NCBI GenBank assembly: GCA_006738865.1
Contig: AP019701.1
Location: 2,228,001 to 2,292,000 of the forward strand
Source of the DNA: Allostella sp. ATCC 35155
GTDB taxonomy: Bacteria; Pseudomonadota; Alphaproteobacteria; ATCC43930; Allostellaceae
DNA length: 64,000 bases
Direction: 5' to 3'
The notes under the pieces were generated by a model, which made no database searches, was not told the origin of the DNA, and was given only the letters and a program-made list of their open reading frames with translations. Made by a program: the position numbers and the translations under genes. Shown one piece after another: positions 1 through 64,000 of this stretch (position 1 is its first letter; every line of letters starts with the position of its first letter).

Positions 1-790
1 CGAAGACCCCGATCTCGTCGGTCGGCCCGAAGCGGTTCTTGACCGCCCGCAGGATGCGGAACTGGTGGCCGCGCTCGCCCTCGAAATAGAGGACGGTGTC
101 GACCATGTGCTCCAGCACGCGGGGTCCGGCGATCGTCCCCTCCTTGGTGACGTGGCCGACGAGAACCAGCGCGAAGCCGCGCCGCTTGGCGAGGCGGATC
201 AGTTCCTGTGCGCTCGACCGCACCTGGGCGACGGTGCCGGGCGCGGAGTCGAGCGTGTCGAGATACATGGTCTGGATCGAATCGATCACGACCATCGCCG
301 GCGCCTCGCCCTGGTCGAGGGAGGCGACGATGTCGCGGACGCTGGTCGCGGCCGCGAGCGCCACCGGCGCCGCCGCGACATCGAGGCGGCGGGCGCGCAT
401 GCGCACCTGCTCGACGGCTTCCTCGCCGGAGATGTAGATCACCGGACCGGTCGCCGCGAGACGCGCGGCGACCTGCAGGAGCAGCGTCGACTTGCCGATG
501 CCGGGGTCGCCGCCCACCAGCAGCGCGCTGCCCGGCACCAGCCCGCCGCCGGCCACGCGGTCGAATTCGCCGATGCCGACCACGCGGCGCGGCGCCTCCT
601 CGCCGGGGCCGGACAGTCCGACCAGTTCGATGCGCCGGCCCTTGCCCGGTCCCAGCCCCTTCGGCGGAGCCTCGCCGCCCGACTCTTCGACCAGGGAGTT
701 CCAGGCGCCGCAATCCTCGCACCGCCCGGCCCATTTGGGATGGACGGCGCCGCATTGCTGGCAGACGAAGCGGGCAGCCGGCCGGGCCAT
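1..790 (-). CDS. radA: DNA repair protein RadA (Sms), partial, C-terminus outside window
   Basis: RadA is a RecA-like ATPase that helps process recombination intermediates during DNA repair. Only the first 263 residues are inside the window, because the gene runs off the left edge. An N-terminal zinc finger is visible as C10-x2-C13 and C24-x2-C27, followed by the P-loop GDPGIGKST at residues 94-102. The RadA-specific KNRFG motif lies near residue 249. The ATG at 788-790 gives the usual RadA N-terminus. The gene is last in the dnaB-alr-mlaE-mlaF-radA run on this strand. The missing part should hold the Lon-like C-terminal domain. Confidence 0.96.
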   Translation of the reverse strand, partial: MARPAARFVCQQCGAVHPKWAGRCEDCGAWNSLVEESGGEAPPKGLGPGKGRRIELVGLSGPGEEAPRRVVGIGEFDRVAGGGLVPGSALLVGGDPGIGKSTLLLQVAARLAATGPVIYISGEEAVEQVRMRARRLDVAAAPVALAAATSVRDIVASLDQGEAPAMVVIDSIQTMYLDTLDSAPGTVAQVRSSAQELIRLAKRRGFALVLVGHVTKEGTIAGPRVLEHMVDTVLYFEGERGHQFRILRAVKNRFGPTDEIGVF

Positions 791-827
791 CGCGCTCAGC
801 GGGGGGCGGGCGGGGCAGGGGCGGCCG

Positions 828-1604
828 TCACAGCGGCCGCACCTCCATCTTGATCGGCCCTTCGGCGTGACCGTTCACGAACTGGTCGACATAGGCATTG
901 CCCGAGGAGTCGATCGCCGAGGCGGGGCCGTTCCAGATGATGCGGCCGCCATAGATCATGGCCACCCGGGTCGCGATCTTGCGGGCCGAGTGCATGTCGT
1001 GGGTGATGGTGATCGTCGTGGCGCCGAGTTCGTGGACGCAGTCGACGATGAGGTTGTTGATGACGTCGGCCATGATCGGGTCGAGGCCGGTCGTCGGCTC
1101 GTCGAAGAGGATGATCTCCGGCTCGGTCGCGATGGCGCGGGCGAGGGCGACGCGCTTCTGCATGCCGCCGGAAAGTTCCGACGGATGGAGGTTGCCGACC
1201 TGCTCGCTGAGCCCGACCGCGGCGAGCTTGTGCAGCGCGACGGCCTTGGCTTCGCCGCGGGAGACGCCGCGGCCCTGGATGAGGCCGAAGGCGACGTTCT
1301 CCCAGACCGGCAGGCTGTCGAACAGGGCGCCGCCCTGGAAGAGCATGCCGAACTTGCCCATGACGCGCTCGCGGCCGCGGCGGTCGAGCTTGGTGATGTC
1401 CTCGCCGTCGATGACGATGCTGCCGGAATCCGGGGCGATCAGGCCGAGGATGCACTTGATCATGACCGACTTGCCGCTGCCCGAGCCGCCGATGACGACC
1501 AGCGACTCGCCCTGCGCGATGTCGAGGTCGACGCCGTCCAGCACCACCTTCGGGCCGAACCGCTTGCTGAGGCCGCGGACCTGGATCTTGGGGGCTGCCG
1601 TCAT
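828..1604 (-). CDS. mlaF: MlaF-type ABC transporter ATP-binding protein
   Basis: This 258-residue ATPase energises the Mla phospholipid transport system, which maintains outer-membrane lipid asymmetry. The Walker A GGSGSGKS lies at residues 39-46. The ABC signature LSGGMQ and the Walker B context ILFDEPTTGLDP follow in the right order. The start overlaps the end of the MlaE permease gene by 4 nt, so the two are probably translationally coupled. No MlaD (MCE-domain) gene is next to it; the neighbour is radA. The family is clear; the exact substrate is inferred from the partner permease. Confidence 0.92.
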   Translation of the reverse strand: MTAAPKIQVRGLSKRFGPKVVLDGVDLDIAQGESLVVIGGSGSGKSVMIKCILGLIAPDSGSIVIDGEDITKLDRRGRERVMGKFGMLFQGGALFDSLPVWENVAFGLIQGRGVSRGEAKAVALHKLAAVGLSEQVGNLHPSELSGGMQKRVALARAIATEPEIILFDEPTTGLDPIMADVINNLIVDCVHELGATTITITHDMHSARKIATRVAMIYGGRIIWNGPASAIDSSGNAYVDQFVNGHAEGPIKMEVRPL

Positions 1605-2377
1605 TGGCGAGAGAAGAACAGCTCGGTGATGAGGTAGTTCGACAGCAGGATCAGGATCGAGGCGGTGACGACCGCCTGGGTCGTGGCCGTGCCGACGCCC
1701 TGCGCCCCGCCGCGCGAGCGATAGCCGTGGTAGCAGCCCATCAGCGCGATCAGGAAGCCGAACACCGACGCCTTGACCAGGCCGGACACGACATCCATGA
1801 CCTGGAGATAGTCGAAGGTCCGCTTGAGATAGCTGGCGGGATTGAAGCCCAGCTTGTGGACCGAGACGACATAGCCGCCGAAGACGCCGATGACGTCGGC
1901 CACCAGCACCAGCAGCGGCAGCATGGTCATGCCGGCGAGCAGCCGCGGGGCCACGAGATACTTCATCGGATTGGTGGCGAGGGTCGACAGCGCGTCGATC
2001 TGCTCGGTGACGCGCATGGTGCCGATCTCGGCGGCCATGGAGGCGCCGATGCGCCCGGCGACCATCAGGCCGGCGATCACCGGGCCGAGTTCGCGGGTGA
2101 TCGAGATGACGACGACGGTCGGGATGGCGCTGTCGGCGGCGAAGCGCGAGAAGCCGGTATAGCTCTGCAGCGCCAGCACCATGCCGGTGAAGAGCGCGGT
2201 CATGCCCACGACCGGCAGCGAATAATAGCCGATGTCCATCATCTGGCGGGCGATCAGCCGCCAGTGCCAGGGCGGGCGCAGCGACAGGGCCAGCGCCTGC
2301 CCGGCGAAGAGGCTGACCGACCCGGTCGTCTCCAGCAGATGCAGGACGGCGCGGCCGATGGCGGCGAGAAAGCCCAC
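1601..2377 (-). CDS. mlaE: MlaE family lipid ABC transporter permease
   Basis: The 258-residue inner-membrane permease is the partner of the downstream MlaF ATPase. It has the compact MlaE architecture: an amphipathic N-terminal segment, then five or so hydrophobic segments. The typical central motif around 'TRELGPVIAGLMVAGRIGA' is followed by 'EIGTMRVTEQIDAL'. Length fits the family (about 260 residues). The gene starts 8 nt after alr ends, which points to co-transcription with alr and dnaB. An equivalent annotation would be 'YrbE family permease'. Confidence 0.93.
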   Translation of the reverse strand: MGFLAAIGRAVLHLLETTGSVSLFAGQALALSLRPPWHWRLIARQMMDIGYYSLPVVGMTALFTGMVLALQSYTGFSRFAADSAIPTVVVISITRELGPVIAGLMVAGRIGASMAAEIGTMRVTEQIDALSTLATNPMKYLVAPRLLAGMTMLPLLVLVADVIGVFGGYVVSVHKLGFNPASYLKRTFDYLQVMDVVSGLVKASVFGFLIALMGCYHGYRSRGGAQGVGTATTQAVVTASILILLSNYLITELFFSRQ

Positions 2378-2385
2378 GGCTTAGG

Positions 2386-3501
2386 TCACGCCCCGCCGCG
2401 ATAGACGCGGGCGTAGCGCTGTCCGAGGCCGGTCAGGAACTCGTATCCGATGGTGCCGGCATCGCTTGCGACGGCGTCGAGCGAGCGCGCGTCACCGATC
2501 GCGACCACGGTCGCGCCGGGGCGGGCATCGGCATCGGCGAAGTCGGTGACGTCGAGCGTGATCAGATCCATCGAAACCCGGCCCAGAATCGGCGCCGGCG
2601 CGCCGTTCAGCAGGAAGTGGCCGCGGGAACTCGACGACCGCAGGAACCCGTCGGCATAACCGATTGGAACCGTTGCAACTTTCGTCGGCTTGGACGCGCG
2701 GTGCGTCGCACCATAGCCAACGCTCTCGCCCCGGTCAATGTGACGGACCTGGAGGATCCGGGCCTCCAGCCGGACGACCGGCCGCATGGGGTTGGGCGCG
2801 TCGGGCGTGGGGTTGACGCCGTAGAGCGCGACGCCCGGGCGGCCGAGATCGCAGTGATAGCCGGGGCCGAGAAAGATGCCGGAGGAGGCGGCGAGGCTCG
2901 CGGGCACGCCTGGAAATGCATCCCGCGCGGCGGCGAAGCGGCCGCGCTGGATCGCATTCAGCGGATGCCCCGGCTCGTCGGCGCAGGCGAGATGGCTGAT
3001 CACGAGCCGGAGGTCGATTCCCGACATCCGCTCCGGCTCCTGCCGCAGGGTCGCCAGCTCGGCCGGCGGCAGCCCGAGCCGCGCCATCCCGGTGTCGAGC
3101 TGCAGGACGGCGGGCAGCGGGCGGCCGGCGCCGGTCGCGGCCGCCCGCCACAGCGCGATCTGGCCGAGGTCGTTCAGCACCGGCAGGAGGTCGTGGGCGA
3201 GGAAGGCATCCTCCAGGCCGGGCCAGATGCCGTTGAGCACGGCGATGCGCACCGGCGGCTGGAGGGCGGCGCGCAATGCGATCGCCTCGCCGAGGTGAGC
3301 GGTGAAGAACCATTCGGCGCCCGCCGCGGCCAGCGTGCGGCCGACCGGCGCGACGCCGAGGCCATAGCCGTCGGCCTTGACGACCGCGGCGCAGGGCACT
3401 TTGCCCAGCGTTCGGCACAGCAGGCGATAGTTCCCGGCGATGGCGTCGAGGTCGACCGTCAGGGTCGCGCCGGCGCCGGGCGCCCCGTCAGAAGTTGCCA
3501 T
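2386..3501 (-). CDS. alr: Alanine racemase
   Basis: The 371-residue PLP enzyme interconverts L- and D-alanine and supplies D-alanine for peptidoglycan. The PLP-binding lysine is K42 in the motif VVKADGYGLG. The C-terminal beta-domain shows 'GRVSMDLITLDVTD' and 'GYEFLTGLG', both typical of Alr. The ATG at 3499-3501 overlaps the 3' end of dnaB by 14 nt, so coupled translation is likely. The dnaB-alr-radA neighbourhood is conserved in alphaproteobacteria. The role as the biosynthetic rather than a catabolic racemase is inferred from this housekeeping context. Confidence 0.95.
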   Translation of the reverse strand: MATSDGAPGAGATLTVDLDAIAGNYRLLCRTLGKVPCAAVVKADGYGLGVAPVGRTLAAAGAEWFFTAHLGEAIALRAALQPPVRIAVLNGIWPGLEDAFLAHDLLPVLNDLGQIALWRAAATGAGRPLPAVLQLDTGMARLGLPPAELATLRQEPERMSGIDLRLVISHLACADEPGHPLNAIQRGRFAAARDAFPGVPASLAASSGIFLGPGYHCDLGRPGVALYGVNPTPDAPNPMRPVVRLEARILQVRHIDRGESVGYGATHRASKPTKVATVPIGYADGFLRSSSSRGHFLLNGAPAPILGRVSMDLITLDVTDFADADARPGATVVAIGDARSLDAVASDAGTIGYEFLTGLGQRYARVYRGGA

Positions 3502-5008
3502 CGGGAATATGGTCGTCCTCGGCTAGGTTCTCGAACTTGGTGATCCGCCCCTCGAAGCGCAGACGCACCGTGCCGGTCGGGCCGTGGCGCTGCTTGGCGA
3601 TGATGACCTCGGCGGTGTCCGCGACCTCCTGCAGGCGCTGCGACCAGCGCTGGTAGCGGTCGTTGAACTTCTCGTCGTTCTCCTCGGGGCGGCGGGTCGG
3701 CTCGTGCCGGAGGTAGTATTCCTCACGGAAGACGAACATGACGACGTCGGCATCCTGCTCGATCGACCCCGATTCGCGGAGGTCGGCGAGCTGCGGCCGC
3801 TTGTCCTCGCGCTGCTCGACCGCGCGCGACAGCTGCGAGAGGGCGAGTACGGGGACGTTCAGTTCCTTGGCGATCGCCTTCAGGCCGCGGGTGATCTCGG
3901 AGATCTCCTGCACCCGGTTCTCCTGTCGCCCGGCGCCGGAGCCGCGCAGGAGCTGGAGGTAGTCGACGACGATCATGCCGAGGCCGCGCTGGCGGGCGAG
4001 GCGCCGTGCCCGGGTCCGCACCGAGGAGATCGACAGGGCCGGCGTATCGTCGATGAACATGGGAATGGACGCAAGCGTCTGGCTCGCCTCGACGAACTTC
4101 GGGAACTCCTCCGCGGCGACCTCGCCGCGCCGGATCTGGTCCGAGGCGACGCCCGACACTTCGGCCAGGATGCGCGTGGCGAGCTGCTCGGCCGACATCT
4201 CGAGCGAGAAGAAGGCGACGACGGCGCCGTCCTCGGCCTTCACCGACCCGTCCGCGTTGCGCCCCTCGCGGTAATGGCGTGCGGCGTGGAAGGCGATGTT
4301 GGTCGCCAGCGCCGTCTTGCCCATGGCCGGCCGGCCGGCAAGGATGACGAGGTCCGAGGGGTGGAGCCCGCCCAGACGCCGATCCATGTCGATGAAGCCG
4401 GTGCCGACGCCCGCGACATGGCCCGATCGCTTGAAGGCCGCCTCGGCCATGCGGATCGCCTCGACCAGCGCGCTCTCGAACGTGCGGAAGCCGCCGTCGC
4501 TGCTGCCGGTCGTGGCGAGGTTGAAGAGCCGCTGCTCGGCCGTCTCCACCTGGCTGATGGCCGGGGCGTCGGGCTCGGCGTCGTGGGCGGCGTTGACGAT
4601 GTCCTCGCCGAGCGTGATCAGCTCGCGCCGCAGCGCCAGGTCGCGGACCGCCTGGGCATAGTGTTCGGCGTTGATGATGGTCGCCGATGCCGCCGCGAGC
4701 CGGGCGAGATAGGACGCGCCGCCGACATCGGTCAGCGCGCGGTCCTGCTCGAAGTAGGTGCGGAGCGTGACCGGGTCGGCGATCTGGCCGCGTTCGATCA
4801 GCTTGGCGGCGGCGGCGAAGATGCGGGCGTGGGCCGGGTTCGAGAAGTGCTCCGGCGCGACGATCTCGCTGACGCGCTGGAATGCCTGGTTGTTGACGAG
4901 GATGGCGCCGAGCAGGGCCTGCTCGGCCTCTTCGTTGCGGGGCGGCGTGCGGTAGGCCGGCCCGTCGCCGTGGGGGCCGGCGATGGCGAGCGAGACGATG
5001 TTCTCCAT
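3488..5008 (-). CDS. dnaB: Replicative DNA helicase DnaB
   Basis: The hexameric helicase unwinds DNA at the replication fork. The product is 506 residues from the ATG at 5006-5008; a GTG at 5015-5017 would add three residues, and neither start has a strong Shine-Dalgarno sequence. The N-terminal primase-interacting domain begins near 'NEEAEQALLGAIL'. The RecA-like C-terminal domain carries Walker A (GRPAMGKTA) at about residues 225-233, Walker B context 'MIVVDYLQLL', and 'RESGSIEQDADVV'. A dyad resembling paired DnaA boxes lies 33-55 nt upstream of the ATG (5041-5063). Confidence 0.96.
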   Translation of the reverse strand: MENIVSLAIAGPHGDGPAYRTPPRNEEAEQALLGAILVNNQAFQRVSEIVAPEHFSNPAHARIFAAAAKLIERGQIADPVTLRTYFEQDRALTDVGGASYLARLAAASATIINAEHYAQAVRDLALRRELITLGEDIVNAAHDAEPDAPAISQVETAEQRLFNLATTGSSDGGFRTFESALVEAIRMAEAAFKRSGHVAGVGTGFIDMDRRLGGLHPSDLVILAGRPAMGKTALATNIAFHAARHYREGRNADGSVKAEDGAVVAFFSLEMSAEQLATRILAEVSGVASDQIRRGEVAAEEFPKFVEASQTLASIPMFIDDTPALSISSVRTRARRLARQRGLGMIVVDYLQLLRGSGAGRQENRVQEISEITRGLKAIAKELNVPVLALSQLSRAVEQREDKRPQLADLRESGSIEQDADVVMFVFREEYYLRHEPTRRPEENDEKFNDRYQRWSQRLQEVADTAEVIIAKQRHGPTGTVRLRFEGRITKFENLAEDDHIPDGNF

Positions 5009-5040
5009 CGGCCGCACACTACGCCATCCCGGGGACGGAA

Positions 5041-5063
5041 TTCATCCACAGCCCTGTGGAACC
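5041..5063. promoter_or_regulatory. Palindromic DnaA-box-like dyad upstream of dnaB
   Basis: TTCATCCACA is followed by gccc and then TGTGGAACC. The arms TCCACA (5045-5050) and TGTGGA (5055-5060) are perfect inverted repeats. TCATCCACA differs from the DnaA consensus TTATCCACA at one base. The position just in front of dnaB makes control by DnaA plausible, but this is inference from sequence alone. Confidence 0.35.
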
Positions 5064-5115
5064 CGGTGAAGGTTGGTCTCGCGGCGCTCCCCCGCTTGCC
5101 GGCCGCCCGCGCGAC

Positions 5116-6342
5116 TCAGGCGGCGATGCCGGTCCGCGCGTCGTCGCGATGCTCCCACTCGTAGATGTAGTCGCGTGTCAGCGGCACGGTTTCCAGGCTC
5201 CGGCTGATCTGCATCTGGAACACCATGTGGCCCTGGTTCACGAAGGCCAGTTCGCAGCCGACGAGATAGAACTCCCACATCCGGCAGAAACGCTCGTCGT
5301 AGATGCCGGCGATCTCCGCCCGGTTGGCGAGGAAGCGCTCGCGCCAGTTGCGCAGCGTGTGGGCGTAGTGCAGGCGGAGAATCTCGATGTCGGTGACGAA
5401 CAGGCCGGTGCGCTCGACCACCGACAGGACCTCCGACAGCGCCGGCGAATAGCCACCCGGAAAGATGTACTTGCGCAGCCACGGGTTGGTCGCGCCGGGA
5501 CCGTCGGCCCGCCCGATCGAGTGGAGGAGCGCGACGCCGTCGGTGGTCAGCAGCTGGCGCACCTGGCGGAAGAAGGCGTTGTAGTGCCGCACGCCGACAT
5601 GCTCGAACATCCCGACCGAGACGATGCGGTCGTAGCGGCCGGTCTCCTGGCGGTAGTCGCGCAGCAGGAAACGCACCCGGTCCGAGAGGCCGGCCTTCCG
5701 CGCGCGCTCCTCGGCGACCTTGTGCTGCTCCTCGGACAGGGTCAGGCCGGTGACCTCGACATCGCAGGTCTGCGCCAGATACAGCGCCAGTCCGCCCCAG
5801 CCGCAGCCGATGTCGAGGACGCGCTGGCCGGGCTCCAGCAGCAGCTTGGCCGCAATGTGCCGCTTCTTGTTCAGCTGCGCCGATTCCAGGCTGTCCTGCG
5901 CGTCGGCGAAGTAGGCGCAGGAATACTGCCGGTCGGCATCGAGGAAGAGGTCGTAGAGGCGGCCCGAGAGATCGTAGTGGTGGGCCACGTTCTCCTTCGC
6001 CTTCCCCACCGGGTTGTACTGGCGAAGCCCGCGCAGCCAGTGCTCGACGGCACGGCTGGCCTTGATCACCGGCGGTTCGGGCGCCCGCGCCAGATTCTCG
6101 GTCGCGAGCAGGAGGAAGTCGTAGAGGTCGCCTTCCTCGATCGTCAGGGTCCCGTCCATGTAGGCTTCCCCGACATGGAGTTCGGGCTTCAATGCCAGCC
6201 GGGTGTGCAGCGACCGGTCGTGGAGGCGAAGGGTTACAGGGGTTCCGGTCGCGTCCCCGAAGGTCCAGCTGCGGCCGTCGGCGTCGACGAGCCGGAGATT
6301 GCCGAAGCGGATGATGCGACCGAGAAGTCGAGCGAAGAGCAT
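5116..6342 (-). CDS. cfa: Cyclopropane-fatty-acyl-phospholipid synthase
   Basis: The 408-residue enzyme transfers a methylene group from S-adenosylmethionine onto double bonds of membrane phospholipid acyl chains. The SAM-binding motif is VLDIGCGWGGLALYLAQ; upstream of it is the typical 'ENVAHHYDLSGRLYDLFLD' block, and 'VGMFEHVG' and 'WLRKYIFPGGYSP' follow. The start is the ATG at 6340-6342 (MLFARLLGR), because the longer open frame upstream adds a low-complexity segment without family character. The gene interrupts the otherwise conserved rplI-dnaB neighbourhood and lies 97 nt upstream of the DnaB dyad. Confidence 0.93.
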   Translation of the reverse strand: MLFARLLGRIIRFGNLRLVDADGRSWTFGDATGTPVTLRLHDRSLHTRLALKPELHVGEAYMDGTLTIEEGDLYDFLLLATENLARAPEPPVIKASRAVEHWLRGLRQYNPVGKAKENVAHHYDLSGRLYDLFLDADRQYSCAYFADAQDSLESAQLNKKRHIAAKLLLEPGQRVLDIGCGWGGLALYLAQTCDVEVTGLTLSEEQHKVAEERARKAGLSDRVRFLLRDYRQETGRYDRIVSVGMFEHVGVRHYNAFFRQVRQLLTTDGVALLHSIGRADGPGATNPWLRKYIFPGGYSPALSEVLSVVERTGLFVTDIEILRLHYAHTLRNWRERFLANRAEIAGIYDERFCRMWEFYLVGCELAFVNQGHMVFQMQISRSLETVPLTRDYIYEWEHRDDARTGIAA

Positions 6343-6497
6343 GGTGACGTTCCATCCCCGACCAGCGATGCCGGCGCGCGGACGTTCACCCGGATTGCCG
6401 AGGGCCGCGCCAGATGGAATTACGCCACAACCACGATGCCGCCTCAATAGGCAGATGCAACCGCATCCCGCCCGCGATCAAAGGGTTAGAGGGCGAG

Positions 6498-6520
6498 GGG
6501 AGGTGGCGGCGCCACCTCCC
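6498..6520 (-). terminator. Hairpin after rplI (end of the S6-S18-L9 operon)
   Basis: A perfect 10-bp stem (GGGAGGTGGC with GCCACCTCCC) closes a 3-nt loop, 8 nt past the rplI stop on the minus strand. The U-tract is poor, so this may be a weak intrinsic terminator or a 3' stabilising stem. Confidence 0.6.
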
Positions 6521-6528
6521 GGGCCGTT

Positions 6529-7065
6529 TCAGGCCTCTTCGCTTGCCTCGTCGTCTTCGCGTTCGACCTCGGCCGCCGGCTCGGCCGGGGCCGCAGCGCG
6601 CGCCTGGGCAGCGGCTTCCTCGGCGGAGAGCGCGACGTTCACCGTGACCGTGACCGTCACCTCGGGATGGAGTGCGACGCGCACGGGATGGAGACCCAGG
6701 GTCTTGATGGGCTGGTCGATCTGGACCTGGGCGCGGTCGATGGTGAAGCCCGCGCCGGTCACCGCATCGGCGACGTCCTTGGGCGACACCGAGCCGTAGA
6801 GCTGGCCCGACTCGCCGGCCTGGCGGATCGCCGTGATGGACAGGCCGTGCATCTTGGCCGCCACCGACTGGGCTTCCTCGCGGCGCTTCAGGTTGGCCGC
6901 CTCGAGCTGCGCACGGCGCTGCTCGAAATGCGACATGTTCTCCTTGGTGGCGCGGAGCGCCTTCTTCTTCGGCAGCAGGAAGTTGCGTGCATAGCCCGCG
7001 CGCACCTTCACCACCTCGCCCATCTGGCCGAGATTCTCGACCCGCTCGAGCAGGATCACGTCCAT
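6529..7065 (-). CDS. rplI: 50S ribosomal protein L9
   Basis: L9 binds 23S rRNA in the large subunit near the L1 stalk. The N-terminal signature is intact: [16 protein letters not shown], then '[14 protein letters not shown]'. A charged helix follows (residues 41-75), then the C-terminal domain with '[14 protein letters not shown]'. At 178 residues it is longer than the usual 150 because of an acidic C-terminal tail rich in Glu and Ala. It is the last gene of the rpsF operon and is followed by a hairpin. Confidence 0.96.
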
Positions 7066-7070
7066 TGCAA

Positions 7071-8006
7071 CTACTCCTTATCGGCCGGAGGCGGCTCGCC
7101 GAGGCGCCGCCGGATTCCGGCCCACTGCTCCACGAAACCAAGGATGACCAGCGCCATCGCGGGCCACCCGAAGATCATCACCGCCGCATAGATCCCGACC
7201 AGGATGACCCAGCGCAGGGGCTGCCGCCGGGCATAGGCATGCACCACGGCGAGGCCCACGAAAAAGAACGGCAGGCACAGCACCAGACTCAGGTTCGAGC
7301 CGAAATGCCCCGCCGTGCCGTCGGTCAGGATCGCCAGGCCCAGCGCCGCCGCCACGGGCGCCAGCGCCCACCGCGGCAACTCGATGTCCGACACGCGCGG
7401 CGTCGGGCGGCGGTTGTGCCCGAACCGGACCAGCAGGGCCTGCGCGAGCGCGCCGTTGACGGCGATCATGACCATCCAGGACACCAGCACGATCGAGGGA
7501 AACAGCGGGGCGATCGCCCCGACTGCCCGTTCGATCTGCGCTTCGGAGCCCCCGACCATCAGGGTCAGGCCGGCCTGCAGGAAGCGCTCGACCGTGCCCG
7601 GAAGCCCGCCTTCGGCTCCGGAGAAGCCGATATAGGCCAGGACCAGCCCCGCGACGGCCATCCCGGTCAGCCAGCTGACCAGCAGGCCCGGCGGATACCA
7701 GCCGACGCTGCCGTCTGGCATCGCCCGGTTCAGCATCGCCAGCCGGGTCAGCCAGTAGGCGGGCAGCACGTTGATCGCCAGGAAGATGGCGGCGAAGAGG
7801 CCGCTCTCCAGGAGGATCAGCATGGCAGCCGCCATCGCGCCGGCGATCGCCAGCATCCCCGCCGATTGACCGAGGCCGACCGCGAAGAGCGGCAGCTGGG
7901 TCAGATAGGCGAAGATGATGGCGCCCGGGGTGCCGAGCGTGGCGGCGAGCGCGAACGCCGCGCTCGCCAACCCGGCGCCGAAGGCTTGGATGACCGGCGC
8001 CGGCAT
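7071..8006 (-). CDS. DUF2232 family membrane protein
   Basis: This 311-residue integral membrane protein has about eight hydrophobic segments, including '[23 protein letters not shown]' style stretches. It sits between rpsR and rplI, the usual place for DUF2232/YybS-like proteins in alphaproteobacteria. The function is unknown. The spacing to rplI is only 5 nt, so it belongs to the ribosomal protein operon. Nothing in it suggests an enzyme active site. The family call rests on position, length and topology rather than on a motif. Confidence 0.8.
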
Positions 8007-8039
8007 GGCGTCGTTCCCGTTGCCGAACCCGATCCGCCC

Positions 8040-8300
8040 CTACTTAACGATGTAGGGAAGGAGGCCGAGGAACCGCGCCCGCTTGATCGCCTGCGCCAGC
8101 TCGCGCTGCTTCTTGGCCGAGACAGCGGTGATGCGGCTGGGCACGATCTTGCCGCGCTCGGACACGAAGCGCTGCATGAGCTTCACGTCCTTGTAGTCGA
8201 TCTTCGGCGCGGTCGGCCCGGAGAAGGGGCAGCTCTTGCGCCGGCGGAAGAAGGGCCGGCGTCCACCGCCGCCACCCATGCCACCCGATGGGGACCTCAT
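8040..8300 (-). CDS. rpsR: 30S ribosomal protein S18
   Basis: The 86-residue protein forms a heterodimer with S6 on the small-subunit platform. The core 'RRKSCPFSG' and '[19 protein letters not shown]' are followed by '[19 protein letters not shown]' and the C-terminal '[10 protein letters not shown]'. The N-terminus has a short Gly-rich run ([10 protein letters not shown]). The start codon overlaps the rpsF stop by 4 nt (8297-8300), giving coupled, equimolar synthesis with its partner S6. Confidence 0.97.
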
Positions 8301-8794
8301 GCCTCGCCTCCCGCGTCGGCGGCCGCCGGTGCCGGTGCCGGTTCGGCCCGCTCGCTGCGATCCGGGCGTTCGCCGCGATCACCACGATCGCCCCGGTCGC
8401 CACGATCACCGCGGTCGCCGCGGTCACCACGATCGCCGAAGTCGCGACGGGGCCGCTCGCGGTCGTCGCGGCCCTTCGACTGCATCATCGCCGACGGGCC
8501 CTCCTCGAGGGCGTCCACGCGCACCGTCAGGTGGCGCAGCACGTCCTCGTTGATGCGCATCGTGCGCTCCATCTCGACCACCGCTGCGGACGGGGCGTCG
8601 ATGTTGAGCAGGACGTAGTGCGCCTTGCGATTCTTGCGGATGCGGTACGCGACGTTGCGCAGGCCCCAATACTCGCGCTTGGTGACCTGGCCGCCGTTTT
8701 CCGTGATGACGGCGGTGAACTGGTCGGCCAGCGCATCCACCTGATTGCCGGCGATATCCTGCCGCGCAAGAAATACGTTCTCGTAGAACGCCAT
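8297..8794 (-). CDS. rpsF: 30S ribosomal protein S6 with long GDR-repeat tail
   Basis: S6 pairs with S18 in the small ribosomal subunit. The folded core is residues 1 to about 105: it begins [13 protein letters not shown] and contains '[21 protein letters not shown]' in two blocks. The remaining ~60 residues are a disordered tail with seven tandem Gly-Asp-Arg triplets and acidic/Ala residues, making 165 residues in total against about 100-135 in most bacteria. The start follows AAGGAG at a wide spacing of 11 nt. An ATG nearer to that ribosome site is out of frame and is rejected as the start. Confidence 0.96.
8371..8441. repeat. Nine-base tandem repeat encoding GDR triplets in rpsF
   Basis: About seven to eight degenerate 9-bp units of the type GATCGCCAC/GGTCGCCGC lie in the 3' part of rpsF and encode the Gly-Asp-Arg tail. 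Variation is mainly at third codon positions, which suggests the peptide is being kept while the DNA drifts. Confidence 0.8.
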
Positions 8795-8900
8795 CGTGCC
8801 ATTGACTCCTTATGGCTGTTCGCGCCGCCTGGGCCGCCGGACCGATCCGGACAGCCGAAGAGGCCTAGCCGGCTGGGCCGGCAAGGAGCGAAGGCGCGGG

Positions 8901-8928
8901 ACTATACACATCGCGATTGCCGGCGCAA
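8901..8928 (-). promoter_or_regulatory. Candidate sigma-70 promoter of the rpsF operon
   Basis: On the minus strand a -35 TTGCGC (8923-8928) and a -10 TATAGT (8901-8906) are 16 nt apart, about 110 nt upstream of the rpsF start. The resulting leader of about 100 nt is GC-rich with several small hairpins. It could hold the S6:S18-binding autoregulatory element known in other bacteria; I could not confirm that motif. Confidence 0.5.
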
Positions 8929-8944
8929 GTGCGTCCTGGCCGGC

Positions 8945-8972
8945 TTGACAGCCCAATCGCGCCGCCTATTGA
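8945..8972 (+). promoter_or_regulatory. Candidate sigma-70 promoter of fabD
   Basis: A consensus -35 TTGACA (8945-8950) and a -10 TATTGA (8967-8972) are 16 nt apart, 25 nt upstream of the fabD ATG. It is divergent from the rpsF promoter and only about 16 nt from it. Confidence 0.5.
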
Positions 8973-8997
8973 GTGGCCGGCAATCGCGAGGGGGGAA

Positions 8998-9939
8998 ATG
9001 ACAAGAGCATTCGTCTTTCCGGGACAGGGTTCCCAGGCCGTCGGTATGGGCCGGGATCTGGCGGAAGCCTTTCCCGTCGCCCGGCTCGTCTTCGAGGAGG
9101 TCGACGACGCCCTGGGGCAGCGCCTGACCCGCCTGATGTTCGAGGGGCCGGAGGCGGACCTGACCCTGACGGAGAACGCGCAGCCCGCATTGCTGGCGGT
9201 CAGCGTCGCCGTCGCCCGGGTCGTCGAGGCCGAATTGGGGCGCCCGCTCTCGTCCATGGGCGCGCTGGTGGCGGGCCACTCGCTGGGCGAATATTCCGCG
9301 CTCGCGGCGGCCGGCAGCTTCGCGCTCGCCGATGCCGCACGGCTGCTGCAGCTGCGCGGCCGGTCGATGCAGAAGGCGGTGCCGGTCGGCGTGGGGGCCA
9401 TGGCCGCGCTGCTGGGGCTCGACGTCGAGCAGGCGCAGGCGGTGGCGGCGGAAGCCGCGCAGGGCGAGGTCTGCGATGCGGCCAACGACAACGCGCCGGG
9501 CCAGGTCGTGGTCAGCGGCCATCGGACGGCCGTCGAACGGGCGCTCAAGATCGCCGCCGAGAAGGGCGCCCGGCGCAGCATCCTGCTGCCGGTCAGCGCG
9601 CCGTTCCATTGCGCCCTGATGGCGCCGGCGGCCGAGGTCATGGCCGAGGCGCTGGAGGGTGTCACGATGGCGCCGCCGACCCTGCCGCTGATCGCCAACG
9701 TGACGGCGGCCGCGGCCAGCGACCCCGAGACCATCCGCCGCCAGCTCGTGGAGCAGGTGACCGCGATGGTGCGCTGGCGCGAGAGCGTGCTGGCGATGAA
9801 GGCGGCCGGCATCGAGACGGTCGTCGAACTGGGCGCGGGCAAGGTGCTGTCGGGACTGGTGCGGCGCATCGACCGGGAACTGGCGAGCCAGGCAGCCGGC
9901 GGACCGGCCGAGATCGAAGCGTTCCTGAAGACGGTGTAG
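8998..9939 (+). CDS. fabD: Malonyl-CoA:ACP transacylase
   Basis: The 313-residue enzyme loads malonyl groups from CoA onto acyl carrier protein, the entry step of fatty acid elongation. The N-terminal FVFPGQGSQAVGMG is typical. The active-site serine is S95 in GHSLGEYSALA, and the second catalytic region 'VSAPFHCALM' supplies the histidine. The start ATG at 8998 follows GAGGGGGG at good spacing; a longer in-frame opening upstream is rejected. It heads the cluster fabD-fabG-acpP-fabF. Confidence 0.97.
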   Translation: MTRAFVFPGQGSQAVGMGRDLAEAFPVARLVFEEVDDALGQRLTRLMFEGPEADLTLTENAQPALLAVSVAVARVVEAELGRPLSSMGALVAGHSLGEYSALAAAGSFALADAARLLQLRGRSMQKAVPVGVGAMAALLGLDVEQAQAVAAEAAQGEVCDAANDNAPGQVVVSGHRTAVERALKIAAEKGARRSILLPVSAPFHCALMAPAAEVMAEALEGVTMAPPTLPLIANVTAAAASDPETIRRQLVEQVTAMVRWRESVLAMKAAGIETVVELGAGKVLSGLVRRIDRELASQAAGGPAEIEAFLKTV

Positions 9940-9953
9940 GGGGGCGGACGCCC

Positions 9954-10691
9954 ATGTTCCGACTGGATGGCAAGCGCGCCCTGGTGACGGGCGCCTCGGG
10001 GGGCATCGGGGGTGCCGTGGCACGGGCGCTGCACGCCCAGGGCGCGGCGGTGGCGCTGGCGGGGACGCGGCTGGCGGCGCTGGAAAGCCTGGCCTCGGAA
10101 CTCGGCGAGCGCACGGCCGTCGCCACAGCCGATCTCTCCGACCCGGCCGCCGCCGACGCGCTGGTCAAGGAGGTCGAGGGCCGGCTCGGGGGCATCGATA
10201 TCCTGGTCAACAATGCCGGTCTGACCCGCGACGGCCTCGTCATGCGGATGAAGGACGAGGACTGGCAGCGGGTTCTCGACGTCAACCTGACGGCTGCCTT
10301 CCGCCTCACGCGGGCGTGCCTGCGTGGGATGATGCGGCAACGCTGGGGGCGCATCGTCTCGGTGACCTCGGTGGTCGGCCACACCGGCAATCCCGGACAG
10401 GCCAACTACGCCGCGTCCAAGGCGGCCATCGCCGGAATGACCAAGGCGGTGGCCGCGGAGGTCGCCTCGCGCGGGATCACCGCCAACTGCGTCGCGCCGG
10501 GGTTCATCCGCACCGCCATGACGGATGTGCTGACCGACGAGCAGAAGCAGCGCATCCAGACGCAGATCCCGGCCGGGCGCATGGGCGAATCGGAGGAGGT
10601 GGCCGCGGCCGTCGCCTGGCTCGCGACCGCCGAGGCCGGCTATGTCACGGGCCAGACCATCCACGTCAATGGCGGGATGGCGATGATCTGA
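9954..10691 (+). CDS. fabG: 3-oxoacyl-ACP reductase
   Basis: The 245-residue short-chain dehydrogenase uses NADPH to reduce 3-oxoacyl-ACP in fatty acid synthesis. The cofactor motif [11 protein letters not shown] is near the N-terminus and NNAG follows. The catalytic Ser, Tyr and Lys lie in '[20 protein letters not shown]'. The C-terminus '[17 protein letters not shown]' and '[13 protein letters not shown]' is FabG-like. It begins 14 nt after fabD, so the two are co-transcribed. Confidence 0.96.
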
Positions 10692-10781
10692 GCGGGAGGC
10701 CCCGCCGCCGTCCCGGCGATGCTGGTCAACCCCGGAGCTTCATGCTATGGGGGCGCGCTTATCCCAGATCGCACCAAATCC

Positions 10782-10810
10782 GGCCCCAACGCGTCGTCCG
10801 CGCTGGGGCC
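10782..10810 (+). other. Strong hairpin in the fabG-acpP spacer
   Basis: GGCCCCA (10782-10788) pairs with TGGGGCC (10804-10810), and CGCG (10790-10793) pairs with CGCG (10799-10802). A single A/C mismatch separates the two helices and the loop is 5 nt. It lies 41 nt upstream of the acpP start. It could be a terminator for fabG or a leader structure that stabilises acpP mRNA. Confidence 0.5.
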
Positions 10811-10851
10811 TGTCTCGAAGTACAGCCGGTCAATTCCAGAGGAAGGCCCAG

Positions 10852-11088
10852 ATGAGCGACGTCGCCGAACGAGTTAAGAAGATCGTGGTGGAGCATCTCG
10901 GTGTCGAGGAAGCCAAGGTCACCGAGAACGCCAGCTTCATCGACGATCTGGGCGCCGACAGCCTCGACACGGTCGAACTGGTGATGGCCTTCGAGGAGGA
11001 ATTCTCGATCGAGATCCCCGACGACGCCGCCGAGAAGATCGCGACGGTCAAGGACGCGATCGACTTCATCACGAAGAAGCAGGCCTGA
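10852..11088 (+). CDS. acpP: Acyl carrier protein
   Basis: The 78-residue acidic protein carries growing acyl chains on a 4'-phosphopantetheine arm. The attachment site is S37 in the motif [10 protein letters not shown]. The start is the ATG at 10852 ([12 protein letters not shown]), preceded by AGAGGAAGG; the longer open frame upstream has no ACP character. Position between fabG and fabF is the canonical one. The 160-nt spacer before it holds a strong hairpin (10782-10810). Confidence 0.98.
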
Positions 11089-11117
11089 GGCGGGGCCGCG
11101 CGGGTCCCGGATCGCCC

Positions 11118-12380
11118 ATGCGTCGCGTCGTCGTCACCGGTCTCGGCCTCGTCACTCCGCTCGGAGTGGGGGTCGAGCACAACTGGAAGCGCCTGGTCGC
11201 CGGCGAATCCGGACTTTCCGCAATCCAGTCGTTCGACGTCTCCGACCTGCCGTCCAAGGTCGCAGGCCAGGTACCGCGGGGCGAGACCGCCAGCGGGCTC
11301 TTCCATCCCGACGACTGGGTTTCCGTCAAGGACCAGCGCAAGATGGACCAGTTCATCATCTATGCGCTGGCGGCGGGGGTCCAGGCCGTCGAGGATGCGG
11401 GCTGGAAGCCGGACGATGCGGAGGAGCAGGAGCGGACCGGGGTCATGATCGGCTCCGGCATCGGCGGTCTGCCGAGCATCGAGGAAGGGGCGCTGACGTT
11501 GCGGGACCGTGGTCCGCGCCGCATCAGCCCGTTCTTCATTCCCGCCTGCCTGATCAATCTGGCGTCCGGTCATCTCTCGATCCGCTACGGGTTCCGCGGT
11601 CCGAACCATGCGGTGGTCACCGCCTGCTCGACCGGTGCCCACGCCATCGGCGATGCCTCGCGGATCATCGCCTGGGGCGATGCCGACGTGATGGTCGCCG
11701 GCGGCGCCGAAGCGGCGGTCTGCCGCCTCGGCCTCGCGGGCTTCGCGGCCGCCCGGGCCCTCTCGACCAACTTCAACGACACGCCGGAACGGGCGTCGCG
11801 TCCCTGGGACCGCGACCGGGACGGCTTCGTCATGGGCGAGGGTGCCGGTTGCCTCGTGCTCGAGGAGTACGAGCACGCGCGCAAGCGCGGTGCGAAGATC
11901 TATGCCGAGATCCGGGGCTACGGCATGTCGGGCGACGCCTACCATGTCACGGCGCCGCCCGAGGACGGCAACGGCGGCTTCCGGGCGATGCGCAATGCCC
12001 TGAAGTCGGCCGGCCTCAATGCCGACGACATCGACTACGTCAACGCGCACGGGACCTCGACCCCCCTCGGGGACGAGATCGAACTCGGCGCCGTGAAGCG
12101 GCTCTTCGGCGAGCACGCCTATAAGCTGTCGATGTCGTCGACCAAGTCGGCGATCGGGCATCTGCTCGGGGCGGCCGGCACGGTCGAGGCGGTCTATTCG
12201 ATCCTCGCCATCCGCGACGGCGTGGTCCCGCCGACCCGCAATCTCGACAACCCCTCCGAGGGCTGCGACATCGATCTCGTGCCGCACCGGGCCAAGGAGC
12301 GGCCGGTGCGCTATGCCCTCTCGAACTCTTTCGGGTTCGGCGGCACCAACGCCTCCCTGATCTTCGGCCCGGCGCCCTGA
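11118..12380 (+). CDS. fabF: 3-oxoacyl-ACP synthase II
   Basis: The 420-residue condensing enzyme elongates acyl-ACP with malonyl-ACP. The catalytic cysteine is C170 in [11 protein letters not shown]; the two histidines are in '[14 protein letters not shown]' and '[11 protein letters not shown]'. The C-terminal '[14 protein letters not shown]' is diagnostic. The gene follows acpP by 29 nt and precedes mltG by 18 nt, so all are probably one transcript. Confidence 0.97.
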
Positions 12381-12398
12381 CGGGCGCCGGGATCGGCG

Positions 12399-13382
12399 AT
12401 GCGCGTCGTCTTGCGACTGCTGGCCGTCCTGGTTCTGCTGGGTGTCGCGGGACTGGCGGGTTCCTGGTGGTGGGCCGATCAGCGCATCCGGCAGGCCGGG
12501 CCGCTGCCGGAGGAGCGCCTCGTGCTGATCCCGCGTGGCACCGGTGGTGAGGAGATCGGCCGCCGTCTCACGGCTGCAGGCGTGGTCGAGCATCCGCTGC
12601 TTTTCCACTTCGCCGTCTTCCGCGCCGGTGTCGAAGGGCGCCTGCGGGCCGGGGAATATGCCTTCGCGGCCGGCGTCTCCACCCTCGACGCGGCCCGCCT
12701 CGTCGCCTCGGGCAAAGTTCATCAGCGACGGCTCACGGTGGCGGAGGGGTTGAGTGCCCGCGAGGTCACGCAGCTCATCGCCGATGCCCCCGGGCTGGAC
12801 GGCGAACTCGAACGGCCGCTCGCCGAGGGAGAGGCCTTTCCCGAGACCTATTTCTACGTCTGGGGCGACCGCCGCGAGGAAGTGGCCGAGCGGATGCGCC
12901 GGGCCATGCGCCAGGAGATTGCGCGGGCCTGGGCCGAACGCGATTCCTCCATTCCGCTGGAGACGTCCGCCGAGCTGCTCGTGCTCGCCTCCATCGTCGA
13001 GAAGGAAACGGCGCGGGCGGACGAGCGGGCGCGGGTCGCGGCCGTCTTCGTGAACCGGCTGCGCCGCGGGATGCGCCTGCAGTCGGACCCGACGGTGATT
13101 CACGGTCTGACGGGCGGCGGGCCGCTCGATCGCAGTCTGACGCGCCGCGATCTGGAGCACGCCTCGCCCTACAACACCTATGCCGTGGCGGGGCTGCCGC
13201 CGGGCCCGATCGCGACGCCGGGGCGGGCGTCGCTGATGGCGGTCGCCCGGCCGGCCTCGACCGACGACCTATACTTCGTGGCGGACGGCACGGGCGGGCA
13301 CGCCTTCGCGACCAACCTGCAGGACCACAACCGCAATGTCGCCCGCTGGCGGCGGCTGCAGCGCGAACAGGCGACCGAATAG
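12399..13382 (+). CDS. mltG: Endolytic murein transglycosylase MltG
   Basis: MltG cuts nascent peptidoglycan strands and is thought to set glycan chain length. The 327-residue product has one N-terminal membrane helix (about residues 4-25, VLRLLAVLVLLGVAGLAGSW) and then a periplasmic YceG/LysM-like region. The catalytic glutamate is in LASIVEKETA. The C-terminal 'QSDPTVIHGL', 'SPYNTYAVAGLPPGPI' and 'YFVADGTGGHAFA' blocks are typical. It closes the fab operon; the next gene is convergent. Confidence 0.94.
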   Translation: MRVVLRLLAVLVLLGVAGLAGSWWWADQRIRQAGPLPEERLVLIPRGTGGEEIGRRLTAAGVVEHPLLFHFAVFRAGVEGRLRAGEYAFAAGVSTLDAARLVASGKVHQRRLTVAEGLSAREVTQLIADAPGLDGELERPLAEGEAFPETYFYVWGDRREEVAERMRRAMRQEIARAWAERDSSIPLETSAELLVLASIVEKETARADERARVAAVFVNRLRRGMRLQSDPTVIHGLTGGGPLDRSLTRRDLEHASPYNTYAVAGLPPGPIATPGRASLMAVARPASTDDLYFVADGTGGHAFATNLQDHNRNVARWRRLQREQATE

Positions 13383-13393
13383 ACCAGGGCGGG

Positions 13394-14170
13394 CTATCGG
13401 CCCTTGGCGGGCAGGCGCCGCAGGATCGGGTCGGTCCAGGCGACGGGCAGGCCGGCCAGCAGCCGGACGAGGGCATAGACCGGCCAGGGGAAGGCGATGC
13501 GGGCGCGATTGCGGTCGAGGCCGCGCCGGATGATCCGTGCCGCCCGGTCGGCCGGCATCAGCAGCGGCATGGGAAAGCGGTTCACCGCCGTCATCGGGCT
13601 CTCGACATAGCCGGGGCAGATGACGGAGACCCCGATCCTGTCCCGCGCCAGCTCGCCCCGCAGGGCCTCTCCCAGCACCCGCACCGCGGCCTTGCTGCCG
13701 CAATAGGCCGGGGCGCCGGGGAAGCCGCGGAAGCCGGCGAGCGAACTCATGATCGCGATCTGGCCGCGACGGCGCGGGCGCATCCGCGCGACAGCCGGGT
13801 GGATCGTGTTGAGCACGCCGTCGAGGTTGACGGCGAAGATGCGCCGTGCCTGGGCCTCGGACTCGCCGCCGTCGCCGGTGCCGGCGGAGATGCCGGCATT
13901 GGCGACGACCAGGTCGAGGGGCAGGCGATCGTCGGCTTCGGCGATCCAGCCGGCCGTCGCCGCCGCGTCGGTCACGTCGACCAGGGCGGTCGCGACGGTC
14001 GCGCCGCGCTGCCGGCAGGCGGCGGACACCGCTGCGAGCCGCTCACGGTCGCGGCCGCCGAGGGCCAGGGTGGCGCCCGGCCGCGCGTAGGCCAGCGCCA
14101 GGGCGGCGCCGATTCCGCTCGACGCGCCGGTGATCAGGATGGTCCCGCCCGCATGCGACCCTGCATTCAT
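13394..14170 (-). CDS. Short-chain dehydrogenase/reductase (SDR family)
   Basis: The 258-residue SDR has the nucleotide motif TGASSGIGAALALAYARPG near residue 14, 'VANAGIS', and a catalytic YCGSKAA block with 'SSLAGFRGFPGAPAY' before it. The C-terminal part is hydrophobic and includes 'FPWPVYALVRLLAGLPVAW', a likely membrane-associating segment seen in SDRs acting on lipids. The substrate is unknown. The start is the ATG at 14168-14170; the open frame continues far upstream but without SDR sequence. It is convergent with mltG and divergent from yicC. Confidence 0.88.
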   Translation of the reverse strand: MNAGSHAGGTILITGASSGIGAALALAYARPGATLALGGRDRERLAAVSAACRQRGATVATALVDVTDAAATAGWIAEADDRLPLDLVVANAGISAGTGDGGESEAQARRIFAVNLDGVLNTIHPAVARMRPRRRGQIAIMSSLAGFRGFPGAPAYCGSKAAVRVLGEALRGELARDRIGVSVICPGYVESPMTAVNRFPMPLLMPADRAARIIRRGLDRNRARIAFPWPVYALVRLLAGLPVAWTDPILRRLPAKGR

Positions 14171-14199
14171 TGTTCGAGGATAGCGACCGCCGCTATAAC
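14170..14199 (+). promoter_or_regulatory. Candidate promoter of yicC-gmk
   Basis: TTGTTC (14170-14175) and TATAAC (14194-14199) are 18 nt apart in the SDR/yicC divergent region, about 59 nt upstream of the yicC start. Confidence 0.4.
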
Positions 14200-14257
14200 G
14201 CGCACGCGTCGGCCGCGGGCCGGCCGTTCGGAACGGTTGGGAAGGGGCGGACGAGCT

Positions 14258-15145
14258 TTGCACATCGCCAGCATGACGGGATACGCCCGCCGCCAGGGCC
14301 AGCAGGGCGACGAGAGCTGGGTCTGGGAGTTGAAGAGCGTCAACGGACGGACGCTTGAAGTCCGTGCCCGCCTGCCGGCAGGCTGCGACCACCTCGACAT
14401 GCCGTTGCGCGGCCTGCTGGCCCGGACGCTGAACCGCGGCAACGTCTCGGTCACGCTGACCCTGACGCGCGGCGGCGGCGGCCAGCGCCTGGCGGTCAAC
14501 GAGGCCATGCTGGACCAGCTCATCGCCCTGATGGGTCAGGTCGAGCGGCGCCTGGACGTCGCACCGCCCCGGATCGACGGTCTGCTCGCCATCCGCGGCG
14601 TCCTGGAGATGGTGGAGGCGCCGCTCGATGCGGCCCATGGGGAAGAGCGGGATCGCGCCGTGATGGCGGACTTCGCCGCGGCGCTCGATCAGATGGCGGA
14701 TGTCCGCCGGGAGGAGGGGGCTCGGATTCTGGAGGTCCTTCTGCTTCGGCTCGACGAGATCGCCGGCCATGTGGCGGCGGCGCAGATGTCCGCCGGGGCG
14801 CAGCCGGCGGCGATTCGCGAGCGGCTGATCGCCCAGATCCAGGGGCTGCTGGACGGGGCCGCGGCATTGCCGCCCGAGCGCCTGCAGCAGGAAGCCGCGA
14901 TGCTGGCGGCGAAGGCCGACATCCGCGAGGAGATCGACCGGCTGCATGCCCACATCGCAGCGGCCCGCGCGATGCTGGCGGAGGGCGGCGCGGTCGGTCG
15001 CCGACTCGACTTCCTCTGCCAGGAGTTCAACCGCGAGGCCAACACGCTGTGCTCCAAGTCGGCCGATATCGGCCTGACCCGGATCGGGCTCGACCTGAAG
15101 CAGTCGATCGAGCAGTTCCGCGAGCAGATCCAGAACATCGAATAG
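14258..15145 (+). CDS. YicC/YloC family endoribonuclease
   Basis: Family members are RNases that influence small-RNA stability. The N-terminal motif SMTGYARR and 'WELKSVNGRTLEVRARLP' are diagnostic. The C-terminal DUF1732 region ends with 'GRRLDFLCQEFNREANTL' and 'KQSIEQFREQIQNIE'. I chose the TTG at 14258, because GAAGGGG lies about 10 nt upstream and the first residues (HIASMTGYARR) match the family. The ATG at 14273 is the alternative and would be five residues shorter. The product is 295 residues. It pairs with gmk as in most proteobacteria. Confidence 0.9.
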   Translation: MHIASMTGYARRQGQQGDESWVWELKSVNGRTLEVRARLPAGCDHLDMPLRGLLARTLNRGNVSVTLTLTRGGGGQRLAVNEAMLDQLIALMGQVERRLDVAPPRIDGLLAIRGVLEMVEAPLDAAHGEERDRAVMADFAAALDQMADVRREEGARILEVLLLRLDEIAGHVAAAQMSAGAQPAAIRERLIAQIQGLLDGAAALPPERLQQEAAMLAAKADIREEIDRLHAHIAAARAMLAEGGAVGRRLDFLCQEFNREANTLCSKSADIGLTRIGLDLKQSIEQFREQIQNIE

Positions 15146-15175
15146 CGCCGGACAGGACGATCGGGGGAGGGGGCG

Positions 15176-15811
15176 ATGGAGCCGAACATATTGCGGCGCG
15201 GAATGATGCTGGTGCTGTCCTCGCCGTCGGGCGCCGGCAAGACCTCGATCTCGCGGCGCGTGCTGGCCGAGGAGCCGGAACTGCAGATGTCGGTGTCGAT
15301 GACGACGCGGGCCCGCCGGACGGGCGAGCGCGACGGGGTCGACTACCACTTCGTCGACCTGACGACCTTCAACCTGATGGTCAACCGGCGCGAGTTCCTC
15401 GAGTACGCCAAGGTCTTCGACAATTACTACGGGACGCCGCGCAGCACCGTGGAGGCGGAACTGGCCGCCGGGCGCGACGTGCTGTTCGACATCGACTGGC
15501 AGGGCACCCAGACGCTGAAGCAGGCGGCGCGGGACGACCTCGTCAACGTCTTCGTCCTGCCGCCCTCGACCGCCGAGCTGGAGCGCCGGCTGCGGACGCG
15601 GGCGCGCGATTCGGCCGACGAGGTCGCGCGGCGGATGTCGCGGGCGGCCGACGAGATGAGCCACTGGCCGGAATACGACTACGTCATCGTCAATTGCGAC
15701 CTGGAAGAGAGCGTCGCGCGCGTCCGGGCGATCCTCTGGGCCGAGCGCCTGCGACGCCAGCGGCAGCCCGGCCTGGCCGAGTTCGTCAAGCGCCTGCGGG
15801 AGGGCCAGTAG
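15176..15811 (+). CDS. gmk: Guanylate kinase
   Basis: The 211-residue kinase phosphorylates GMP to GDP with ATP. The P-loop SSPSGAGKTS is near residue 15. The GMP-binding segment 'SMTTRARRTGERDGVDYHFV' and 'EYAKVFDNYYGTP' follow, then 'FDIDWQGTQ' and the lid region with conserved arginines. It starts 30 nt after yicC with a weak GGGGGAGGG ribosome site. Length is normal for the family (about 205-215). Confidence 0.97.
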   Translation: MEPNILRRGMMLVLSSPSGAGKTSISRRVLAEEPELQMSVSMTTRARRTGERDGVDYHFVDLTTFNLMVNRREFLEYAKVFDNYYGTPRSTVEAELAAGRDVLFDIDWQGTQTLKQAARDDLVNVFVLPPSTAELERRLRTRARDSADEVARRMSRAADEMSHWPEYDYVIVNCDLEESVARVRAILWAERLRRQRQPGLAEFVKRLREGQ

Positions 15812-15818
15812 GCTCCCG

Positions 15819-15892
15819 CAGAAAGTACAGTAACTTTCTGACGAAATCTCTTGCGAGTTCCGAGCGGCCGGAATATACAGTGACTTGTTGAT
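15819..15892. promoter_or_regulatory. Paired operator-like repeats upstream of the XRE gene
   Basis: Two related elements lie exactly 50 bp apart, at 15821-15841 and 15871-15891 (16 of 21 bases identical, shared core TACAGTRACTTKYTGA). The first is also a perfect 8-bp inverted repeat, CAGAAAGT (15819-15826) with ACTTTCTG (15833-15840). The second overlaps a candidate -10 box. The segment is strikingly AT-rich against its surroundings. The rest of this 412-nt gap (15893-16223) shows no gene I can support. Confidence 0.5.
15851..15879 (+). promoter_or_regulatory. Candidate promoter of the XRE/RTX locus
   Basis: TTGCGA (15851-15856) and TATACA (15874-15879) are 17 nt apart. The -10 lies inside the downstream copy of the operator-like repeat. 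A transcript from here would have a long leader of about 340 nt before the XRE start at 16224. Confidence 0.4.
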
Positions 15893-16223
15893 GCGGTGAG
15901 CGCATCGAATGCCGCCTGATGAAGACGCTTGGCACGCGTCGAAACGGGTAACCGTCGCGGCAGCCTCGATGATCACCGGAGACGGATGTCAACTTCGCCC
16001 CCCCGACGTCCGCCGCCGGTACCAGTCCGCCCGACCATCGAGGCTGCCGTGCCTACCTCCCGCCGCCGCCTGCGCACCCCCGCGCAGGCGGCTGGGGAGG
16101 CAGCCCGGGAAATCGGTCGCCCGAGAGATCGATCGCCCGACAATTCGGTGGACCGGCGAGACGGCATCCAGTAACTCTATGACATGGACACCCGATCAGA
16201 CCGACATTGAACGGAGGTTGGTG

Positions 16224-16535
16224 ATGTACGCGCAGTATGTGCGTTCGGCCGACCACGCACGGCAGCTCCGCCAGGAAGCAGGGCGCTGGCTGCGGTCGTG
16301 TCGCGATGCCCGGTCGATGACGCAGCGCGATCTGGCCGAACGGGTGGGCCTGCGCTACTACACCTTCATCTCGCAGATCGAGGGTGGACACGGGCGGATC
16401 CCGCCCGACCAGTACGAAGCCTGGGCGCTGGCGCTCGAGATCGAGCCACGCGAGTTCGCCAAGGCGATGCTGCGATTCTACGACCCGTTCACGTTCCGGC
16501 TCTTGTTCCCGGAAGACTTGGCGGCATCGGCCTAG
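16224..16535 (+). CDS. XRE-type helix-turn-helix regulator
   Basis: This small protein (103 residues) has a classic XRE helix-turn-helix: 'SMTQRDLAERVGLRYYTFISQIE' (split at about residues 32-54), followed by 'GGHGRIPPDQYEAWALALEIEPREFA'. No ligand domain is attached; a short tail ends in 'RFYDPFTFRLLFPED'. I chose the ATG at 16224, because GGAGG lies 6 nt upstream; an ATG at 16179 would add 15 residues. It sits 46 nt before an RTX-repeat protein and behind a promoter with paired repeats, so it probably autoregulates and controls that neighbour. This is inference. Confidence 0.88.
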   Translation: MYAQYVRSADHARQLRQEAGRWLRSCRDARSMTQRDLAERVGLRYYTFISQIEGGHGRIPPDQYEAWALALEIEPREFAKAMLRFYDPFTFRLLFPEDLAASA

Positions 16536-16581
16536 CCGGGCCAGGACAGCCGATCGCGACGGTCGGACGGCGGAGGAGCGA

Positions 16582-17979
16582 GTGGGGGACGTGATCGAGC
16601 TGTTCGGGTCGCAGCCGCGACCGAACGGCTGGACCGAACAGGAAAAGGCGGAGTTGTACCGGGCGGCCGCGCTTCTGGGCGCCCGCGGATTGCCGTTCGA
16701 CAGCGAGTTCGGGACTTCCGACGAGGGCGATCCCTGGTTCCTCTTCATCGGCCGCGGGACCGGCGAAGTGCTCGCCCACTTCGCCCGCATCGGCGGCAAG
16801 TTCGTCGTCCATCATTCCGCGACCGATGCGATGTTCGAGTCGCGCGACATCCGCGATCTCGTCGATCGCGTGCTGGTGTCGTCCGACCGGTCCGTGGTCC
16901 GCGCGTCCGGCGATGCCTTCTACTCCCATCTGGCGGTCACGGCTGCGGCGCTGGCCCTGTCGCTGGAGTCGCTCTCGTCCTTCGTCGACGGCGACGCGGG
17001 CGCGGCGCTGCTGGCCGATACCGTGGAGCCGTACGAGCACCCGGCCGACACGGTGGCGGCATGGCTCCTGGAGGATCAGGTGCCGGAAACGCTGCAGGGT
17101 GACGACTCGCTCATCGGCAGTGACGGACTGGAGCCGGACGACGGTGACCAGCGGCCGGCGGATCCGGAGAACCGGTTCGCGGCCGTTCAGGTCGACGACG
17201 TGGCCCCGGCGGAGACGGATTTGCCGGCGGAGAGCGCGGCGACCGGATCGGCGGATGCCGAGTCGTTCGACGGTTTGACGGAGGCGGAATTCGCCGGCGC
17301 GGGTTTCGTGCCCGTGCCCAGCAGCTTCGACGGGGTGGTGCTGGCCGAAGGCGGTTCCGACGATACGATCACCGGCACGAGCGGCGCGGACTTCCTGGTC
17401 GGCGCGGACGGCCGCGACCTGATCCTGGGCGGCGCCGGCGACGATGTCGTCCTGGCCGGCCGCGGAGACGACACGGTGCTGGGCGGCGAGGGCGACGACG
17501 TGCTGGTCGGCGGGGAGGGCGACGACCAGCTGCACGGCGGCCCCGGCGACGACCTGCTGCTGGGCGGTGCCGGCGACGATCTGATGTATGGCGGCAAGGG
17601 CGACGACACGCTGCAGGGCTATGCCGGTCGGGACACCCTGTCCGGCGACAGCGGCGACGACCTTCTGATCGCCAGCGACGGCGATGCGGTCCTGATCGGC
17701 GGCGACGGCACGAACATCTTCCACTTCGCGCCGGGCTCGGCGATCGCCTATGGCGGCGTCGACCGCGATATCTTCGTCTACGAGGAGGGCGAGCGCTCGG
17801 ACGTCGTGATCCGCGACTTCGACCCGGACGAGGACGAACTCTACTATCTGGACCCGAGCGGCCAGCGGGAACTCATCGACGTCGCGGCGGATGCGGTCGA
17901 CGGCCAGTTGGTGATCGAGGCGTCGCTCGGCGGCAAGCTCACCATCCTCTTCGACGACCCCGACCCCGTTCTCGGCTGA
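16582..17979 (+). CDS. RTX-type calcium-binding repeat protein with an unknown N-terminal domain
   Basis: The product is 465 residues from a GTG at 16582 (GGAGG 5 nt upstream); a GTG at 16591 is possible. Residues about 15-105 form a compact domain I cannot name, with 'WTEQEKAELYRAAALL', 'TSDEGDPWFLFIGRGTGEV' and 'HFARIGGKFVVHHSATD'. A hydrophobic helix follows at 117-135, then an acidic Asp/Glu/Ala/Pro linker (about 140-255). Residues 256-378 carry about ten glycine-aspartate nonapeptides (GGxGDDxLx) that would fold as a calcium beta-roll. The C-terminus includes 'SDVVIRDFDPDEDELYYLD', like type I secreted proteins. No Sec signal peptide and no type I exporter genes are present in the window. 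Confidence 0.85.
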   Translation: MGDVIELFGSQPRPNGWTEQEKAELYRAAALLGARGLPFDSEFGTSDEGDPWFLFIGRGTGEVLAHFARIGGKFVVHHSATDAMFESRDIRDLVDRVLVSSDRSVVRASGDAFYSHLAVTAAALALSLESLSSFVDGDAGAALLADTVEPYEHPADTVAAWLLEDQVPETLQGDDSLIGSDGLEPDDGDQRPADPENRFAAVQVDDVAPAETDLPAESAATGSADAESFDGLTEAEFAGAGFVPVPSSFDGVVLAEGGSDDTITGTSGADFLVGADGRDLILGGAGDDVVLAGRGDDTVLGGEGDDVLVGGEGDDQLHGGPGDDLLLGGAGDDLMYGGKGDDTLQGYAGRDTLSGDSGDDLLIASDGDAVLIGGDGTNIFHFAPGSAIAYGGVDRDIFVYEEGERSDVVIRDFDPDEDELYYLDPSGQRELIDVAADAVDGQLVIEASLGGKLTILFDDPDPVLG

Positions 17980-17993
17980 CCCCGTTCTCGGCT
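17962..17993. repeat. Perfect 16-bp tandem duplication across the RTX stop codon
   Basis: GACCCCGTTCTCGGCT occurs at 17962-17977 and again at 17978-17993. The TGA stop (17977-17979) is created at the junction. The second copy is non-coding and separates the RTX gene from folE. Confidence 0.9.
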
Positions 17994-18006
17994 GACCTGG
18001 GCGGCG

Positions 18007-18639
18007 TCAGCCCGGCGCCGGGCCGCCGACCAGGGACAGGAATTCCCGCCGCACGGCCGGATCGCTGCGGAAGCGGCCGAGCATGCGGCTGGTGACCATC
18101 GCGACACCGCTCTTGCGCACGCCGCGGGTCGTCATGCAGTGGTGTTGCGCCTCGATCACCACGGCCACGCCTTCTGGACGCAGGACGCTGTCGATCGCCT
18201 GGGCGATCTGGGCCGTCATCTTTTCCTGGATCTGGAGCCGCTTGGCATAGGCATCGACCACACGGGCGAGCTTGCTGATGCCGACGACCCGCTGGCGGGG
18301 CAGGTAGGCGACATGCACCCGGCCGATGATCGGCACCATATGGTGCTCGCAGTGCGATTCGAAGCGGATGTCCTTCAGCACGACCATCTCGTCGTAGCCG
18401 TCGGTCTCGTCGAAGGTGCGCTGTAGAAGCTCCACCGGATCGGCCCGATAGCCAGCGAAGAACTCTTCGTAGGCGCGCACGACCCGCGCCGGCGTATCGA
18501 CCAGGCCCTCGCGCCCGACATCGTCGCCGGCCCAGGCGATCAGGGTGCGCACGGCAGCCTCGGCCTCCTCGCGGGTCGGAGGGCGCGGCTGCGTCCCCTC
18601 CGGAAGAAGACCTGGGGGCAGCCGGTTCAGTATGTCCAT
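18007..18639 (-). CDS. folE: GTP cyclohydrolase I
   Basis: The 210-residue enzyme converts GTP to 7,8-dihydroneopterin triphosphate, the first step of folate (and pterin) synthesis. Zinc and active-site residues appear in '[22 protein letters not shown]' (two blocks) and '[12 protein letters not shown]'. '[11 protein letters not shown]' and 'RLQIQEKMT' are diagnostic. The start is the ATG at 18637-18639 ([10 protein letters not shown]), preceded on the minus strand by GGAGGAT; an upstream ATG would add 14 atypical residues. It is convergent with the RTX gene. Confidence 0.96.
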
Positions 18640-18743
18640 CGCGCGGGATCCTCCGAAGCAGGCCTTATATTCGCCATCCATAGCGGATTGGATCGGCCGC
18701 GGCGATTGGATCGGGCGTCCGGCGCGTGATATGCACCCGCGCC

Positions 18744-20615
18744 ATGATCGAAATTCGCGCCATGACCTACCGGATCGCCGGCCGGGTTCTCTTCGACGGC
18801 GCCGAGGCGACGATTCCGGACGGCTGCCGGGTGGGCATCGTCGGCCCGAACGGCACCGGCAAGTCGACGCTCTTCGACCTCCTGCTGAACCGCCTGCAAC
18901 CCGACGGCGGATCGATCACGATCCGGCCCGGGGCGAGGGTCGGCTTCGTCGCCCAGGAGGCACCGGAGGGCGAGACGACGCCGCTCGACGCCGTGCTGGT
19001 CGCCGACACGGAGCGGGCACGCCTGCTGGCGGCCCTCGACCATGCCGCTCCGGAGGAACTGGCCGACATCCATGCGCATCTGGCCGCGATCGGGGCCCAG
19101 TCGGCGCCGGCGCGCGCGGCGTCCATCCTGCACGGCCTCGGCTTCGACGCCGAGGCGCAGGCGCGGCCGCTCGCCAGCTTTTCGGGCGGCTGGCGCATGC
19201 GCGTCGCGCTCGCTGCCGCACTGTTCGCCGAGCCCGACCTGTTGCTGCTGGACGAGCCGACCAACCATCTCGACCTCGAGGCGACGATGTGGCTGGAGGG
19301 CCATCTCGCGCGCTACCCCCATACGCTGCTCGTCATCAGCCACGACCGGACGCTGCTCAACACGGCCGTCGACCAGATCCTGCACCTGTCGCAGCAGCGG
19401 CTGACGCTATATGGCGGCAGCTACGACACGTTCGAGCGCCTGCGTGCCGAGCGGAGGGCTCACGAGGCGGCCTTCACCCGGACGATCGAAGCGCAGCGCA
19501 AGCATATGCAGGCCTTCGTCGACCGCTTCCGCTACAAGGCCTCGAAGGCGCGCCAGGCGCAGAGCCGCCTCAAGGCGATCGCCAAGTTGCCGCCGCCCGC
19601 GGCCGTCGCGGAGGATCCGCACGTCGTCTTCAACTTCCCCGCGCCGGTCGAACTGGCGCCGCCGATCATCACCTGCGACCAGGCGTCGGTCGGCTACAAT
19701 GGGCGGGCGGTCCTGAAGCGGCTGGATCTGCGGGTCGATCCCGACGACCGCATCGGGCTGCTCGGCGCCAACGGCAACGGCAAGTCGACGCTGGCCAAGC
19801 TGTTCGCCGGCACGCTGGAGCCGCTGTCCGGCGGGGTCACGCGATCCTCCAAGCTGACCGTGGGGTTCTTCGCGCAGCATCAGCTCGACGCCCTCGACGG
19901 CGAAGCGACCGCGGCCGAGCAGATGGCGCGCGCCATGCCGGACCTGCGCGAGCCCGCCGTGCGCGCCTATCTCGGCCGCTTCGGCCTCTCGCAGCAGAAG
20001 GCGGATGTGAAGGCGAAGGACCTTTCGGGCGGCGAGAAGGCGCGGCTGGCGCTCGCCCAGGTCTGCCGGGTCGCGCCGGCGCTCCTCATTCTCGACGAGC
20101 CGACCAACCACCTCGACATCGATGCGCGCGGCGCGCTCGTCGCCGCGCTCAACGACTACAGCGGCGCGGTCGTCATGGTCAGCCACGACTGGTCGCTGCT
20201 GGAGGCCACCGTCGACCGCCTGTTGCTGGTGGCGGACGGCACGGTAAAGCCGTTCGAGGGCGACCTCGACGACTATCGCCGACTGCTGCTCAACCGCGAC
20301 CGGCCGGCGCCGCAGGCGGACGGCCCGAGCGAGAACGAACGCCGTGCCCAGCGGCGCGAGGCGGCCAGCCGGCGCCAGGCGGCGGCGCCCTTGCGCAAGA
20401 AGGTGCAGGCCGCGGCTGCGCTGGTCGACCGGCTGGAACAGGAGCGCGCGAAGATCGAGCAGCGCCTCGCCGACCCGGCGACCTACGCGAAGGATGGGGC
20501 GGCCGTGCCGGACCTGCTCAAGGCCAAGGCCGATTTCGACCGCCGGGTCGCGGCGGCGGAGAACGAATGGGTCGCGGCCGAGGAGGCACTGGCCGAGGCG
20601 ATGGCGGACGCCTGA
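18744..20615 (+). CDS. ABC-F family ATPase (YheS/Uup-like)
   Basis: ABC-F proteins have two fused ABC domains, no membrane part, and act on ribosomes (translation factors or antibiotic protection). In this 623-residue protein domain 1 has GPNGTGKST, '[14 protein letters not shown]' and '[12 protein letters not shown]'; domain 2 has GANGNGKST, '[13 protein letters not shown]' and '[12 protein letters not shown]'. The linker between them is basic (about residues 245-290), as expected for the P-site tRNA interaction motif. A C-terminal coiled coil (about 540-620) is present. The subfamily is a best guess from length and the C-terminal extension. Confidence 0.9.
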
Positions 20616-20673
20616 CCTCCGGCGCTAGGATCGCGGGAGCGCCAAGCGTGCAACCTCGAGGAGCAGCATTCCC

Positions 20674-21063
20674 GTGATCCGCCACCACATCATTCCGGGC
20701 CTCGCCCGACCAATCTCTCCGTCGAGCCACGCGGTCATCGTCGATGGCTGGGTGTTCATGACCGGCCAGCTCGGCCGCGACCTGGACGAGCCCGACGGTG
20801 CGCTCTTCGACGGGATCACGGCGCAGACCGAGCAGGCGCTGCGCAACATGGATCGGGTGCTGCAGGGGCTGGGCGGCTCGCTCGCCAACCTCGTCTCGGT
20901 CCGCGTCTTCCTGACCGAGTTCGATCGCGACTACGCCGCCATGAACGCGGCCTATGGCGCGTTCTTCCCGGTCGACGCGCGACCGGCCCGGACCTGCATC
21001 GGCGTGACCGGGCTCGTGAAGCGCGCGCTGGTCGAGATCGACGGGATCGCCCGGCTGGGTTGA
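20674..21063 (+). CDS. RidA family protein
   Basis: RidA-family proteins hydrolyse reactive enamines/imines made by PLP enzymes. The 129-residue product has the family fold order, with 'DGWVFMTGQLGRD', 'QTEQALRNMDRVL', 'VSVRVFLTEF' and a C-terminal 'PARTCIGVTGLVKRALVEID'. The catalytic arginine is in PARTC. It starts with GTG at 20674, preceded by GAGGAGC. Imine chemistry would fit with the amine oxidase just downstream, but a functional link is inference. Confidence 0.9.
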   Translation: MIRHHIIPGLARPISPSSHAVIVDGWVFMTGQLGRDLDEPDGALFDGITAQTEQALRNMDRVLQGLGGSLANLVSVRVFLTEFDRDYAAMNAAYGAFFPVDARPARTCIGVTGLVKRALVEIDGIARLG

Positions 21064-21234
21064 TCGCGTGATGGATCGCGCCGTGCCGATTCTCGCCAGT
21101 ACCCCAGCCTGGGTATGGCTGGCCGCGGCGGCCCTGGGGGCCGCCGTCCGGCTGCACACCGATCGCCGCATCCGATAGTCGCGACTGGCACAGGGTCTGC
21201 TACCGTAGTCGGCGACCGACCGGAGGAGACACAG

Positions 21235-23217
21235 ATGGCGCCCGCGCAGGATGGTTCGATCGTGACGCAGCCCGCCCCGATTGCCCTTCATCCGCTCGAT
21301 CCGCTGACAGCCGACGAGATCGCTCGGGCGGCTCGCATTCTTCACGACCATTTCGGGCTCGGCGCGGCACTTCAGGTCGAGACGATCGACCTGGCGGAGC
21401 CGGACAAGGCGACGGTACGGGGCCATGTCGCCGGTGCTCCCGTCGCGCGTGCCGCCCGCTTCACGGTCTATCGACGCGGCGCGGCCGGCGTCTGGGCCGG
21501 CTGGGTCGATCTCGATGCCGGTGCGGTGACCGTCAGCAAGTTCCTGCCGGACGCCCGGCCGATGTTCTCGCCCGAGGAGTTCATGCAGATCGAGGCGGCG
21601 GCAAAGGCCGATCCCCGCTTCCAGGAGGCCATCCGCCGCCGCGGCATCGATCGCATGGACCTCGTCTGCGTCGATCCCTGGACGGCAGGGAACTTTCCGG
21701 GCGAGGGCGAGGCCGGCCGGCGCGTTGCCTACACCTTCGTCTGGCGTCGCGCCTTCGAGCTCGACAACTACTACGCCCATCCGGTGGAGGGGCTGAACGT
21801 CGCCGTCGACGTCGACACGTTCGCGGTGATCCGGGTCGACGACCACGCGGCGGCCTCCGGCAGCTTCGTGCCGGTGCCGATGACGCCGATCAACTACGAT
21901 GCCGACCTTCTTCAAGGCAGCCGCCAGCCGTTGAAGCCGCTCGACGTGGTGCAGCCGGACGGGCCGAGCTTCGTCGTCGCGGGCAACCGCATCGTGTGGG
22001 ACAACTGGGATCTGCGTGTCGGGTTCAGCGGCCGCGAGGGCCTCATCCTGCATCAGGTCGGATACACGGTCGGCGGCGAGCGGCGGCCGATCCTCTACCG
22101 CGCCTCGATCGCCGAGATGGTCGTGCCCTACGGCACCCCGGAGGGGGTGCACTACCGCAAGAACGTGTTCGATTCCGGCGAGTACGGGTTCGGCAAGCTG
22201 GCGCAGTCGCTGAAGCTCGGCTGCGACTGCCTGGGCCACATCCACTATCTCGATGTCGTCCTGCACGACATCCTGGGCAACCCGCGGGTCATTCCGAGCG
22301 CCATCTGCATCCATGAGGAGGATGCCGGGCTCGCCTGGAAGCATTTCGACTTCCGCACCGAGCGCACGGAGACTCGGCGGATGCGGCGGCTCGTGGTCTC
22401 GTCGATCACGACGGTCGGGAACTACGAGTATTGCAGCTACTGGTACCTCTACCAGGACGGCACGATCGAGTTCGAGATGAAGGCGACGGGCATCATCAAC
22501 ACCGCCGCCTGCATTCCCGGCGCACCGCAGGAGTACGGGACGGAGGTGGCGCCCGGCGTCATCGGCCATATCCACCAGCACATCTTCTGCGCCCGCCTCG
22601 ACATGGAGGTGGACGGGCCGGCGAACACGGTCGTGGAGTGCGATACCGTCGCGCCGCCGATGGGGCCGGGCAACCCGATGGGCAACGCCTTCAAGGTCGT
22701 CGAGCGACCCCTGACGACCGAACTGGCGGCCCGCCGGCGGGTCGATTTCGAACGGATGCGCTACTGGAAGGTCGTCAATCGCCAGCGTCGCAACCATGTC
22801 GGCGGCGCCACCGGATTCAAGCTGGAGACGCCGTCGGCGGTGCAGCCCTACCTCGACCCGGCCGGTCCGTCGGGGCGGCGGGCCGGCTTCATCTACAACC
22901 ACCTCTGGGTGACGCCCTACCGGGCGGACGAGCGCTACCCGGCGGGCGAGTTCATGAACCATTCGACCGGAGCGGACGCACTGCCCGGCTGGACCGCCCG
23001 GGACCGGCCGGTCGAGGACACCGACATCGTCGTCTGGCACTCCTTCGGCCTGCACCACCTGCCGCGCCTGGAGGACCATCCGGTGCAGCCACGGGTGACC
23101 TGCGGCTTCAAACTGATGCCGGTCGGCTTCTTCGACGGCAACCCGCTGATCGACCTGCCGCGCGAAACGAACCGGTCCAGCAAGGGCAACCAGTCGGCGG
23201 GGAGCTGTTGCGTTTGA
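21235..23217 (+). CDS. Copper-containing primary amine oxidase
   Basis: The enzyme oxidatively deaminates primary amines to aldehydes, releasing ammonia and hydrogen peroxide. The 660-residue product shows the topaquinone precursor tyrosine Y397 in the motif NYEY, the catalytic aspartate D313 in 'DSGEYGFG', and copper ligands H447 and H449 in 'HIHQHIF'. 'GLHHLPRLEDHPV' supplies the third histidine. The ATG at 21235 has GGAGGAG 7-8 nt upstream. No Sec signal is seen, so it may act in the cytoplasm. The substrate (tyramine, phenylethylamine, histamine or other) cannot be told from sequence. Confidence 0.95.
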   Translation: MAPAQDGSIVTQPAPIALHPLDPLTADEIARAARILHDHFGLGAALQVETIDLAEPDKATVRGHVAGAPVARAARFTVYRRGAAGVWAGWVDLDAGAVTVSKFLPDARPMFSPEEFMQIEAAAKADPRFQEAIRRRGIDRMDLVCVDPWTAGNFPGEGEAGRRVAYTFVWRRAFELDNYYAHPVEGLNVAVDVDTFAVIRVDDHAAASGSFVPVPMTPINYDADLLQGSRQPLKPLDVVQPDGPSFVVAGNRIVWDNWDLRVGFSGREGLILHQVGYTVGGERRPILYRASIAEMVVPYGTPEGVHYRKNVFDSGEYGFGKLAQSLKLGCDCLGHIHYLDVVLHDILGNPRVIPSAICIHEEDAGLAWKHFDFRTERTETRRMRRLVVSSITTVGNYEYCSYWYLYQDGTIEFEMKATGIINTAACIPGAPQEYGTEVAPGVIGHIHQHIFCARLDMEVDGPANTVVECDTVAPPMGPGNPMGNAFKVVERPLTTELAARRRVDFERMRYWKVVNRQRRNHVGGATGFKLETPSAVQPYLDPAGPSGRRAGFIYNHLWVTPYRADERYPAGEFMNHSTGADALPGWTARDRPVEDTDIVVWHSFGLHHLPRLEDHPVQPRVTCGFKLMPVGFFDGNPLIDLPRETNRSSKGNQSAGSCCV

Positions 23218-23223
23218 GCCGGC

Positions 23224-23622
23224 TCACCCCAGAAGTTCGGCCGCGGCTCCTTGAGCCAGGAGCCGTGAAGCGGCGCGGCGATCGAACGTGAGGAATATCT
23301 CCCCGCCAAGGGTGCTCCCGTCATGGGCGATGACGCCGTCTGCGAAATCGCCGCCTTGGCTCAGCATCGCGAGGCCGGCTTCGACGGCAGCGGTGTCGGA
23401 CACGACGACCGAACTTTCGGTGAGGTGTCGAATTGCCGTTGCGACTGCGCTCGGGGTGAACCGGTAGCCGCGGGTCAGTACCCAGGACAGTTCGCACAGG
23501 ACTGCGAGCGGCACGGCCAGGAGCGTCGCTCGGCGCAGCGCGTCCAGTGCGATCTCAGCCTGGCGGGGATCGTCGCGGACCAGATAGCGGACGAGGACGT
23601 TGGTGTCCGCAATGACCTTCAT
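23224..23622 (-). CDS. VapC-like PIN-domain toxin
   Basis: PIN-domain toxins are Mg-dependent RNases that cut specific RNAs. The 132-residue protein has the acidic cluster in order: D5 in 'VIADTNVLVRYLV', the Glu in 'VLCELSWVL', and Asp residues in 'GGDFADGVIAHDG' and 'LTFDRRAA'. It starts at 23622, overlapping the stop of the AbrB-type antitoxin gene by 4 nt, the classic antitoxin-first layout. It is convergent with the amine oxidase gene, 6 nt away. Activity is not proven, but no catalytic residue looks lost. Confidence 0.87.
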   Translation of the reverse strand: MKVIADTNVLVRYLVRDDPRQAEIALDALRRATLLAVPLAVLCELSWVLTRGYRFTPSAVATAIRHLTESSVVVSDTAAVEAGLAMLSQGGDFADGVIAHDGSTLGGEIFLTFDRRAASRLLAQGAAAELLG

Positions 23623-23870
23623 CGGCGGCCGGACCAACCCTCTGCAATGAGGGCATCGAGTTCATCCAGCGACAGCGGCTGCACCCCGGGCGCGGCCAGG
23701 GCGCCGTAGAGGTCGAGAATGTCCCGGGAACGGCGAGCCGGACCCAGGGCGATGCGCCCGTCCGGCAAGGTGTCGATCTCGACCTTGTCACCCGGCTTGA
23801 CGCCCAGGTGCCGCATCAGGCTCCGACGCAGGGTGACCTGTCCCTTGGCAGTGATCGTCAATGTCGCCAT
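23619..23870 (-). CDS. AbrB/MazE/SpoVT-type antitoxin
   Basis: The 83-residue protein begins with a swapped-hairpin DNA-binding domain: 'MATLTITAKGQVTLRRSLMR' then 'HLGVKPGDKVEIDTLPDGRI'. The C-terminal half (about residues 50-83) is the probable toxin-binding tail. It overlaps the PIN toxin by 4 nt and should repress their shared promoter. The start is the ATG at 23868-23870; the open frame continues upstream without family sequence. Confidence 0.87.
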   Translation of the reverse strand: MATLTITAKGQVTLRRSLMRHLGVKPGDKVEIDTLPDGRIALGPARRSRDILDLYGALAAPGVQPLSLDELDALIAEGWSGRR

Positions 23871-23923
23871 GACCTGTTCCGCTGGTAAGGCAGTCGGTAA
23901 GGTAGAACTGGACGGCTGCACAT

Positions 23924-24352
23924 TCAAGATCGCGGCGGTGTCGCGGCAGGCTGTCCCGGGCTCGACGGCAGTTCTGGGTCCAGACATGCCCAACTCGGCG
24001 CTGAGCCCGTCCAGATGACGCTGTGCGGCCGGGCGATCTCCGGATCGTCGAGGGCGCCGGCACGCACGACCATGGCGTCCGGCCGGTCGTCGGAGCGGGC
24101 GAAGAGGGGGGTGCCGCATCGCGGGCAGAAGCTGCGCCGCATCGCGTTGCCGCTGGCCGCGCGGCTGCGGAAGTCGGCGACGTCGCCGGTGACGGCGAAG
24201 GTCCCGGTCGCGAAGATCGCATTGACCGAGCCGTTGCCCGAGGAGAGGTGCTGGCAGTCCCGGCACCAGCAGATGCGCGTGGCCAGCGGCGGCTCGGCGA
24301 AGGAGAAGCGGACGGCGCCGCAGAGGCAGCCACCGGTGATCGGGTCAGGCAT
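23924..24352 (-). CDS. GFA family protein (CENP-V/Gfa zinc-binding domain)
   Basis: These are small zinc proteins related to the glutathione-dependent formaldehyde-activating enzyme. Zinc ligands are visible in 'GGCLCGAVRF', 'CWCRDCQ' and 'FCPRCGTPLF' of the 142-residue product. 'GNAMRRSFCPRCG' is typical. The start is the ATG at 24350-24352. The last 15 residues are Pro/Ser-rich and not family-like. True glutathione or formaldehyde activity should not be assumed; most of the family is uncharacterised. Confidence 0.85.
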   Translation of the reverse strand: MPDPITGGCLCGAVRFSFAEPPLATRICWCRDCQHLSSGNGSVNAIFATGTFAVTGDVADFRSRAASGNAMRRSFCPRCGTPLFARSDDRPDAMVVRAGALDDPEIARPHSVIWTGSAPSWACLDPELPSSPGQPAATPPRS

Positions 24353-24459
24353 CGGGCAGGCTCCGGCACTGGCGTCGCGGCCACCGCCGGGCACGACGAC
24401 GCATCTCGTCACACGAGCCCGACGGTGCCAGGATCATGACCTTGAGACAATCGAGGTCA

Positions 24460-24888
24460 ATGCCCATGCGATGCCTTGCAACCCTGCTCGCCGGTGCGGT
24501 TCTGCTCGCGGGCGCCAGCCCGGCGGCCGTCCGCGCCGAGTCCGTGCGCGAGCCTCGTCCCGTCCAGCTGGCGGCCGGCGAGGCCTTCGGGGCCATCGCC
24601 TATTCCCGCGCGACGGGAAACTACGGCTATTCCTACGGGAAGGCCTCGCGGCCTGAGGCGGAGCGGGTCGCGGTCGGGTTCTGTGCCGCACAGCGTGACC
24701 GCGCAGAGGACTGCAACGTGCTGGTCTGGTTCTGGAACTCCTGCGCGGCGCTGGCGAAGGCGTCCAACGGTGCCTATGGCGGCGATCATGCCGCCGATCG
24801 ACAGGCGGCGCAGCAGGCGGCGCTGCGCATCTGCTCGAACTATGGCGGGGGCGACTGCCGGGTGATCCAGACGGTCTGCAGTCGCTAG
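24460..24888 (+). CDS. Secreted DUF4189 domain protein
   Basis: A small exported protein of 142 residues. An N-terminal signal peptide (about residues 1-27, 'RCLATLLAGAVLLAGASPA') is followed by the DUF4189 pattern 'AFGAIAYSRATGNYGYSYG', 'AERVAVGFCAAQ', 'DCNVLVWFWNSCAAL' and cysteines that could form disulfides. The ATG at 24460 was chosen; the ATG at 24466 has better spacing to GAGG. The function is unknown. The stop lies within a CTAG shared with the convergent tctA gene. Confidence 0.8.
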   Translation: MPMRCLATLLAGAVLLAGASPAAVRAESVREPRPVQLAAGEAFGAIAYSRATGNYGYSYGKASRPEAERVAVGFCAAQRDRAEDCNVLVWFWNSCAALAKASNGAYGGDHAADRQAAQQAALRICSNYGGGDCRVIQTVCSR

Positions 24889-26399
24889 CCGGCCGGGGCC
24901 GGCCGTCGGCGGAAGAGGCCGACGACCCGGCGCTGGAGGCCGGGCACCGACCACAGGATTGCGAAGAGGGTGAGCAGCGCGAGGCCGGCGCTGATCGGGC
25001 GGGTGAAGAAGGGCGTCGGGTCGCCGCCGGTCAGCGACAGGCCGCGCAGCAGGTTCTTGTCGAGCAGGTCGCCCAGGACGAGGCCGAGGATCAGCGGCGC
25101 CATGGGGAAGTTGAGGAGGCGCATGCCGAAGCCGATCATGCCGAAGGCGAGCATGACGTAGATGTCGAAGACGCGGGACGTGATGGCGAAGGCGCCGACC
25201 GTGCACAGCACGAACACGATCGGCATCAGCCGCTCGCGCGGGACGAGCAGGATCCACAGCAGCGGCCGCACCAGCGTCAGCCCGAAGAACAGCTTCATCA
25301 TGTCGGCCAGCACCAGCATGGCGACGATCTGGTAGACGAACTCGGGCTGGGTCACCATCAGCATGGGACCGGGATTGACGTTGTGGATCAGCATCGCCGC
25401 CAGCAGCACGGCGGCCGGCGCCGAGCCGGGGACGGCCAGCGTCAGGACCGGAATGATCGCGCCCGGAACGCAGGCGCTCTCGCCCGTCTCGGCCGCCATC
25501 AGCCCCTCGACCGAGCCCTTGCCGTACTTCTCCTTCTCCTTGCTGGCGCGCCGGGCGGCGGCATAGGAGGTCCAGGCCGCGGTGTCTTCGCCGAGGCCCG
25601 GCAGTACCCCGATGAAGGTGCCGATCCCGCCGGAGCGCAGGATCGTGCGCCAGTACTGCAGCACGTCGGCGATGCGCGGGATGACGGAATCGATCTTGCT
25701 GGCCACCGCCTTGAAGGCCGGGCCGCTCATGACGTGCAGCACCTCGGCGACGCCGAAGGCGCCGACCAGCGCCGGCAGCAGGCCGATCCCACCGGCGAGG
25801 TCGACGGTTCCGAATGCGAAGCGGGGATAGGCGTGGACCGTCTCCTGGCCGATCGTCGCGACGAAGAGGCCGAGGAAGCCGGCGATATAGCCCTTGAGCG
25901 CGTCCCCGCCGGACAGCGAGCCGGCGATGACGATGCCGAAGACGGCGACCCAGAAGAACTCGTAGGAGCCGAAGGAGAGCGAGATCTCGCCGAGCGTCGG
26001 AGTGAAGATGGCGACGCAGAGGGTGCCGAACAGGGTTCCGAGCCAGGAGCCGGCGGTCGAGATGCCCATGGCGCGCCCGGCCATGCCCTGACGCGCGAGC
26101 GGGAAGCCGTCGAGGGTCGAGCAGGCGCTGGCCGGCGTGCCGGGGATGTTCAGCAGGATGGCGCTGCGGCTGCCGCCATAGATCGCCCCGACATAGACGC
26201 AGATCAGCACGAGGATCGCCGAGTTGGGGGCCATCGTGTAGGTCAGCGTCGTCATCAGGGCGACGCCCATGGTCGCGGTCAGGCCGGGCAGGGCGCCGAC
26301 GACGATGCCGAGCAGGGTCGCCCAGAAGACGATGAAGAGGGTCGAAGGGGTCGCGAAGCCGGCGAAGGCCTGGCCCAGCAGGGCGAGATTGTCGAACAT
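24885..26399 (-). CDS. Tripartite tricarboxylate transporter large permease (TctA family)
   Basis: The 504-residue permease with about 12 membrane segments forms the channel of a binding-protein-dependent secondary transporter for carboxylates. Typical blocks are 'GIVVGALPGLTATMGVALM', 'GGSRSAILLNIPGTPAS' and 'GVLPGLGEDTAAWTSYAAA', then 'VPGSAPAAVLLAAMLIHN'. The upstream partners are the small permease (TctB) and the binding protein (TctC) on the same strand. The substrate is unknown; the divergent sugar-acid type genes suggest a sugar acid or related carboxylate. Confidence 0.93.
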   Translation of the reverse strand: MFDNLALLGQAFAGFATPSTLFIVFWATLLGIVVGALPGLTATMGVALMTTLTYTMAPNSAILVLICVYVGAIYGGSRSAILLNIPGTPASACSTLDGFPLARQGMAGRAMGISTAGSWLGTLFGTLCVAIFTPTLGEISLSFGSYEFFWVAVFGIVIAGSLSGGDALKGYIAGFLGLFVATIGQETVHAYPRFAFGTVDLAGGIGLLPALVGAFGVAEVLHVMSGPAFKAVASKIDSVIPRIADVLQYWRTILRSGGIGTFIGVLPGLGEDTAAWTSYAAARRASKEKEKYGKGSVEGLMAAETGESACVPGAIIPVLTLAVPGSAPAAVLLAAMLIHNVNPGPMLMVTQPEFVYQIVAMLVLADMMKLFFGLTLVRPLLWILLVPRERLMPIVFVLCTVGAFAITSRVFDIYVMLAFGMIGFGMRLLNFPMAPLILGLVLGDLLDKNLLRGLSLTGGDPTPFFTRPISAGLALLTLFAILWSVPGLQRRVVGLFRRRPAPAG

Positions 26400-26412
26400 C
26401 CGGAACGCGACC

Positions 26413-26958
26413 TCAGGGCAAGCGCACGAGGAAGAGCCGCTCGAACACCAGGCTCACCGCCAGGCCGGTGGCGAGGCCGAGCGCCAGCGCCGTCGCAATG
26501 CGGCGCAGCCGTCGCGGCGTTGTCTCGTCCTGCCACTCGAACAGGAGGACGAACGCGGTGACGAAGGTCGCGGTCGCGAGCCAGAACGGGAGCGTGCCGA
26601 TCAGCCCGATGGCATAGCCGAAGCAGACGACGACCGCCGCCGCCAGCCGGGACACCCGGGAATACGCAAAGGCGCCGCCGCCGCTGGCGCCGCCGCCCGG
26701 TCGCAGGGCGCCGCGCAGGACCGAGCGTGCCGCGAGCACGATGCCGAGCAGCGCGAGCACGAGCCCGTAGAAGCCGGGCACGATGCCGGGCGCGGTGAAC
26801 GGGTCGCCGCCGCGGTCGGTGAAGGTCGGCATCGCCCAGGCCATCCGCATGACGGCGAGCCCGAAGGCGAGGATGACCACCCCCGTGACGAGGTCGGTGC
26901 GCGGTGCCGGCTCGGGCCGGACATGGTCCATCGGCGTCGGTTCGGCGGCGTCGGTCAT
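26413..26958 (-). CDS. Tripartite tricarboxylate transporter small permease (TctB family)
   Basis: A 181-residue protein with four hydrophobic segments, the usual TctB topology, including 'TGVVILAFGLAVMRMAWAMP', 'GIVPGFYGLVLALLGIVLAA' and 'VVVCFGYAIGLIGTLPFWLA'. It lies 13 nt upstream of tctA and downstream of tctC, the standard C-B-A order. TctB sequences diverge fast, so the call rests on topology and position as much as on sequence. Confidence 0.87.
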   Translation of the reverse strand: MTDAAEPTPMDHVRPEPAPRTDLVTGVVILAFGLAVMRMAWAMPTFTDRGGDPFTAPGIVPGFYGLVLALLGIVLAARSVLRGALRPGGGASGGGAFAYSRVSRLAAAVVVCFGYAIGLIGTLPFWLATATFVTAFVLLFEWQDETTPRRLRRIATALALGLATGLAVSLVFERLFLVRLP

Positions 26959-26983
26959 GGCATCGCGTCCGGCGGAAGGAGAA

Positions 26984-27008
26984 GGGGGCCGCCCGCAAGG
27001 CGACCCCC
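26984..27008 (-). terminator. Attenuator-like hairpin between tctC and tctB
   Basis: GGGGGCCGCC (26984-26993) pairs with GGCGACCCCC (26999-27008) with one C/A mismatch and a 5-nt loop, just after the tctC stop. On the minus strand it is followed by a pyrimidine-rich run. It likely lowers permease expression relative to the binding protein. Confidence 0.5.
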
Positions 27009-27015
27009 TCCGGGA

Positions 27016-28029
27016 CTACTTCAGGCGCTGGATGCCCAGCGTGTCGGGCGACACCTTGGCCTTGCCGCCGTCGAAATAGAGCCAGGCCGTCTGGCGTACC
27101 ATCTTGAACGCCTCGTCATGCGCCTTCTGGCCGTGGATCGGCGTGAAGAGGGCGCTGCGCTGGGCGGCATAGCGCTTCAGCACCTCGGAGTTGGCGATCT
27201 TCTTCTCCCAGGCCATCTGCATGGTCTTGATCACCGGGTCGGGCGTGCCCTTGGGCGCCCAGATGCCGAAATAGTTCACCGGCGCGACGAGGTTCGGGAT
27301 CCACTTGGTGATCGGCGGAATCTCGCCATAGCCTTCGAGCGTGATCGGCTGCTCGCTGTAGACGACGAGCGGCTTCAGGCGCTTGCCGCGGATCATCTCG
27401 GTCATCTCTACGAGAAGCTGCGAGACGATCGGCACCTCGCCGGAAACGGCCGCGATCACCGCCGGATTGCCGCCGTCATAGGTGACGTGGCGATAACTGA
27501 TGCCGGCCGTCGCCTTGATCGACTCCATCATGTTGTGGCCCGCCGACGACAGGCCGGCGGTCGAGACCGCGACGGGCGTGCCGCCGGACTTCAGGGCCGT
27601 CAGCAGCCCACCGAAATCCTTGTAGGGCGCGCCCGGATTGGCCGAGATGGCCGAGACGTTGGCGACGGCGAGGAAGAGGTGCCAGTCCTGCAGGCCGCTG
27701 TCGAGCATGCCCAGCACCTTGTAGGTGCCGACATCGGCCGCCGCGCCGGCCGCCCAAGTGTAGCCGTCCTTGGTGGATTCGAGCGCGTTCTTGGTGCCGA
27801 TCGAGCCCGAGGCGCCGGGCTGGTTCACGACCACGAATTTCTGCTTCAGTTCCGCCTCGAGCTCGGAGGCGACGATGCGGGCCATCTGGTCGGTCGAGCC
27901 GCCCGCCGCCCAGGGCACGATGATGGTGACCGGCCGTTCCGGCTTCCAGGGGTAGTCCTGCGCCTGCGCGCCGGATACGCAAAGGGCCGCCGCGATCGCC
28001 GCGCCGGCCCATCGGAAAATGCTGGACAT
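27016..28029 (-). CDS. Tripartite tricarboxylate transporter substrate-binding protein (TctC/Bug family)
   Basis: This periplasmic binding protein delivers substrate to the TctBA permease. The 337-residue precursor begins with a signal peptide (MSSIFRWAGAAIAAALC, cleavage near AQA-QD). The mature part starts with 'WKPERPVTIIVPWAAGGSTD', the Bug-family hallmark, and continues with 'VVNQPGASGSIG'. The start at 28029 is preceded by GGGGAGG. It faces the MocA gene across an 84-nt divergent region, so both units may share control. Confidence 0.93.
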   Translation of the reverse strand: MSSIFRWAGAAIAAALCVSGAQAQDYPWKPERPVTIIVPWAAGGSTDQMARIVASELEAELKQKFVVVNQPGASGSIGTKNALESTKDGYTWAAGAAADVGTYKVLGMLDSGLQDWHLFLAVANVSAISANPGAPYKDFGGLLTALKSGGTPVAVSTAGLSSAGHNMMESIKATAGISYRHVTYDGGNPAVIAAVSGEVPIVSQLLVEMTEMIRGKRLKPLVVYSEQPITLEGYGEIPPITKWIPNLVAPVNYFGIWAPKGTPDPVIKTMQMAWEKKIANSEVLKRYAAQRSALFTPIHGQKAHDEAFKMVRQTAWLYFDGGKAKVSPDTLGIQRLK

Positions 28030-28113
28030 GAATGGCCTCCCCGAAGGCATCGTTGAGGTCGTGATCGTTCCGTTCCTTTGCCCCATCCGTCAAGCCGCAT
28101 CGCCCGCCGCGTG

Positions 28114-29142
28114 ATGACTCCGACGCGCATTCTCCAGATCGGCTATGGCGCCTTCGGGGCGACGCATCTCGATGCCTGGGCCCGCCTGCTGCCGGCCGAG
28201 GCGATCATGGTTGCCGATCCGCGGCCAGACGCGCGGACGGCTGCCGCCGCGCGCCGGCCCGGTATCGTCGCGGTCGCCGACTGGCGCGACGGCCTGGCCT
28301 CGGCCGAGGCCGTCGACATCCTGACGCCGACCGATACCCACCATGCCATCGCCGCGGAGGCGATCGACCGCGGCCGCCATGTCTTTCTCGAGAAGCCGAT
28401 GACGGCCGATGCCGCCGAGGCGCGGGATCTCCAGGCGCGGGCCGGGCGGGCCGGGGTGGTGGTGCAGGGTGGGCTCTATTTCCGCTTCCACCCGAAGGCC
28501 CGCGCGCTGCGCGACATCGTTCGCGCCGGCGGCATCGGCCGCCTGCGCTTCCTGCAGGGGCGGTTCGCCGGCTTCAAGCGGGCGCGGGGCGATTCGGGGG
28601 CATTGCTCAACGATGCCGTCCACTTCGTCGACCTGTTCGGCTGGATCACGGGCGAACGGGCCGAGACGGTTCATGCGGTGACGCGGGACCATTTCGGCCG
28701 CGGGTCGGAGGATCTGGCGCTGGTCACGTTGACCTATCCCTCCGGCGTTGTCGCCCATGTCGAGACGGGTTATGTCCAGCCGGGCCGCTGGCCGGATACC
28801 GTCGTGCCGGGTGCCGTCACGTCGAAGGAGATCAAGGTGAGCGGGTCGGAAGGGGCGGTCGAGATCGATTTCGCGGCCGAAACGATGGTCCGGCACCGGG
28901 TCCGGCACGAGTTTTCCGGGGGGCTGTGGCGGCCGGTCTTCGGCGCAGGCGGGCCGATGGCCGTTCCGGGCGCCGACCCGGTCGCGGTGGTGGAGGCCGA
29001 ACTGGCGCATTTCCTCGACTGCATCCGGACCGGGCGGGAACCGGACGCCGGGCTGGCCGAGTGCGGCGTCGGACTGGCGCTGGTCCTCGATGCCGCCCGC
29101 CGGTCGGCCGCCGACGCAACCGTGACGAAGGTGGGGCCATGA
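28114..29142 (+). CDS. Gfo/Idh/MocA family oxidoreductase
   Basis: NAD(P)-dependent dehydrogenases of this family oxidise sugars, inositols or related polyols. The 342-residue protein shows the Rossmann motif QIGYGAFGATH, the family signature EKP in 'VFLEKPMTADAAEA', and the C-terminal domain with 'DSGALLNDAVHFVDLFGW' (catalytic Asp/His region). The ATG at 28114 was chosen; a GTG directly before it is possible. The stop overlaps the next start by ATGA, so the three genes downstream form a tightly coupled unit. The substrate is unknown. Confidence 0.9.
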   Translation: MTPTRILQIGYGAFGATHLDAWARLLPAEAIMVADPRPDARTAAAARRPGIVAVADWRDGLASAEAVDILTPTDTHHAIAAEAIDRGRHVFLEKPMTADAAEARDLQARAGRAGVVVQGGLYFRFHPKARALRDIVRAGGIGRLRFLQGRFAGFKRARGDSGALLNDAVHFVDLFGWITGERAETVHAVTRDHFGRGSEDLALVTLTYPSGVVAHVETGYVQPGRWPDTVVPGAVTSKEIKVSGSEGAVEIDFAAETMVRHRVRHEFSGGLWRPVFGAGGPMAVPGADPVAVVEAELAHFLDCIRTGREPDAGLAECGVGLALVLDAARRSAADATVTKVGP

Positions 29143-29984
29143 GCCGGATGAAGCTGTCGCTGTGCAACGAGGTGGTGGCGGAACTGCCGTTCGCGCGGCA
29201 ATGCGCGCTGGCGGCCGAACTGGGCTATGACGGGCTGGAGGTCGCGCCCTTCACCTTTGGCGACGAGCCGCATCTGATGTCGGCGGAGGCCCGCAGCGGC
29301 ATCCGCCGCGCTGCCGCCGAAGCCGGCGTGCGGGTCTCGGGGCTGCACTGGCTGCTGGTCAAGCCGACCGGCCTGTCCCTGACCAGCCCCGACGCGGCCA
29401 TACGCGCGCGCGCAGTCGACGTGCTGAAGCGTCTGGTCGGCCTCTGCGCCGAACTGGAGGGCGAGGTGCTGGTGCATGGTTCGCCGGCGCAGCGCCGACT
29501 GCCGGAGGGAGCGGGCGCCGATGCGGCCCGGGGCTGGGCCACGGACGGGCTGGCCGCCGTGGCGGAGGCCGCCGCCGCCGCCGGCGTCGTGCACTGCCTG
29601 GAGCCGCTGGCGCCGCGCGAGACGAACTTCGTCAACAGCGTCGGCGAGGCGGCCCGGATCGTGGAGGCGATCGGCAATCCCGCGCTGCGCACCATGATCG
29701 ATTGCAGCGCGGCCGGCCTCGCCGAGACCGAGACCGTGCCCGAGCTGATCGATCGCTGGCTGCCGACCGGGCTGGTCGCCCATATCCAGGTCAACGACGC
29801 GAACCGGCGCGGCCCCGGCCAGGGCGAGCAGCGCTTCGCGCCGATCCTGGACGCGCTCGCTCGCAACCGGTATCGCGGCTGGATCGCGGTCGAGCCGTTC
29901 GACTATGTCCCGGACGGGCCGGGCTCGGCCGCCCGGGCGGCGGGATATCTGCGCGGCATCGAGGAGGCGCTGCAATGGCGATGA
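29139..29984 (+). CDS. TIM-barrel sugar phosphate isomerase/epimerase family protein
   Basis: The 281-residue protein belongs to the xylose-isomerase-like/AP endonuclease 2 superfamily. It starts 'MSRMKLSLCNEVVAELPF', and metal/acid residues appear in 'LEPLAPRETNFVNSV', 'TMIDCSAAGLAE', 'HIQVNDANRRGPGQG' and 'GWIAVEPFDY'. It overlaps the MocA gene by 4 nt and the enolase-superfamily gene by up to 10 nt. Such proteins isomerise or epimerise sugars or inosose-type ketones. The precise reaction is not inferable. Confidence 0.87.
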   Translation: MSRMKLSLCNEVVAELPFARQCALAAELGYDGLEVAPFTFGDEPHLMSAEARSGIRRAAAEAGVRVSGLHWLLVKPTGLSLTSPDAAIRARAVDVLKRLVGLCAELEGEVLVHGSPAQRRLPEGAGADAARGWATDGLAAVAEAAAAAGVVHCLEPLAPRETNFVNSVGEAARIVEAIGNPALRTMIDCSAAGLAETETVPELIDRWLPTGLVAHIQVNDANRRGPGQGEQRFAPILDALARNRYRGWIAVEPFDYVPDGPGSAARAAGYLRGIEEALQWR

Positions 29985-31432
29985 ACGGGGCGGGACTGAA
30001 CGCCGAGGCGGTCACGGTCGAGGCCGTCGAACTCTTCGAATGGCCGTACCGGCTGCGCCTGCCGTTCCGCTTCGGCGTCATCACGGTGACGCATGGCCGG
30101 CAGGCGGTGCTGCGCGTGCGCATCCGCACCGCCGACGGCCGGACGGCCGAGGGCATGGCGGCCGAGGCGCTGGCCGCCAAGTGGTTCGACAAGAACCCGG
30201 ATGTCAGCGACGCGCAGAACCTGGAGCAGCTTCGCCTGGCGCTGGAGATTGCGTCCGGCCTCTACCGGGCGAGCACGCCGCGCACGCCCTTCCGGCTCTT
30301 CGCCGACCACTATGCCGACCAGATCGCCGAAGGCGCGCGGCGCGGGCTGCCGCCCCTGGTCGCGAGCTACGGACCGGCGCTGCTCGACCGCGCCGTCGCC
30401 GACGCGCTCTGCCGGGCCCGCGGCGTCAACTTCTACGAGGCCGTCCGCCGCAATCTCCTCGGGATCGAGGCGCACCCGATCGTGCCCGACCTCGCCGAAT
30501 TCGACCTGGGCCCGTTCCTCGGCAGCCTCGCCCCGTCCGACCGCATCCATGTCCGGCACACGGTCGGGCTCGTCGACCCGATCACCGCCGCGGACCAGGC
30601 CGAGGGAACGCGCGTGGAGGACGGGCTGCCGGAGACGCTGGAGGAGGTCGTCGCGACCTACGGGCACCGCTACTACAAGCTGAAGGTCGGCGGGAACGTC
30701 GCCGCCGACGTCGACCGCCTCGCCCGGATCGCGGGCGTGCTCGACCTCCAGGGGCACGACTATGCCGTTTCGCTCGACGGCAACGAGCAGTATGCCGACG
30801 AGGGCGCGGTGCTCGAACTGTGGCGGGCGATGCGGGCCGAGCCGCGGCTGCGCCGCCTCGTCGCCTCGATCCTCTATATCGAGCAGCCGATCAAGCGGCA
30901 GAACGCGCTTTCGGCGCCGGTGACGAAGCTGGCGGCCGAGCGCCCGGTCATCCTCGACGAGTCCGACGGGGAACTCGATGCCTTTCCGGCCGGCCGCAGC
31001 CTCGGCTATCGCGGCGTCTCCTCGAAGAACTGCAAGGGGTTCTACAAGTCGATCCTGAACCTCGCGCGCTGCCGCATGTGGAACGGCCTCGAAGGCGAGG
31101 GAACCTACTTCATGTCGGCCGAGGATCTGACGACCCAGGCGGGCCTGTCGGTGCAGCAGGACCTGGCGCTGGTCAACCTGCTCGGCCTCGTCCATGTCGA
31201 GCGCAACGGCCATCATTTCATCGACGGCTTCGCCGGCCGGCCCGAAGCCGAGGCCCGGGCCTTCCTGGCCGCCCATCCGGACCTCTATCACGAGCAGGAC
31301 GGACGGGTGCGGATGCGCATCACGGCGGGCGAGGCGCACATCGGCTCGCTTGCCTGTCCCGGGTTCGGGGCGGCCGCCGCTCCCGATGTCGCGGCGATGG
31401 AGCCGATGAAGCGCGCGGAGTGGGCCGGATAG
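29975..31432 (+). CDS. Enolase-superfamily enzyme (mandelate racemase/muconate-lactonizing-like)
   Basis: The superfamily removes the alpha proton of a carboxylate to dehydrate, racemise or cycloisomerise it. Metal and base residues are visible as 'YYKLKVGGN' (Lys), 'VSLDGNEQY' (Asp), 'LYIEQPIKR' (Glu) and 'VILDESDGE' (Asp/Glu), then 'GVSSKNCKGFYKS' (Lys). At 485 residues it is about 100 longer than typical members, with extra sequence in the N-terminal half (about residues 60-190). The ATG at 29975 has GAGGAG 8 nt upstream; an ATG at 29981 is possible. A sugar-acid dehydratase role fits its neighbours, but this is inference. Confidence 0.85.
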   Translation: MAMNGAGLNAEAVTVEAVELFEWPYRLRLPFRFGVITVTHGRQAVLRVRIRTADGRTAEGMAAEALAAKWFDKNPDVSDAQNLEQLRLALEIASGLYRASTPRTPFRLFADHYADQIAEGARRGLPPLVASYGPALLDRAVADALCRARGVNFYEAVRRNLLGIEAHPIVPDLAEFDLGPFLGSLAPSDRIHVRHTVGLVDPITAADQAEGTRVEDGLPETLEEVVATYGHRYYKLKVGGNVAADVDRLARIAGVLDLQGHDYAVSLDGNEQYADEGAVLELWRAMRAEPRLRRLVASILYIEQPIKRQNALSAPVTKLAAERPVILDESDGELDAFPAGRSLGYRGVSSKNCKGFYKSILNLARCRMWNGLEGEGTYFMSAEDLTTQAGLSVQQDLALVNLLGLVHVERNGHHFIDGFAGRPEAEARAFLAAHPDLYHEQDGRVRMRITAGEAHIGSLACPGFGAAAAPDVAAMEPMKRAEWAG

Positions 31433-31491
31433 GCGCAGGCACCGACACCATCTGGATGTCGGCCGAGCGGCGCTGATGGCCGGACCTGGTA

Positions 31492-33210
31492 TCAGGCAGG
31501 CGGCCGACCGTCGTGCGACAGGACGCCGAAGCCCAGCGGTGGCAACACCAGCCCAGCCTCCTTGCGGGTCGCGACGCAGCCCGGTGCCGGTACGCAGCTC
31601 CACCCGCAAGCTGCCGGGAACAGGCGCTCATCCAGGCTGAAATTGACAATGCAGCGCAGCGTCATCCGGTCGTCGAAGCGATCGTAGCCGAGCAGCGGCG
31701 CGAGCTTGGCGCCGTGGACGATCTCGCCACCCCACTTCAGTACCGGCTGCTCATGCCGCCACGCCACGAACTGCCGGAGGAAGGCTAGGGTCGAGTCCGG
31801 GTCCGCCTCCTGGCGGTCGACGGCGAGCGGCCGATGCTCCTGCGGTACTGGCAGCCAGGGGTCGGAAGCTTCCGTGAAACCGGCGTGCGGCGCATCGGCG
31901 ATCCAAGGCATCGGCGTGCGGCCGCCGTCACGACCCTCGAAGTCGGGCCAGAGCGCGAGGCCCCAGGGGTCGCGCAGCGCCTCCCTCGGCAGCTTGGGAT
32001 GCGGCAGGCCCAGTTCCTCGCCCTGAAAGATGGCGCAGCCGCCCTTCAGCGTCAGTTGCAGGAACAGGAGCATTCGCGCCGCCGCCGGTCCCTGCCCGGC
32101 ATCGATGGCGAAGGCGGCGAGGTTCGAGAGCGCACGCCTCGAGTCATGGTTGGTCAAGACGTTGTAGAGCCAGCCCGTCCGCTGATACGCGTCGCGCCTC
32201 TGCAGGATCGCGGCAAGATTGCCGACTTCGGCCGGGCCGTTGATAAGGTCAAAATCATAGATGGCATGGAAGGCCTTGCCCTCGGCGGTGTATTTTTCCG
32301 CGGCGCGCGAGGAATCGACGTCCGCCAGTTCGCCGATCAATATGCGTTCGGGCAGGTAGTCCGACACGGCGTCCCGCAGCCGTTGCAGGATCGGCATCGC
32401 CTCGGGCACGTCCCGGTCGAACTCGTGGAGTTGGCGGCGGAAGGGGTTGTTCGGCCCGCCGCCGAGCAGGATGGGCGATCCGGCGCGCGGCGAGGGCGGG
32501 TTCGACCGGAACTCCGGGTCGCAGGCGAGGCACTGGACGGCATCGAGGCGGAATCCGTCGACGCCGAGATCGAGCCAGAAGCGCATCTCGCCGATGACGG
32601 CGTCGAGCACCGCCGCGTTCTGCAGGTTCAGCGCCGGCTGACAGGCAAGGAACGGGTGGTAGTAGTACTGGCCGCGTCGCGGCTCCCATTCCCAGGCCCC
32701 GCCACCGAAGGAGGAGAGCCAGTTGTTGGGCGGGCAGCCGTCGCGCGCCGCGTCGGCCCAGACATACCAGTCGGCCCGAGGATTGGTCCGGTCGGAGCGG
32801 CTCTCGATGAACCAGGGATGCTCGTCGGACGTATGGGCCGGTATGAAGTCCAGAATCAGCTTCAGTCCGCGCGCATGCACCGCCTCCAGCAACTCGAGGA
32901 AATCCGCCATGGAACCGGCGACGGGATCGACATTGCGCAGGTCGGTGGCGTCGTAGCCGAAATCCTTCTGCGGCGAGGGGTAGAACGGCGACAGCCACAA
33001 TGCATCGACGCCGATGTCGGCGATGTGGTCGAGCTTCTCGATGACGCCACGGAGGTCACCGATGCCGTCACCGTCGCTGTCGCGGAAACTGCGCAGATAG
33101 ACTTCATAGATGACGGCGCCGCGCCACCAAACCGCATGCACCGGCGGCTCGCGCTTCGGCGCCATGGCATACTTCGCCAGCAGCGTCTCGCGGGTTTGCG
33201 CGCCGGTCAT
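31492..33210 (-). CDS. GH13 alpha-glucosidase-type hydrolase (second of a pair)
   Basis: A 572-residue family 13 glycoside hydrolase acting on alpha-glucosidic bonds. The (beta/alpha)8 barrel is clear: 'VIYEVYLRSFRDSDGDGIGD' at the start, 'LDFIPAHTSDEHPW', nucleophile D223 in GFRLDAVQ, acid/base E294 in LIGELAD and transition-state D356 in TNHDSRR. No signal peptide is seen, so it is probably cytoplasmic. The start overlaps the upstream GH13 gene by 4 nt. Maltose-type glucosidase or glucosyltransferase activity cannot be separated from sequence. Confidence 0.9.
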   Translation of the reverse strand: MTGAQTRETLLAKYAMAPKREPPVHAVWWRGAVIYEVYLRSFRDSDGDGIGDLRGVIEKLDHIADIGVDALWLSPFYPSPQKDFGYDATDLRNVDPVAGSMADFLELLEAVHARGLKLILDFIPAHTSDEHPWFIESRSDRTNPRADWYVWADAARDGCPPNNWLSSFGGGAWEWEPRRGQYYYHPFLACQPALNLQNAAVLDAVIGEMRFWLDLGVDGFRLDAVQCLACDPEFRSNPPSPRAGSPILLGGGPNNPFRRQLHEFDRDVPEAMPILQRLRDAVSDYLPERILIGELADVDSSRAAEKYTAEGKAFHAIYDFDLINGPAEVGNLAAILQRRDAYQRTGWLYNVLTNHDSRRALSNLAAFAIDAGQGPAAARMLLFLQLTLKGGCAIFQGEELGLPHPKLPREALRDPWGLALWPDFEGRDGGRTPMPWIADAPHAGFTEASDPWLPVPQEHRPLAVDRQEADPDSTLAFLRQFVAWRHEQPVLKWGGEIVHGAKLAPLLGYDRFDDRMTLRCIVNFSLDERLFPAACGWSCVPAPGCVATRKEAGLVLPPLGFGVLSHDGRPPA

Positions 33211-34835
33211 GGGCGTGTTCCGAAGAACGCCCCGTATGGGGGCAGGCTCAAGGTTTCGCCACTGCGGACGCTGCCGAAACCGTGGCCGTCGAGGGCCGGT
33301 CCCGTGACGGCTTCGGGAAAGGCGGCTTCCGCCTCCACGCCGCACAGATTGAAGGCGCAGAAGATGCGCTGATCGCCGAGGAAGCGTTCGAATGCCAGGA
33401 TCTGGGGGGGCGCCTCCATGAAGCGCAGGCCGCCCGCGCGCAGCGCGGGCTGCTCGCGACGCCATGCCAGGAAGCCCTTGAGGCGGTTCAGCAGCGAGCC
33501 CGGCAATGCCCTTTGCGCTGCCACTGCGCGCGGAATGTGACTTGCGGGGATCGGCAGCCAGGGCTCGTGGCTGCTGAATCCGCAATGCGGCAGGTCGCCA
33601 TCCCACGGCATCGGCGTGCGGGCCCCGTCGCGTCCGCTGAAGGCGGGATGGAACTCCGCGCCGTAGGGATCCATCATCCGCTCGGGCGGGACATCGGCAT
33701 GGGCAAGGCCAAGCTCGCTGCCCTGATAGATGCACAGTGCGCCGCGGAGGCATGACAGCGCCGCGAGGATGGCGAACGGCAGTTCGCCGGAGGCGGCGTC
33801 CGGCCCCAACCGTGTCGCCGAGCGCATGAAATCATGGTTGTCGAGTGCCCAGCACGGCCAGCCGCAGTCCATCTCGTGCCCGAGATCGGTGGCCGTACGA
33901 ATGATGGTTTGCGCGTCCATCGTATCGGCGCCGAGAAGCCAGTAGCCATAGGCGAGCTGCAGCCGGTTGGCGGCGGTGTATTCGGTGTGCAGCCGCACGG
34001 CCTCGTTCTCGTGCAGCTCGCCCAGCAGGAGGCGATCGGGATAGGTGTCCGTCAACGCGCGCAGGCGCTCCAGGAATGCCAGGTTCTCCGGCTGGCCGAT
34101 GTCGCGCTGGTGGTGTTGCAGCGAATAGGGGTTGAACATGAAGTGCCGAGCCGAGGAGCGCGCCGGATTGGGCGGATTGTCCCTCAGCTTGGCGTCGTGG
34201 AAATAGAAGGCGCAGACATCGAGGCGGAAGCCGTCGACCCCCATGTCCAGCCAGTAACGGGCGATGTCCAGGATCGCGTCCTGGACGTGCGGATTGTGGT
34301 AGTTGAGGTCGGGCTGCTCACGCAGGAAGTTGTGCAGATAGTACTGGCCGCGCCGTGGTTCCCACTGCCAGGAACTGCCGCCGAAGACCGATAGCCAGTT
34401 GTTGGGCGGCGCGCCGTCCGGGCGGGGATCGGCCCAGACATACCAGTCGGCCCGAGGGTTCTGACGGTTCTCCCGGCTTTCGAGAAACCACGGATGCTGG
34501 TTGGAAGTGTGGCTGAACACCTGGTCCATCAGCACCCGGAGACCGCGCTCATGGGCGGCCCCGAGCAGAGCCTCGAAGTCGTCGAGCGTACCGAAGAGCG
34601 GGTCGACGCTCCGATAGTCCGATACGTCATAGCCGAAATCGCGCATGGGCGACTTCACGAAGGGCGAGATCCACACCGCGTCCGCGCCGAGGCCGGCGAT
34701 GTGATCGAGCTTGCGCCGGATGCCGTCGAGATCGCCTACGCCATTGCCGGTGGTGTCGAGAAAACTGCGTGGGTAGACCTGATAGATGATGGCCCCTTGC
34801 CACCAGTCATGGCGGCTCGTGCCGGAAACACCCAT
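33207..34835 (-). CDS. GH13 alpha-glucosidase (first of a pair)
   Basis: A 542-residue family 13 enzyme close to oligo-1,6-glucosidase/alpha-glucosidase. The start is 'WWQGAIIYQVYPRSFLDTTG'; nucleophile D206 lies in GFRLDVCAF, acid/base E273 in LGELHE, and D335 in LDNHDFMRSA. Region I reads DQVFSHTSNQH where most relatives have DxVxNH, a Ser in place of the usual Asn. It lacks a secretion signal. It is paralogous to the downstream GH13 gene, sharing for example 'NPRADWYVWAD' and 'PPNNWLS', so the pair probably arose by tandem duplication. Confidence 0.91.
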   Translation of the reverse strand: MGVSGTSRHDWWQGAIIYQVYPRSFLDTTGNGVGDLDGIRRKLDHIAGLGADAVWISPFVKSPMRDFGYDVSDYRSVDPLFGTLDDFEALLGAAHERGLRVLMDQVFSHTSNQHPWFLESRENRQNPRADWYVWADPRPDGAPPNNWLSVFGGSSWQWEPRRGQYYLHNFLREQPDLNYHNPHVQDAILDIARYWLDMGVDGFRLDVCAFYFHDAKLRDNPPNPARSSARHFMFNPYSLQHHQRDIGQPENLAFLERLRALTDTYPDRLLLGELHENEAVRLHTEYTAANRLQLAYGYWLLGADTMDAQTIIRTATDLGHEMDCGWPCWALDNHDFMRSATRLGPDAASGELPFAILAALSCLRGALCIYQGSELGLAHADVPPERMMDPYGAEFHPAFSGRDGARTPMPWDGDLPHCGFSSHEPWLPIPASHIPRAVAAQRALPGSLLNRLKGFLAWRREQPALRAGGLRFMEAPPQILAFERFLGDQRIFCAFNLCGVEAEAAFPEAVTGPALDGHGFGSVRSGETLSLPPYGAFFGTRP

Positions 34836-35020
34836 GATCGCGATACCCTCCCCTGTCGGCTCGCTCCGGGCGGGCGCCGATCGGGCGCCGCCTCCGGGAA
34901 TTCAACGCGCTGGAGGGCGGAGGGTTTCGGCCGCTGTCGGACGGGGGTTCGCGCGCAGGGAGGCGGCCGGGCGCGCCTACGTGCCCGACCGCCGCCTGCC
35001 GGGAATGCGCCGAGTGTCGA

Positions 35021-35803
35021 TCAAGGCCGAACCTGATGACGGTCGCCGGTCCTTCTCGCCAGATAGTAGCCGTAGCCGACATGGGCCGCGTTCCGTTCGT
35101 AGAGCGCGATCTCGAACTCCTCCGCCGCGACGATGGCGGACGCGGCCGCCGAGGGGCCGTTGCGCGCGAGGAACCCCGCGAAGCGGGCCTGCATCGGGCG
35201 GTAGTAGTTCTCGAGCCAGCACCGTTCCGGCAACGCGAAGTACCCGATCGGGGCGTAGCCGTTCGCCTCCAGGACGGCGATCTTGGCGGAGGCCGTGGCC
35301 ACCTCCGGATACTGCTCCCGCCAATGTCGCTCGAGCTCGGCCGGCCGTTCGCTCGTCAGCCAGGTCAGTTCCGATACCGCCAGGATGCCGCCCGGCTTCA
35401 GGTGCCGCCGCCACGACTGGATTCCGGCGGCGAACCCCATGTTGTAGATCGCGCCCTCCGACCAGATCGCGTCGAGCGAGCGGTCGGGAAATGGCAGCGC
35501 CTCCATCGCGGCGGAGCGGGTCTCGATGCGTTCGTCCAGACCCGCCTGCCCGGCGGCGCGGTCGAGTACCTGGAGAAACTCCGGAACGAGATCGACCGCG
35601 GCCACCGTGACGTCGAGTTCCTGCGCGAGCACCAGGGCCGAGGCGCCGGTGCCGCAGCCGATGTCGGCGATCTTCAGGCCCTTGGCGCTGCGCAGACCCG
35701 ACAGGGCGACGGCAAGTCGGGTTTCCTCGTCTCCGCCTGGCCCCTGGCGCGCGGCATGCCGGTGGAGGTCGACGAGCAGGCGGAGATGGTCCGCACCCGT
35801 CAC
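35021..35803 (-). CDS. Class I SAM-dependent methyltransferase
   Basis: The 260-residue methyltransferase has the SAM motif KIADIGCGTGASALVLAQ, then 'VDLVPEFLQVLDRAA' and 'LDAIWSEGAIYNMGF'. The start is GTG at 35801-35803, in a GTGA overlap with the stop of the upstream VOC gene. The target is unknown. Its length and the 'SELTWLTSERPAELERHW' region suggest a small-molecule methyltransferase rather than an rRNA enzyme. It is the last gene of the long minus-strand set from 43054. Confidence 0.87.
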   Translation of the reverse strand: MTGADHLRLLVDLHRHAARQGPGGDEETRLAVALSGLRSAKGLKIADIGCGTGASALVLAQELDVTVAAVDLVPEFLQVLDRAAGQAGLDERIETRSAAMEALPFPDRSLDAIWSEGAIYNMGFAAGIQSWRRHLKPGGILAVSELTWLTSERPAELERHWREQYPEVATASAKIAVLEANGYAPIGYFALPERCWLENYYRPMQARFAGFLARNGPSAAASAIVAAEEFEIALYERNAAHVGYGYYLARRTGDRHQVRP

Positions 35804-36732
35804 TCCCACGGTGCCTTCGCGCCCTCCGGGATGAAGGCGATCTGGCCGCCGAGCGCGGGGCCGCCATCGACCAGCATCGCCATGCCCTTGTCGACATGGG
35901 GGATGAGGTTGGCGTCGAGATGGGCGCGCGTCGCCGCGAGGTCGGCCACGGTCAGCGCGTATGCGGCCATGCAGGGCAGGGCGGGGACGGGCGCGCCGAG
36001 CAGGCGCTGGGCGTGTTCCTGGCCGGTGACGACGATCGAGCCGCGGTCGAAGTCGAGCAGGTACGCCCCGTCGTCGCGCCGGACGGCCGGACGGCCGGTG
36101 TAGCGCGCGAAGCGCTCCGCCGCCTCCTCGGGGTCGTCGGAGGCGATGAGGATCGAGCCGAGGCCGGTCGCCCCGTTGGCATGGTCGAGCCAGCGGCCCT
36201 GCCACATGTTCTCGGGCGTCAGATGATTGCAGAACTGGACCCGGCCCTCCGGCATCGCCTCGGGCGGCACGCGCAGGACGCGGAAGCGGACATGGCCGGC
36301 AGCGCCGCTCTCGGTCTCGATCTCGCGCTCCAGCCGGACCACGGGCAGCGGCGCGAAGCCGGAGGCCTGGAGGCGCGCGGTCTCCGCGTCCGGGTCGGAG
36401 AGGCCGAACGCGATGAGGTGGACGCCGACATAGCGCGCCATCCCCGCCTTGAGGGTGCGGGCATTCGGCGTGTCGCCGGTCGTCGTCAGGATCTCGATGT
36501 AGCCCTGCCGCAGCATGATCGTGCGGTTGGCGGTTCCCGCCGATACCGGCGGCGCGTCGGGCGCGGCGCGCGTCACCTGGTGGGAGAAGGGCGCCATCGT
36601 GAAGCCCAGGGCATCGAGGCGGGCCGAGGCGGCCGGCTCGTCCGGCACCCAGTGCGCGAGATGATCGAGGACGAACGCGCCCTGGCTCGGAACCTGGCGG
36701 GCGGCGATGGCGGCGGCTTCGGTCGGGTTCAT
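35800..36732 (-). CDS. VOC superfamily / glyoxalase-like protein
   Basis: The 310-residue protein has two vicinal-oxygen-chelate halves. The first starts 'FVLDHLAHWVPDEPAASARL' and contains 'NRTIMLRQGYIEIL'; the second contains 'GLGSILIASDDPEEAAERFA' and 'IAFIPEG'. Such proteins include glyoxalases, dioxygenases and isomerases. Possible metal residues are H in 'VLDHLAHW' and E in 'YIEILT'. It is coupled by 4-nt overlaps to the membrane protein gene before it and the methyltransferase after it. The reaction is unknown. Confidence 0.82.
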   Translation of the reverse strand: MNPTEAAAIAARQVPSQGAFVLDHLAHWVPDEPAASARLDALGFTMAPFSHQVTRAAPDAPPVSAGTANRTIMLRQGYIEILTTTGDTPNARTLKAGMARYVGVHLIAFGLSDPDAETARLQASGFAPLPVVRLEREIETESGAAGHVRFRVLRVPPEAMPEGRVQFCNHLTPENMWQGRWLDHANGATGLGSILIASDDPEEAAERFARYTGRPAVRRDDGAYLLDFDRGSIVVTGQEHAQRLLGAPVPALPCMAAYALTVADLAATRAHLDANLIPHVDKGMAMLVDGGPALGGQIAFIPEGAKAPWE

Positions 36733-37550
36733 GGCATGGCCTCCGGGCTGGGATGGATCGACCGCCGGCGGGCGCGGCGGCGGCCGGCGAGGGCGATGAA
36801 GGTCGAGGCGATGGCGGCGACGCCGATCGCGGCGGCGAGCGCCGGCAGCGCGCCGATCGGCATGATGAGGGAATAGAGCGTCACGAGATAGGCCACGAAG
36901 GACAACATCCCGACGGTGCTGGCCAGCAGGGTCGCGGCCGCTGCGCCGCCGCCATGGCGCCGGTGCATGATGAAGGCGATGGCGGTGAAGGCGGTCGGGA
37001 ACGCCATCAGGACGCCGGTCGCCTCGGGGCCGATGAGGGCGCTGATGCTGACCACGCTGGCGATGATGCCGCCGGTGATGAGAGCCCGGCCGACGAGTTC
37101 GACCCCGGATATGCCGACGGGCCGCGGCGGCGGCTTCAGGCCCGGCGGCCGCGGCACCAGGATCGCCGCGGCGAAGGCCGCCAGCGTCAAGCCCAGGGCC
37201 GACCAGAGCTGCAACGGCAGCAACTGTACGACGTAGCCGACGCCGCACCAGACGAGCAGCGCCCCGCCGATGCTCGCGAACGCTCCGAAGCGCACGGCCA
37301 GTCGTGGATAGACGATGAGGAAGACGGCGATCGCCGCGCTCATCGCCAGGGTGTAGAGGACGCTGTCGGCGACGAAGCGGTCTTCGGCCTGCAGCGCCAG
37401 GAAGAACATGCCGGGGCCGGAGGAGATCGGCAGGCTGATGATGACACCGCCGAGCAGGGGCCCGGATCGCTCCGCCACCACCGAGGCAGTCACCACCACC
37501 GCCGCGGTGAGGACCATCTTCACCAGCAGCATGCCGAGTTCGATCAGCAT
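36729..37550 (-). CDS. Integral membrane protein of unknown family with an internal repeat
   Basis: I do not recognise this family. The 273-residue protein has about eight to nine hydrophobic segments. Residues 29-50 (SGPLLGGVIISLPISSGPG...) and 173-194 (IGPEATGVLMAFPTAFTAI...) share the pattern GP-x3-G-V-x4-P, which suggests an internal duplication as in small transporters. The C-terminus is basic (GRRRARRRS). It overlaps the VOC gene by 4 nt and follows aspartate dehydrogenase by 13 nt, so it probably moves a metabolite of that pathway. Confidence 0.8.
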   Translation of the reverse strand: MLIELGMLLVKMVLTAAVVVTASVVAERSGPLLGGVIISLPISSGPGMFFLALQAEDRFVADSVLYTLAMSAAIAVFLIVYPRLAVRFGAFASIGGALLVWCGVGYVVQLLPLQLWSALGLTLAAFAAAILVPRPPGLKPPPRPVGISGVELVGRALITGGIIASVVSISALIGPEATGVLMAFPTAFTAIAFIMHRRHGGGAAAATLLASTVGMLSFVAYLVTLYSLIMPIGALPALAAAIGVAAIASTFIALAGRRRARRRSIHPSPEAMP

Positions 37551-37563
37551 TGCGCGTGCAGGG

Positions 37564-38382
37564 TCAGCTGCCGACGGTGATCGGGTCCACGAGGCTGCGC
37601 AGTGCCGCCAGGATGCTGGGCGCGACGATGCGGCTGGTGCGCGGATTGGTCGGCGACGGCCGGTTGCGGCTGATCAGGGTGAGGTCCGCATCCTCCGCCT
37701 CGACGTCGACCTGGTGGACCGTGCCGGCGATGTCGGGGTCGCAGAATACGGTGATGCGCGTCCGGTCGAAGCCGATGCCGCCGAGGCTGAGCGTGATGGC
37801 GACGTTGAAATGGCGGGGGAAGGCGGCGGCGGCCTCGCCGGCGCTGCCGTCGAAGACCTGTACGGCGGAGGCGGGTGGCGTCGAGAAGTCGAAGCCGCGA
37901 TCCAGGATATAGGGCTCGTGCGCCAGCGAGTTCGGGCGCAGCCGCGTCGTCAGGCGGACGGAGCGGATCGTGCCTTCCTTGACGCTGCGGATGATGTCGA
38001 GCCCGGGTAGGGCGCCGCTCGCGACCTTGACGCGGCCGCCATGGGTGCGCGCCAGCTCGAGCAGCTCGGGGCAGTTCGGCAGCCCGCCGACGCTGACGGC
38101 GACGAGCAGCCGCCCGGCGCCGACGACGGTGCGCGCGATCTCCGGAAAGGATTCGGCGGTGGCGCACTCGACGACGACGTCGGCATGGGCCGGCAGTTCG
38201 GCCAGCGGCACGATGGCGAGGCCGGGGGCGATCGCGGCGGCGTTGGCGGCGGCCTTTCCGAGGTCGCGGGCGCTGGCGGCCGTCAGGGAGATTTCGGGGA
38301 TGGCACCCGCGGTGAGGCGGCGGGCGAGATCCTGGCCGACATTGCCGAACCCGGCGAGTCCGACGCGCAGTGTCTGGGGCAT
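37564..38382 (-). CDS. Aspartate dehydrogenase family protein
   Basis: Family enzymes reversibly convert L-aspartate to oxaloacetate/iminosuccinate with NAD(P). The 272-residue product has the Rossmann motif GLAGFGNVGQDLA, 'VVECATAESF' and 'SGALPGLDIIRS', and a C-terminal 'NVAITLSLGGIGFDRTRI'. H223 in 'GTVHQVDV' matches the position of the family's catalytic histidine. No nadA or nadC is nearby, so a catabolic role with the TRAP transporter and racemase is more likely than NAD synthesis. That role is inference. Confidence 0.88.
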   Translation of the reverse strand: MPQTLRVGLAGFGNVGQDLARRLTAGAIPEISLTAASARDLGKAAANAAAIAPGLAIVPLAELPAHADVVVECATAESFPEIARTVVGAGRLLVAVSVGGLPNCPELLELARTHGGRVKVASGALPGLDIIRSVKEGTIRSVRLTTRLRPNSLAHEPYILDRGFDFSTPPASAVQVFDGSAGEAAAAFPRHFNVAITLSLGGIGFDRTRITVFCDPDIAGTVHQVDVEAEDADLTLISRNRPSPTNPRTSRIVAPSILAALRSLVDPITVGS

Positions 38383-38443
38383 GGAGAAGGGGCTTCCGTG
38401 GCGGGGCGAGCGATCATGCCGCCCCGCCGCCGGCAGGCTGTCC

Positions 38444-39208
38444 TCAGAGCGTCAGCCCGCCGTCGACATGGACGACCTGGCCGGTAACGTAGCTCGCATC
38501 GGGCGAGAGAAGGAAGCTCACCATGGCCGCGATCTCGTCGGTGCGGCCGATGCGCCCCAGCGGAATGCGCTCGGAGACCATCGCCCACTGCTCGGGCGTC
38601 AGCGAGGAGTGGGTGCCCGGCTCCTTCTCGACATAGCCGGGGGCGACGACGTTGACCGTGACGCCCTTGGGCGCCAGCTGGATCGCCAGCGACTTGGCGA
38701 GCCCCTCGAGCCCGGCCTTGGCCGATGCCGATGCCGGGAAGATGCCGCCGCCCAGCCGGAAGACATGGGCGAGGAAGGTGCTGATCGCGACGACCCGGCC
38801 CGCCTTCGACTGTTCGAGATGCGGCAGCGCCGCCGTCGCCAGCCGGAAGAACGCCTTCTGGATGGCCGCGATCGACTCCTCGTATGCCGCGATGTCGAGT
38901 TCGCCGAAGCGGCGGCGGTCCGCGAACCCGGCATTGGAGACGATCCCGTCGAGGCCGCCGAAGCGGTCGACGGCGGTGGCCACCAGGCGCAGGGCGGTGT
39001 CGTTCTGGGTCAGGTCGCCCAGCAGCTCGACGACCTCGGCACCGCCGGCACGGGCGGCCGCCGCGACCCCGGCGAGGCCGGCTGCATTGGCCTTGGTCGT
39101 CAGCACGAGGTTGGTGCCGGGCGCGGCGAGGCGGCGGGCGATCGCCTTGCCGATGCCGGTGGCGGCGCCGGTCAGCAGGACGGTGCGGGTGGCGGGCGTT
39201 TCGGTCAC
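38444..39208 (-). CDS. Short-chain dehydrogenase/reductase
   Basis: The 254-residue SDR has [15 protein letters not shown], '[14 protein letters not shown]', and a catalytic '[25 protein letters not shown]'-type region. The usual Tyr-x3-Lys is not obvious here: the sequence reads PASASAKAG, so the tyrosine position seems to be replaced while the lysine stays. '[14 protein letters not shown]' and '[13 protein letters not shown]' complete the fold. It overlaps the TRAP permease gene by 4 nt. The missing tyrosine makes normal SDR catalysis doubtful. Confidence 0.86.
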
Positions 39209-41115
39209 TTTCTGGCCTCGACTGGGGCGGGGGAGGCGCCGACCCGGCCGAGCGCGAAGAACTGCGGCAGCCAGATCAGCAGGGCCAGCACCGCCGCCAG
39301 GGCGGCGATGCGCGGCCAGACGTCATAGCTTTCCAGCAGGACGACGACCAGGGCGAAGAGCGCCAGGGGCGGCCGCCACAGCGGGTGGACCGGGGCGCGG
39401 CAGAACCCGAACATGGCGGCTGCCAGCAAGGTCAGCCCGATCAGGTTGACCGCGACCTGGGCCACGACCTCTTCCACCGGGCCGATCATCATCAGGCTGG
39501 GCGTGTAGAGGTAGCTGTAGCCGATGATGAAGCCGGCGAGCGCCAGCCGGAAGGCGACCAGCCCGGTCTGCATCGGCTCGGCCTTGGCGATGGATGCCGC
39601 GGCGTAGGACGCGACCGAGACGGGCGGCGTCGCGTCCGCCAGGATGGCGAAATAGAAGACGAAGAGGTGCGCGCCCAGCACCGGCACGCCGAGATTGACC
39701 AGGATCGGCGCCCCGATCGAGGCGCCGATGATGTAGGCGGCGGTCGTCGGCACGCCCATGCCGAGGATCAGCGTCGTGAACATCAAGAGCACGCCCGCGA
39801 TGAAGAGGTTGCCGTCCGACAGCGAGGTGATGATGGTCGACAGCGAGATGACGAGGCCGGTGACCGTGAGACAGGCGACGAACATGCCGGCGCCGGCGCA
39901 GGCGAGCGCCACCACCACCATGTTGCGCCCGCCGGCCTCGAGGATGTTCCAGATCTGGCGCGGGCCGAGGCGCGTGTGCCGGCGCAGCCAGGTGCAGAAG
40001 AACACCGTCACGATCGACCAGAACGCCGAGAAGTGCGGCGAATAGTGAAACGCCATCAGGGTCAGGAGCACGAGGATCGGGATCAGCAGGTGCAGGTCGT
40101 GGACGACCGCCTTCCAGGGCGGCACATCGGCCTCGGCCACGCCCTGGAGGCCGAGCCGCTTGGCCTCGAAATGGACGCTGATCAGGATCATGAAGAAGTA
40201 GCAGACCGCGCCGATCGTCGCCGCGATCAGGATCTGCGTGTAGGGAATGTTCGTGATCTCGGCCATCACGAAGGCGCCGGCGCCCATCACGGGCGGCATG
40301 ATCTGGCCGCCGACGCTGGCCGCCGCCTCGACACCGCCGGCGAACGGCCGGCGATAGCCGAGCCGGATCATCGCCGGGATCGTGAACGATCCGGTGGTGA
40401 AGACGTTGGCGGTCGAGGAGCCGCTGATCGTTCCGAAGAAGGCCGAGCTGACCACTGCGACCTTGCCCGGCCCGCCGGACTGGCGGCCGGCGATGCGGGT
40501 GCCGGCGTTGTGGAACAGGCGACCGATGCCGCTGCCCTCGATGAAGGCGCCGAAGATGATGAAGATGGCGACCATCGTCGACGAGATGCCGGTGATCGAG
40601 CCGAAGATGCCCATGCCGTTCAGCAGGTACATCGTCTCGACGATCTCCGACGTCGCCAGGTTCCGGTAGTTGAGGATGCCCGGCATGTATTCGGTGGTGA
40701 AGAGATAGGCGATGCCGATGGTCACCAGGCCGGCCAGCACCGGCGTGACCGCGCGGCGCAGCGCCTCCAGCAGGAGGACCGTCAGGATCGCGCCCCAGAT
40801 CCATTCGCCGAGCAGCAGCGGGTCGACATTCTCGAAGCGCAGGTTGATCCGCGGCGATTCCAGGTAGGAGTAGATGCAGGATCCGATAGCGAGCGCCGCC
40901 ATCGCCCAGTCCGGCAGGCTGGGGCGATCCTCGGGCGAGCGCCCGGGTCGGGCGGGGTAGAGCATGAAGGCCAGCGGCAGCAGCAGGCCGAGATGGATCG
41001 AGCGCTGCTCGCGCGGCTCGAAGAAGCCGTACCCCGACGTGTAGAGATGGAACAGGGTCGCCGTCGCGGCCCAGATGCCGATTGCGACGGCGGTCGGTCC
41101 CGTCAGACGGCGCAT
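39205..41115 (-). CDS. TRAP transporter fused permease (TAXI type)
   Basis: The 636-residue membrane protein fuses the small (4 TM) and large (12 TM) TRAP permease parts, as found with TAXI-type binding proteins. Marks are the N-terminal hydrophobic quartet (about residues 1-140), '[18 protein letters not shown]', '[21 protein letters not shown]' and '[18 protein letters not shown]', then '[19 protein letters not shown]'. It uses an ion gradient to import carboxylates or amino acids. A strong hairpin separates it from the binding protein gene upstream. Confidence 0.93.
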
Positions 41116-41146
41116 TGCGCTTCTCCTGTCGCTGCCGAAAACAGAA

Positions 41147-41173
41147 CGACCCCGCCCAGGGTGGGCGGGGTCG
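41147..41173 (-). terminator. Attenuator hairpin between TAXI binding protein and TRAP permease
   Basis: A perfect 12-bp stem (CGACCCCGCCCA with TGGGCGGGGTCG) closes a 3-nt loop. On the minus strand it is followed by TTCTGTTTT. This is the best intrinsic terminator in the accessory region, and it lies inside the operon, so read-through must feed the permease. Confidence 0.75.
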
Positions 41174-41190
41174 TGCGGGAAAGGGTCAGC

Positions 41191-42159
41191 CTAGGAGCTG
41201 AAGCCCTTTTCCTTGTAGTACTTCATCGCGCCGGGGTGGACGGGGACGGGCTGCACCTTCACCGCCGTCTCGCACTTGAAGACCTTCATGCTGGCATGGA
41301 TCTTCGGCAGCTCGGCGGTGCCTTCGCAGAGGGTCTTGGTCACCTTGTAGGCGATGTCCGCGCTCAGGTCGGCCGAGGCCATCAGCGTCGTCGCCATCAG
41401 GATGGCCGGCACGTCGGCGGTCTGGAACGCCGGGTAGGTGGTCTTGGGGAAGGTCGCCGGCGAATAGCCGTACTTCTTCATCAGGGTGTCGGCCAGCGGC
41501 TTCGGCCACGGCATCAGTTCGCCGGCGCGGCCGGTGCCCATGTCGATCACGGCGGCGCCGGGAATCCCGAGCACCAGGAAGATGTAGTCGACCTGGCCGT
41601 CCTTGTAGGCCGAGGCCAGCTCGTTGTAGTCGCCCTGGACGATCTTCCAGCCGTTCGACCGCTGCTTGTCGTAGCTCTGACCGTACTCCTCCATGACGAA
41701 GCGGTAGGTCATCTCGTCCGACGAGCCGGCCTTGGTCACGCCGATCTTGATGTTCTTCTGCTTGAACACGTCCTCGAAGCTGTGCGGTGCGTCCTTGGCC
41801 TTGAGGAAGTGGACGTAGTTGTCCGAGAAGCTCTGGCCGATCATCACGACCTTGTCGTGCTTGCGGCCCTTGTAGATGCCGCTGCCGTCGCGCGCGGCCT
41901 TGGCGAAGATGTCGAGGCCCATGCCGAGCTGGCTCTGGCCCTGCTGGATCTTCGACGGGTTGGCGGTGCCGCCGCCCGGCACGACCTTGACGGTCAGGCC
42001 CGGGTTCTTGTCCTGCATCATCTTCGCCATGCCGGACGACATGGTGTACCAGCCACCGCCGAGCTGCCCGGCGACGAACTCGATCGTCTGGGCCGACGCA
42101 TGGCCGGTGAAGGTGAGAGCCGCGCCGATCCCGGCCACCAGCAGCGAATTGCGCATCAT
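41191..42159 (-). CDS. TAXI family TRAP transporter solute-binding protein
   Basis: The 322-residue periplasmic protein captures substrate for the fused permease. A signal peptide (residues 1-23, ending GHASA) is followed by 'FVAGQLGGGWYTMSSGMAKM', 'VVPGGGTANPSKIQQGQSQL' and 'KIGVTKAGSSDEMTYRFVM'. The start is the first of two adjacent ATG codons at 42159 with GGGAGA upstream. TAXI proteins bind amino acids such as glutamate or other carboxylates. An aspartate/glutamate-type ligand would fit the neighbouring racemase and dehydrogenase. Confidence 0.92.
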   Translation of the reverse strand: MMRNSLLVAGIGAALTFTGHASAQTIEFVAGQLGGGWYTMSSGMAKMMQDKNPGLTVKVVPGGGTANPSKIQQGQSQLGMGLDIFAKAARDGSGIYKGRKHDKVVMIGQSFSDNYVHFLKAKDAPHSFEDVFKQKNIKIGVTKAGSSDEMTYRFVMEEYGQSYDKQRSNGWKIVQGDYNELASAYKDGQVDYIFLVLGIPGAAVIDMGTGRAGELMPWPKPLADTLMKKYGYSPATFPKTTYPAFQTADVPAILMATTLMASADLSADIAYKVTKTLCEGTAELPKIHASMKVFKCETAVKVQPVPVHPGAMKYYKEKGFSS

Positions 42160-42274
42160 CGTCCGTCTCCCGTCTTGTCTCCGGCGCGGAGAACCCGCGC
42201 CGGCAGAGCCTGTTGTTCGGCCGATCGGCATTGCAAGCCCTGGGCCGCCGCCTGTCAATTGCCGACGACCGCGG

Positions 42275-43054
42275 TCATGCGTCGCTGCCGCGCTCGCGCC
42301 ATGGGCGGGGCGCGCTGGCGGGATGGCCGAAGTCCCGCGGCGACAGGCCGCCGTGGAACCAGGTGACGAAGCTGTAGATGTCGAACACCGGCAGGCCGAC
42401 ATGGGCCCGCAGGGCGGCCGCGTAGGGCGCCATGTTGGTGCATTCGAGAACGATCGCGCCGATCGCCGGGTCGCTCGCGGCCAGCCTGGCGCCGAATTCA
42501 AGGATGTCCGCCTCGGCCGCCGCGACGTCCATCACGGGCTCGTTCTCGATGATGGCGCGGGTGAACTCGCGCCCGCCGTCGGTGCCCATCACGGGGGTGG
42601 CCGGGTCGACCCCGGCCGCGGCGAGGTGGGCGTCGGTCATGGAGGCGGCGCTGATCGTCAGGATGCCGACCTTGCGGCCGGGCGGCAGCGTCGCCTGCAC
42701 CATCGGCACCTGCATCAGGCTCGAGGTCGCGACCGGGACGCCGACATGGGCGGCGAGCTCGCGCTGGTAGAGCGACAGGAACCCGCAGTTCGTGGTGATG
42801 CCGTCCGCCCCCAGGCGGACCAGTTCGGCGGCCGCTTCGAGGAAGTCCGGCAACAGCCCCTCGGCCTTGCGCCGGACGACCCGGTCGGGCGAGGCCCCGG
42901 ACACCACCTTGTAGAGCACCGGAAACGGCCAGGTGCGGGCATTGCCCATGTCCCCCGGGATGCGCGGAAACTGCGCCTCCAGCATGAGGATGCCGAGGCG
43001 GGCGCCGAAGACCGCCTTGCCGCCATGGGCGATACGCGAACCGGTGGAAGCCAT
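42275..43054 (-). CDS. Aspartate/glutamate racemase family protein
   Basis: The 259-residue protein belongs to the PLP-independent Asp/Glu/hydantoin racemase superfamily, which also includes maleate isomerases and arylmalonate decarboxylases. The two active-site cysteines are present: C90 in 'ITTNCGFL' and C205 in 'VLECTNMAPY'. The N-terminal 'ARLGILMLEAQFPRIPGDMG' is characteristic of a subgroup with unclear substrates. It heads the set racemase, TAXI-TRAP, SDR, aspartate dehydrogenase. Confidence 0.87.
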   Translation of the reverse strand: MASTGSRIAHGGKAVFGARLGILMLEAQFPRIPGDMGNARTWPFPVLYKVVSGASPDRVVRRKAEGLLPDFLEAAAELVRLGADGITTNCGFLSLYQRELAAHVGVPVATSSLMQVPMVQATLPPGRKVGILTISAASMTDAHLAAAGVDPATPVMGTDGGREFTRAIIENEPVMDVAAAEADILEFGARLAASDPAIGAIVLECTNMAPYAAALRAHVGLPVFDIYSFVTWFHGGLSPRDFGHPASAPRPWRERGSDA

Positions 43055-43093
43055 GGATGATCGTCCGATCGGGTTGCCGAAACGGCCGCCAAT

Positions 43094-44674
43094 CTAGAAG
43101 TGCGCCGGTGCCGGGACAATGGCGGCTGGCTCGCCGGCGGCCACGCGCATCGCCGCGTCGACGGCGTCCTCGGAATAGTGCTCCCGGATCAGATCGAGGC
43201 CGGCGGCGGATACCATCCGGTTGGCGGCCTCGTCATCGTGCAGCCGCAGGATCCGCGCCACGATCCTGGAAACCTCGTCGGCAACGAGGCGGCGCAGCAG
43301 CGGCTGCAGCGGAATGCCTTCGGCCGCGACGGTCGTGAGCACGCAGGGCAGCCCGGCGGCCAGGCTGTCGAGCACCTTGCCCTTCAGCCCCGCGCCGAAG
43401 CGGAGCGGCGCCACCGTCAGCCGCACCTCCTGCAGAACGGCGCGGAGATCGTCGACCGGCCCCAGAATGCGCATGCCGGGCGGCGGTACCCGCCGCAGGC
43501 TGTCCGGCGGGTTGCTGCCGACGACGACGCATTCCAGGTCGGGTCGGACCGTGCGGAGCGCCGGGAGGATCTCGCGGCCGATCCAGGACACGGCGTCGAC
43601 GTTCGGGGCATGGTCGAAGCCGCCGACGAACGCGATGCCGCGCCGCCGGCCGAAGTCCGCAGGCGGCGGTGCCGGGACCAGCGACCAGGGGATCGTGTGG
43701 ACCGGGGTCCGCGGCACCGCTTGCCTCAGAAGATCGGTCTCGACGGTCGAATGGGTGATGACCGCGTCGGCGCGCCGCGCCGCGACGAACTCGATCTTCT
43801 TCATGCGCCGGCTGTTGTGCAGCAGGTCCGGGTCGCCGGAGATGGCGGCCTGCCGCTCCAGTCGCAGATGATGCAGGTCGCAGACGCCGTAGAGCAGCCG
43901 CGCCGCCGGGCAATGGCGCCGCACCAGACCGAGATAGGCGTCGGCGCTCGGCCCCCGGTAGAGATAGATCAGCCCGGCCGATGGACCCTGCCGGCGCAGC
44001 ATCTCCTCGATCGAGCCGTAGGCCGGCCAGCCGAGCCAGGCGATGCCATTGTCGGCAAGCGCTGCGAGCGCCCGCGGGTCGGGTGGCGCACCCGCCGCCG
44101 TCAGCCCGACGGACCAGCCCAGGCGGCGGAGGGAGCGCATGTGCGCCATGATGGCCACTGCCCCGGCGTGGCGGGTGGGATCGGGTGCGAACTCGTCGAT
44201 GACGATGGCCCGGGGGGCCCCGGCCTCGCCCGACCGGTCCGCCTCGCGGTCGAGGCGCCGCGCCTGCCAGGCGAGGAACGCAGCCACCGACCGCCGCTCC
44301 TCCGCCGACGCGACGGCGTCGACCGCGCTGGCGACCCTGCGCTTGAGCCGGTCGTCGAAGGCACCGGCGTGATCGAGCCAGATCGGAGAACCGGGAGCGT
44401 GCTCGCCGTCGGGTTCGGCGCGGATCGAGATGCTGTGCCGGCGATCGGCGGAAAGATGGCTGGGAAAGCGGAACTCGAACGCATGACGGCCGTCGCCGAT
44501 GCCGGCTCTCTCGAGGTCTTCGCGATAGCGGTCGGCCCGCACGCGTGCGACGGGGTGCCCGTCGACCGTGATGCGGAGCACGACGCCGCTGTCGGGATCG
44601 CCCGGCCGGTGGACCCAACCGGAAATGCCATAGCGCGTCGCGCGGTCGATGGACCCTTGCAGAGGTTCTGCCAT
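43094..44674 (-). CDS. Glycosyltransferase (GT4-like) with N-terminal accessory domain
   Basis: The 526-residue protein has two parts. Residues about 7-75 form a small beta domain ('YGISGWVHRPGDPDSGVVL', 'VARVRADRYREDLERAGIGDG'), a module I recall being attached to sugar and polysaccharide enzymes. The rest resembles a GT-B glycosyltransferase, with 'RRGIAFVGGFDHAPNVDAVS' at about 345-365, 'MRILGPVDDLRAVL' and 'VAPLRFGAGLKGKVLDSLAA', then 'PCVLTTVAAEGIPL'. The acceptor is unknown. It is divergent from the aconitase X genes and not clearly linked to them. Confidence 0.85.
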   Translation of the reverse strand: MAEPLQGSIDRATRYGISGWVHRPGDPDSGVVLRITVDGHPVARVRADRYREDLERAGIGDGRHAFEFRFPSHLSADRRHSISIRAEPDGEHAPGSPIWLDHAGAFDDRLKRRVASAVDAVASAEERRSVAAFLAWQARRLDREADRSGEAGAPRAIVIDEFAPDPTRHAGAVAIMAHMRSLRRLGWSVGLTAAGAPPDPRALAALADNGIAWLGWPAYGSIEEMLRRQGPSAGLIYLYRGPSADAYLGLVRRHCPAARLLYGVCDLHHLRLERQAAISGDPDLLHNSRRMKKIEFVAARRADAVITHSTVETDLLRQAVPRTPVHTIPWSLVPAPPPADFGRRRGIAFVGGFDHAPNVDAVSWIGREILPALRTVRPDLECVVVGSNPPDSLRRVPPPGMRILGPVDDLRAVLQEVRLTVAPLRFGAGLKGKVLDSLAAGLPCVLTTVAAEGIPLQPLLRRLVADEVSRIVARILRLHDDEAANRMVSAAGLDLIREHYSEDAVDAAMRVAAGEPAAIVPAPAHF

Positions 44675-44807
44675 GCTCGTGCCTCAGCCTCCGGCCGGGT
44701 GAAGGAAAAGCCTCTAGCACGCGATTGGCATCTCGACCCGTCGACGTCTCGAGTCTGGGCGGACCGCGGCCCCGCGGCTATCCTCGCAGCACTGGGGAGG
44801 ATGCGGC

Positions 44808-46082
44808 ATGCGATTGACGGCAGCGGAACAGCGAATGCTCGACGGCGGCGACGGGCCGGCGAAGCAGAAGGCGATGGCGGGGCTGGTCCAGCTCGGCCGC
44901 GCCTTCGGGGCCGAGCGGATGGTGGAGATCGGCTATGCCCACATCCATGCCGGCATGGCGCTCTATCTTCACGACGTCGAGCTGATGGAGGATCTGGCCG
45001 AGCTCGGCGCCACCATGGCGGTGCCGTCCTCCGTCAACATCGCCAATGCCGACACCGTCAACTGGCAGGCAACCGGCGCGCCGGAGAAGTTGGCGCGCCT
45101 GCAGCAGCGCGCGGCCGACGCGCAGAATCGCATGGGCGCCGCCTGCACCTTCACCTGCACGCCCTACTGGGCCGGCCACTGGCCGACCTGGAACACGCAC
45201 ATGACCTCGATCGAATCGACGGTCACCATCTTCTGCAACTCGGTCCTCGGTGCCCGCAGCAACCGCGACGGCTTCTTCGCGGTCTATGCCGGGATCACCG
45301 GCCGCTATCCGCTCTTCGGCTATCATCTCGACGAGAACCGGCGCGGCACGCACCTGGTGCGGGTCGACACGCCGCTGCGCTCGATCACCGACTTCTCGGC
45401 GCTTGGCTTTCATGTCGGCCGTATCGTCGGCGAGGGCGTGCCCGTCTTCGAAGGCTTCGAGCGCCGGCCGAGTCTCGACGAACTCGACGCGCTGGGGGCC
45501 GCGCTGGCCACTTCCGGCGGCGTCGCGCTCTTCATCGTTCCGGGCGTCACGCCGCCCTATGCGACGGCGGCGCAGGCCTTCGGCGGCCGCGTGCCGGACG
45601 AGGCGGTGGACGCGCGCCGGGCCGACCTCGACGCCGTCTACGACTATTTCTGCACCCGCGACGACGGGGTCTTCGACATCGTCCATGTCGGCTGCCCGCA
45701 TGCCTCCTTCGAGGAGATGAAGGAGTATGGGCGTCTGCTCGACGGCCGCCGGATCGCCGACGGCATGGAGCTGTGGGTAACGACCAGCCGGCCGGTGCGC
45801 CGCATGGCCGAGGAAGCCGGCATCGTGCGGACGCTGGAGCGGGCAGGGGCCAAGGTGATCTCCGACACCTGTCCGATTTCCTGCCACTTCGCCCGCACCG
45901 TGTCGCCCGATCCCGAACTGGGGGTCGTGCCGCCGCCCCTGCGGGCGATCGTCGTGGATTCGGCCAAGCAGGCGAAGTACGTCCGCGACATGATCCGCTG
46001 CGACACGCTGCTGACCGGCACTGCGGAGGCCATCGAGACGGCGCTCACCGGGCGCTTCGTCCGCCACGGGAGGGCGGCATGA
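44808..46082 (+). CDS. Aconitase X catalytic (large) subunit
   Basis: Aconitase X enzymes are iron-sulfur dehydratases; characterised bacterial members dehydrate cis-3-hydroxy-L-proline. The 424-residue protein shows 'IGYAHIHAGMALYLHDVELM', 'MAVPSSVNIANADTVNW', 'CTFTCTPYW', 'CNSVLGARSNRDG', 'VGCPHASFEE' and 'SDTCPISCHFA'. Candidate cluster ligands are C113, C296 and C355. It overlaps the small subunit gene by ATGA. The substrate is inferred only from the family; neighbours do not include a clear proline-pathway reductase. Confidence 0.9.
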   Translation: MRLTAAEQRMLDGGDGPAKQKAMAGLVQLGRAFGAERMVEIGYAHIHAGMALYLHDVELMEDLAELGATMAVPSSVNIANADTVNWQATGAPEKLARLQQRAADAQNRMGAACTFTCTPYWAGHWPTWNTHMTSIESTVTIFCNSVLGARSNRDGFFAVYAGITGRYPLFGYHLDENRRGTHLVRVDTPLRSITDFSALGFHVGRIVGEGVPVFEGFERRPSLDELDALGAALATSGGVALFIVPGVTPPYATAAQAFGGRVPDEAVDARRADLDAVYDYFCTRDDGVFDIVHVGCPHASFEEMKEYGRLLDGRRIADGMELWVTTSRPVRRMAEEAGIVRTLERAGAKVISDTCPISCHFARTVSPDPELGVVPPPLRAIVVDSAKQAKYVRDMIRCDTLLTGTAEAIETALTGRFVRHGRAA

Positions 46083-46489
46083 CGGGCTCCATCCGCGGGC
46101 GCGGCATCGTCGAGGGCCAGGCCTCCGGCCCGGTCCTGATCGCCGCGGAGGCGATCTCGTTCCTCGGCGACGTCGACATCAACACCGGCGCCATCGTCGG
46201 CGACCTGCCCAGTGTCCATGGCCGGTCGGTCAAGGGCACGGTGCTGGTCTTTCCCTACAGTCGCGGATCGGCCGGTGCCTGGCGCTTCCTCTACCAGCTG
46301 TTCAAGCACGGCAACCACCCGGTCGCGATCGTGACGCGTGACAGCCCGGACCCCAGCGTCGTGCAGGGCGCGATCCTGGCCGGCATCCCGATCGTGTCGG
46401 ACGTGCCGCAGTCCTTCTGGGGCAACATGCGTGACGGCGAGACAATCGCGGTCGACGGCACTTCGGGCGAGGTGAAGGCGATCGACTAG
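46079..46489 (+). CDS. Aconitase X swivel (small) subunit, DUF126
   Basis: The 136-residue DUF126 protein is the swivelling domain of two-subunit aconitase X. Visible marks are 'GRGIVEGQASGPVLIAAEAI', 'SFLGDVDINTGAIVGD', and 'FPYSRGSAGAW' (the Ser is a likely substrate-contact residue), then 'SDVPQSFWGNMRDGETI'. It is translationally coupled to the large subunit by a 4-nt overlap. Its stop lies in a CTAG shared with the convergent HPP/CBS gene. Confidence 0.9.
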   Translation: MTGSIRGRGIVEGQASGPVLIAAEAISFLGDVDINTGAIVGDLPSVHGRSVKGTVLVFPYSRGSAGAWRFLYQLFKHGNHPVAIVTRDSPDPSVVQGAILAGIPIVSDVPQSFWGNMRDGETIAVDGTSGEVKAID

Positions 46490-47613
46490 ATATCGGCGGC
46501 CGGGCCGCCGGGCGGCTCGCTGCGCGCGGCGCTGTGCGACAGCACCGCCAGGAGGTCGGTCTGGGTGACGACGCCGAGGATGCGCCCGTCCTCGTCGACC
46601 ACCGTCACGGCATGGGTGCGGCCGTCGGTCAGCAGGTCCGTCAGGTCGATGGCCGGGCGGTCGGGCGGGCAGGTGACGGGCGGCGACATCAGTTCGGCGA
46701 CCCGCACGCCCGCGCCGAACAGCTCGCGCAGCCCGACCGTGCCGGCGATGCGGCCGTCCGGGCCGAGGACCGGCAGGGCCCGCATGCCGTGCCGCAGCAG
46801 GATGTCGCGCGCCGTGTCCGGCTGGGTGTCGCAGCCGACGGTGATGACGTCGCGCGACATGATCTCGCCGCACGCGGGAAGGGAATGGCTGCGCTCGAGC
46901 GCGCGCAGCTCGACCCGGCGCAACAGCCGTTCGAGTTGACGCGGATCGATGTCGAAGGTCTCGCCGAGATCGGCGAGGGCCGCGTCGATGTCCTCCGCAC
47001 GGAAGCCCACCCGCTGCCGGGACGGCGGATCGGCCGTGTCCGGCCGGACCGGCGCCGCCTCGTCGACATAGGGCCAGCTTCGGCCCGACAGCCGGTGGAA
47101 GATCCATCCCGAGGCCAGCAGCACGAGGCAGTTCGGCGCGACCGGCAGCAGCGGGAAGAGGAACCCGGCGTCGGCCGCCTCCGGCCCGCCGAGGATCGCC
47201 GTCAGGGCGACGGCCGCGCCCGGCGGATGCAGGCAGCCCGCCAGCGACATCGCGCCGATCGCCAGCGTGACGGCGAGCCCCGCGGCAAGGGCCGGGTCGT
47301 GGATCCAGCGGCCGACGGCGGCACCGACCAGCGCGGACAGGATGTTGCCGCCGAGCAGGGGCCAGGGCTGGGCCATGGGGCTTGCCGGCACGACGAACAG
47401 CAGGACCGTGGCGGCCCCCATCGGCGCGACCATCATCGGCACATGGATGCCCGGATCGAGGATCGCCGCGGTGACGAGCCAGGTCAGGGCGATGCTGACC
47501 AGGGCGCCGCAGCAGGCGACGACGCGCTCGCGCAGGCTGGCGCCGGCCAGGATCGGGACGAACAGCCGAAACGCGGTCGGGCGTGACGGGCGGCGATGAC
47601 GAATTGGTGACAT
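46486..47613 (-). CDS. HPP family membrane protein with C-terminal CBS domains
   Basis: The 375-residue protein has an HPP transmembrane domain (about residues 20-185, four or five helices, with 'MVAPMGAATVLLFVVPASP', 'PLLGGNILSALVGAAVG' and the namesake motif 'CLHPPGAAVALTAILGG'), then two CBS repeats (about 245-365). CBS pairs sense adenylates; some HPP proteins transport nitrite. The start at 47613 lacks a clear ribosome site, and an ATG at 47655 would add 14 residues. The substrate is unknown. Confidence 0.88.
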   Translation of the reverse strand: MSPIRHRRPSRPTAFRLFVPILAGASLRERVVACCGALVSIALTWLVTAAILDPGIHVPMMVAPMGAATVLLFVVPASPMAQPWPLLGGNILSALVGAAVGRWIHDPALAAGLAVTLAIGAMSLAGCLHPPGAAVALTAILGGPEAADAGFLFPLLPVAPNCLVLLASGWIFHRLSGRSWPYVDEAAPVRPDTADPPSRQRVGFRAEDIDAALADLGETFDIDPRQLERLLRRVELRALERSHSLPACGEIMSRDVITVGCDTQPDTARDILLRHGMRALPVLGPDGRIAGTVGLRELFGAGVRVAELMSPPVTCPPDRPAIDLTDLLTDGRTHAVTVVDEDGRILGVVTQTDLLAVLSHSAARSEPPGGPAADI

Positions 47614-47748
47614 CAGACTTGGGAGAATAGACGCCCGGCCTGCGCCGGCCCACATGATTTGGCGACGGCCCGTCCCGGTGCGGCCGCCCGGAACGTGCCG
47701 GCGCGGCCGGCCGGTCCGCCCATCTCGGGCCGATGAAAGGATCAGCGA

Positions 47749-48180
47749 ATGAAGATCACCAAGACCGCGTCCGCCCAGTGGATGGGCGGATTGAAGGACG
47801 GCAAGGGCAGCCTTTCGACCGAGAGCGGAGCCCTGTCCGGCCACCCCTACGGCTTCAACACGCGCTTCGAAGGCGTCAAGGGCACCAATCCCGAGGAACT
47901 GCTGGGCGCTGCCCATGCCGGCTGCTTCACCATGGCGCTGTCCCTGATCCTGGGCGAGGCCGGACTGACGGCCGAGCGCATGGACACGACCGCCCGGGTG
48001 ACCCTGGAGAAGCAGGATTCCGGCTTCGCCATCACCGCCGTCCATCTGACGCTGAAGGCGAAGGTGCCGGGCGCCGACGCGGCGCAGTTCGCCGAACTGG
48101 CCGACAAGGCGAAGGCCGGCTGCCCGGTTTCCAAGGTGCTGAACGCGGCGATCAGCCTCGACGCCTCGCTCGAGGACTGA
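47749..48180 (+). CDS. OsmC family peroxiredoxin-like protein
   Basis: OsmC proteins reduce organic hydroperoxides with two cysteines. The 143-residue product has C59 in 'AAHAGCFTMALS' and C125 in 'KAGCPVSKVLNAAI', the expected pair. 'SGHPYGFNTRFEG' and 'TNPEELLGAAHA' are typical of the OsmC subgroup. The ATG at 47749 has GAAAGGA upstream. It stands alone between the HPP gene and an ABC transporter remnant. Confidence 0.94.
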   Translation: MKITKTASAQWMGGLKDGKGSLSTESGALSGHPYGFNTRFEGVKGTNPEELLGAAHAGCFTMALSLILGEAGLTAERMDTTARVTLEKQDSGFAITAVHLTLKAKVPGADAAQFAELADKAKAGCPVSKVLNAAISLDASLED

Positions 48181-48212
48181 CGGTCGGCGTCCGTGGCCGG
48201 CCCGCGCCTCCG

Positions 48213-48486
48213 CGTCGATCCCGGTGCGGTCGGCCGCCCGGCCGGCCACCACGCACAGGATCGTCGTCTTGCCGCAGCCCGAACGGCCGTTCACCAGCGA
48301 AACGAAGCCGAGCTTGCCGGCGTCAGCCTCGGTTTCGATGCGGGTGAAGACACGCGCGCACGATGTCGACCTTCGCGCCCGGAAACTTCTTGTTGAACTC
48401 TTTCATGTCGATCCGCTCGCCGGCGAGCGCCGTCGCGGTGCAGAGGACGAGCTTGCTCTCCTCGTCGGCGGCGTCGACCAGCAGCC
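48213..48486 (-). pseudogene. Fused remnants of an iron(III)-type ABC transporter (binding protein and ATPase pieces)
   Basis: Reading the minus strand, a binding-protein N-terminal region is visible: 'DEESKLVLCTATALAGERID', then 'EFNKKFPGAKVDIVRA', then after a one-base frame change near 48350 'FTRIETEADAGKLG'. It runs directly into an ATPase P-loop segment, 'FVSLVNGRSGCGKTTILCVV', ending about 48213. No start, signal peptide, Walker B or other transporter part survives. A permease remnant lies at 50982-51245. Within this 571-nt gap nothing else is visible from 48487 to 48751. Confidence 0.7.
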
Positions 48487-48751
48487 CAGGGGCAGCATTC
48501 CTGCGCCGCCGCGCGGCCGTCGATGACAAGTGGCGCCAGCCCCGGCAAGGTATTGGGCAGGATATCCGGTTTCCTGGACGATAGCCCCGGCCGCTCCTCC
48601 GGATGCATTGTCAGGCGGTACCCTCGAGGGCGAGCCCGGGCAGTCGGCTGTGGACCGCTGCGGCTTGGCCGTTCCGTGCGAATGCGCGGTGGATCCACAA
48701 CCCTCCGCGAATTGCCTTGCGAACATGCGATCAGGAAACGGGAAGGAAGCG

Positions 48752-49969
48752 ATGACGGCCGAGACCACCCCCAGCTCCGAGCCCGCCCTGCCGCTCTCCG
48801 GCGTCCGGGTCGTCGATCTGTCCTGCTTCCTGGCGGCGCCCATCGCGTCGATGTTCATGGCCGATTTCGGCGCCGACGTGGTCAAGGTCGAGCGCCCGGA
48901 CACCGGCGACGAAATGCGCTACTGGGGCAACGACAAGGACGGGGTCGGCCTCTATTACAAGGTCATCAACCGCAACAAGCGGTCGGTCACCATCGACATG
49001 CGGACGCCCTTCGGCGTCGAGGCCGTCAAGCGGCTGGTCCGGGACGCCGACATCGTCTGCGAGAACTTCCGGCCGGGCACGCTGGAGCGCTGGGGCATCG
49101 GCTGGGACGTGCTGTCGGCAATCAACCCGAAGCTGGTCATGCTGCGCATCACCGGGTTCGGGCAGACCGGCCCGAATCGCTCGCGCCCCGGCTTCGGCAC
49201 GCTGGCCGAGGCCTATAGCGGCTTCGCCTTCACCAACGGTTATCCGGACCGGCCGCCGATCCTGCCGTCGTTCGGGCTGGCCGATTCGACGGCCGGGCTG
49301 ATGGGCGCCTATCTCTGCATGGTCGCGCTGCAGGGGCGGGCCAACAATGGCGGCCGCGGGCAGTACATCGACCTTGCCCTCTACGAGCCGCTCTTCACGC
49401 TGATGGGGCCGCACGCGGTCAATTTCGACCAACTCGGCATCGTCCAGGAGCGCACCGGCAGCCTGCACAACTTCACCGCGCCGCGGAACTGCTACCGCAC
49501 CCGCGACGGCCGCTACGTCGCCATCGCCGGCGCCGCGCAGTCGACTTTCGAGCGCATGTGCGAGGCGCTGGAGATCCCGGACGTGCCGAAGGATCCGCGC
49601 TTCCTCAACAACCGGCTGCGCCTGACCAACGTCCATGCGCTCGATGCCGTCATGGCCGAAGCCATCGCCGCGCTCGACTATGACGAGATGCTGCAACGCT
49701 TCCTCAAGGCTGACGCGACCGTGGCGCCGGTCAACGACATCCGCCAGATCTACGAGGATCCGCACTATCAGGCGCGCGAGAACATCGTCACGGTGCCGGA
49801 CCCCGAACTCGGCTCCGTGCGCTTCCAGAACGTGGTCGGCAAGCTGTCGGACACGCCCGGCCGCGTCGCCCATGCCGGCCCCAGGCTCGGCATCCACAAT
49901 CGCGAGGTCCTGATCGGCGAACTCGGCTTCACCGAGGACGAGATCCGCGCGGCCGGGCTCGCGATCTGA
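48752..49969 (+). CDS. CaiB/BaiF family CoA-transferase
   Basis: Class III CoA-transferases move CoA between carboxylic acids through an aspartyl-CoA anhydride. The 405-residue protein has 'VVDLSCFLAAPIASMFMADF', 'GADVVKVERPDTGDEMR', 'RSVTIDMRTPFG', and nucleophile D178 in 'SFGLADSTAGLMGAY'. 'GRGQYIDLALYEPLF' completes the domain. The ATG at 48752 follows GGAAGGA. It is 13 nt before the lyase gene, so the two probably activate and cleave the same acid, perhaps one imported by the TTT system downstream. Confidence 0.92.
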   Translation: MTAETTPSSEPALPLSGVRVVDLSCFLAAPIASMFMADFGADVVKVERPDTGDEMRYWGNDKDGVGLYYKVINRNKRSVTIDMRTPFGVEAVKRLVRDADIVCENFRPGTLERWGIGWDVLSAINPKLVMLRITGFGQTGPNRSRPGFGTLAEAYSGFAFTNGYPDRPPILPSFGLADSTAGLMGAYLCMVALQGRANNGGRGQYIDLALYEPLFTLMGPHAVNFDQLGIVQERTGSLHNFTAPRNCYRTRDGRYVAIAGAAQSTFERMCEALEIPDVPKDPRFLNNRLRLTNVHALDAVMAEAIAALDYDEMLQRFLKADATVAPVNDIRQIYEDPHYQARENIVTVPDPELGSVRFQNVVGKLSDTPGRVAHAGPRLGIHNREVLIGELGFTEDEIRAAGLAI

Positions 49970-49982
49970 AGGGAATGCGGCA

Positions 49983-50939
49983 ATGCTGAACCTTCCCGAC
50001 CGCCTGACGGTCGTTGACGTCTCCGCCCGCGACGGGCTGCAGAGCTTCCATCGCTGGGTCGACACCGACGTCAAGGTGGCGATGGTCGACCGGCTGTCCG
50101 ATGCCGGGTTCCCGGTGATCGAGGTCACCAACTTCGCCCATCCGCGGGTCATCCCGCACCTCAAGGACGCCGAGGCGGTGATGGAGCGCATCCGCCGCCG
50201 GCCGGGCACGGTCTATCGCGGCCAGGCGCCGAACCCGCGCGGCGCGCAGCGGGCCGTCGCCGCACGGGTGGACGAGGTTCTGGGCCTCATCACCGCGAGC
50301 GAGGCCTACAACCGCAAGAACCAGAACATGACGATCGCCGAGGGCGTGGACGCGGCGATCGAGACCTTCCGCATCGCGGACGCCGCCGGCGTGCCGTTCC
50401 TGCTGGCGATCGGGATGTCGTTCTGGTGCGCCTATGACGGCCTCATCCCCGAGGAGCGGGTGCTCGACCTGATCGGTCGCTTCCGCGACGCCGGCATCCG
50501 ACGCTTCTACCTCGCGGGTTCGCTCGGGATGGAGGATCCGCGCCATGTCGGGCGGCTGTTCCGCCGCATCCTCGACCGCCATCCGGATGTCGAGCTCGGC
50601 TTCCACGTCCACAACCTGGCGGGCACGGGGACGGCCAACATCCTGGCCGCGATCGACGGCGGCGCCAGCTTCGTCGAGGGCAGCATCTGCGGCATCGGCG
50701 GCGGCATCATGACGCCGACCTCGATGGTCTCGGTCGGCAACCTGCCGACGGAGGACATCGTCCACATGCTGAACGGCATGGGCATCGACACCGGCGTCTC
50801 GACCGAGGCGGCGGTGGCCGCCGCCGGCGACATCGCGGAACTGCTGGGCATCGAGCCGCGAAGCCACGTCGTCCATGCCGGCACGCGGGAGCGGATCATG
50901 CGTTCGGCCGCGCTGCACGGGCGCGACCATCCGATGTGA
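49983..50939 (+). CDS. HMG-CoA-lyase-like enzyme (DRE-TIM family)
   Basis: The 318-residue TIM-barrel protein belongs to the hydroxymethylglutaryl-CoA lyase branch and would split a 3-hydroxyacyl-CoA. R16 and D17 in 'SARDGLQ' are conserved, and the metal pair H208 and H210 is present, but as HVHN where classic lyases have HxHD. The cysteine loop GGCPYA of true HMG-CoA lyases is replaced by 'GIGGGIMTP', although 'EGSICGIGG' places a Cys nearby. It may therefore act on a different 3-hydroxyacyl-CoA. It is co-transcribed with the CoA-transferase. Confidence 0.87.
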   Translation: MLNLPDRLTVVDVSARDGLQSFHRWVDTDVKVAMVDRLSDAGFPVIEVTNFAHPRVIPHLKDAEAVMERIRRRPGTVYRGQAPNPRGAQRAVAARVDEVLGLITASEAYNRKNQNMTIAEGVDAAIETFRIADAAGVPFLLAIGMSFWCAYDGLIPEERVLDLIGRFRDAGIRRFYLAGSLGMEDPRHVGRLFRRILDRHPDVELGFHVHNLAGTGTANILAAIDGGASFVEGSICGIGGGIMTPTSMVSVGNLPTEDIVHMLNGMGIDTGVSTEAAVAAAGDIAELLGIEPRSHVVHAGTRERIMRSAALHGRDHPM

Positions 50940-50981
50940 CGGCGCCCGAGACGCCGGCCCGCAACGACGGGCGGCGAACGC

Positions 50982-51245
50982 CTGGCGCTCGCGCTCCTCG
51001 CGCGCTTCCTACCCGACATGCCGAAGATCCTGTCCAGCTCGCGGATGCAGATCCACAAGGAGTTGGAGGAGGCGTCCCGCGTCTGCGGCCGCGGCACGCA
51101 GCAGACCATCCTGCGCATCGCGCTGCCGGTCGTCCGGCCCGATGTCGTCGCCGGCATGACGCAGATCTTCATCCTGGCGATCCGGGAACCGGGGCTGTCG
51201 AGCCTGCTGTCGCGCACGGTCTCGGGGGTGGTCGCGCGGTCGTGA
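50982..51245 (+). pseudogene. Remnant of an iron(III)-type ABC transporter permease
   Basis: In one frame the sequence reads 'LALALLARFLPDMPKIL', 'QIHKELEEASRVCGRG' (the EAA loop that contacts the ATPase), 'LRIALPVVRPDVVAGMTQIF', 'ILAIREPGLSSLL', then a stop at 51243-51245. This is the C-terminal third of an FbpB-like permease without most of its membrane part or a real start. It lies in the 398-nt gap before the second tctC. The rest of the gap (51246-51337) holds only the ribosome site GGGAGGAG of tctC. Confidence 0.7.
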
Positions 51246-51337
51246 GCGGGGCGGCGACCGGGAAGAAGTTCCGGTCGCTTCGCCCGCGGCGAATCCTTAG
51301 TATCCGCGCCCAACGATAATACGATCGGGAGGAGACC

Positions 51338-52300
51338 ATGTTCGACCGCAGGACGATTCTGTCTGCTGCAATCGGCGTGCTGGCCAGCGCCGGCGTCGCC
51401 GTCGCGGACACCTATCCCTCGAAGCCGGTCACGTTCATCGTGCCGTGGCCCGCCGGCGGCTCCAGCGACCTGACGATGCGGGCGCTGTCCGACGCCGCCT
51501 CCAAGCATCTCGGACAGCCGATCGTGGTCGAGAACCGCGCCGGTGCCAGCGGCACCGCCGGCCCGGCCGTGATGGCGGCCTCGGCCAAGCCCGACGGCTA
51601 CACGATCGCGCAGATGCCGATCACCGTCTTCCGCCTGCCGCACATGGTGAAGACGGCCTTCGATCCGACCAAGGACTTCACCTACATCCTCAACGTCACG
51701 GGCTACACCTTCGGCGTCGTCGTCAAGGCCGATGCCAAGTGGAAGACCTTCGGCGAACTCGTCGCCGACGCCAAGGCGAACCCCGGCAAGATCAGCTACG
51801 GCACGCCGGGGGCGGGCACCTCGCTCCACATCACCATGGAACAGATCGCCGCCATGGCCGGCGCCAAGTTCATCCATGTCCCGTTCAAGGGCGGGGCCGA
51901 GACGAACGCCGCCGTCCTCGGCGGGCATGTCGCCGCGGTCGCTGATTCGACCGGCTGGGGCAGCCTCGTCGACGCCAAGGAACTGCGCCTCCTCGTGATC
52001 TGGGGCAAGGAGCGTTCCAAGCGCTGGCCGGACGTGCCGACCCTGAAGGAGGCCGGCTTCGACCTCGTCTCGAATTCGCCCTTCGGCATCGCCGGCCCCA
52101 AGGGGATGGACCCCAAGGTCGTCGCCAAGCTCCACGATGCCTTCAAGAAGGGCATGGCCGAGCCGTCCTATGCCGAGGCGATGAAGAAGTTCGACATGGA
52201 GCCCTTCTACATGTCGACGGGCGACTACGACCGCTACGCGCGGCAGACGATCGCCGAGCAGGCCAAGCTGGTCCAGATGCTCGGGCTGGTGAAGAAGTAG
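51338..52300 (+). CDS. Tripartite tricarboxylate transporter substrate-binding protein (TctC/Bug family), second system
   Basis: A 320-residue periplasmic binding protein. The signal peptide is about residues 1-22 (ending GVAVA), and the mature start 'YPSKPVTFIVPWPAGGSSDL' is the Bug hallmark, followed by 'VVENRAGASGTAGPAVM'. It has an excellent ribosome site (GGGAGGAG) 5-6 nt before the ATG. It heads a complete C-B-A set on the plus strand and follows the CoA-transferase/lyase pair. Confidence 0.94.
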   Translation: MFDRRTILSAAIGVLASAGVAVADTYPSKPVTFIVPWPAGGSSDLTMRALSDAASKHLGQPIVVENRAGASGTAGPAVMAASAKPDGYTIAQMPITVFRLPHMVKTAFDPTKDFTYILNVTGYTFGVVVKADAKWKTFGELVADAKANPGKISYGTPGAGTSLHITMEQIAAMAGAKFIHVPFKGGAETNAAVLGGHVAAVADSTGWGSLVDAKELRLLVIWGKERSKRWPDVPTLKEAGFDLVSNSPFGIAGPKGMDPKVVAKLHDAFKKGMAEPSYAEAMKKFDMEPFYMSTGDYDRYARQTIAEQAKLVQMLGLVKK

Positions 52301-52331
52301 GGGGCGTTCGCCCGCTGGCGAGGAAGCGCCA

Positions 52332-52784
52332 ATGAAGGCGGATCTGCCGAGCGGCATGCTGTGGCTCGGGATCGGGGTCTTCGTCGCGTACGAGGGCTAC
52401 GATCTCGGCCTCGGCGTGCCGAGCGACCCGGGCTCGGGCTTCGTGCTGTTCTGGGCCGGGCTGCTGATGGCGGGGCTGGCGCTGGTCCAACTGGCGGCCA
52501 GCGTCCGCGGCCATGGCGGTGGCCCCATCGCGGCCATGTGGCCGGGCCCCCTCTGGTGGAAGCCGGTCGCGGCGATCGTGGCGCTGGCGATCTACGGGAC
52601 CTTTCTGCTGCCCGTCGGCTTCCTGATCTCGACCGTCGTCTTCCTTCTCGTGCTGATGCTCGCCGTCGACCGCAACCCGCCGGCCGTCGCCGTTACGGTC
52701 GCGCTGGCGGCCACCATCATCGTCTATCTCGTCTTCGACCGCTGGCTCGGCGTCGGCCTGCCGCGCGGCATCTTCCATATCTGA
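52332..52784 (+). CDS. Tripartite tricarboxylate transporter small permease (TctB family), second system
   Basis: A 150-residue protein with four hydrophobic stretches, among them 'GMLWLGIGVFVAYEGYDLGL', 'VLFWAGLLMAGLALVQLAAS' and 'VGFLISTVVFLLVLMLAV'. It lies between tctC and tctA with short spacers (31 and 14 nt). The call rests on topology and position. Confidence 0.88.
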   Translation: MKADLPSGMLWLGIGVFVAYEGYDLGLGVPSDPGSGFVLFWAGLLMAGLALVQLAASVRGHGGGPIAAMWPGPLWWKPVAAIVALAIYGTFLLPVGFLISTVVFLLVLMLAVDRNPPAVAVTVALAATIIVYLVFDRWLGVGLPRGIFHI

Positions 52785-52798
52785 TCGGGTCGCCGGCG

Positions 52799-54304
52799 AT
52801 GGACCTGCTGCACAGCCTCTCGCTCGGCTTCCAGGTCGCCCTGGCCCCGACCAATCTGCTCTACTGCTTCACCGGCGTCTTCGTCGGCACCCTGATCGGG
52901 GTGCTGCCGGGAATCGGGCCGGTCGCGGCGATGTCCCTGCTACTGCCGGCGACCTTCGCGATCCCGCCGGAGTCGGCCATCATCCTGATGGCGGGGGTCT
53001 ATTACGGGTCGATGTATGGCGGCTCGACCACCGCCATCCTGGTCAACATCCCGGGCGAGGCGGCGTCGGTGGTGACCTGCCTCGACGGCTACCAGATGGC
53101 GCGGCAGGGGCGGGCCGGTGCGGCGCTCGGCATGGCGGCCATCGGCTCCTTCATCGCCGGCACGCTCGCCGTCCTCGGGCTGATGCTGGTGGCGCCGACG
53201 CTGGCCCGCTTCGCCATCCGCTTCGGGCCGGCCGAGTATTTCAGCCTGATGGTGCTGGGCCTCTCCATCCTCGCCTACCTGTCCCACGGCTCGCTGGTGA
53301 AGGCGCTGCTGATGGCGACCCTCGGGCTGGTGCTCGGGCTGGTCGGGCTCGACTCGATCACCGCCATTCCGCGGCTGACCTTCGACCGCCTGGAACTGGT
53401 CGACGGGCTGGGGCTGGTGCCGATCGTCATGGGCCTCTTCGGCGTCGCCGAGATCCTCGCCAACCTCGAGCAGGAGGTGAAGCGCGAGGTCTTCTCGCGC
53501 CGTGTGACCGGGCTCCTGCCGACCCGGGACGACTGGCGCCGCAGCGCCGCGCCGCTGGCGCGCGGCTCGCTCCTGGGCTTCGTGCTGGGCATCCTGCCGG
53601 GCGGCGGCGCCGTCATCTCGTCGTTTCTCTCGTACGGGCTCGAGAAGCGCCTGTCACGCACGCCGGAACGATTCGGGAAGGGGGCGATCGAGGGCGTGGC
53701 CGGTCCCGAGGCCGCCAACAACGCGGCCGCCGGCGGCGGCTTCATCCCGCTGATGACGCTGGGCATTCCGCCGAACGTCGTGATGGCCCTGCTGCTGGGC
53801 GCCTTCATCGTGCACGGGCTGCAGCCGGGGCCGCTGCTCATGACCCAGAAGCCGGACCTCTTCTGGGGCATCGTCGCCAGCATGTATATCGGCAACATCA
53901 TGCTGCTGATCCTGAACCTGCCGCTGATCGGCATGTGGGTGCAGGTGCTGCGCGTGCCCTACCGGATCCTGTTCCCGCTGATCCTCTTGTTCTGCGTCAT
54001 CGGCGTCTACACCGCCTCGGGGGCGATCTTCGACGTCTACCTGATGGTCGCGTTCGGCATCCTCGGCTGGCTGATGCGGCGCTTCGGCTACGAGCCGGCA
54101 CCGCTCGTGCTGGCCTTCGTGCTCGGCCCGATGCTGGAGAACAACCTGCGCAAGGCGCTGCTCCTGTCCCAGGGCGATTTCATGACCTTCGTCGAGCGGC
54201 CGATCTCCGCCACCTGCCTGGCGGTCGCGGCACTGCTCTTGCTTTCCCCGCTTCTGCCGAGCTTCGGCGCGCGACGTAATGCAATCGCGCTTGAGCAATC
54301 GTAG
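52799..54304 (+). CDS. Tripartite tricarboxylate transporter large permease (TctA family), second system
   Basis: The 501-residue permease shows 'GVFVGTLIGVLPGIGPVAAM', 'YGGSTTAILVNIPGEAASVV', 'GILPGGGAVISSFLSYGLE' and 'TLGIPPNVVMALLLGAFIVH'. These are the two conserved TctA half-domains; 12 or so membrane segments are expected. Length and motif order match the family. Together with the two genes upstream it forms a complete carboxylate importer whose substrate may feed the CoA-transferase and lyase. Confidence 0.94.
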   Translation: MDLLHSLSLGFQVALAPTNLLYCFTGVFVGTLIGVLPGIGPVAAMSLLLPATFAIPPESAIILMAGVYYGSMYGGSTTAILVNIPGEAASVVTCLDGYQMARQGRAGAALGMAAIGSFIAGTLAVLGLMLVAPTLARFAIRFGPAEYFSLMVLGLSILAYLSHGSLVKALLMATLGLVLGLVGLDSITAIPRLTFDRLELVDGLGLVPIVMGLFGVAEILANLEQEVKREVFSRRVTGLLPTRDDWRRSAAPLARGSLLGFVLGILPGGGAVISSFLSYGLEKRLSRTPERFGKGAIEGVAGPEAANNAAAGGGFIPLMTLGIPPNVVMALLLGAFIVHGLQPGPLLMTQKPDLFWGIVASMYIGNIMLLILNLPLIGMWVQVLRVPYRILFPLILLFCVIGVYTASGAIFDVYLMVAFGILGWLMRRFGYEPAPLVLAFVLGPMLENNLRKALLLSQGDFMTFVERPISATCLAVAALLLLSPLLPSFGARRNAIALEQS

Positions 54305-54484
54305 AAGTATCGCTAACCACCTACTCGTGAGGACGGGCGGAGGAGCGCGACCGTGAAGGCTGGTTCCAATCGCGAAAATTCCGGCAATATCAAGTTCGTC
54401 GCAGTGGCGGCTTCGGCTGCGGCGAAGGCCGGCGAGACCTACAGGAGCGGGGCGTACGACGGAGCCCCGGAAAGGGAGCCGGTG

Positions 54485-54907
54485 ATGACAATCCGGCCAG
54501 AGCTGCCACACGGCTACGTGCCATCGGAGCGCGAGCCGTTCATGGGGCCGCTGCAGCGGGAGTATTTTCGACAGAAGCTGCTGCGCTGGCGGGCCGACCT
54601 GCTCCGCGAATCGACAGAGACCCTTCAGCACCTGAAGGAGGACACGCTCTCGCAGCCGGACCTGACGGACCGGGCCTCGCTGGAGACCGACCGGTCGCTC
54701 GAACTGCGCACCCGCGACCGCGAGCGCAAGCTGATCGCCAAGATCGATGCCGCCCTGGAGCGGATCGAGGACGGTAGCTACGGCTATTGCGAGGAGACGA
54801 GCGAGCCGATCGCGCTGCGTCGGCTCGAGGCCCGTCCGATCGCTACGCTGAGCCTGGAGGCACAGGAGCGGCACGAACGGATGGAGCGGACCCACCGCGA
54901 CGATTGA
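54485..54907 (+). CDS. dksA: DksA-type RNA polymerase-binding regulator
   Basis: DksA binds the RNA polymerase secondary channel and works with ppGpp in the stringent response. The 140-residue core has the coiled coil with acidic tip ('REYFRQKLLRWRADLLREST', 'LTDRASLETDRSLELRTRDR') and ends in 'YGYCEETSEPIALRRLEARP'. Only one of the four zinc-finger cysteines is present, as in some cysteine-poor DksA forms. The ATG at 54485 has AAGGGAG 6 nt upstream. A GTG at 54353 with GGAGGAG upstream would add a 44-residue Ala-rich extension and cannot be excluded. Confidence 0.9.
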   Translation: MTIRPELPHGYVPSEREPFMGPLQREYFRQKLLRWRADLLRESTETLQHLKEDTLSQPDLTDRASLETDRSLELRTRDRERKLIAKIDAALERIEDGSYGYCEETSEPIALRRLEARPIATLSLEAQERHERMERTHRDD

Positions 54908-54912
54908 GCCGG

Positions 54913-54931
54913 CCGCGGGCGATGCCCGCGG
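54913..54931 (+). terminator. Terminator-like hairpin after dksA
   Basis: CCGCGGGC (54913-54920) and GCCCGCGG (54924-54931) form an 8-bp stem with a 3-nt loop, 5 nt past the dksA stop. It is followed by a pyrimidine-rich but not T-rich run. Confidence 0.5.
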
Positions 54932-54965
54932 TCCCTCCTTCCCGCACCAGTCGCGCGCTCCCGTG

Positions 54966-55024
54966 GTTCTCCGGCCATAGTGTCGGAGAACAGACAACGA
55001 ACATTCACCCTCGACGGGGGTGAA
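54966..55024. promoter_or_regulatory. Stacked dyad elements upstream of recA
   Basis: GTTCTCCG (54966-54973) and CGGAGAAC (54984-54991) form a perfect inverted repeat with a 10-nt spacer. TTCACCC (55004-55010) and GGGTGAA (55018-55024) form a second one with a 7-nt spacer. The SOS box lies between and shares GAAC with the first. They may be operators, or hairpins in the leader. Confidence 0.45.
54988..55002 (+). promoter_or_regulatory. SOS box (LexA site) of recA
   Basis: GAACAGACAACGAAC matches the alphaproteobacterial LexA consensus GAAC-N7-GAAC exactly. It lies 85 nt upstream of the recA ATG, where LexA repression is expected. Confidence 0.75.
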
Positions 55025-55087
55025 CAAAGGCAGTACATTCCCCTGCATTGCATCGCCTCGCCGGGCGTGGAATAAGGGGACCGGACT

Positions 55088-56158
<1,071 letters not shown>

Positions 56159-56193
56159 GCCGTCCGGCTCCGCCGCCTTCCGATCGGATCGGG

Positions 56194-56223
56194 GAGGGCC
56201 GGGGCCGAAGGGTCCCGGCCCTC
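56194..56223 (+). terminator. Hairpin terminator after recA
   Basis: GAGGGCCGGG (56194-56203) pairs with CCCGGCCCTC (56214-56223), a perfect 10-bp stem with a 10-nt loop, 36 nt past the recA stop. The following CGCTGTCTT is a weak U-tract. Confidence 0.6.
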
Positions 56224-56365
56224 GCTGTCTTCCGGCGCCCCCCAGGCCCGCGTTCTGGCGGGCGGGCGTTCTGGACAGCGTTTCCGGCACCCTCTAGAAG
56301 GTCCGGTCCGACATCGAGCCGGCGGGCGGATGCTCGCACGGCGGCAGGAGCGAGAGGTCCCCCGC

Positions 56366-59011
<2,646 letters not shown>

Positions 59012-59040
59012 CCAGGCGTCTCCGCTGGATCGAAAGAAAA

Positions 59041-59067
59041 AAGGGGCGGCCCCGCGGGCCGCCCCTT
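59041..59067. terminator. Bidirectional terminator between alaS and icd
   Basis: A perfect 12-bp stem (AAGGGGCGGCCC with GGGCCGCCCCTT) closes a 3-nt loop. On the minus strand it is followed by TTTTTTCTTT, a strong terminator for icd. On the plus strand a weaker TTCGCTTTC follows, serving alaS. Confidence 0.85.
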
Positions 59068-59094
59068 CGCTTTCGGGCCGGGCGTAGCGGCCGA

Positions 59095-60309
59095 TCAGGC
59101 CAGCGCGGCCTTGAGGTTCTGGTCGAGCTTGTCCAGGAACTGGTTGGTCGTCAGCCAGGGCTGGTTCGGCCCGATCAGCAGCGCCAGGTCCTTGGTCATG
59201 AAGCCGGCCTCGACGGTGTCGATGCAGACCTTCTCCAGCGTCTCGGCAAAGGTGGCCACCTCCGGCGTGCCGTCGAACTTGGCGCGATAGTAGAGGCCGC
59301 GGGTCCAGGCGAAGATCGACGCGATCGGGTTGGTCGAGGTCTCCTTGCCCTTCTGGAACTCGCGATAGTGGCGGGTGACCGTGCCGTGCGCCGCCTCGGC
59401 CTCGACGGTCTTGCCGTCCGGCGTCAGCAGCACCGAGGTCATCATGCCGAGCGAGCCGTAGCCCTGGGCAACCACGTCGCTCTGGACGTCGCCGTCATAG
59501 TTCTTGCACGCCCAGACGAAGCCGCCGGACCACTTCAGCGCGCTCGCCACCATGTCGTCGATCAGACGGTGCTCGTAGGTAAGCCCGGCTGCCTTGAACT
59601 TGTCGGCGAACTCGTTGTCGAACACCTCCTGGAAGACGTCCTTGAAGCGCCCGTCATAGGCCTTGAGGATGGTGTTCTTGGTCGACATGTAGACCGGATA
59701 TTTGCGCTCCAGCCCGTAGTTGAAGCAGGTGCGCGCGAAGGCCGCGATCGAATCGTCGAGGTTGTACATCGCCAGCGCCACGCCGGCGCCGGGGAACTTG
59801 AAGACCTCGAACTCCATCGGCTCGCCGCCGCCCTCCGGCTCGAACTTCATCGTCAGTCGGCCCTTGCCGGGGACGACGAAGTCGGTCGCGCGATACTGGT
59901 CGCCGAAGGCGTGGCGGCCGATGATGATCGGCTGGGTCCAGTTCGGCACGATGCGCGGCACGTTCTTGCAGATGATCGGCTCGCGGAAGATCGACCCGTC
60001 GAGGATGTTGCGGATGGTGCCGTTCGGCGACTTCCACATCTTCTTGAGGCCGAATTCGGCGACGCGCGCCTCGTCCGGGGTGATCGTCGCGCACTTGACC
60101 GCGACGCCGTACTTCTTGGTCGCCTCGGCAGAGTCGATCGTGATCTGATCGTTGGTCTCGTCGCGCTTCTGGACGCCGAGGTCGTAGTACTTGAGGTCGA
60201 TATCGAGGTACGGCAGGATCAGCTTGTCCTTGATCATCTGCCAGATGACACGGGTCATCTCGTCGCCGTCCATTTCGACGACGGGGTTCACGACCTTGAT
60301 CTTCTTCAC
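59095..60309 (-). CDS. icd: NADP-dependent isocitrate dehydrogenase
   Basis: The TCA-cycle enzyme decarboxylates isocitrate to 2-oxoglutarate. The 404-residue product is of the eukaryote-like dimeric type (about 400-410 residues): it begins '[20 protein letters not shown]' and shows '[20 protein letters not shown]', 'PGWTQPI'-type substrate residues as '[20 protein letters not shown]', and '[20 protein letters not shown]', then '[14 protein letters not shown]'. It is convergent with alaS and shares the terminator at 59041-59067. Confidence 0.97.
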
Positions 60310-60378
60310 GGGAGGGTCTCCGGACTTCGGAAAACGGGGCCGTTCCGCCCTGCGGCAGGGGCGGGCGGCAGCGGCCGC

Positions 60379-60406
60379 ACGATAGCACCTCGCGACCCGG
60401 AGGCAA
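60379..60406 (-). promoter_or_regulatory. Candidate promoter of icd
   Basis: On the minus strand a -35 TTGCCT (60401-60406) and a -10 TATCGT (60379-60384) are 16 nt apart, about 70 nt upstream of the icd ATG. Confidence 0.4.
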
Positions 60407-60429
60407 GCCTGCCGTGGCAGGCCGGGCCC

Positions 60430-61014
60430 CTATGCCCAGCGCTCCTTGAAGGCGAAGCGCGGGGACGGTGCCGCTTCGAGCTTGCCGAGCAGACCGTCCA
60501 CCGTCGGGTCGACCAGGAAGATGTCGCGGAGTGCGGCTGTCCCGTAGCCGTGGCGGATCGCATGGTCGACGAGGTGGAGGAGGGGCTGCCAGTAGCCCTC
60601 CACGTCGAGCAGGCCGATCGGCATCTCGTGCAGGCCGATCTGGCGCCAGGTCGCCATCTCCATCGTCTCGTCGAGCGTGCCGAGGGCGCCGGGCAGGACG
60701 GCGACCGCGTCCACGCGCTCGGCCATCCGGCGCTTGCGCTCGTGCATGTCGCCGACGACGACGAGTTCGGTCAGGCCGGTATGGGCGACTTCCGCGGCGA
60801 ACAGATGGGCCGGGATGATGCCGACGGCCCGCCCGCCCGCCGCCAGGCAGGCGTCGGCCACGATGCCCATCATGCCGACCCGGCCGCCGCCGAAGACGAG
60901 TTCGACGTTCCGCGCGGCCAGGGCCGCGCCCAACTCGCGCGCGGCGGCGCGATGGCTGGGGCGCGTTCCCGTACGGGCACCGCAATAGACGCAGAGCGAA
61001 CGGATGGCAGGCAT
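60430..61014 (-). CDS. LOG family protein (Rossmann-fold nucleotide-binding, TIGR00730-like)
   Basis: LOG-type enzymes release cytokinin bases from their nucleotides; bacterial relatives may act on AMP. The 194-residue protein begins 'RSLCVYCGARTG', with 'LVFGGGRVGMMGIVADACLA'. The second signature, normally PGGxGTxxE, reads PGALGTLDE here, with Gly replaced by Ala. The remaining catalytic 'ERKRRM' (as 'MHERKRRMAE') is intact. It is upstream of and same-strand as icd, 120 nt away. Confidence 0.88.
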   Translation of the reverse strand: MPAIRSLCVYCGARTGTRPSHRAAARELGAALAARNVELVFGGGRVGMMGIVADACLAAGGRAVGIIPAHLFAAEVAHTGLTELVVVGDMHERKRRMAERVDAVAVLPGALGTLDETMEMATWRQIGLHEMPIGLLDVEGYWQPLLHLVDHAIRHGYGTAALRDIFLVDPTVDGLLGKLEAAPSPRFAFKERWA

Positions 61015-61065
61015 GGATCGCGTAACGCACTCGTGATGGCCGCTTCCGTCGCATAGCCGTCGCGA

Positions 61066-61079
61066 TACCCTATAGGGTA
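61066..61079. promoter_or_regulatory. Perfect 14-bp palindrome upstream of the cytochrome c' gene
   Basis: TACCCTATAGGGTA is perfectly self-complementary and lies in the divergent region between the LOG gene and cytochrome c'. It includes a TATAGG -10-like core on both strands, so a repressor here could block both promoters. Confidence 0.45.
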
Positions 61080-61122
61080 GCGGCGTTGCGCCGGAGGGCG
61101 TGAAAAAGGGAGAAATAGAGAC

Positions 61123-61590
61123 ATGAGCATTCTGGGTCGAGGCTCGGTCTTCGCGATCGCAATGGTCGCGGTACTGGGGGCGGGGATTGCGGCGATGGCA
61201 CAGCAGCCGGCTGCCGTCATCGAGACGCGTCAGAAGGGCATGAAGGAACTGGGCGCGCAGATGAAGGCGATCGGTGACGCCGCCAAGGCGGGGGCGATCA
61301 CCAAGGAGGACGCGGTCGCGCGGTCGCGCAAGATCAACGAGATCGCGACACAGACAGCCACCTGGTTTCCCGCCGGAACCGGCGCCGAAGCCGGCGTGAA
61401 GACCGCGGCGCTGGCTGCGATCTGGGAGAAGCCGGCCGAGTACAAGGCGGCCGCCGACGCCTTTGCGGAGGCGGCGGCCAAGCTTCAGGTCGCCGCGGAG
61501 ACTGGCAACGCCGCGACGATCGCGGCCGCCCACGCCGAGGTCGGCAAGAGCTGCGGCGGCTGCCACCGGCCTTTCCGCCAGCGCAACTGA
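61123..61590 (+). CDS. Cytochrome c' (class II cytochrome c)
   Basis: Class II cytochromes c are four-helix periplasmic haem proteins linked to electron transfer and nitric oxide binding. The 155-residue precursor has a signal peptide (about residues 1-26, ending AMA) and one haem-binding site at the C-terminus, CGGCH in 'SCGGCHRPFR', as in class II. The helical mature part is rich in Ala and Lys. It is followed 82 nt later by a cytochrome b561 gene, its likely electron partner. Confidence 0.92.
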   Translation: MSILGRGSVFAIAMVAVLGAGIAAMAQQPAAVIETRQKGMKELGAQMKAIGDAAKAGAITKEDAVARSRKINEIATQTATWFPAGTGAEAGVKTAALAAIWEKPAEYKAAADAFAEAAAKLQVAAETGNAATIAAAHAEVGKSCGGCHRPFRQRN

Positions 61591-61672
61591 CGCCAGCCGG
61601 AACCGGCGCGACGACCGGCCGGGGCGGGTCCTGCCGCCCGCTCCGGCCGTCCTGGAACTTCGGGGAGCGACG

Positions 61673-62353
61673 ATGGCGCGCAGACCGGCCGGCGAGCGGG
61701 TGAAGGTGTGGGACGGGGCGGTGCGCCTCGTCCATTGGGGGATCGTGGCGACCTTCGCCGTGTCATGGTGGAGCATCGAGCAGGGGCGGATGGACATCCA
61801 TCTGCCTGCCGGCTACGTCATGCTGACGCTGGTGCTGTTCCGCATCGTCTGGGGCTTCGTCGGCAGCGACACCGCCCGCTTCTCGCGCTTCGTGCGGGGG
61901 CCGGCCGCGGTGTTCGGATATGCCCGCACGATTCTCGACCGCCGACACTCGCTCTGGATCGGCCACAACCCGCTGGGGGCGCTCAGCGTCGTCGTCCTGC
62001 TCGGGCTGTTGCTGGCACAGGTGCTGTCGGGGCTGGTCAGCGTCGATATCGACGCCATCGAGTCGGGGCCGCTCGCCCATCTCGTCTCGTTCGACGCCGG
62101 CCGACAGGCGGCCGGGTTGCACGGCCTCTTCTTCGACGGGTTGCAGATCGCGGCCGGGCTGCACCTTCTGGCCGTCGCGTACTACATGATCGTCAAGCGG
62201 ACCGACCTGATCGGGCCGATGATCACCGGTATCCGGCGCCTGCCGATCACCAATCGCCGCCCGGTTCGCATCGTCAGCCCCTGGATCGCCCTGGTGCTGT
62301 TCGCGGTGGTGGCCGGTGCCGTCTGGATTCTCGTGACGCATCCGCCGCGCTGA
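61673..62353 (+). CDS. Cytochrome b561 family membrane protein
   Basis: The 226-residue di-haem membrane protein has four or five helices. Haem-ligand histidines occur in 'VRLVHWGIVATF' (H21), 'GHNPLGALSVVVLLGLL', 'GLHGLFFDGLQIAAGLHLL'. The start ATG at 61673 has GGGGAG upstream. Pairing with the cytochrome c' gene suggests they exchange electrons between the quinone pool and the periplasm. The exact role is inferred. Confidence 0.9.
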   Translation: MARRPAGERVKVWDGAVRLVHWGIVATFAVSWWSIEQGRMDIHLPAGYVMLTLVLFRIVWGFVGSDTARFSRFVRGPAAVFGYARTILDRRHSLWIGHNPLGALSVVVLLGLLLAQVLSGLVSVDIDAIESGPLAHLVSFDAGRQAAGLHGLFFDGLQIAAGLHLLAVAYYMIVKRTDLIGPMITGIRRLPITNRRPVRIVSPWIALVLFAVVAGAVWILVTHPPR

Positions 62354-62406
62354 CAAGACCGGCGCTTGTTGCCGCCCATGTGGCGCGCGTATTACGTTCG
62401 CGTTCC

Positions 62407-64000
62407 ATGGGGCCTTCACAGATCGTCAAGCTTTTCGGACTGCTCGCAGTGCCGGCCGTCGCCGTCGCGGCCGGCATTGTGTTCTGGCAGCCGCCGCAAC
62501 CACCGGATACGGCGACGGCGCCGCCCTCGACGTCCGAGGCGGCCTCGGCGGCGACAACCGCAACGGGCAGCAGCCCGCCCGCTCCTCCCATGCCGGCGGC
62601 TGTTCCGGGACCGACGGCTGCGGTCGTGCCGCCCGCCGCGGCGCTGGCGGCGCCTTCACCGCCCCAGGCTGCTCCTCCTTCGGACGCGGGCCGACTACAG
62701 GCGGCCACGACGGCTCCACCCGTCACAGCCGCGCCGCCGGTGCCCGCCGCTGCGGGCCCGGCGGTGCGCTCGGATCGTCCGGCTCCTCCGCTACCTCCAC
62801 TTCCTCCGGTGCGGGCAGCGGCGCCTTCGGCGGCCCAGCCGCCTGCAGTCGCGCCTGCACCGATCACGCGACCGCCGCCTCCCGCCGCTCCGGCGCCGGC
62901 AGCGGTAGCGCGCGCGCCGGCACCGTCGCCCACCGCCGCTTCTCCCGCCGCACCGTCCTCCGCCGCACCCCCGCCCGCCTCGCCGGCCGCGGCCGCCGCC
63001 CATCGTCGCCCGCCGCAGTTCCCGGACGGCCGCACCGGGCGGCCGCGCCCTCACCAGCCGCGCGGCCCGCCGTCACCGTGTGGGTACAGGTGGGGCGCGG
63101 GTCCGCCGCAGTTGGCTCCGCCGGCGCCACTGGCGCGCACCATGGCGGGTGCGCCGGAAGGCTCGGTCCAGGGGCGCCCGGCAGCAACCGCGGGCGATCC
63201 GGCACGGCAGGGTCCGCCGGCGAGGCCGCCAGGGCAGCAGGATGCTGGGCCTGCGCCGCGGCCGCCAGCACCGGCACTCGCGCTCGCCACCCCGCCGGCG
63301 ATGGACCGGCCCGCCGCAGCCGCCCGCGAGCGGCCCCGTCCCGCCGCAATCAAGCCGAGCTTCGACATCGTCCGCGTCGATCCGCGCGGCTCGGCGGTGA
63401 TGGCGGGGCGCGCCGCGCCCGGCGCGACGGTGACCATCCTCAACGGCGGGCGGAGACTGGGATCGGCGACGGCCAACGCCCGCGGCGAGTGGGTGTTCAT
63501 TCCGGACGGGCCGCTGGCACCCGGATCCCATTCCCTGGCGCTGGAGGCGCAGGTCGGCGGCCAACGCACCGAGAGCGAGCAGGTGGTGGTCGTCGCGGTC
63601 GACCGTCCCGCGCCGGGTCCGGCGGCGGCGCCGCGCGCCGCGCCGCTCGTCGTCCTCAGCAGCCGCAGCGGCGAGACGGCATCGCGGCCGCTCCAACTGC
63701 CCAAGGCGGCAGAGCCGCCATCGCCGTCGGCGGCGGCCGACAACGCCGTCGTCGCCAGCCTGTCGGCGCCGACGCCCGCGGCGGAGCGGCAGGCACTGCC
63801 CCGGCTGCCGGCGGGCGCACCGCCGACGGTCGACGCCATCGATTACGGCCAGGAGGGCGCGGTGCGCTTCAGCGGGCGTTCGGCGCCCGGCGCGACCTTG
63901 CGGCTCTACCTCGACAACAAGCCGATCGGCGAGACGGTGGCCGGCAAGGACCAGGGGTGGCAGCACACGCCGCCCAGCGACGTGCCGCCGGGCAACTACC
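62407..64000 (+). CDS. Long Pro/Ala-rich envelope-type protein with Ig-like domains (partial, runs off the end)
   Basis: At least 531 residues are open to the window edge. The N-terminus is one membrane helix (about residues 7-27, 'VKLFGLLAVPAVAVAAGIVF'). Residues about 30-315 are a Pro/Ala-rich linker. After that come two Ig-like modules of the type 'GRAAPGATVTILNGGRRLGS' ... 'GEWVFIPDGPLAPGSHSLAL', and 'SGRSAPGATLRLYLDNKPIG'. Such proteins often end in a LysM domain, which would lie outside the window. The ATG at 62407 has no Shine-Dalgarno. A promoter-like TTGTTG (62366-62371) with TATTAC (62390-62395) puts the start of transcription only a few bases upstream. Confidence 0.75.
   Translation, partial: MGPSQIVKLFGLLAVPAVAVAAGIVFWQPPQPPDTATAPPSTSEAASAATTATGSSPPAPPMPAAVPGPTAAVVPPAAALAAPSPPQAAPPSDAGRLQAATTAPPVTAAPPVPAAAGPAVRSDRPAPPLPPLPPVRAAAPSAAQPPAVAPAPITRPPPPAAPAPAAVARAPAPSPTAASPAAPSSAAPPPASPAAAAAHRRPPQFPDGRTGRPRPHQPRGPPSPCGYRWGAGPPQLAPPAPLARTMAGAPEGSVQGRPAATAGDPARQGPPARPPGQQDAGPAPRPPAPALALATPPAMDRPAAAARERPRPAAIKPSFDIVRVDPRGSAVMAGRAAPGATVTILNGGRRLGSATANARGEWVFIPDGPLAPGSHSLALEAQVGGQRTESEQVVVVAVDRPAPGPAAAPRAAPLVVLSSRSGETASRPLQLPKAAEPPSPSAAADNAVVASLSAPTPAAERQALPRLPAGAPPTVDAIDYGQEGAVRFSGRSAPGATLRLYLDNKPIGETVAGKDQGWQHTPPSDVPPGNY

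Follow-up and report, generated by a model that had tools for sequence, protein, structure and literature searches.

Gene content and layout of the locus

The window analyzed here is a stretch of 64,000 nucleotides from strain ATCC 35155 of Stella, a genus of star-shaped bacteria from soil and water that is now named Allostella. Eight genes lie on its minus strand between 35021 and 43054, as a preliminary description of this DNA had stated; all of them are intact open reading frames. In the direction of transcription, they encode a racemase-type enzyme, a TAXI-family solute-binding protein, a fused TRAP permease, an SDR-fold protein, a protein related to aspartate dehydrogenase (AspDH-like), a membrane protein, a VOC protein and a methyltransferase. 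Divergent from this set are the genes for the large and small subunits of an aconitase X (AcnX), a type of enzyme that has been little studied. The features are listed in Table 1.

Table 1. Features of the locus, with positions in the window.
Feature	Position	Strand	Evidence or remark
AcnX large subunit	44808..46082	+	PF04412, 386 bits; HIHAGM at the Asp203 site
AcnX small subunit, swivel domain	46079..46489	+	PF01989; aligned with TkAcnX small subunit
Glycosyltransferase, outside module	43094..44674	-	PF13692
Promoter-like site 5' of racemase gene	43091..43119	-	Leader alignment, by eye
Racemase (Asp/Glu-racemase superfamily, PRK07475 subfamily)	42275..43054	-	NF005679, 318 bits (cut-off 231)
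Promoter-like site 5' of TAXI gene	42230..42258	-	Leader alignment, by eye
TAXI-family TRAP solute-binding protein	41191..42159	-	TIGR02122, 158 bits (cut-off 84)
Hairpin TAXI/TRAP, 13-bp G+C, T-rich tail	41146..41174	-	Terminator scan
Fused TRAP permease	39205..41115	-	TIGR02123, 597 bits (cut-off 321)
SDR-fold protein without catalytic Tyr	38444..39208	-	PF13561
Hairpin SDR/AspDH-like, G+C, without T-run	38400..38428	-	Strong fold, 4/4 Stella genomes
AspDH-like protein, motif FPRHFNVA	37564..38382	-	PF01958, PF03447
Membrane protein, about ten predicted helices	36729..37550	-	No Pfam match; placement conserved
VOC (Glyoxalase_3) protein	35800..36732	-	PF13468, 99.7 bits
Methyltransferase, outside conserved module	35021..35803	-	No ortholog in three other Stella genomes

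From the racemase to the methyltransferase gene, the junctions are gaps of 115 and 75 nt, an overlap of 4 nt, gaps of 61 and 13 nt, and two further overlaps of 4 nt. The single 13-nt gap and the largest gaps of about 60-115 nt described earlier are therefore confirmed, but the exact 4-nt overlaps number three (TRAP/SDR, membrane protein/VOC and VOC/methyltransferase) rather than four. Such overlaps alone are weak evidence of coupling, because they are frequent in the window, where 7 of 46 same-strand neighbor pairs have one. Conserved gene order is the stronger evidence.

The family labels assigned previously are all correct at the family level, except that aspartate dehydrogenase is a valid label only by Pfam and that the SDR-fold protein is without its catalytic Tyr. 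That is, the Tyr of the YxxxK motif is absent in 6/6 orthologs, with Ser at the Lys-4 position and Phe at the column of the FabG Tyr, which sets the protein apart from classical SDR enzymes. The racemase belongs to a subfamily only remotely related to aspartate racemases. It features two catalytic-type cysteines, of which Cys205 is invariant and Cys90 is found in at least 90% of 20 homologs, and its predicted fold matches those of arylmalonate decarboxylase, hydantoin racemase and aspartate racemase. The TAXI protein has relatives in the PDB, namely 1us4 and 8u79.

Conservation in Stella and transcription

We compared the window strain with three other Stella genomes, i.e., S. humosa, S. vacuolata and the metagenome-assembled genome G002. 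The series from the racemase through the VOC gene occurs in identical order in all three; in G002, an enolase-superfamily gene is inserted between the membrane-protein and VOC genes, and the contig stops within the latter. A lack of conserved clustering in other genomes had been named beforehand as a refutation of the set; clustering was found, in these three genomes among others. The boundaries of the set, on the other hand, must be redrawn: the methyltransferase is specific to the window strain, and the AcnX pair, overlooked earlier, has to be included. None of the three other genomes has a methyltransferase gene 3' of VOC or an ortholog elsewhere, and the best other match is 36%. Hence, the methyltransferase is not part of the conserved module, and a single eight-gene unit that includes it was rejected. 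We also rejected the glycosyltransferase as a member, since it lies between the racemase and AcnX genes only in the window strain and S. humosa and is missing there in S. vacuolata and G002.

The membrane protein retains its position in the four Stella genomes and has weaker homologs elsewhere; its predicted structure (pLDDT 50) was too poor for use. The VOC gene is also present in two further module loci (L069 and L073). Neither the membrane protein nor the SDR-fold protein is universal among relatives of the module.

Two promoter-like sites were read by eye, the first of which was missed by the scanner. In the racemase leader, TTGTCC-N17-TAGATT has its -10 element conserved, and its -35 element nearly so, in three of the four Stella genomes; the -10 element shares bases with the stop codon of the glycosyltransferase gene inserted there. 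In the TAXI leader, both hexamers of TTGACA-N17/18-TGCAAT are found in all four genomes. A sigma-54-like site 5' of the TAXI gene, with a GG/GC core and 9-10 of 12 matches in the four leaders, was discarded, as the overlapping TTGACA-N17/18-TGCAAT is conserved at least equally. A hairpin between the TAXI and TRAP genes is likewise present in 4/4 genomes, with stems that differ in sequence. Because these sites and this hairpin are conserved, a uniform transcript across the eight genes appears unlikely, which argues against a single coupled unit as far as uniform expression is concerned. The TAXI gene is probably transcribed from its own promoter and followed by a hairpin; we propose that the binding protein would therefore be made in excess over the permease and the enzymes.

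The AcnX and AspDH-like proteins

In 7 of 7 module loci, counted without the window, the gene for the AcnX small subunit adjoins that for the large subunit. We mapped AcnX on structures 7CNP and 7CNR and aligned it with TkAcnX, taking residue roles from PMC8184944. The three cluster Cys, at the 273/449/508 sites, are retained, as is the general-base Ser in GSAGAW; together with a Glu, a Lys and a Tyr, also retained, these are the residues that bind the cluster, the carboxylate and the 3-OH group. At the substrate-residue sites examined, AcnX carries His, Met, Gly and Leu, identically in 7/7 module loci. Archaeal phosphomevalonate dehydratase (AcnX type IIb) likewise consists of two separate subunits, one large and one small, and shares the three cluster Cys, the general-base Ser and a Leu at the Trp35 site. 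The module protein differs from it in that the type IIb mevalonate-5-phosphate dehydratase residues Thr63(S) and Asn53(L), the latter in the phosphate site, are absent, with Ala and Tyr instead, in that Ala47 is replaced by His, and in its catabolic gene context. Judging by these alignments, AcnX is without the substrate residues of both characterized AcnX activities, and it resembles the subclasses left unassigned by Watanabe 2021. PMC8184944 describes as an open problem those bacterial AcnX type II subclasses to which no function has been assigned.

The AspDH-like protein exceeds the Pfam cut-offs for PF01958 (Asp_DH_C, 84 bits) and PF03447 (NAD-binding, 38 bits), but is below all eight NCBIfam cut-offs for AspDH, the best score being 223 versus 253 bits. 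In a phylogenetic tree, it does not group with other AspDH sequences, and falls in a separate clade of 18 rows (support 100/100, stem 1.04); rows outside this clade are AspDH by similarity only. Alignments show that the His of the DP...H motif, which is catalytic in AspDH, is kept. On these comparisons, the protein is not a canonical aspartate dehydrogenase.

The module beyond Stella

AcnX, the racemase and the AspDH-like protein remain together in unrelated alphaproteobacteria, often accompanied by an MmgE/PrpD protein, a TPP enzyme and amine oxidases. Homologs of the AcnX large subunit in non-Stella genomes, 72-79% identical, adjoin the racemase and AspDH-like genes or occur in the same genome, and the three genes are neighbors in loci L069, L033 and L035. 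Of 386 genomes of the class, 3 are AcnX-positive, and all three are within the five that have the AspDH-like clade (chance ~1e-6). The components that remain associated across lineages are the AcnX heterodimer, the racemase-type enzyme with its two Cys, the AspDH-like protein with its separate clade, the TAXI-TRAP importer and accessory proteins. A literature search on this gene combination returned nothing.

Linkage to MmgE/PrpD was found for 10 of 18 rows inside the AspDH-like clade versus 0 of 19 outside, where several rows represent the same Stella locus; the nearest PDB relative of the linked protein is iminodisuccinate epimerase. The type of transporter differs among loci (TRAP, TctABC, Opp-type or amino-acid ABC), and in the independent operons L061, L062 and L104 the AspDH-like gene adjoins amino-acid ABC transporters. 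For the Shinella record, genes were called in this analysis. The Stella operon contains no MmgE, TPP enzyme or amine oxidase gene. MmgE and TPP genes are located in a second Stella cluster, 2 Mb away, with a paralogous AspDH; the window operon and this cluster may therefore serve different substrates.

Proposed function and alternatives

We assign a probability of about 0.45 to the reading that this is a catabolic module and that the compound taken up and broken down is, as we infer, an amino (di)carboxylate with a 3-hydroxy group or another 3-substituent. The TAXI-TRAP system would import this compound. Its C2 configuration would be corrected by the racemase, and in relatives also by the iminodisuccinate-epimerase-like MmgE/PrpD and an enolase-superfamily protein. 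AcnX, with a [4Fe-4S] cluster, would dehydrate the 3-hydroxy acid to an enamine/imine or a 2-oxo acid, and the AspDH-like enzyme would use NAD(P)(H) to reduce (or form) the imino acid, so that central metabolism would receive an ordinary amino acid or the corresponding 2-oxo acid. It is conceivable, albeit doubtful, that the AcnX represents a new subclass and the AspDH-related protein a new clade of reductases, and that the two together constitute a PLP-free route from 3-hydroxy amino dicarboxylates, e.g., 3-hydroxyaspartate stereoisomers, to ordinary amino acids.

The logic of such a pathway would parallel the L-hydroxyproline route (LhpI AcnX, LhpD/LhpH reductases, LhpJ, LhpBEF), which also combines AcnX with an NAD(P)-linked enzyme, here a possible imine reducer, but with amino-dicarboxylate enzyme families in use. 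Relatives of the module additionally share an LhpJ-like enolase-superfamily gene and a SoxA/2Fe-2S/DAO oxidase trio with that cluster. In contrast, the residues for cis-3-hydroxy-L-proline are missing from the module AcnX, the racemase belongs to the Asp/Glu superfamily rather than the proline racemase family, an AspDH-like protein takes the place of pyrroline-2-carboxylate reductase, and a TAXI-TRAP importer is present; neither a proline-racemase-family epimerase nor pyrroline-2-carboxylate reductase was detected among the module proteins searched. The beta-hydroxyaspartate cycle (BhcA-D) resembles the proposed chemistry, which would run from hydroxy amino acid via imine to amino acid, but AcnX and the AspDH-like protein would have to substitute for BhcB and BhcD. 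BhcA-C are PLP-dependent, and no match to a PLP-enzyme family was obtained among the module proteins searched. The degradation route of iminodisuccinate epimerase is approached by relatives through their linked MmgE/PrpD, the closest match among solved structures; the window operon, however, has no MmgE, and no C-N lyase was recognized nearby.

This last likeness also bears on a rather unlikely alternative, in which the module would act on an N-substituted amino dicarboxylate, i.e., an opine- or iminodisuccinate-like chelator; epimerases would balance its stereoisomers, amine oxidases would cut the C-N bond in relatives, and the AspDH-like protein and AcnX would process the halves. Trios of SoxA-like, 2Fe-2S and ThiO-like oxidase proteins in L068 and L072, an opine-oxidase-like neighborhood with racemase and AspDH on pAt, and an Opp/Nik-type binding protein in cluster B that is weakly similar to CntA are consistent with this idea. 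However, the oxidase trio is missing from the Stella operon, AcnX requires a 3-hydroxy acid, which such compounds generally lack, and membership in the MmgE/PrpD family leaves the substrate unfixed.

That the AspDH-like enzyme works oxidatively is unlikely. In that case, the imported amino acid would be converted to a 2-oxo acid, which the second cluster's TPP enzyme would decarboxylate, leaving AcnX for a side stereoisomer. In six loci (L047, L061, L069, L070, L087 and L104), a TPP-enzyme gene indeed lies beside or close to an AspDH-like or a racemase gene, but the window operon has no such gene, and AcnX is the closer and tighter partner there.

The preliminary description had proposed uptake and breakdown of a D- or substituted amino dicarboxylate. 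Conserved clustering is present, and uptake and catabolism of a compound resembling an amino (di)carboxylate is indeed the best reading of the module, but its AspDH-like protein is probably not a canonical AspDH, and D-aspartate or maleate as substrate is not specifically supported. Uptake and degradation of D-aspartate or a maleate-like dicarboxylate by the racemase and a true aspartate dehydrogenase seems very improbable: Asp_Glu_race and Asp_DH_C both exceed their Pfam cut-offs, but the position of the AspDH-like protein under the NCBIfam cut-offs and outside the canonical clade, and the remote kinship of the racemase to aspartate racemases, argue against it, and AcnX would be left unexplained. 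Least probable of all is a mere neighborhood of genes acting separately, for which the conserved internal promoter-like sites and hairpins and the non-universal membrane and SDR-fold proteins might speak, against the preserved order in four genomes and the recurrence of the AcnX-racemase-AspDH association in distant alphaproteobacteria.

The module places an AcnX of one subclass without assigned function in an operon, alongside a transporter and enzymes that are candidate partners, and substrate screens can therefore be small and directed. A conserved protein group with an 'aspartate dehydrogenase' domain is probably mislabeled. The locus also draws attention to a subfamily of SDR proteins in which the catalytic Tyr has been lost.

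A conserved catabolic module in four Stella genomes

The gene set is a real, conserved catabolic module, and a variant within the already known catabolic clusters that contain aconitase X (AcnX). The preliminary description had proposed a coupled set of eight genes, and all eight are present with intact reading frames; the boundaries drawn around them, however, were wrong. The order racemase, TAXI, TRAP, SDR, AspDH-like protein, membrane protein and VOC protein is common to all four Stella genomes, and in all four a divergent AcnX pair lies upstream of the racemase. By contrast, the methyltransferase counted as a member was found only in ATCC 35155. In the MAG of the genus, the contig ends inside the VOC gene, which is preceded by an enolase-superfamily gene.

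Three junctions overlap by 4 nt, rather than the four originally counted, and the remaining ones are 13, 61, 75 and 115 nt, in agreement with the gap of 13 nt and the larger gaps of about 60-115 nt reported before. Because 4-nt overlaps occur at 7 of the 46 same-strand neighbour pairs of the whole window, spacing alone is little proof of coupling.

The genome of Stella sp. ATCC 35155 (AP019701) is closed and has 5,339,096 bp (PMC6687932), and that of S. humosa has 5,832,650 bp; the genus is given as renamed Allostella in PMC12488387. All four Stella genomes carry a second cluster with an AspDH paralog and MmgE, which in the three closed genomes includes a TPP gene. The S. vacuolata version also has genes for an MlrC-type M81 peptidase and TctA/TctB.

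Features of the window and of the second cluster of ATCC 35155
Position	Strand	Feature	Observation
23224-23870		Overlapping pair	Resembles VapC (PIN) toxin and AbrB-type antitoxin (by eye)
24885-31432		Second transporter set, then GFO/IDH-like, isomerase-like and enolase-superfamily genes	Resembles a sugar-acid cluster (by eye, partly Pfam)
31492-34835		Tandem pair of alpha-amylase-like genes	4-nt overlap (by eye)
35021-43054	minus	Eight genes first described	
37564-38382	minus	AspDH-like protein	
38444-39208	minus	SDR	Subfamily without catalytic Tyr (6/6 orthologs found)
43094-44674		Glycosyltransferase	Between racemase and AcnX in ATCC 35155 and S. humosa
44808-46489	plus	AcnX pair	
48752-54304		CaiB-like CoA transferase, HMG-CoA-lyase-like gene, tripartite tricarboxylate transporter set	By eye
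L047 (G000:C1:229000-247000), 4254-9027		TPP enzyme, MmgE/PrpD, AspDH-like paralog	Paralog 68% identical; Opp-type ABC transporter downstream

The module beyond Stella

Clustering recurs outside Stella (contigs L033, L035 and L069). On MAG contigs L033 and L035, genes for AcnX, the racemase, MmgE/PrpD and the AspDH-like protein adjoin, and L034 carries the racemase (at the contig edge), MmgE, AspDH and TRAP. In genome G123, a single 11-kb stretch (L069) encodes TAXI, TRAP, MmgE, both AcnX subunits (small, then large), a TPP enzyme, the racemase, the VOC protein, an enolase-superfamily protein and the AspDH-like protein. The same genes are spread in genome G409 over three contigs (L068, L070, L071), each member at or near a contig start, and are accompanied by TctA/TctB, the Tyr-less SDR and an oxidase trio (SoxA/2Fe-2S/DAO).

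In a sample of 386 genomes of the class, close AcnX occurs in three and the AspDH-like clade in five; all three fall within those five (chance about 1e-6). A phylum sample of 379 genomes yielded no close AcnX from outside the class.

Residue patterns and families of the module proteins

The nearest PDB relative of the AcnX large and small subunits is the archaeal phosphomevalonate dehydratase, from which the window protein differs at two mevalonate-phosphate residues. It retains the three cluster Cys, Glu292, Ser293, Lys530, Tyr534 and the general-base Ser (AtAcnX numbering; roles from PMC8184944), and has His, Met, Gly and Leu at the sites for the proline nitrogen and ring. This signature is identical in seven module loci and different in an unrelated plasmid AcnX. 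AcnX types IIc-IIf are described as without the landmark residues of either known activity (PMC8184944).

The aspartate dehydrogenase label holds in part: the protein passes at Pfam level yet scores under the cut-off of each of the eight NCBIfam AspDH models. A maximum-likelihood tree places it in a long-stemmed clade of 18 rows, supported at 100/100, in which FPRH.NVA and (S/W)RN.PS replace FPAN.NVA and ENIPS. MmgE/PrpD lies within six genes in 10 of the 18 clade rows, which are not fully independent (four are the same Stella cluster), versus 0/19 outside (p about 1e-4). The Shinella order is MmgE, AspDH-like protein, TPP enzyme, amino-acid ABC transporter, GntR. The best solved relative of the linked MmgE protein is iminodisuccinate epimerase.

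The racemase falls in PRK07475 with two Cys kept; its confident predicted structure (pLDDT 88.6) has the fold of arylmalonate decarboxylase and of hydantoin and aspartate racemases (11-18% identity, TM-scores about 0.5-0.6). The VOC protein is a Glyoxalase_3. The membrane protein matched no Pfam family and gave a structure prediction of low confidence; homologs at 29-46% are present in other genomes.

Proposed pathway

Gene content, conservation and residue patterns were observed directly, while the pathway steps are assigned from protein families. TAXI-TRAP would import the substrate, the racemase would epimerise C2, AcnX would dehydrate a 3-hydroxy acid, and the AspDH-like enzyme would reduce or form an imino acid. 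The AspDH and racemase families, plus amino-acid ABC transporters in independent operons, point to an amino substrate. That it may also be acidic is suggested, less strongly, by the AspDH and iminodisuccinate-epimerase relationships.

Expression signals

Leader alignments, read by eye, contain promoter-like elements before the racemase (TTGTCC-N17-TAGATT; in three of the four Stella genomes the -10 is kept and the -35 nearly so) and before TAXI (TTGACA-N17/18-TGCAAT, 4/4). No promoter emerged from an automatic scan in which the second base of the -10 must be A. The stop codon of the inserted glycosyltransferase gene and the conserved -10-like element before the racemase overlap. Between the TAXI and TRAP genes, a 13-bp hairpin with a T-rich tail is present in all four genomes, with differing stem sequences.
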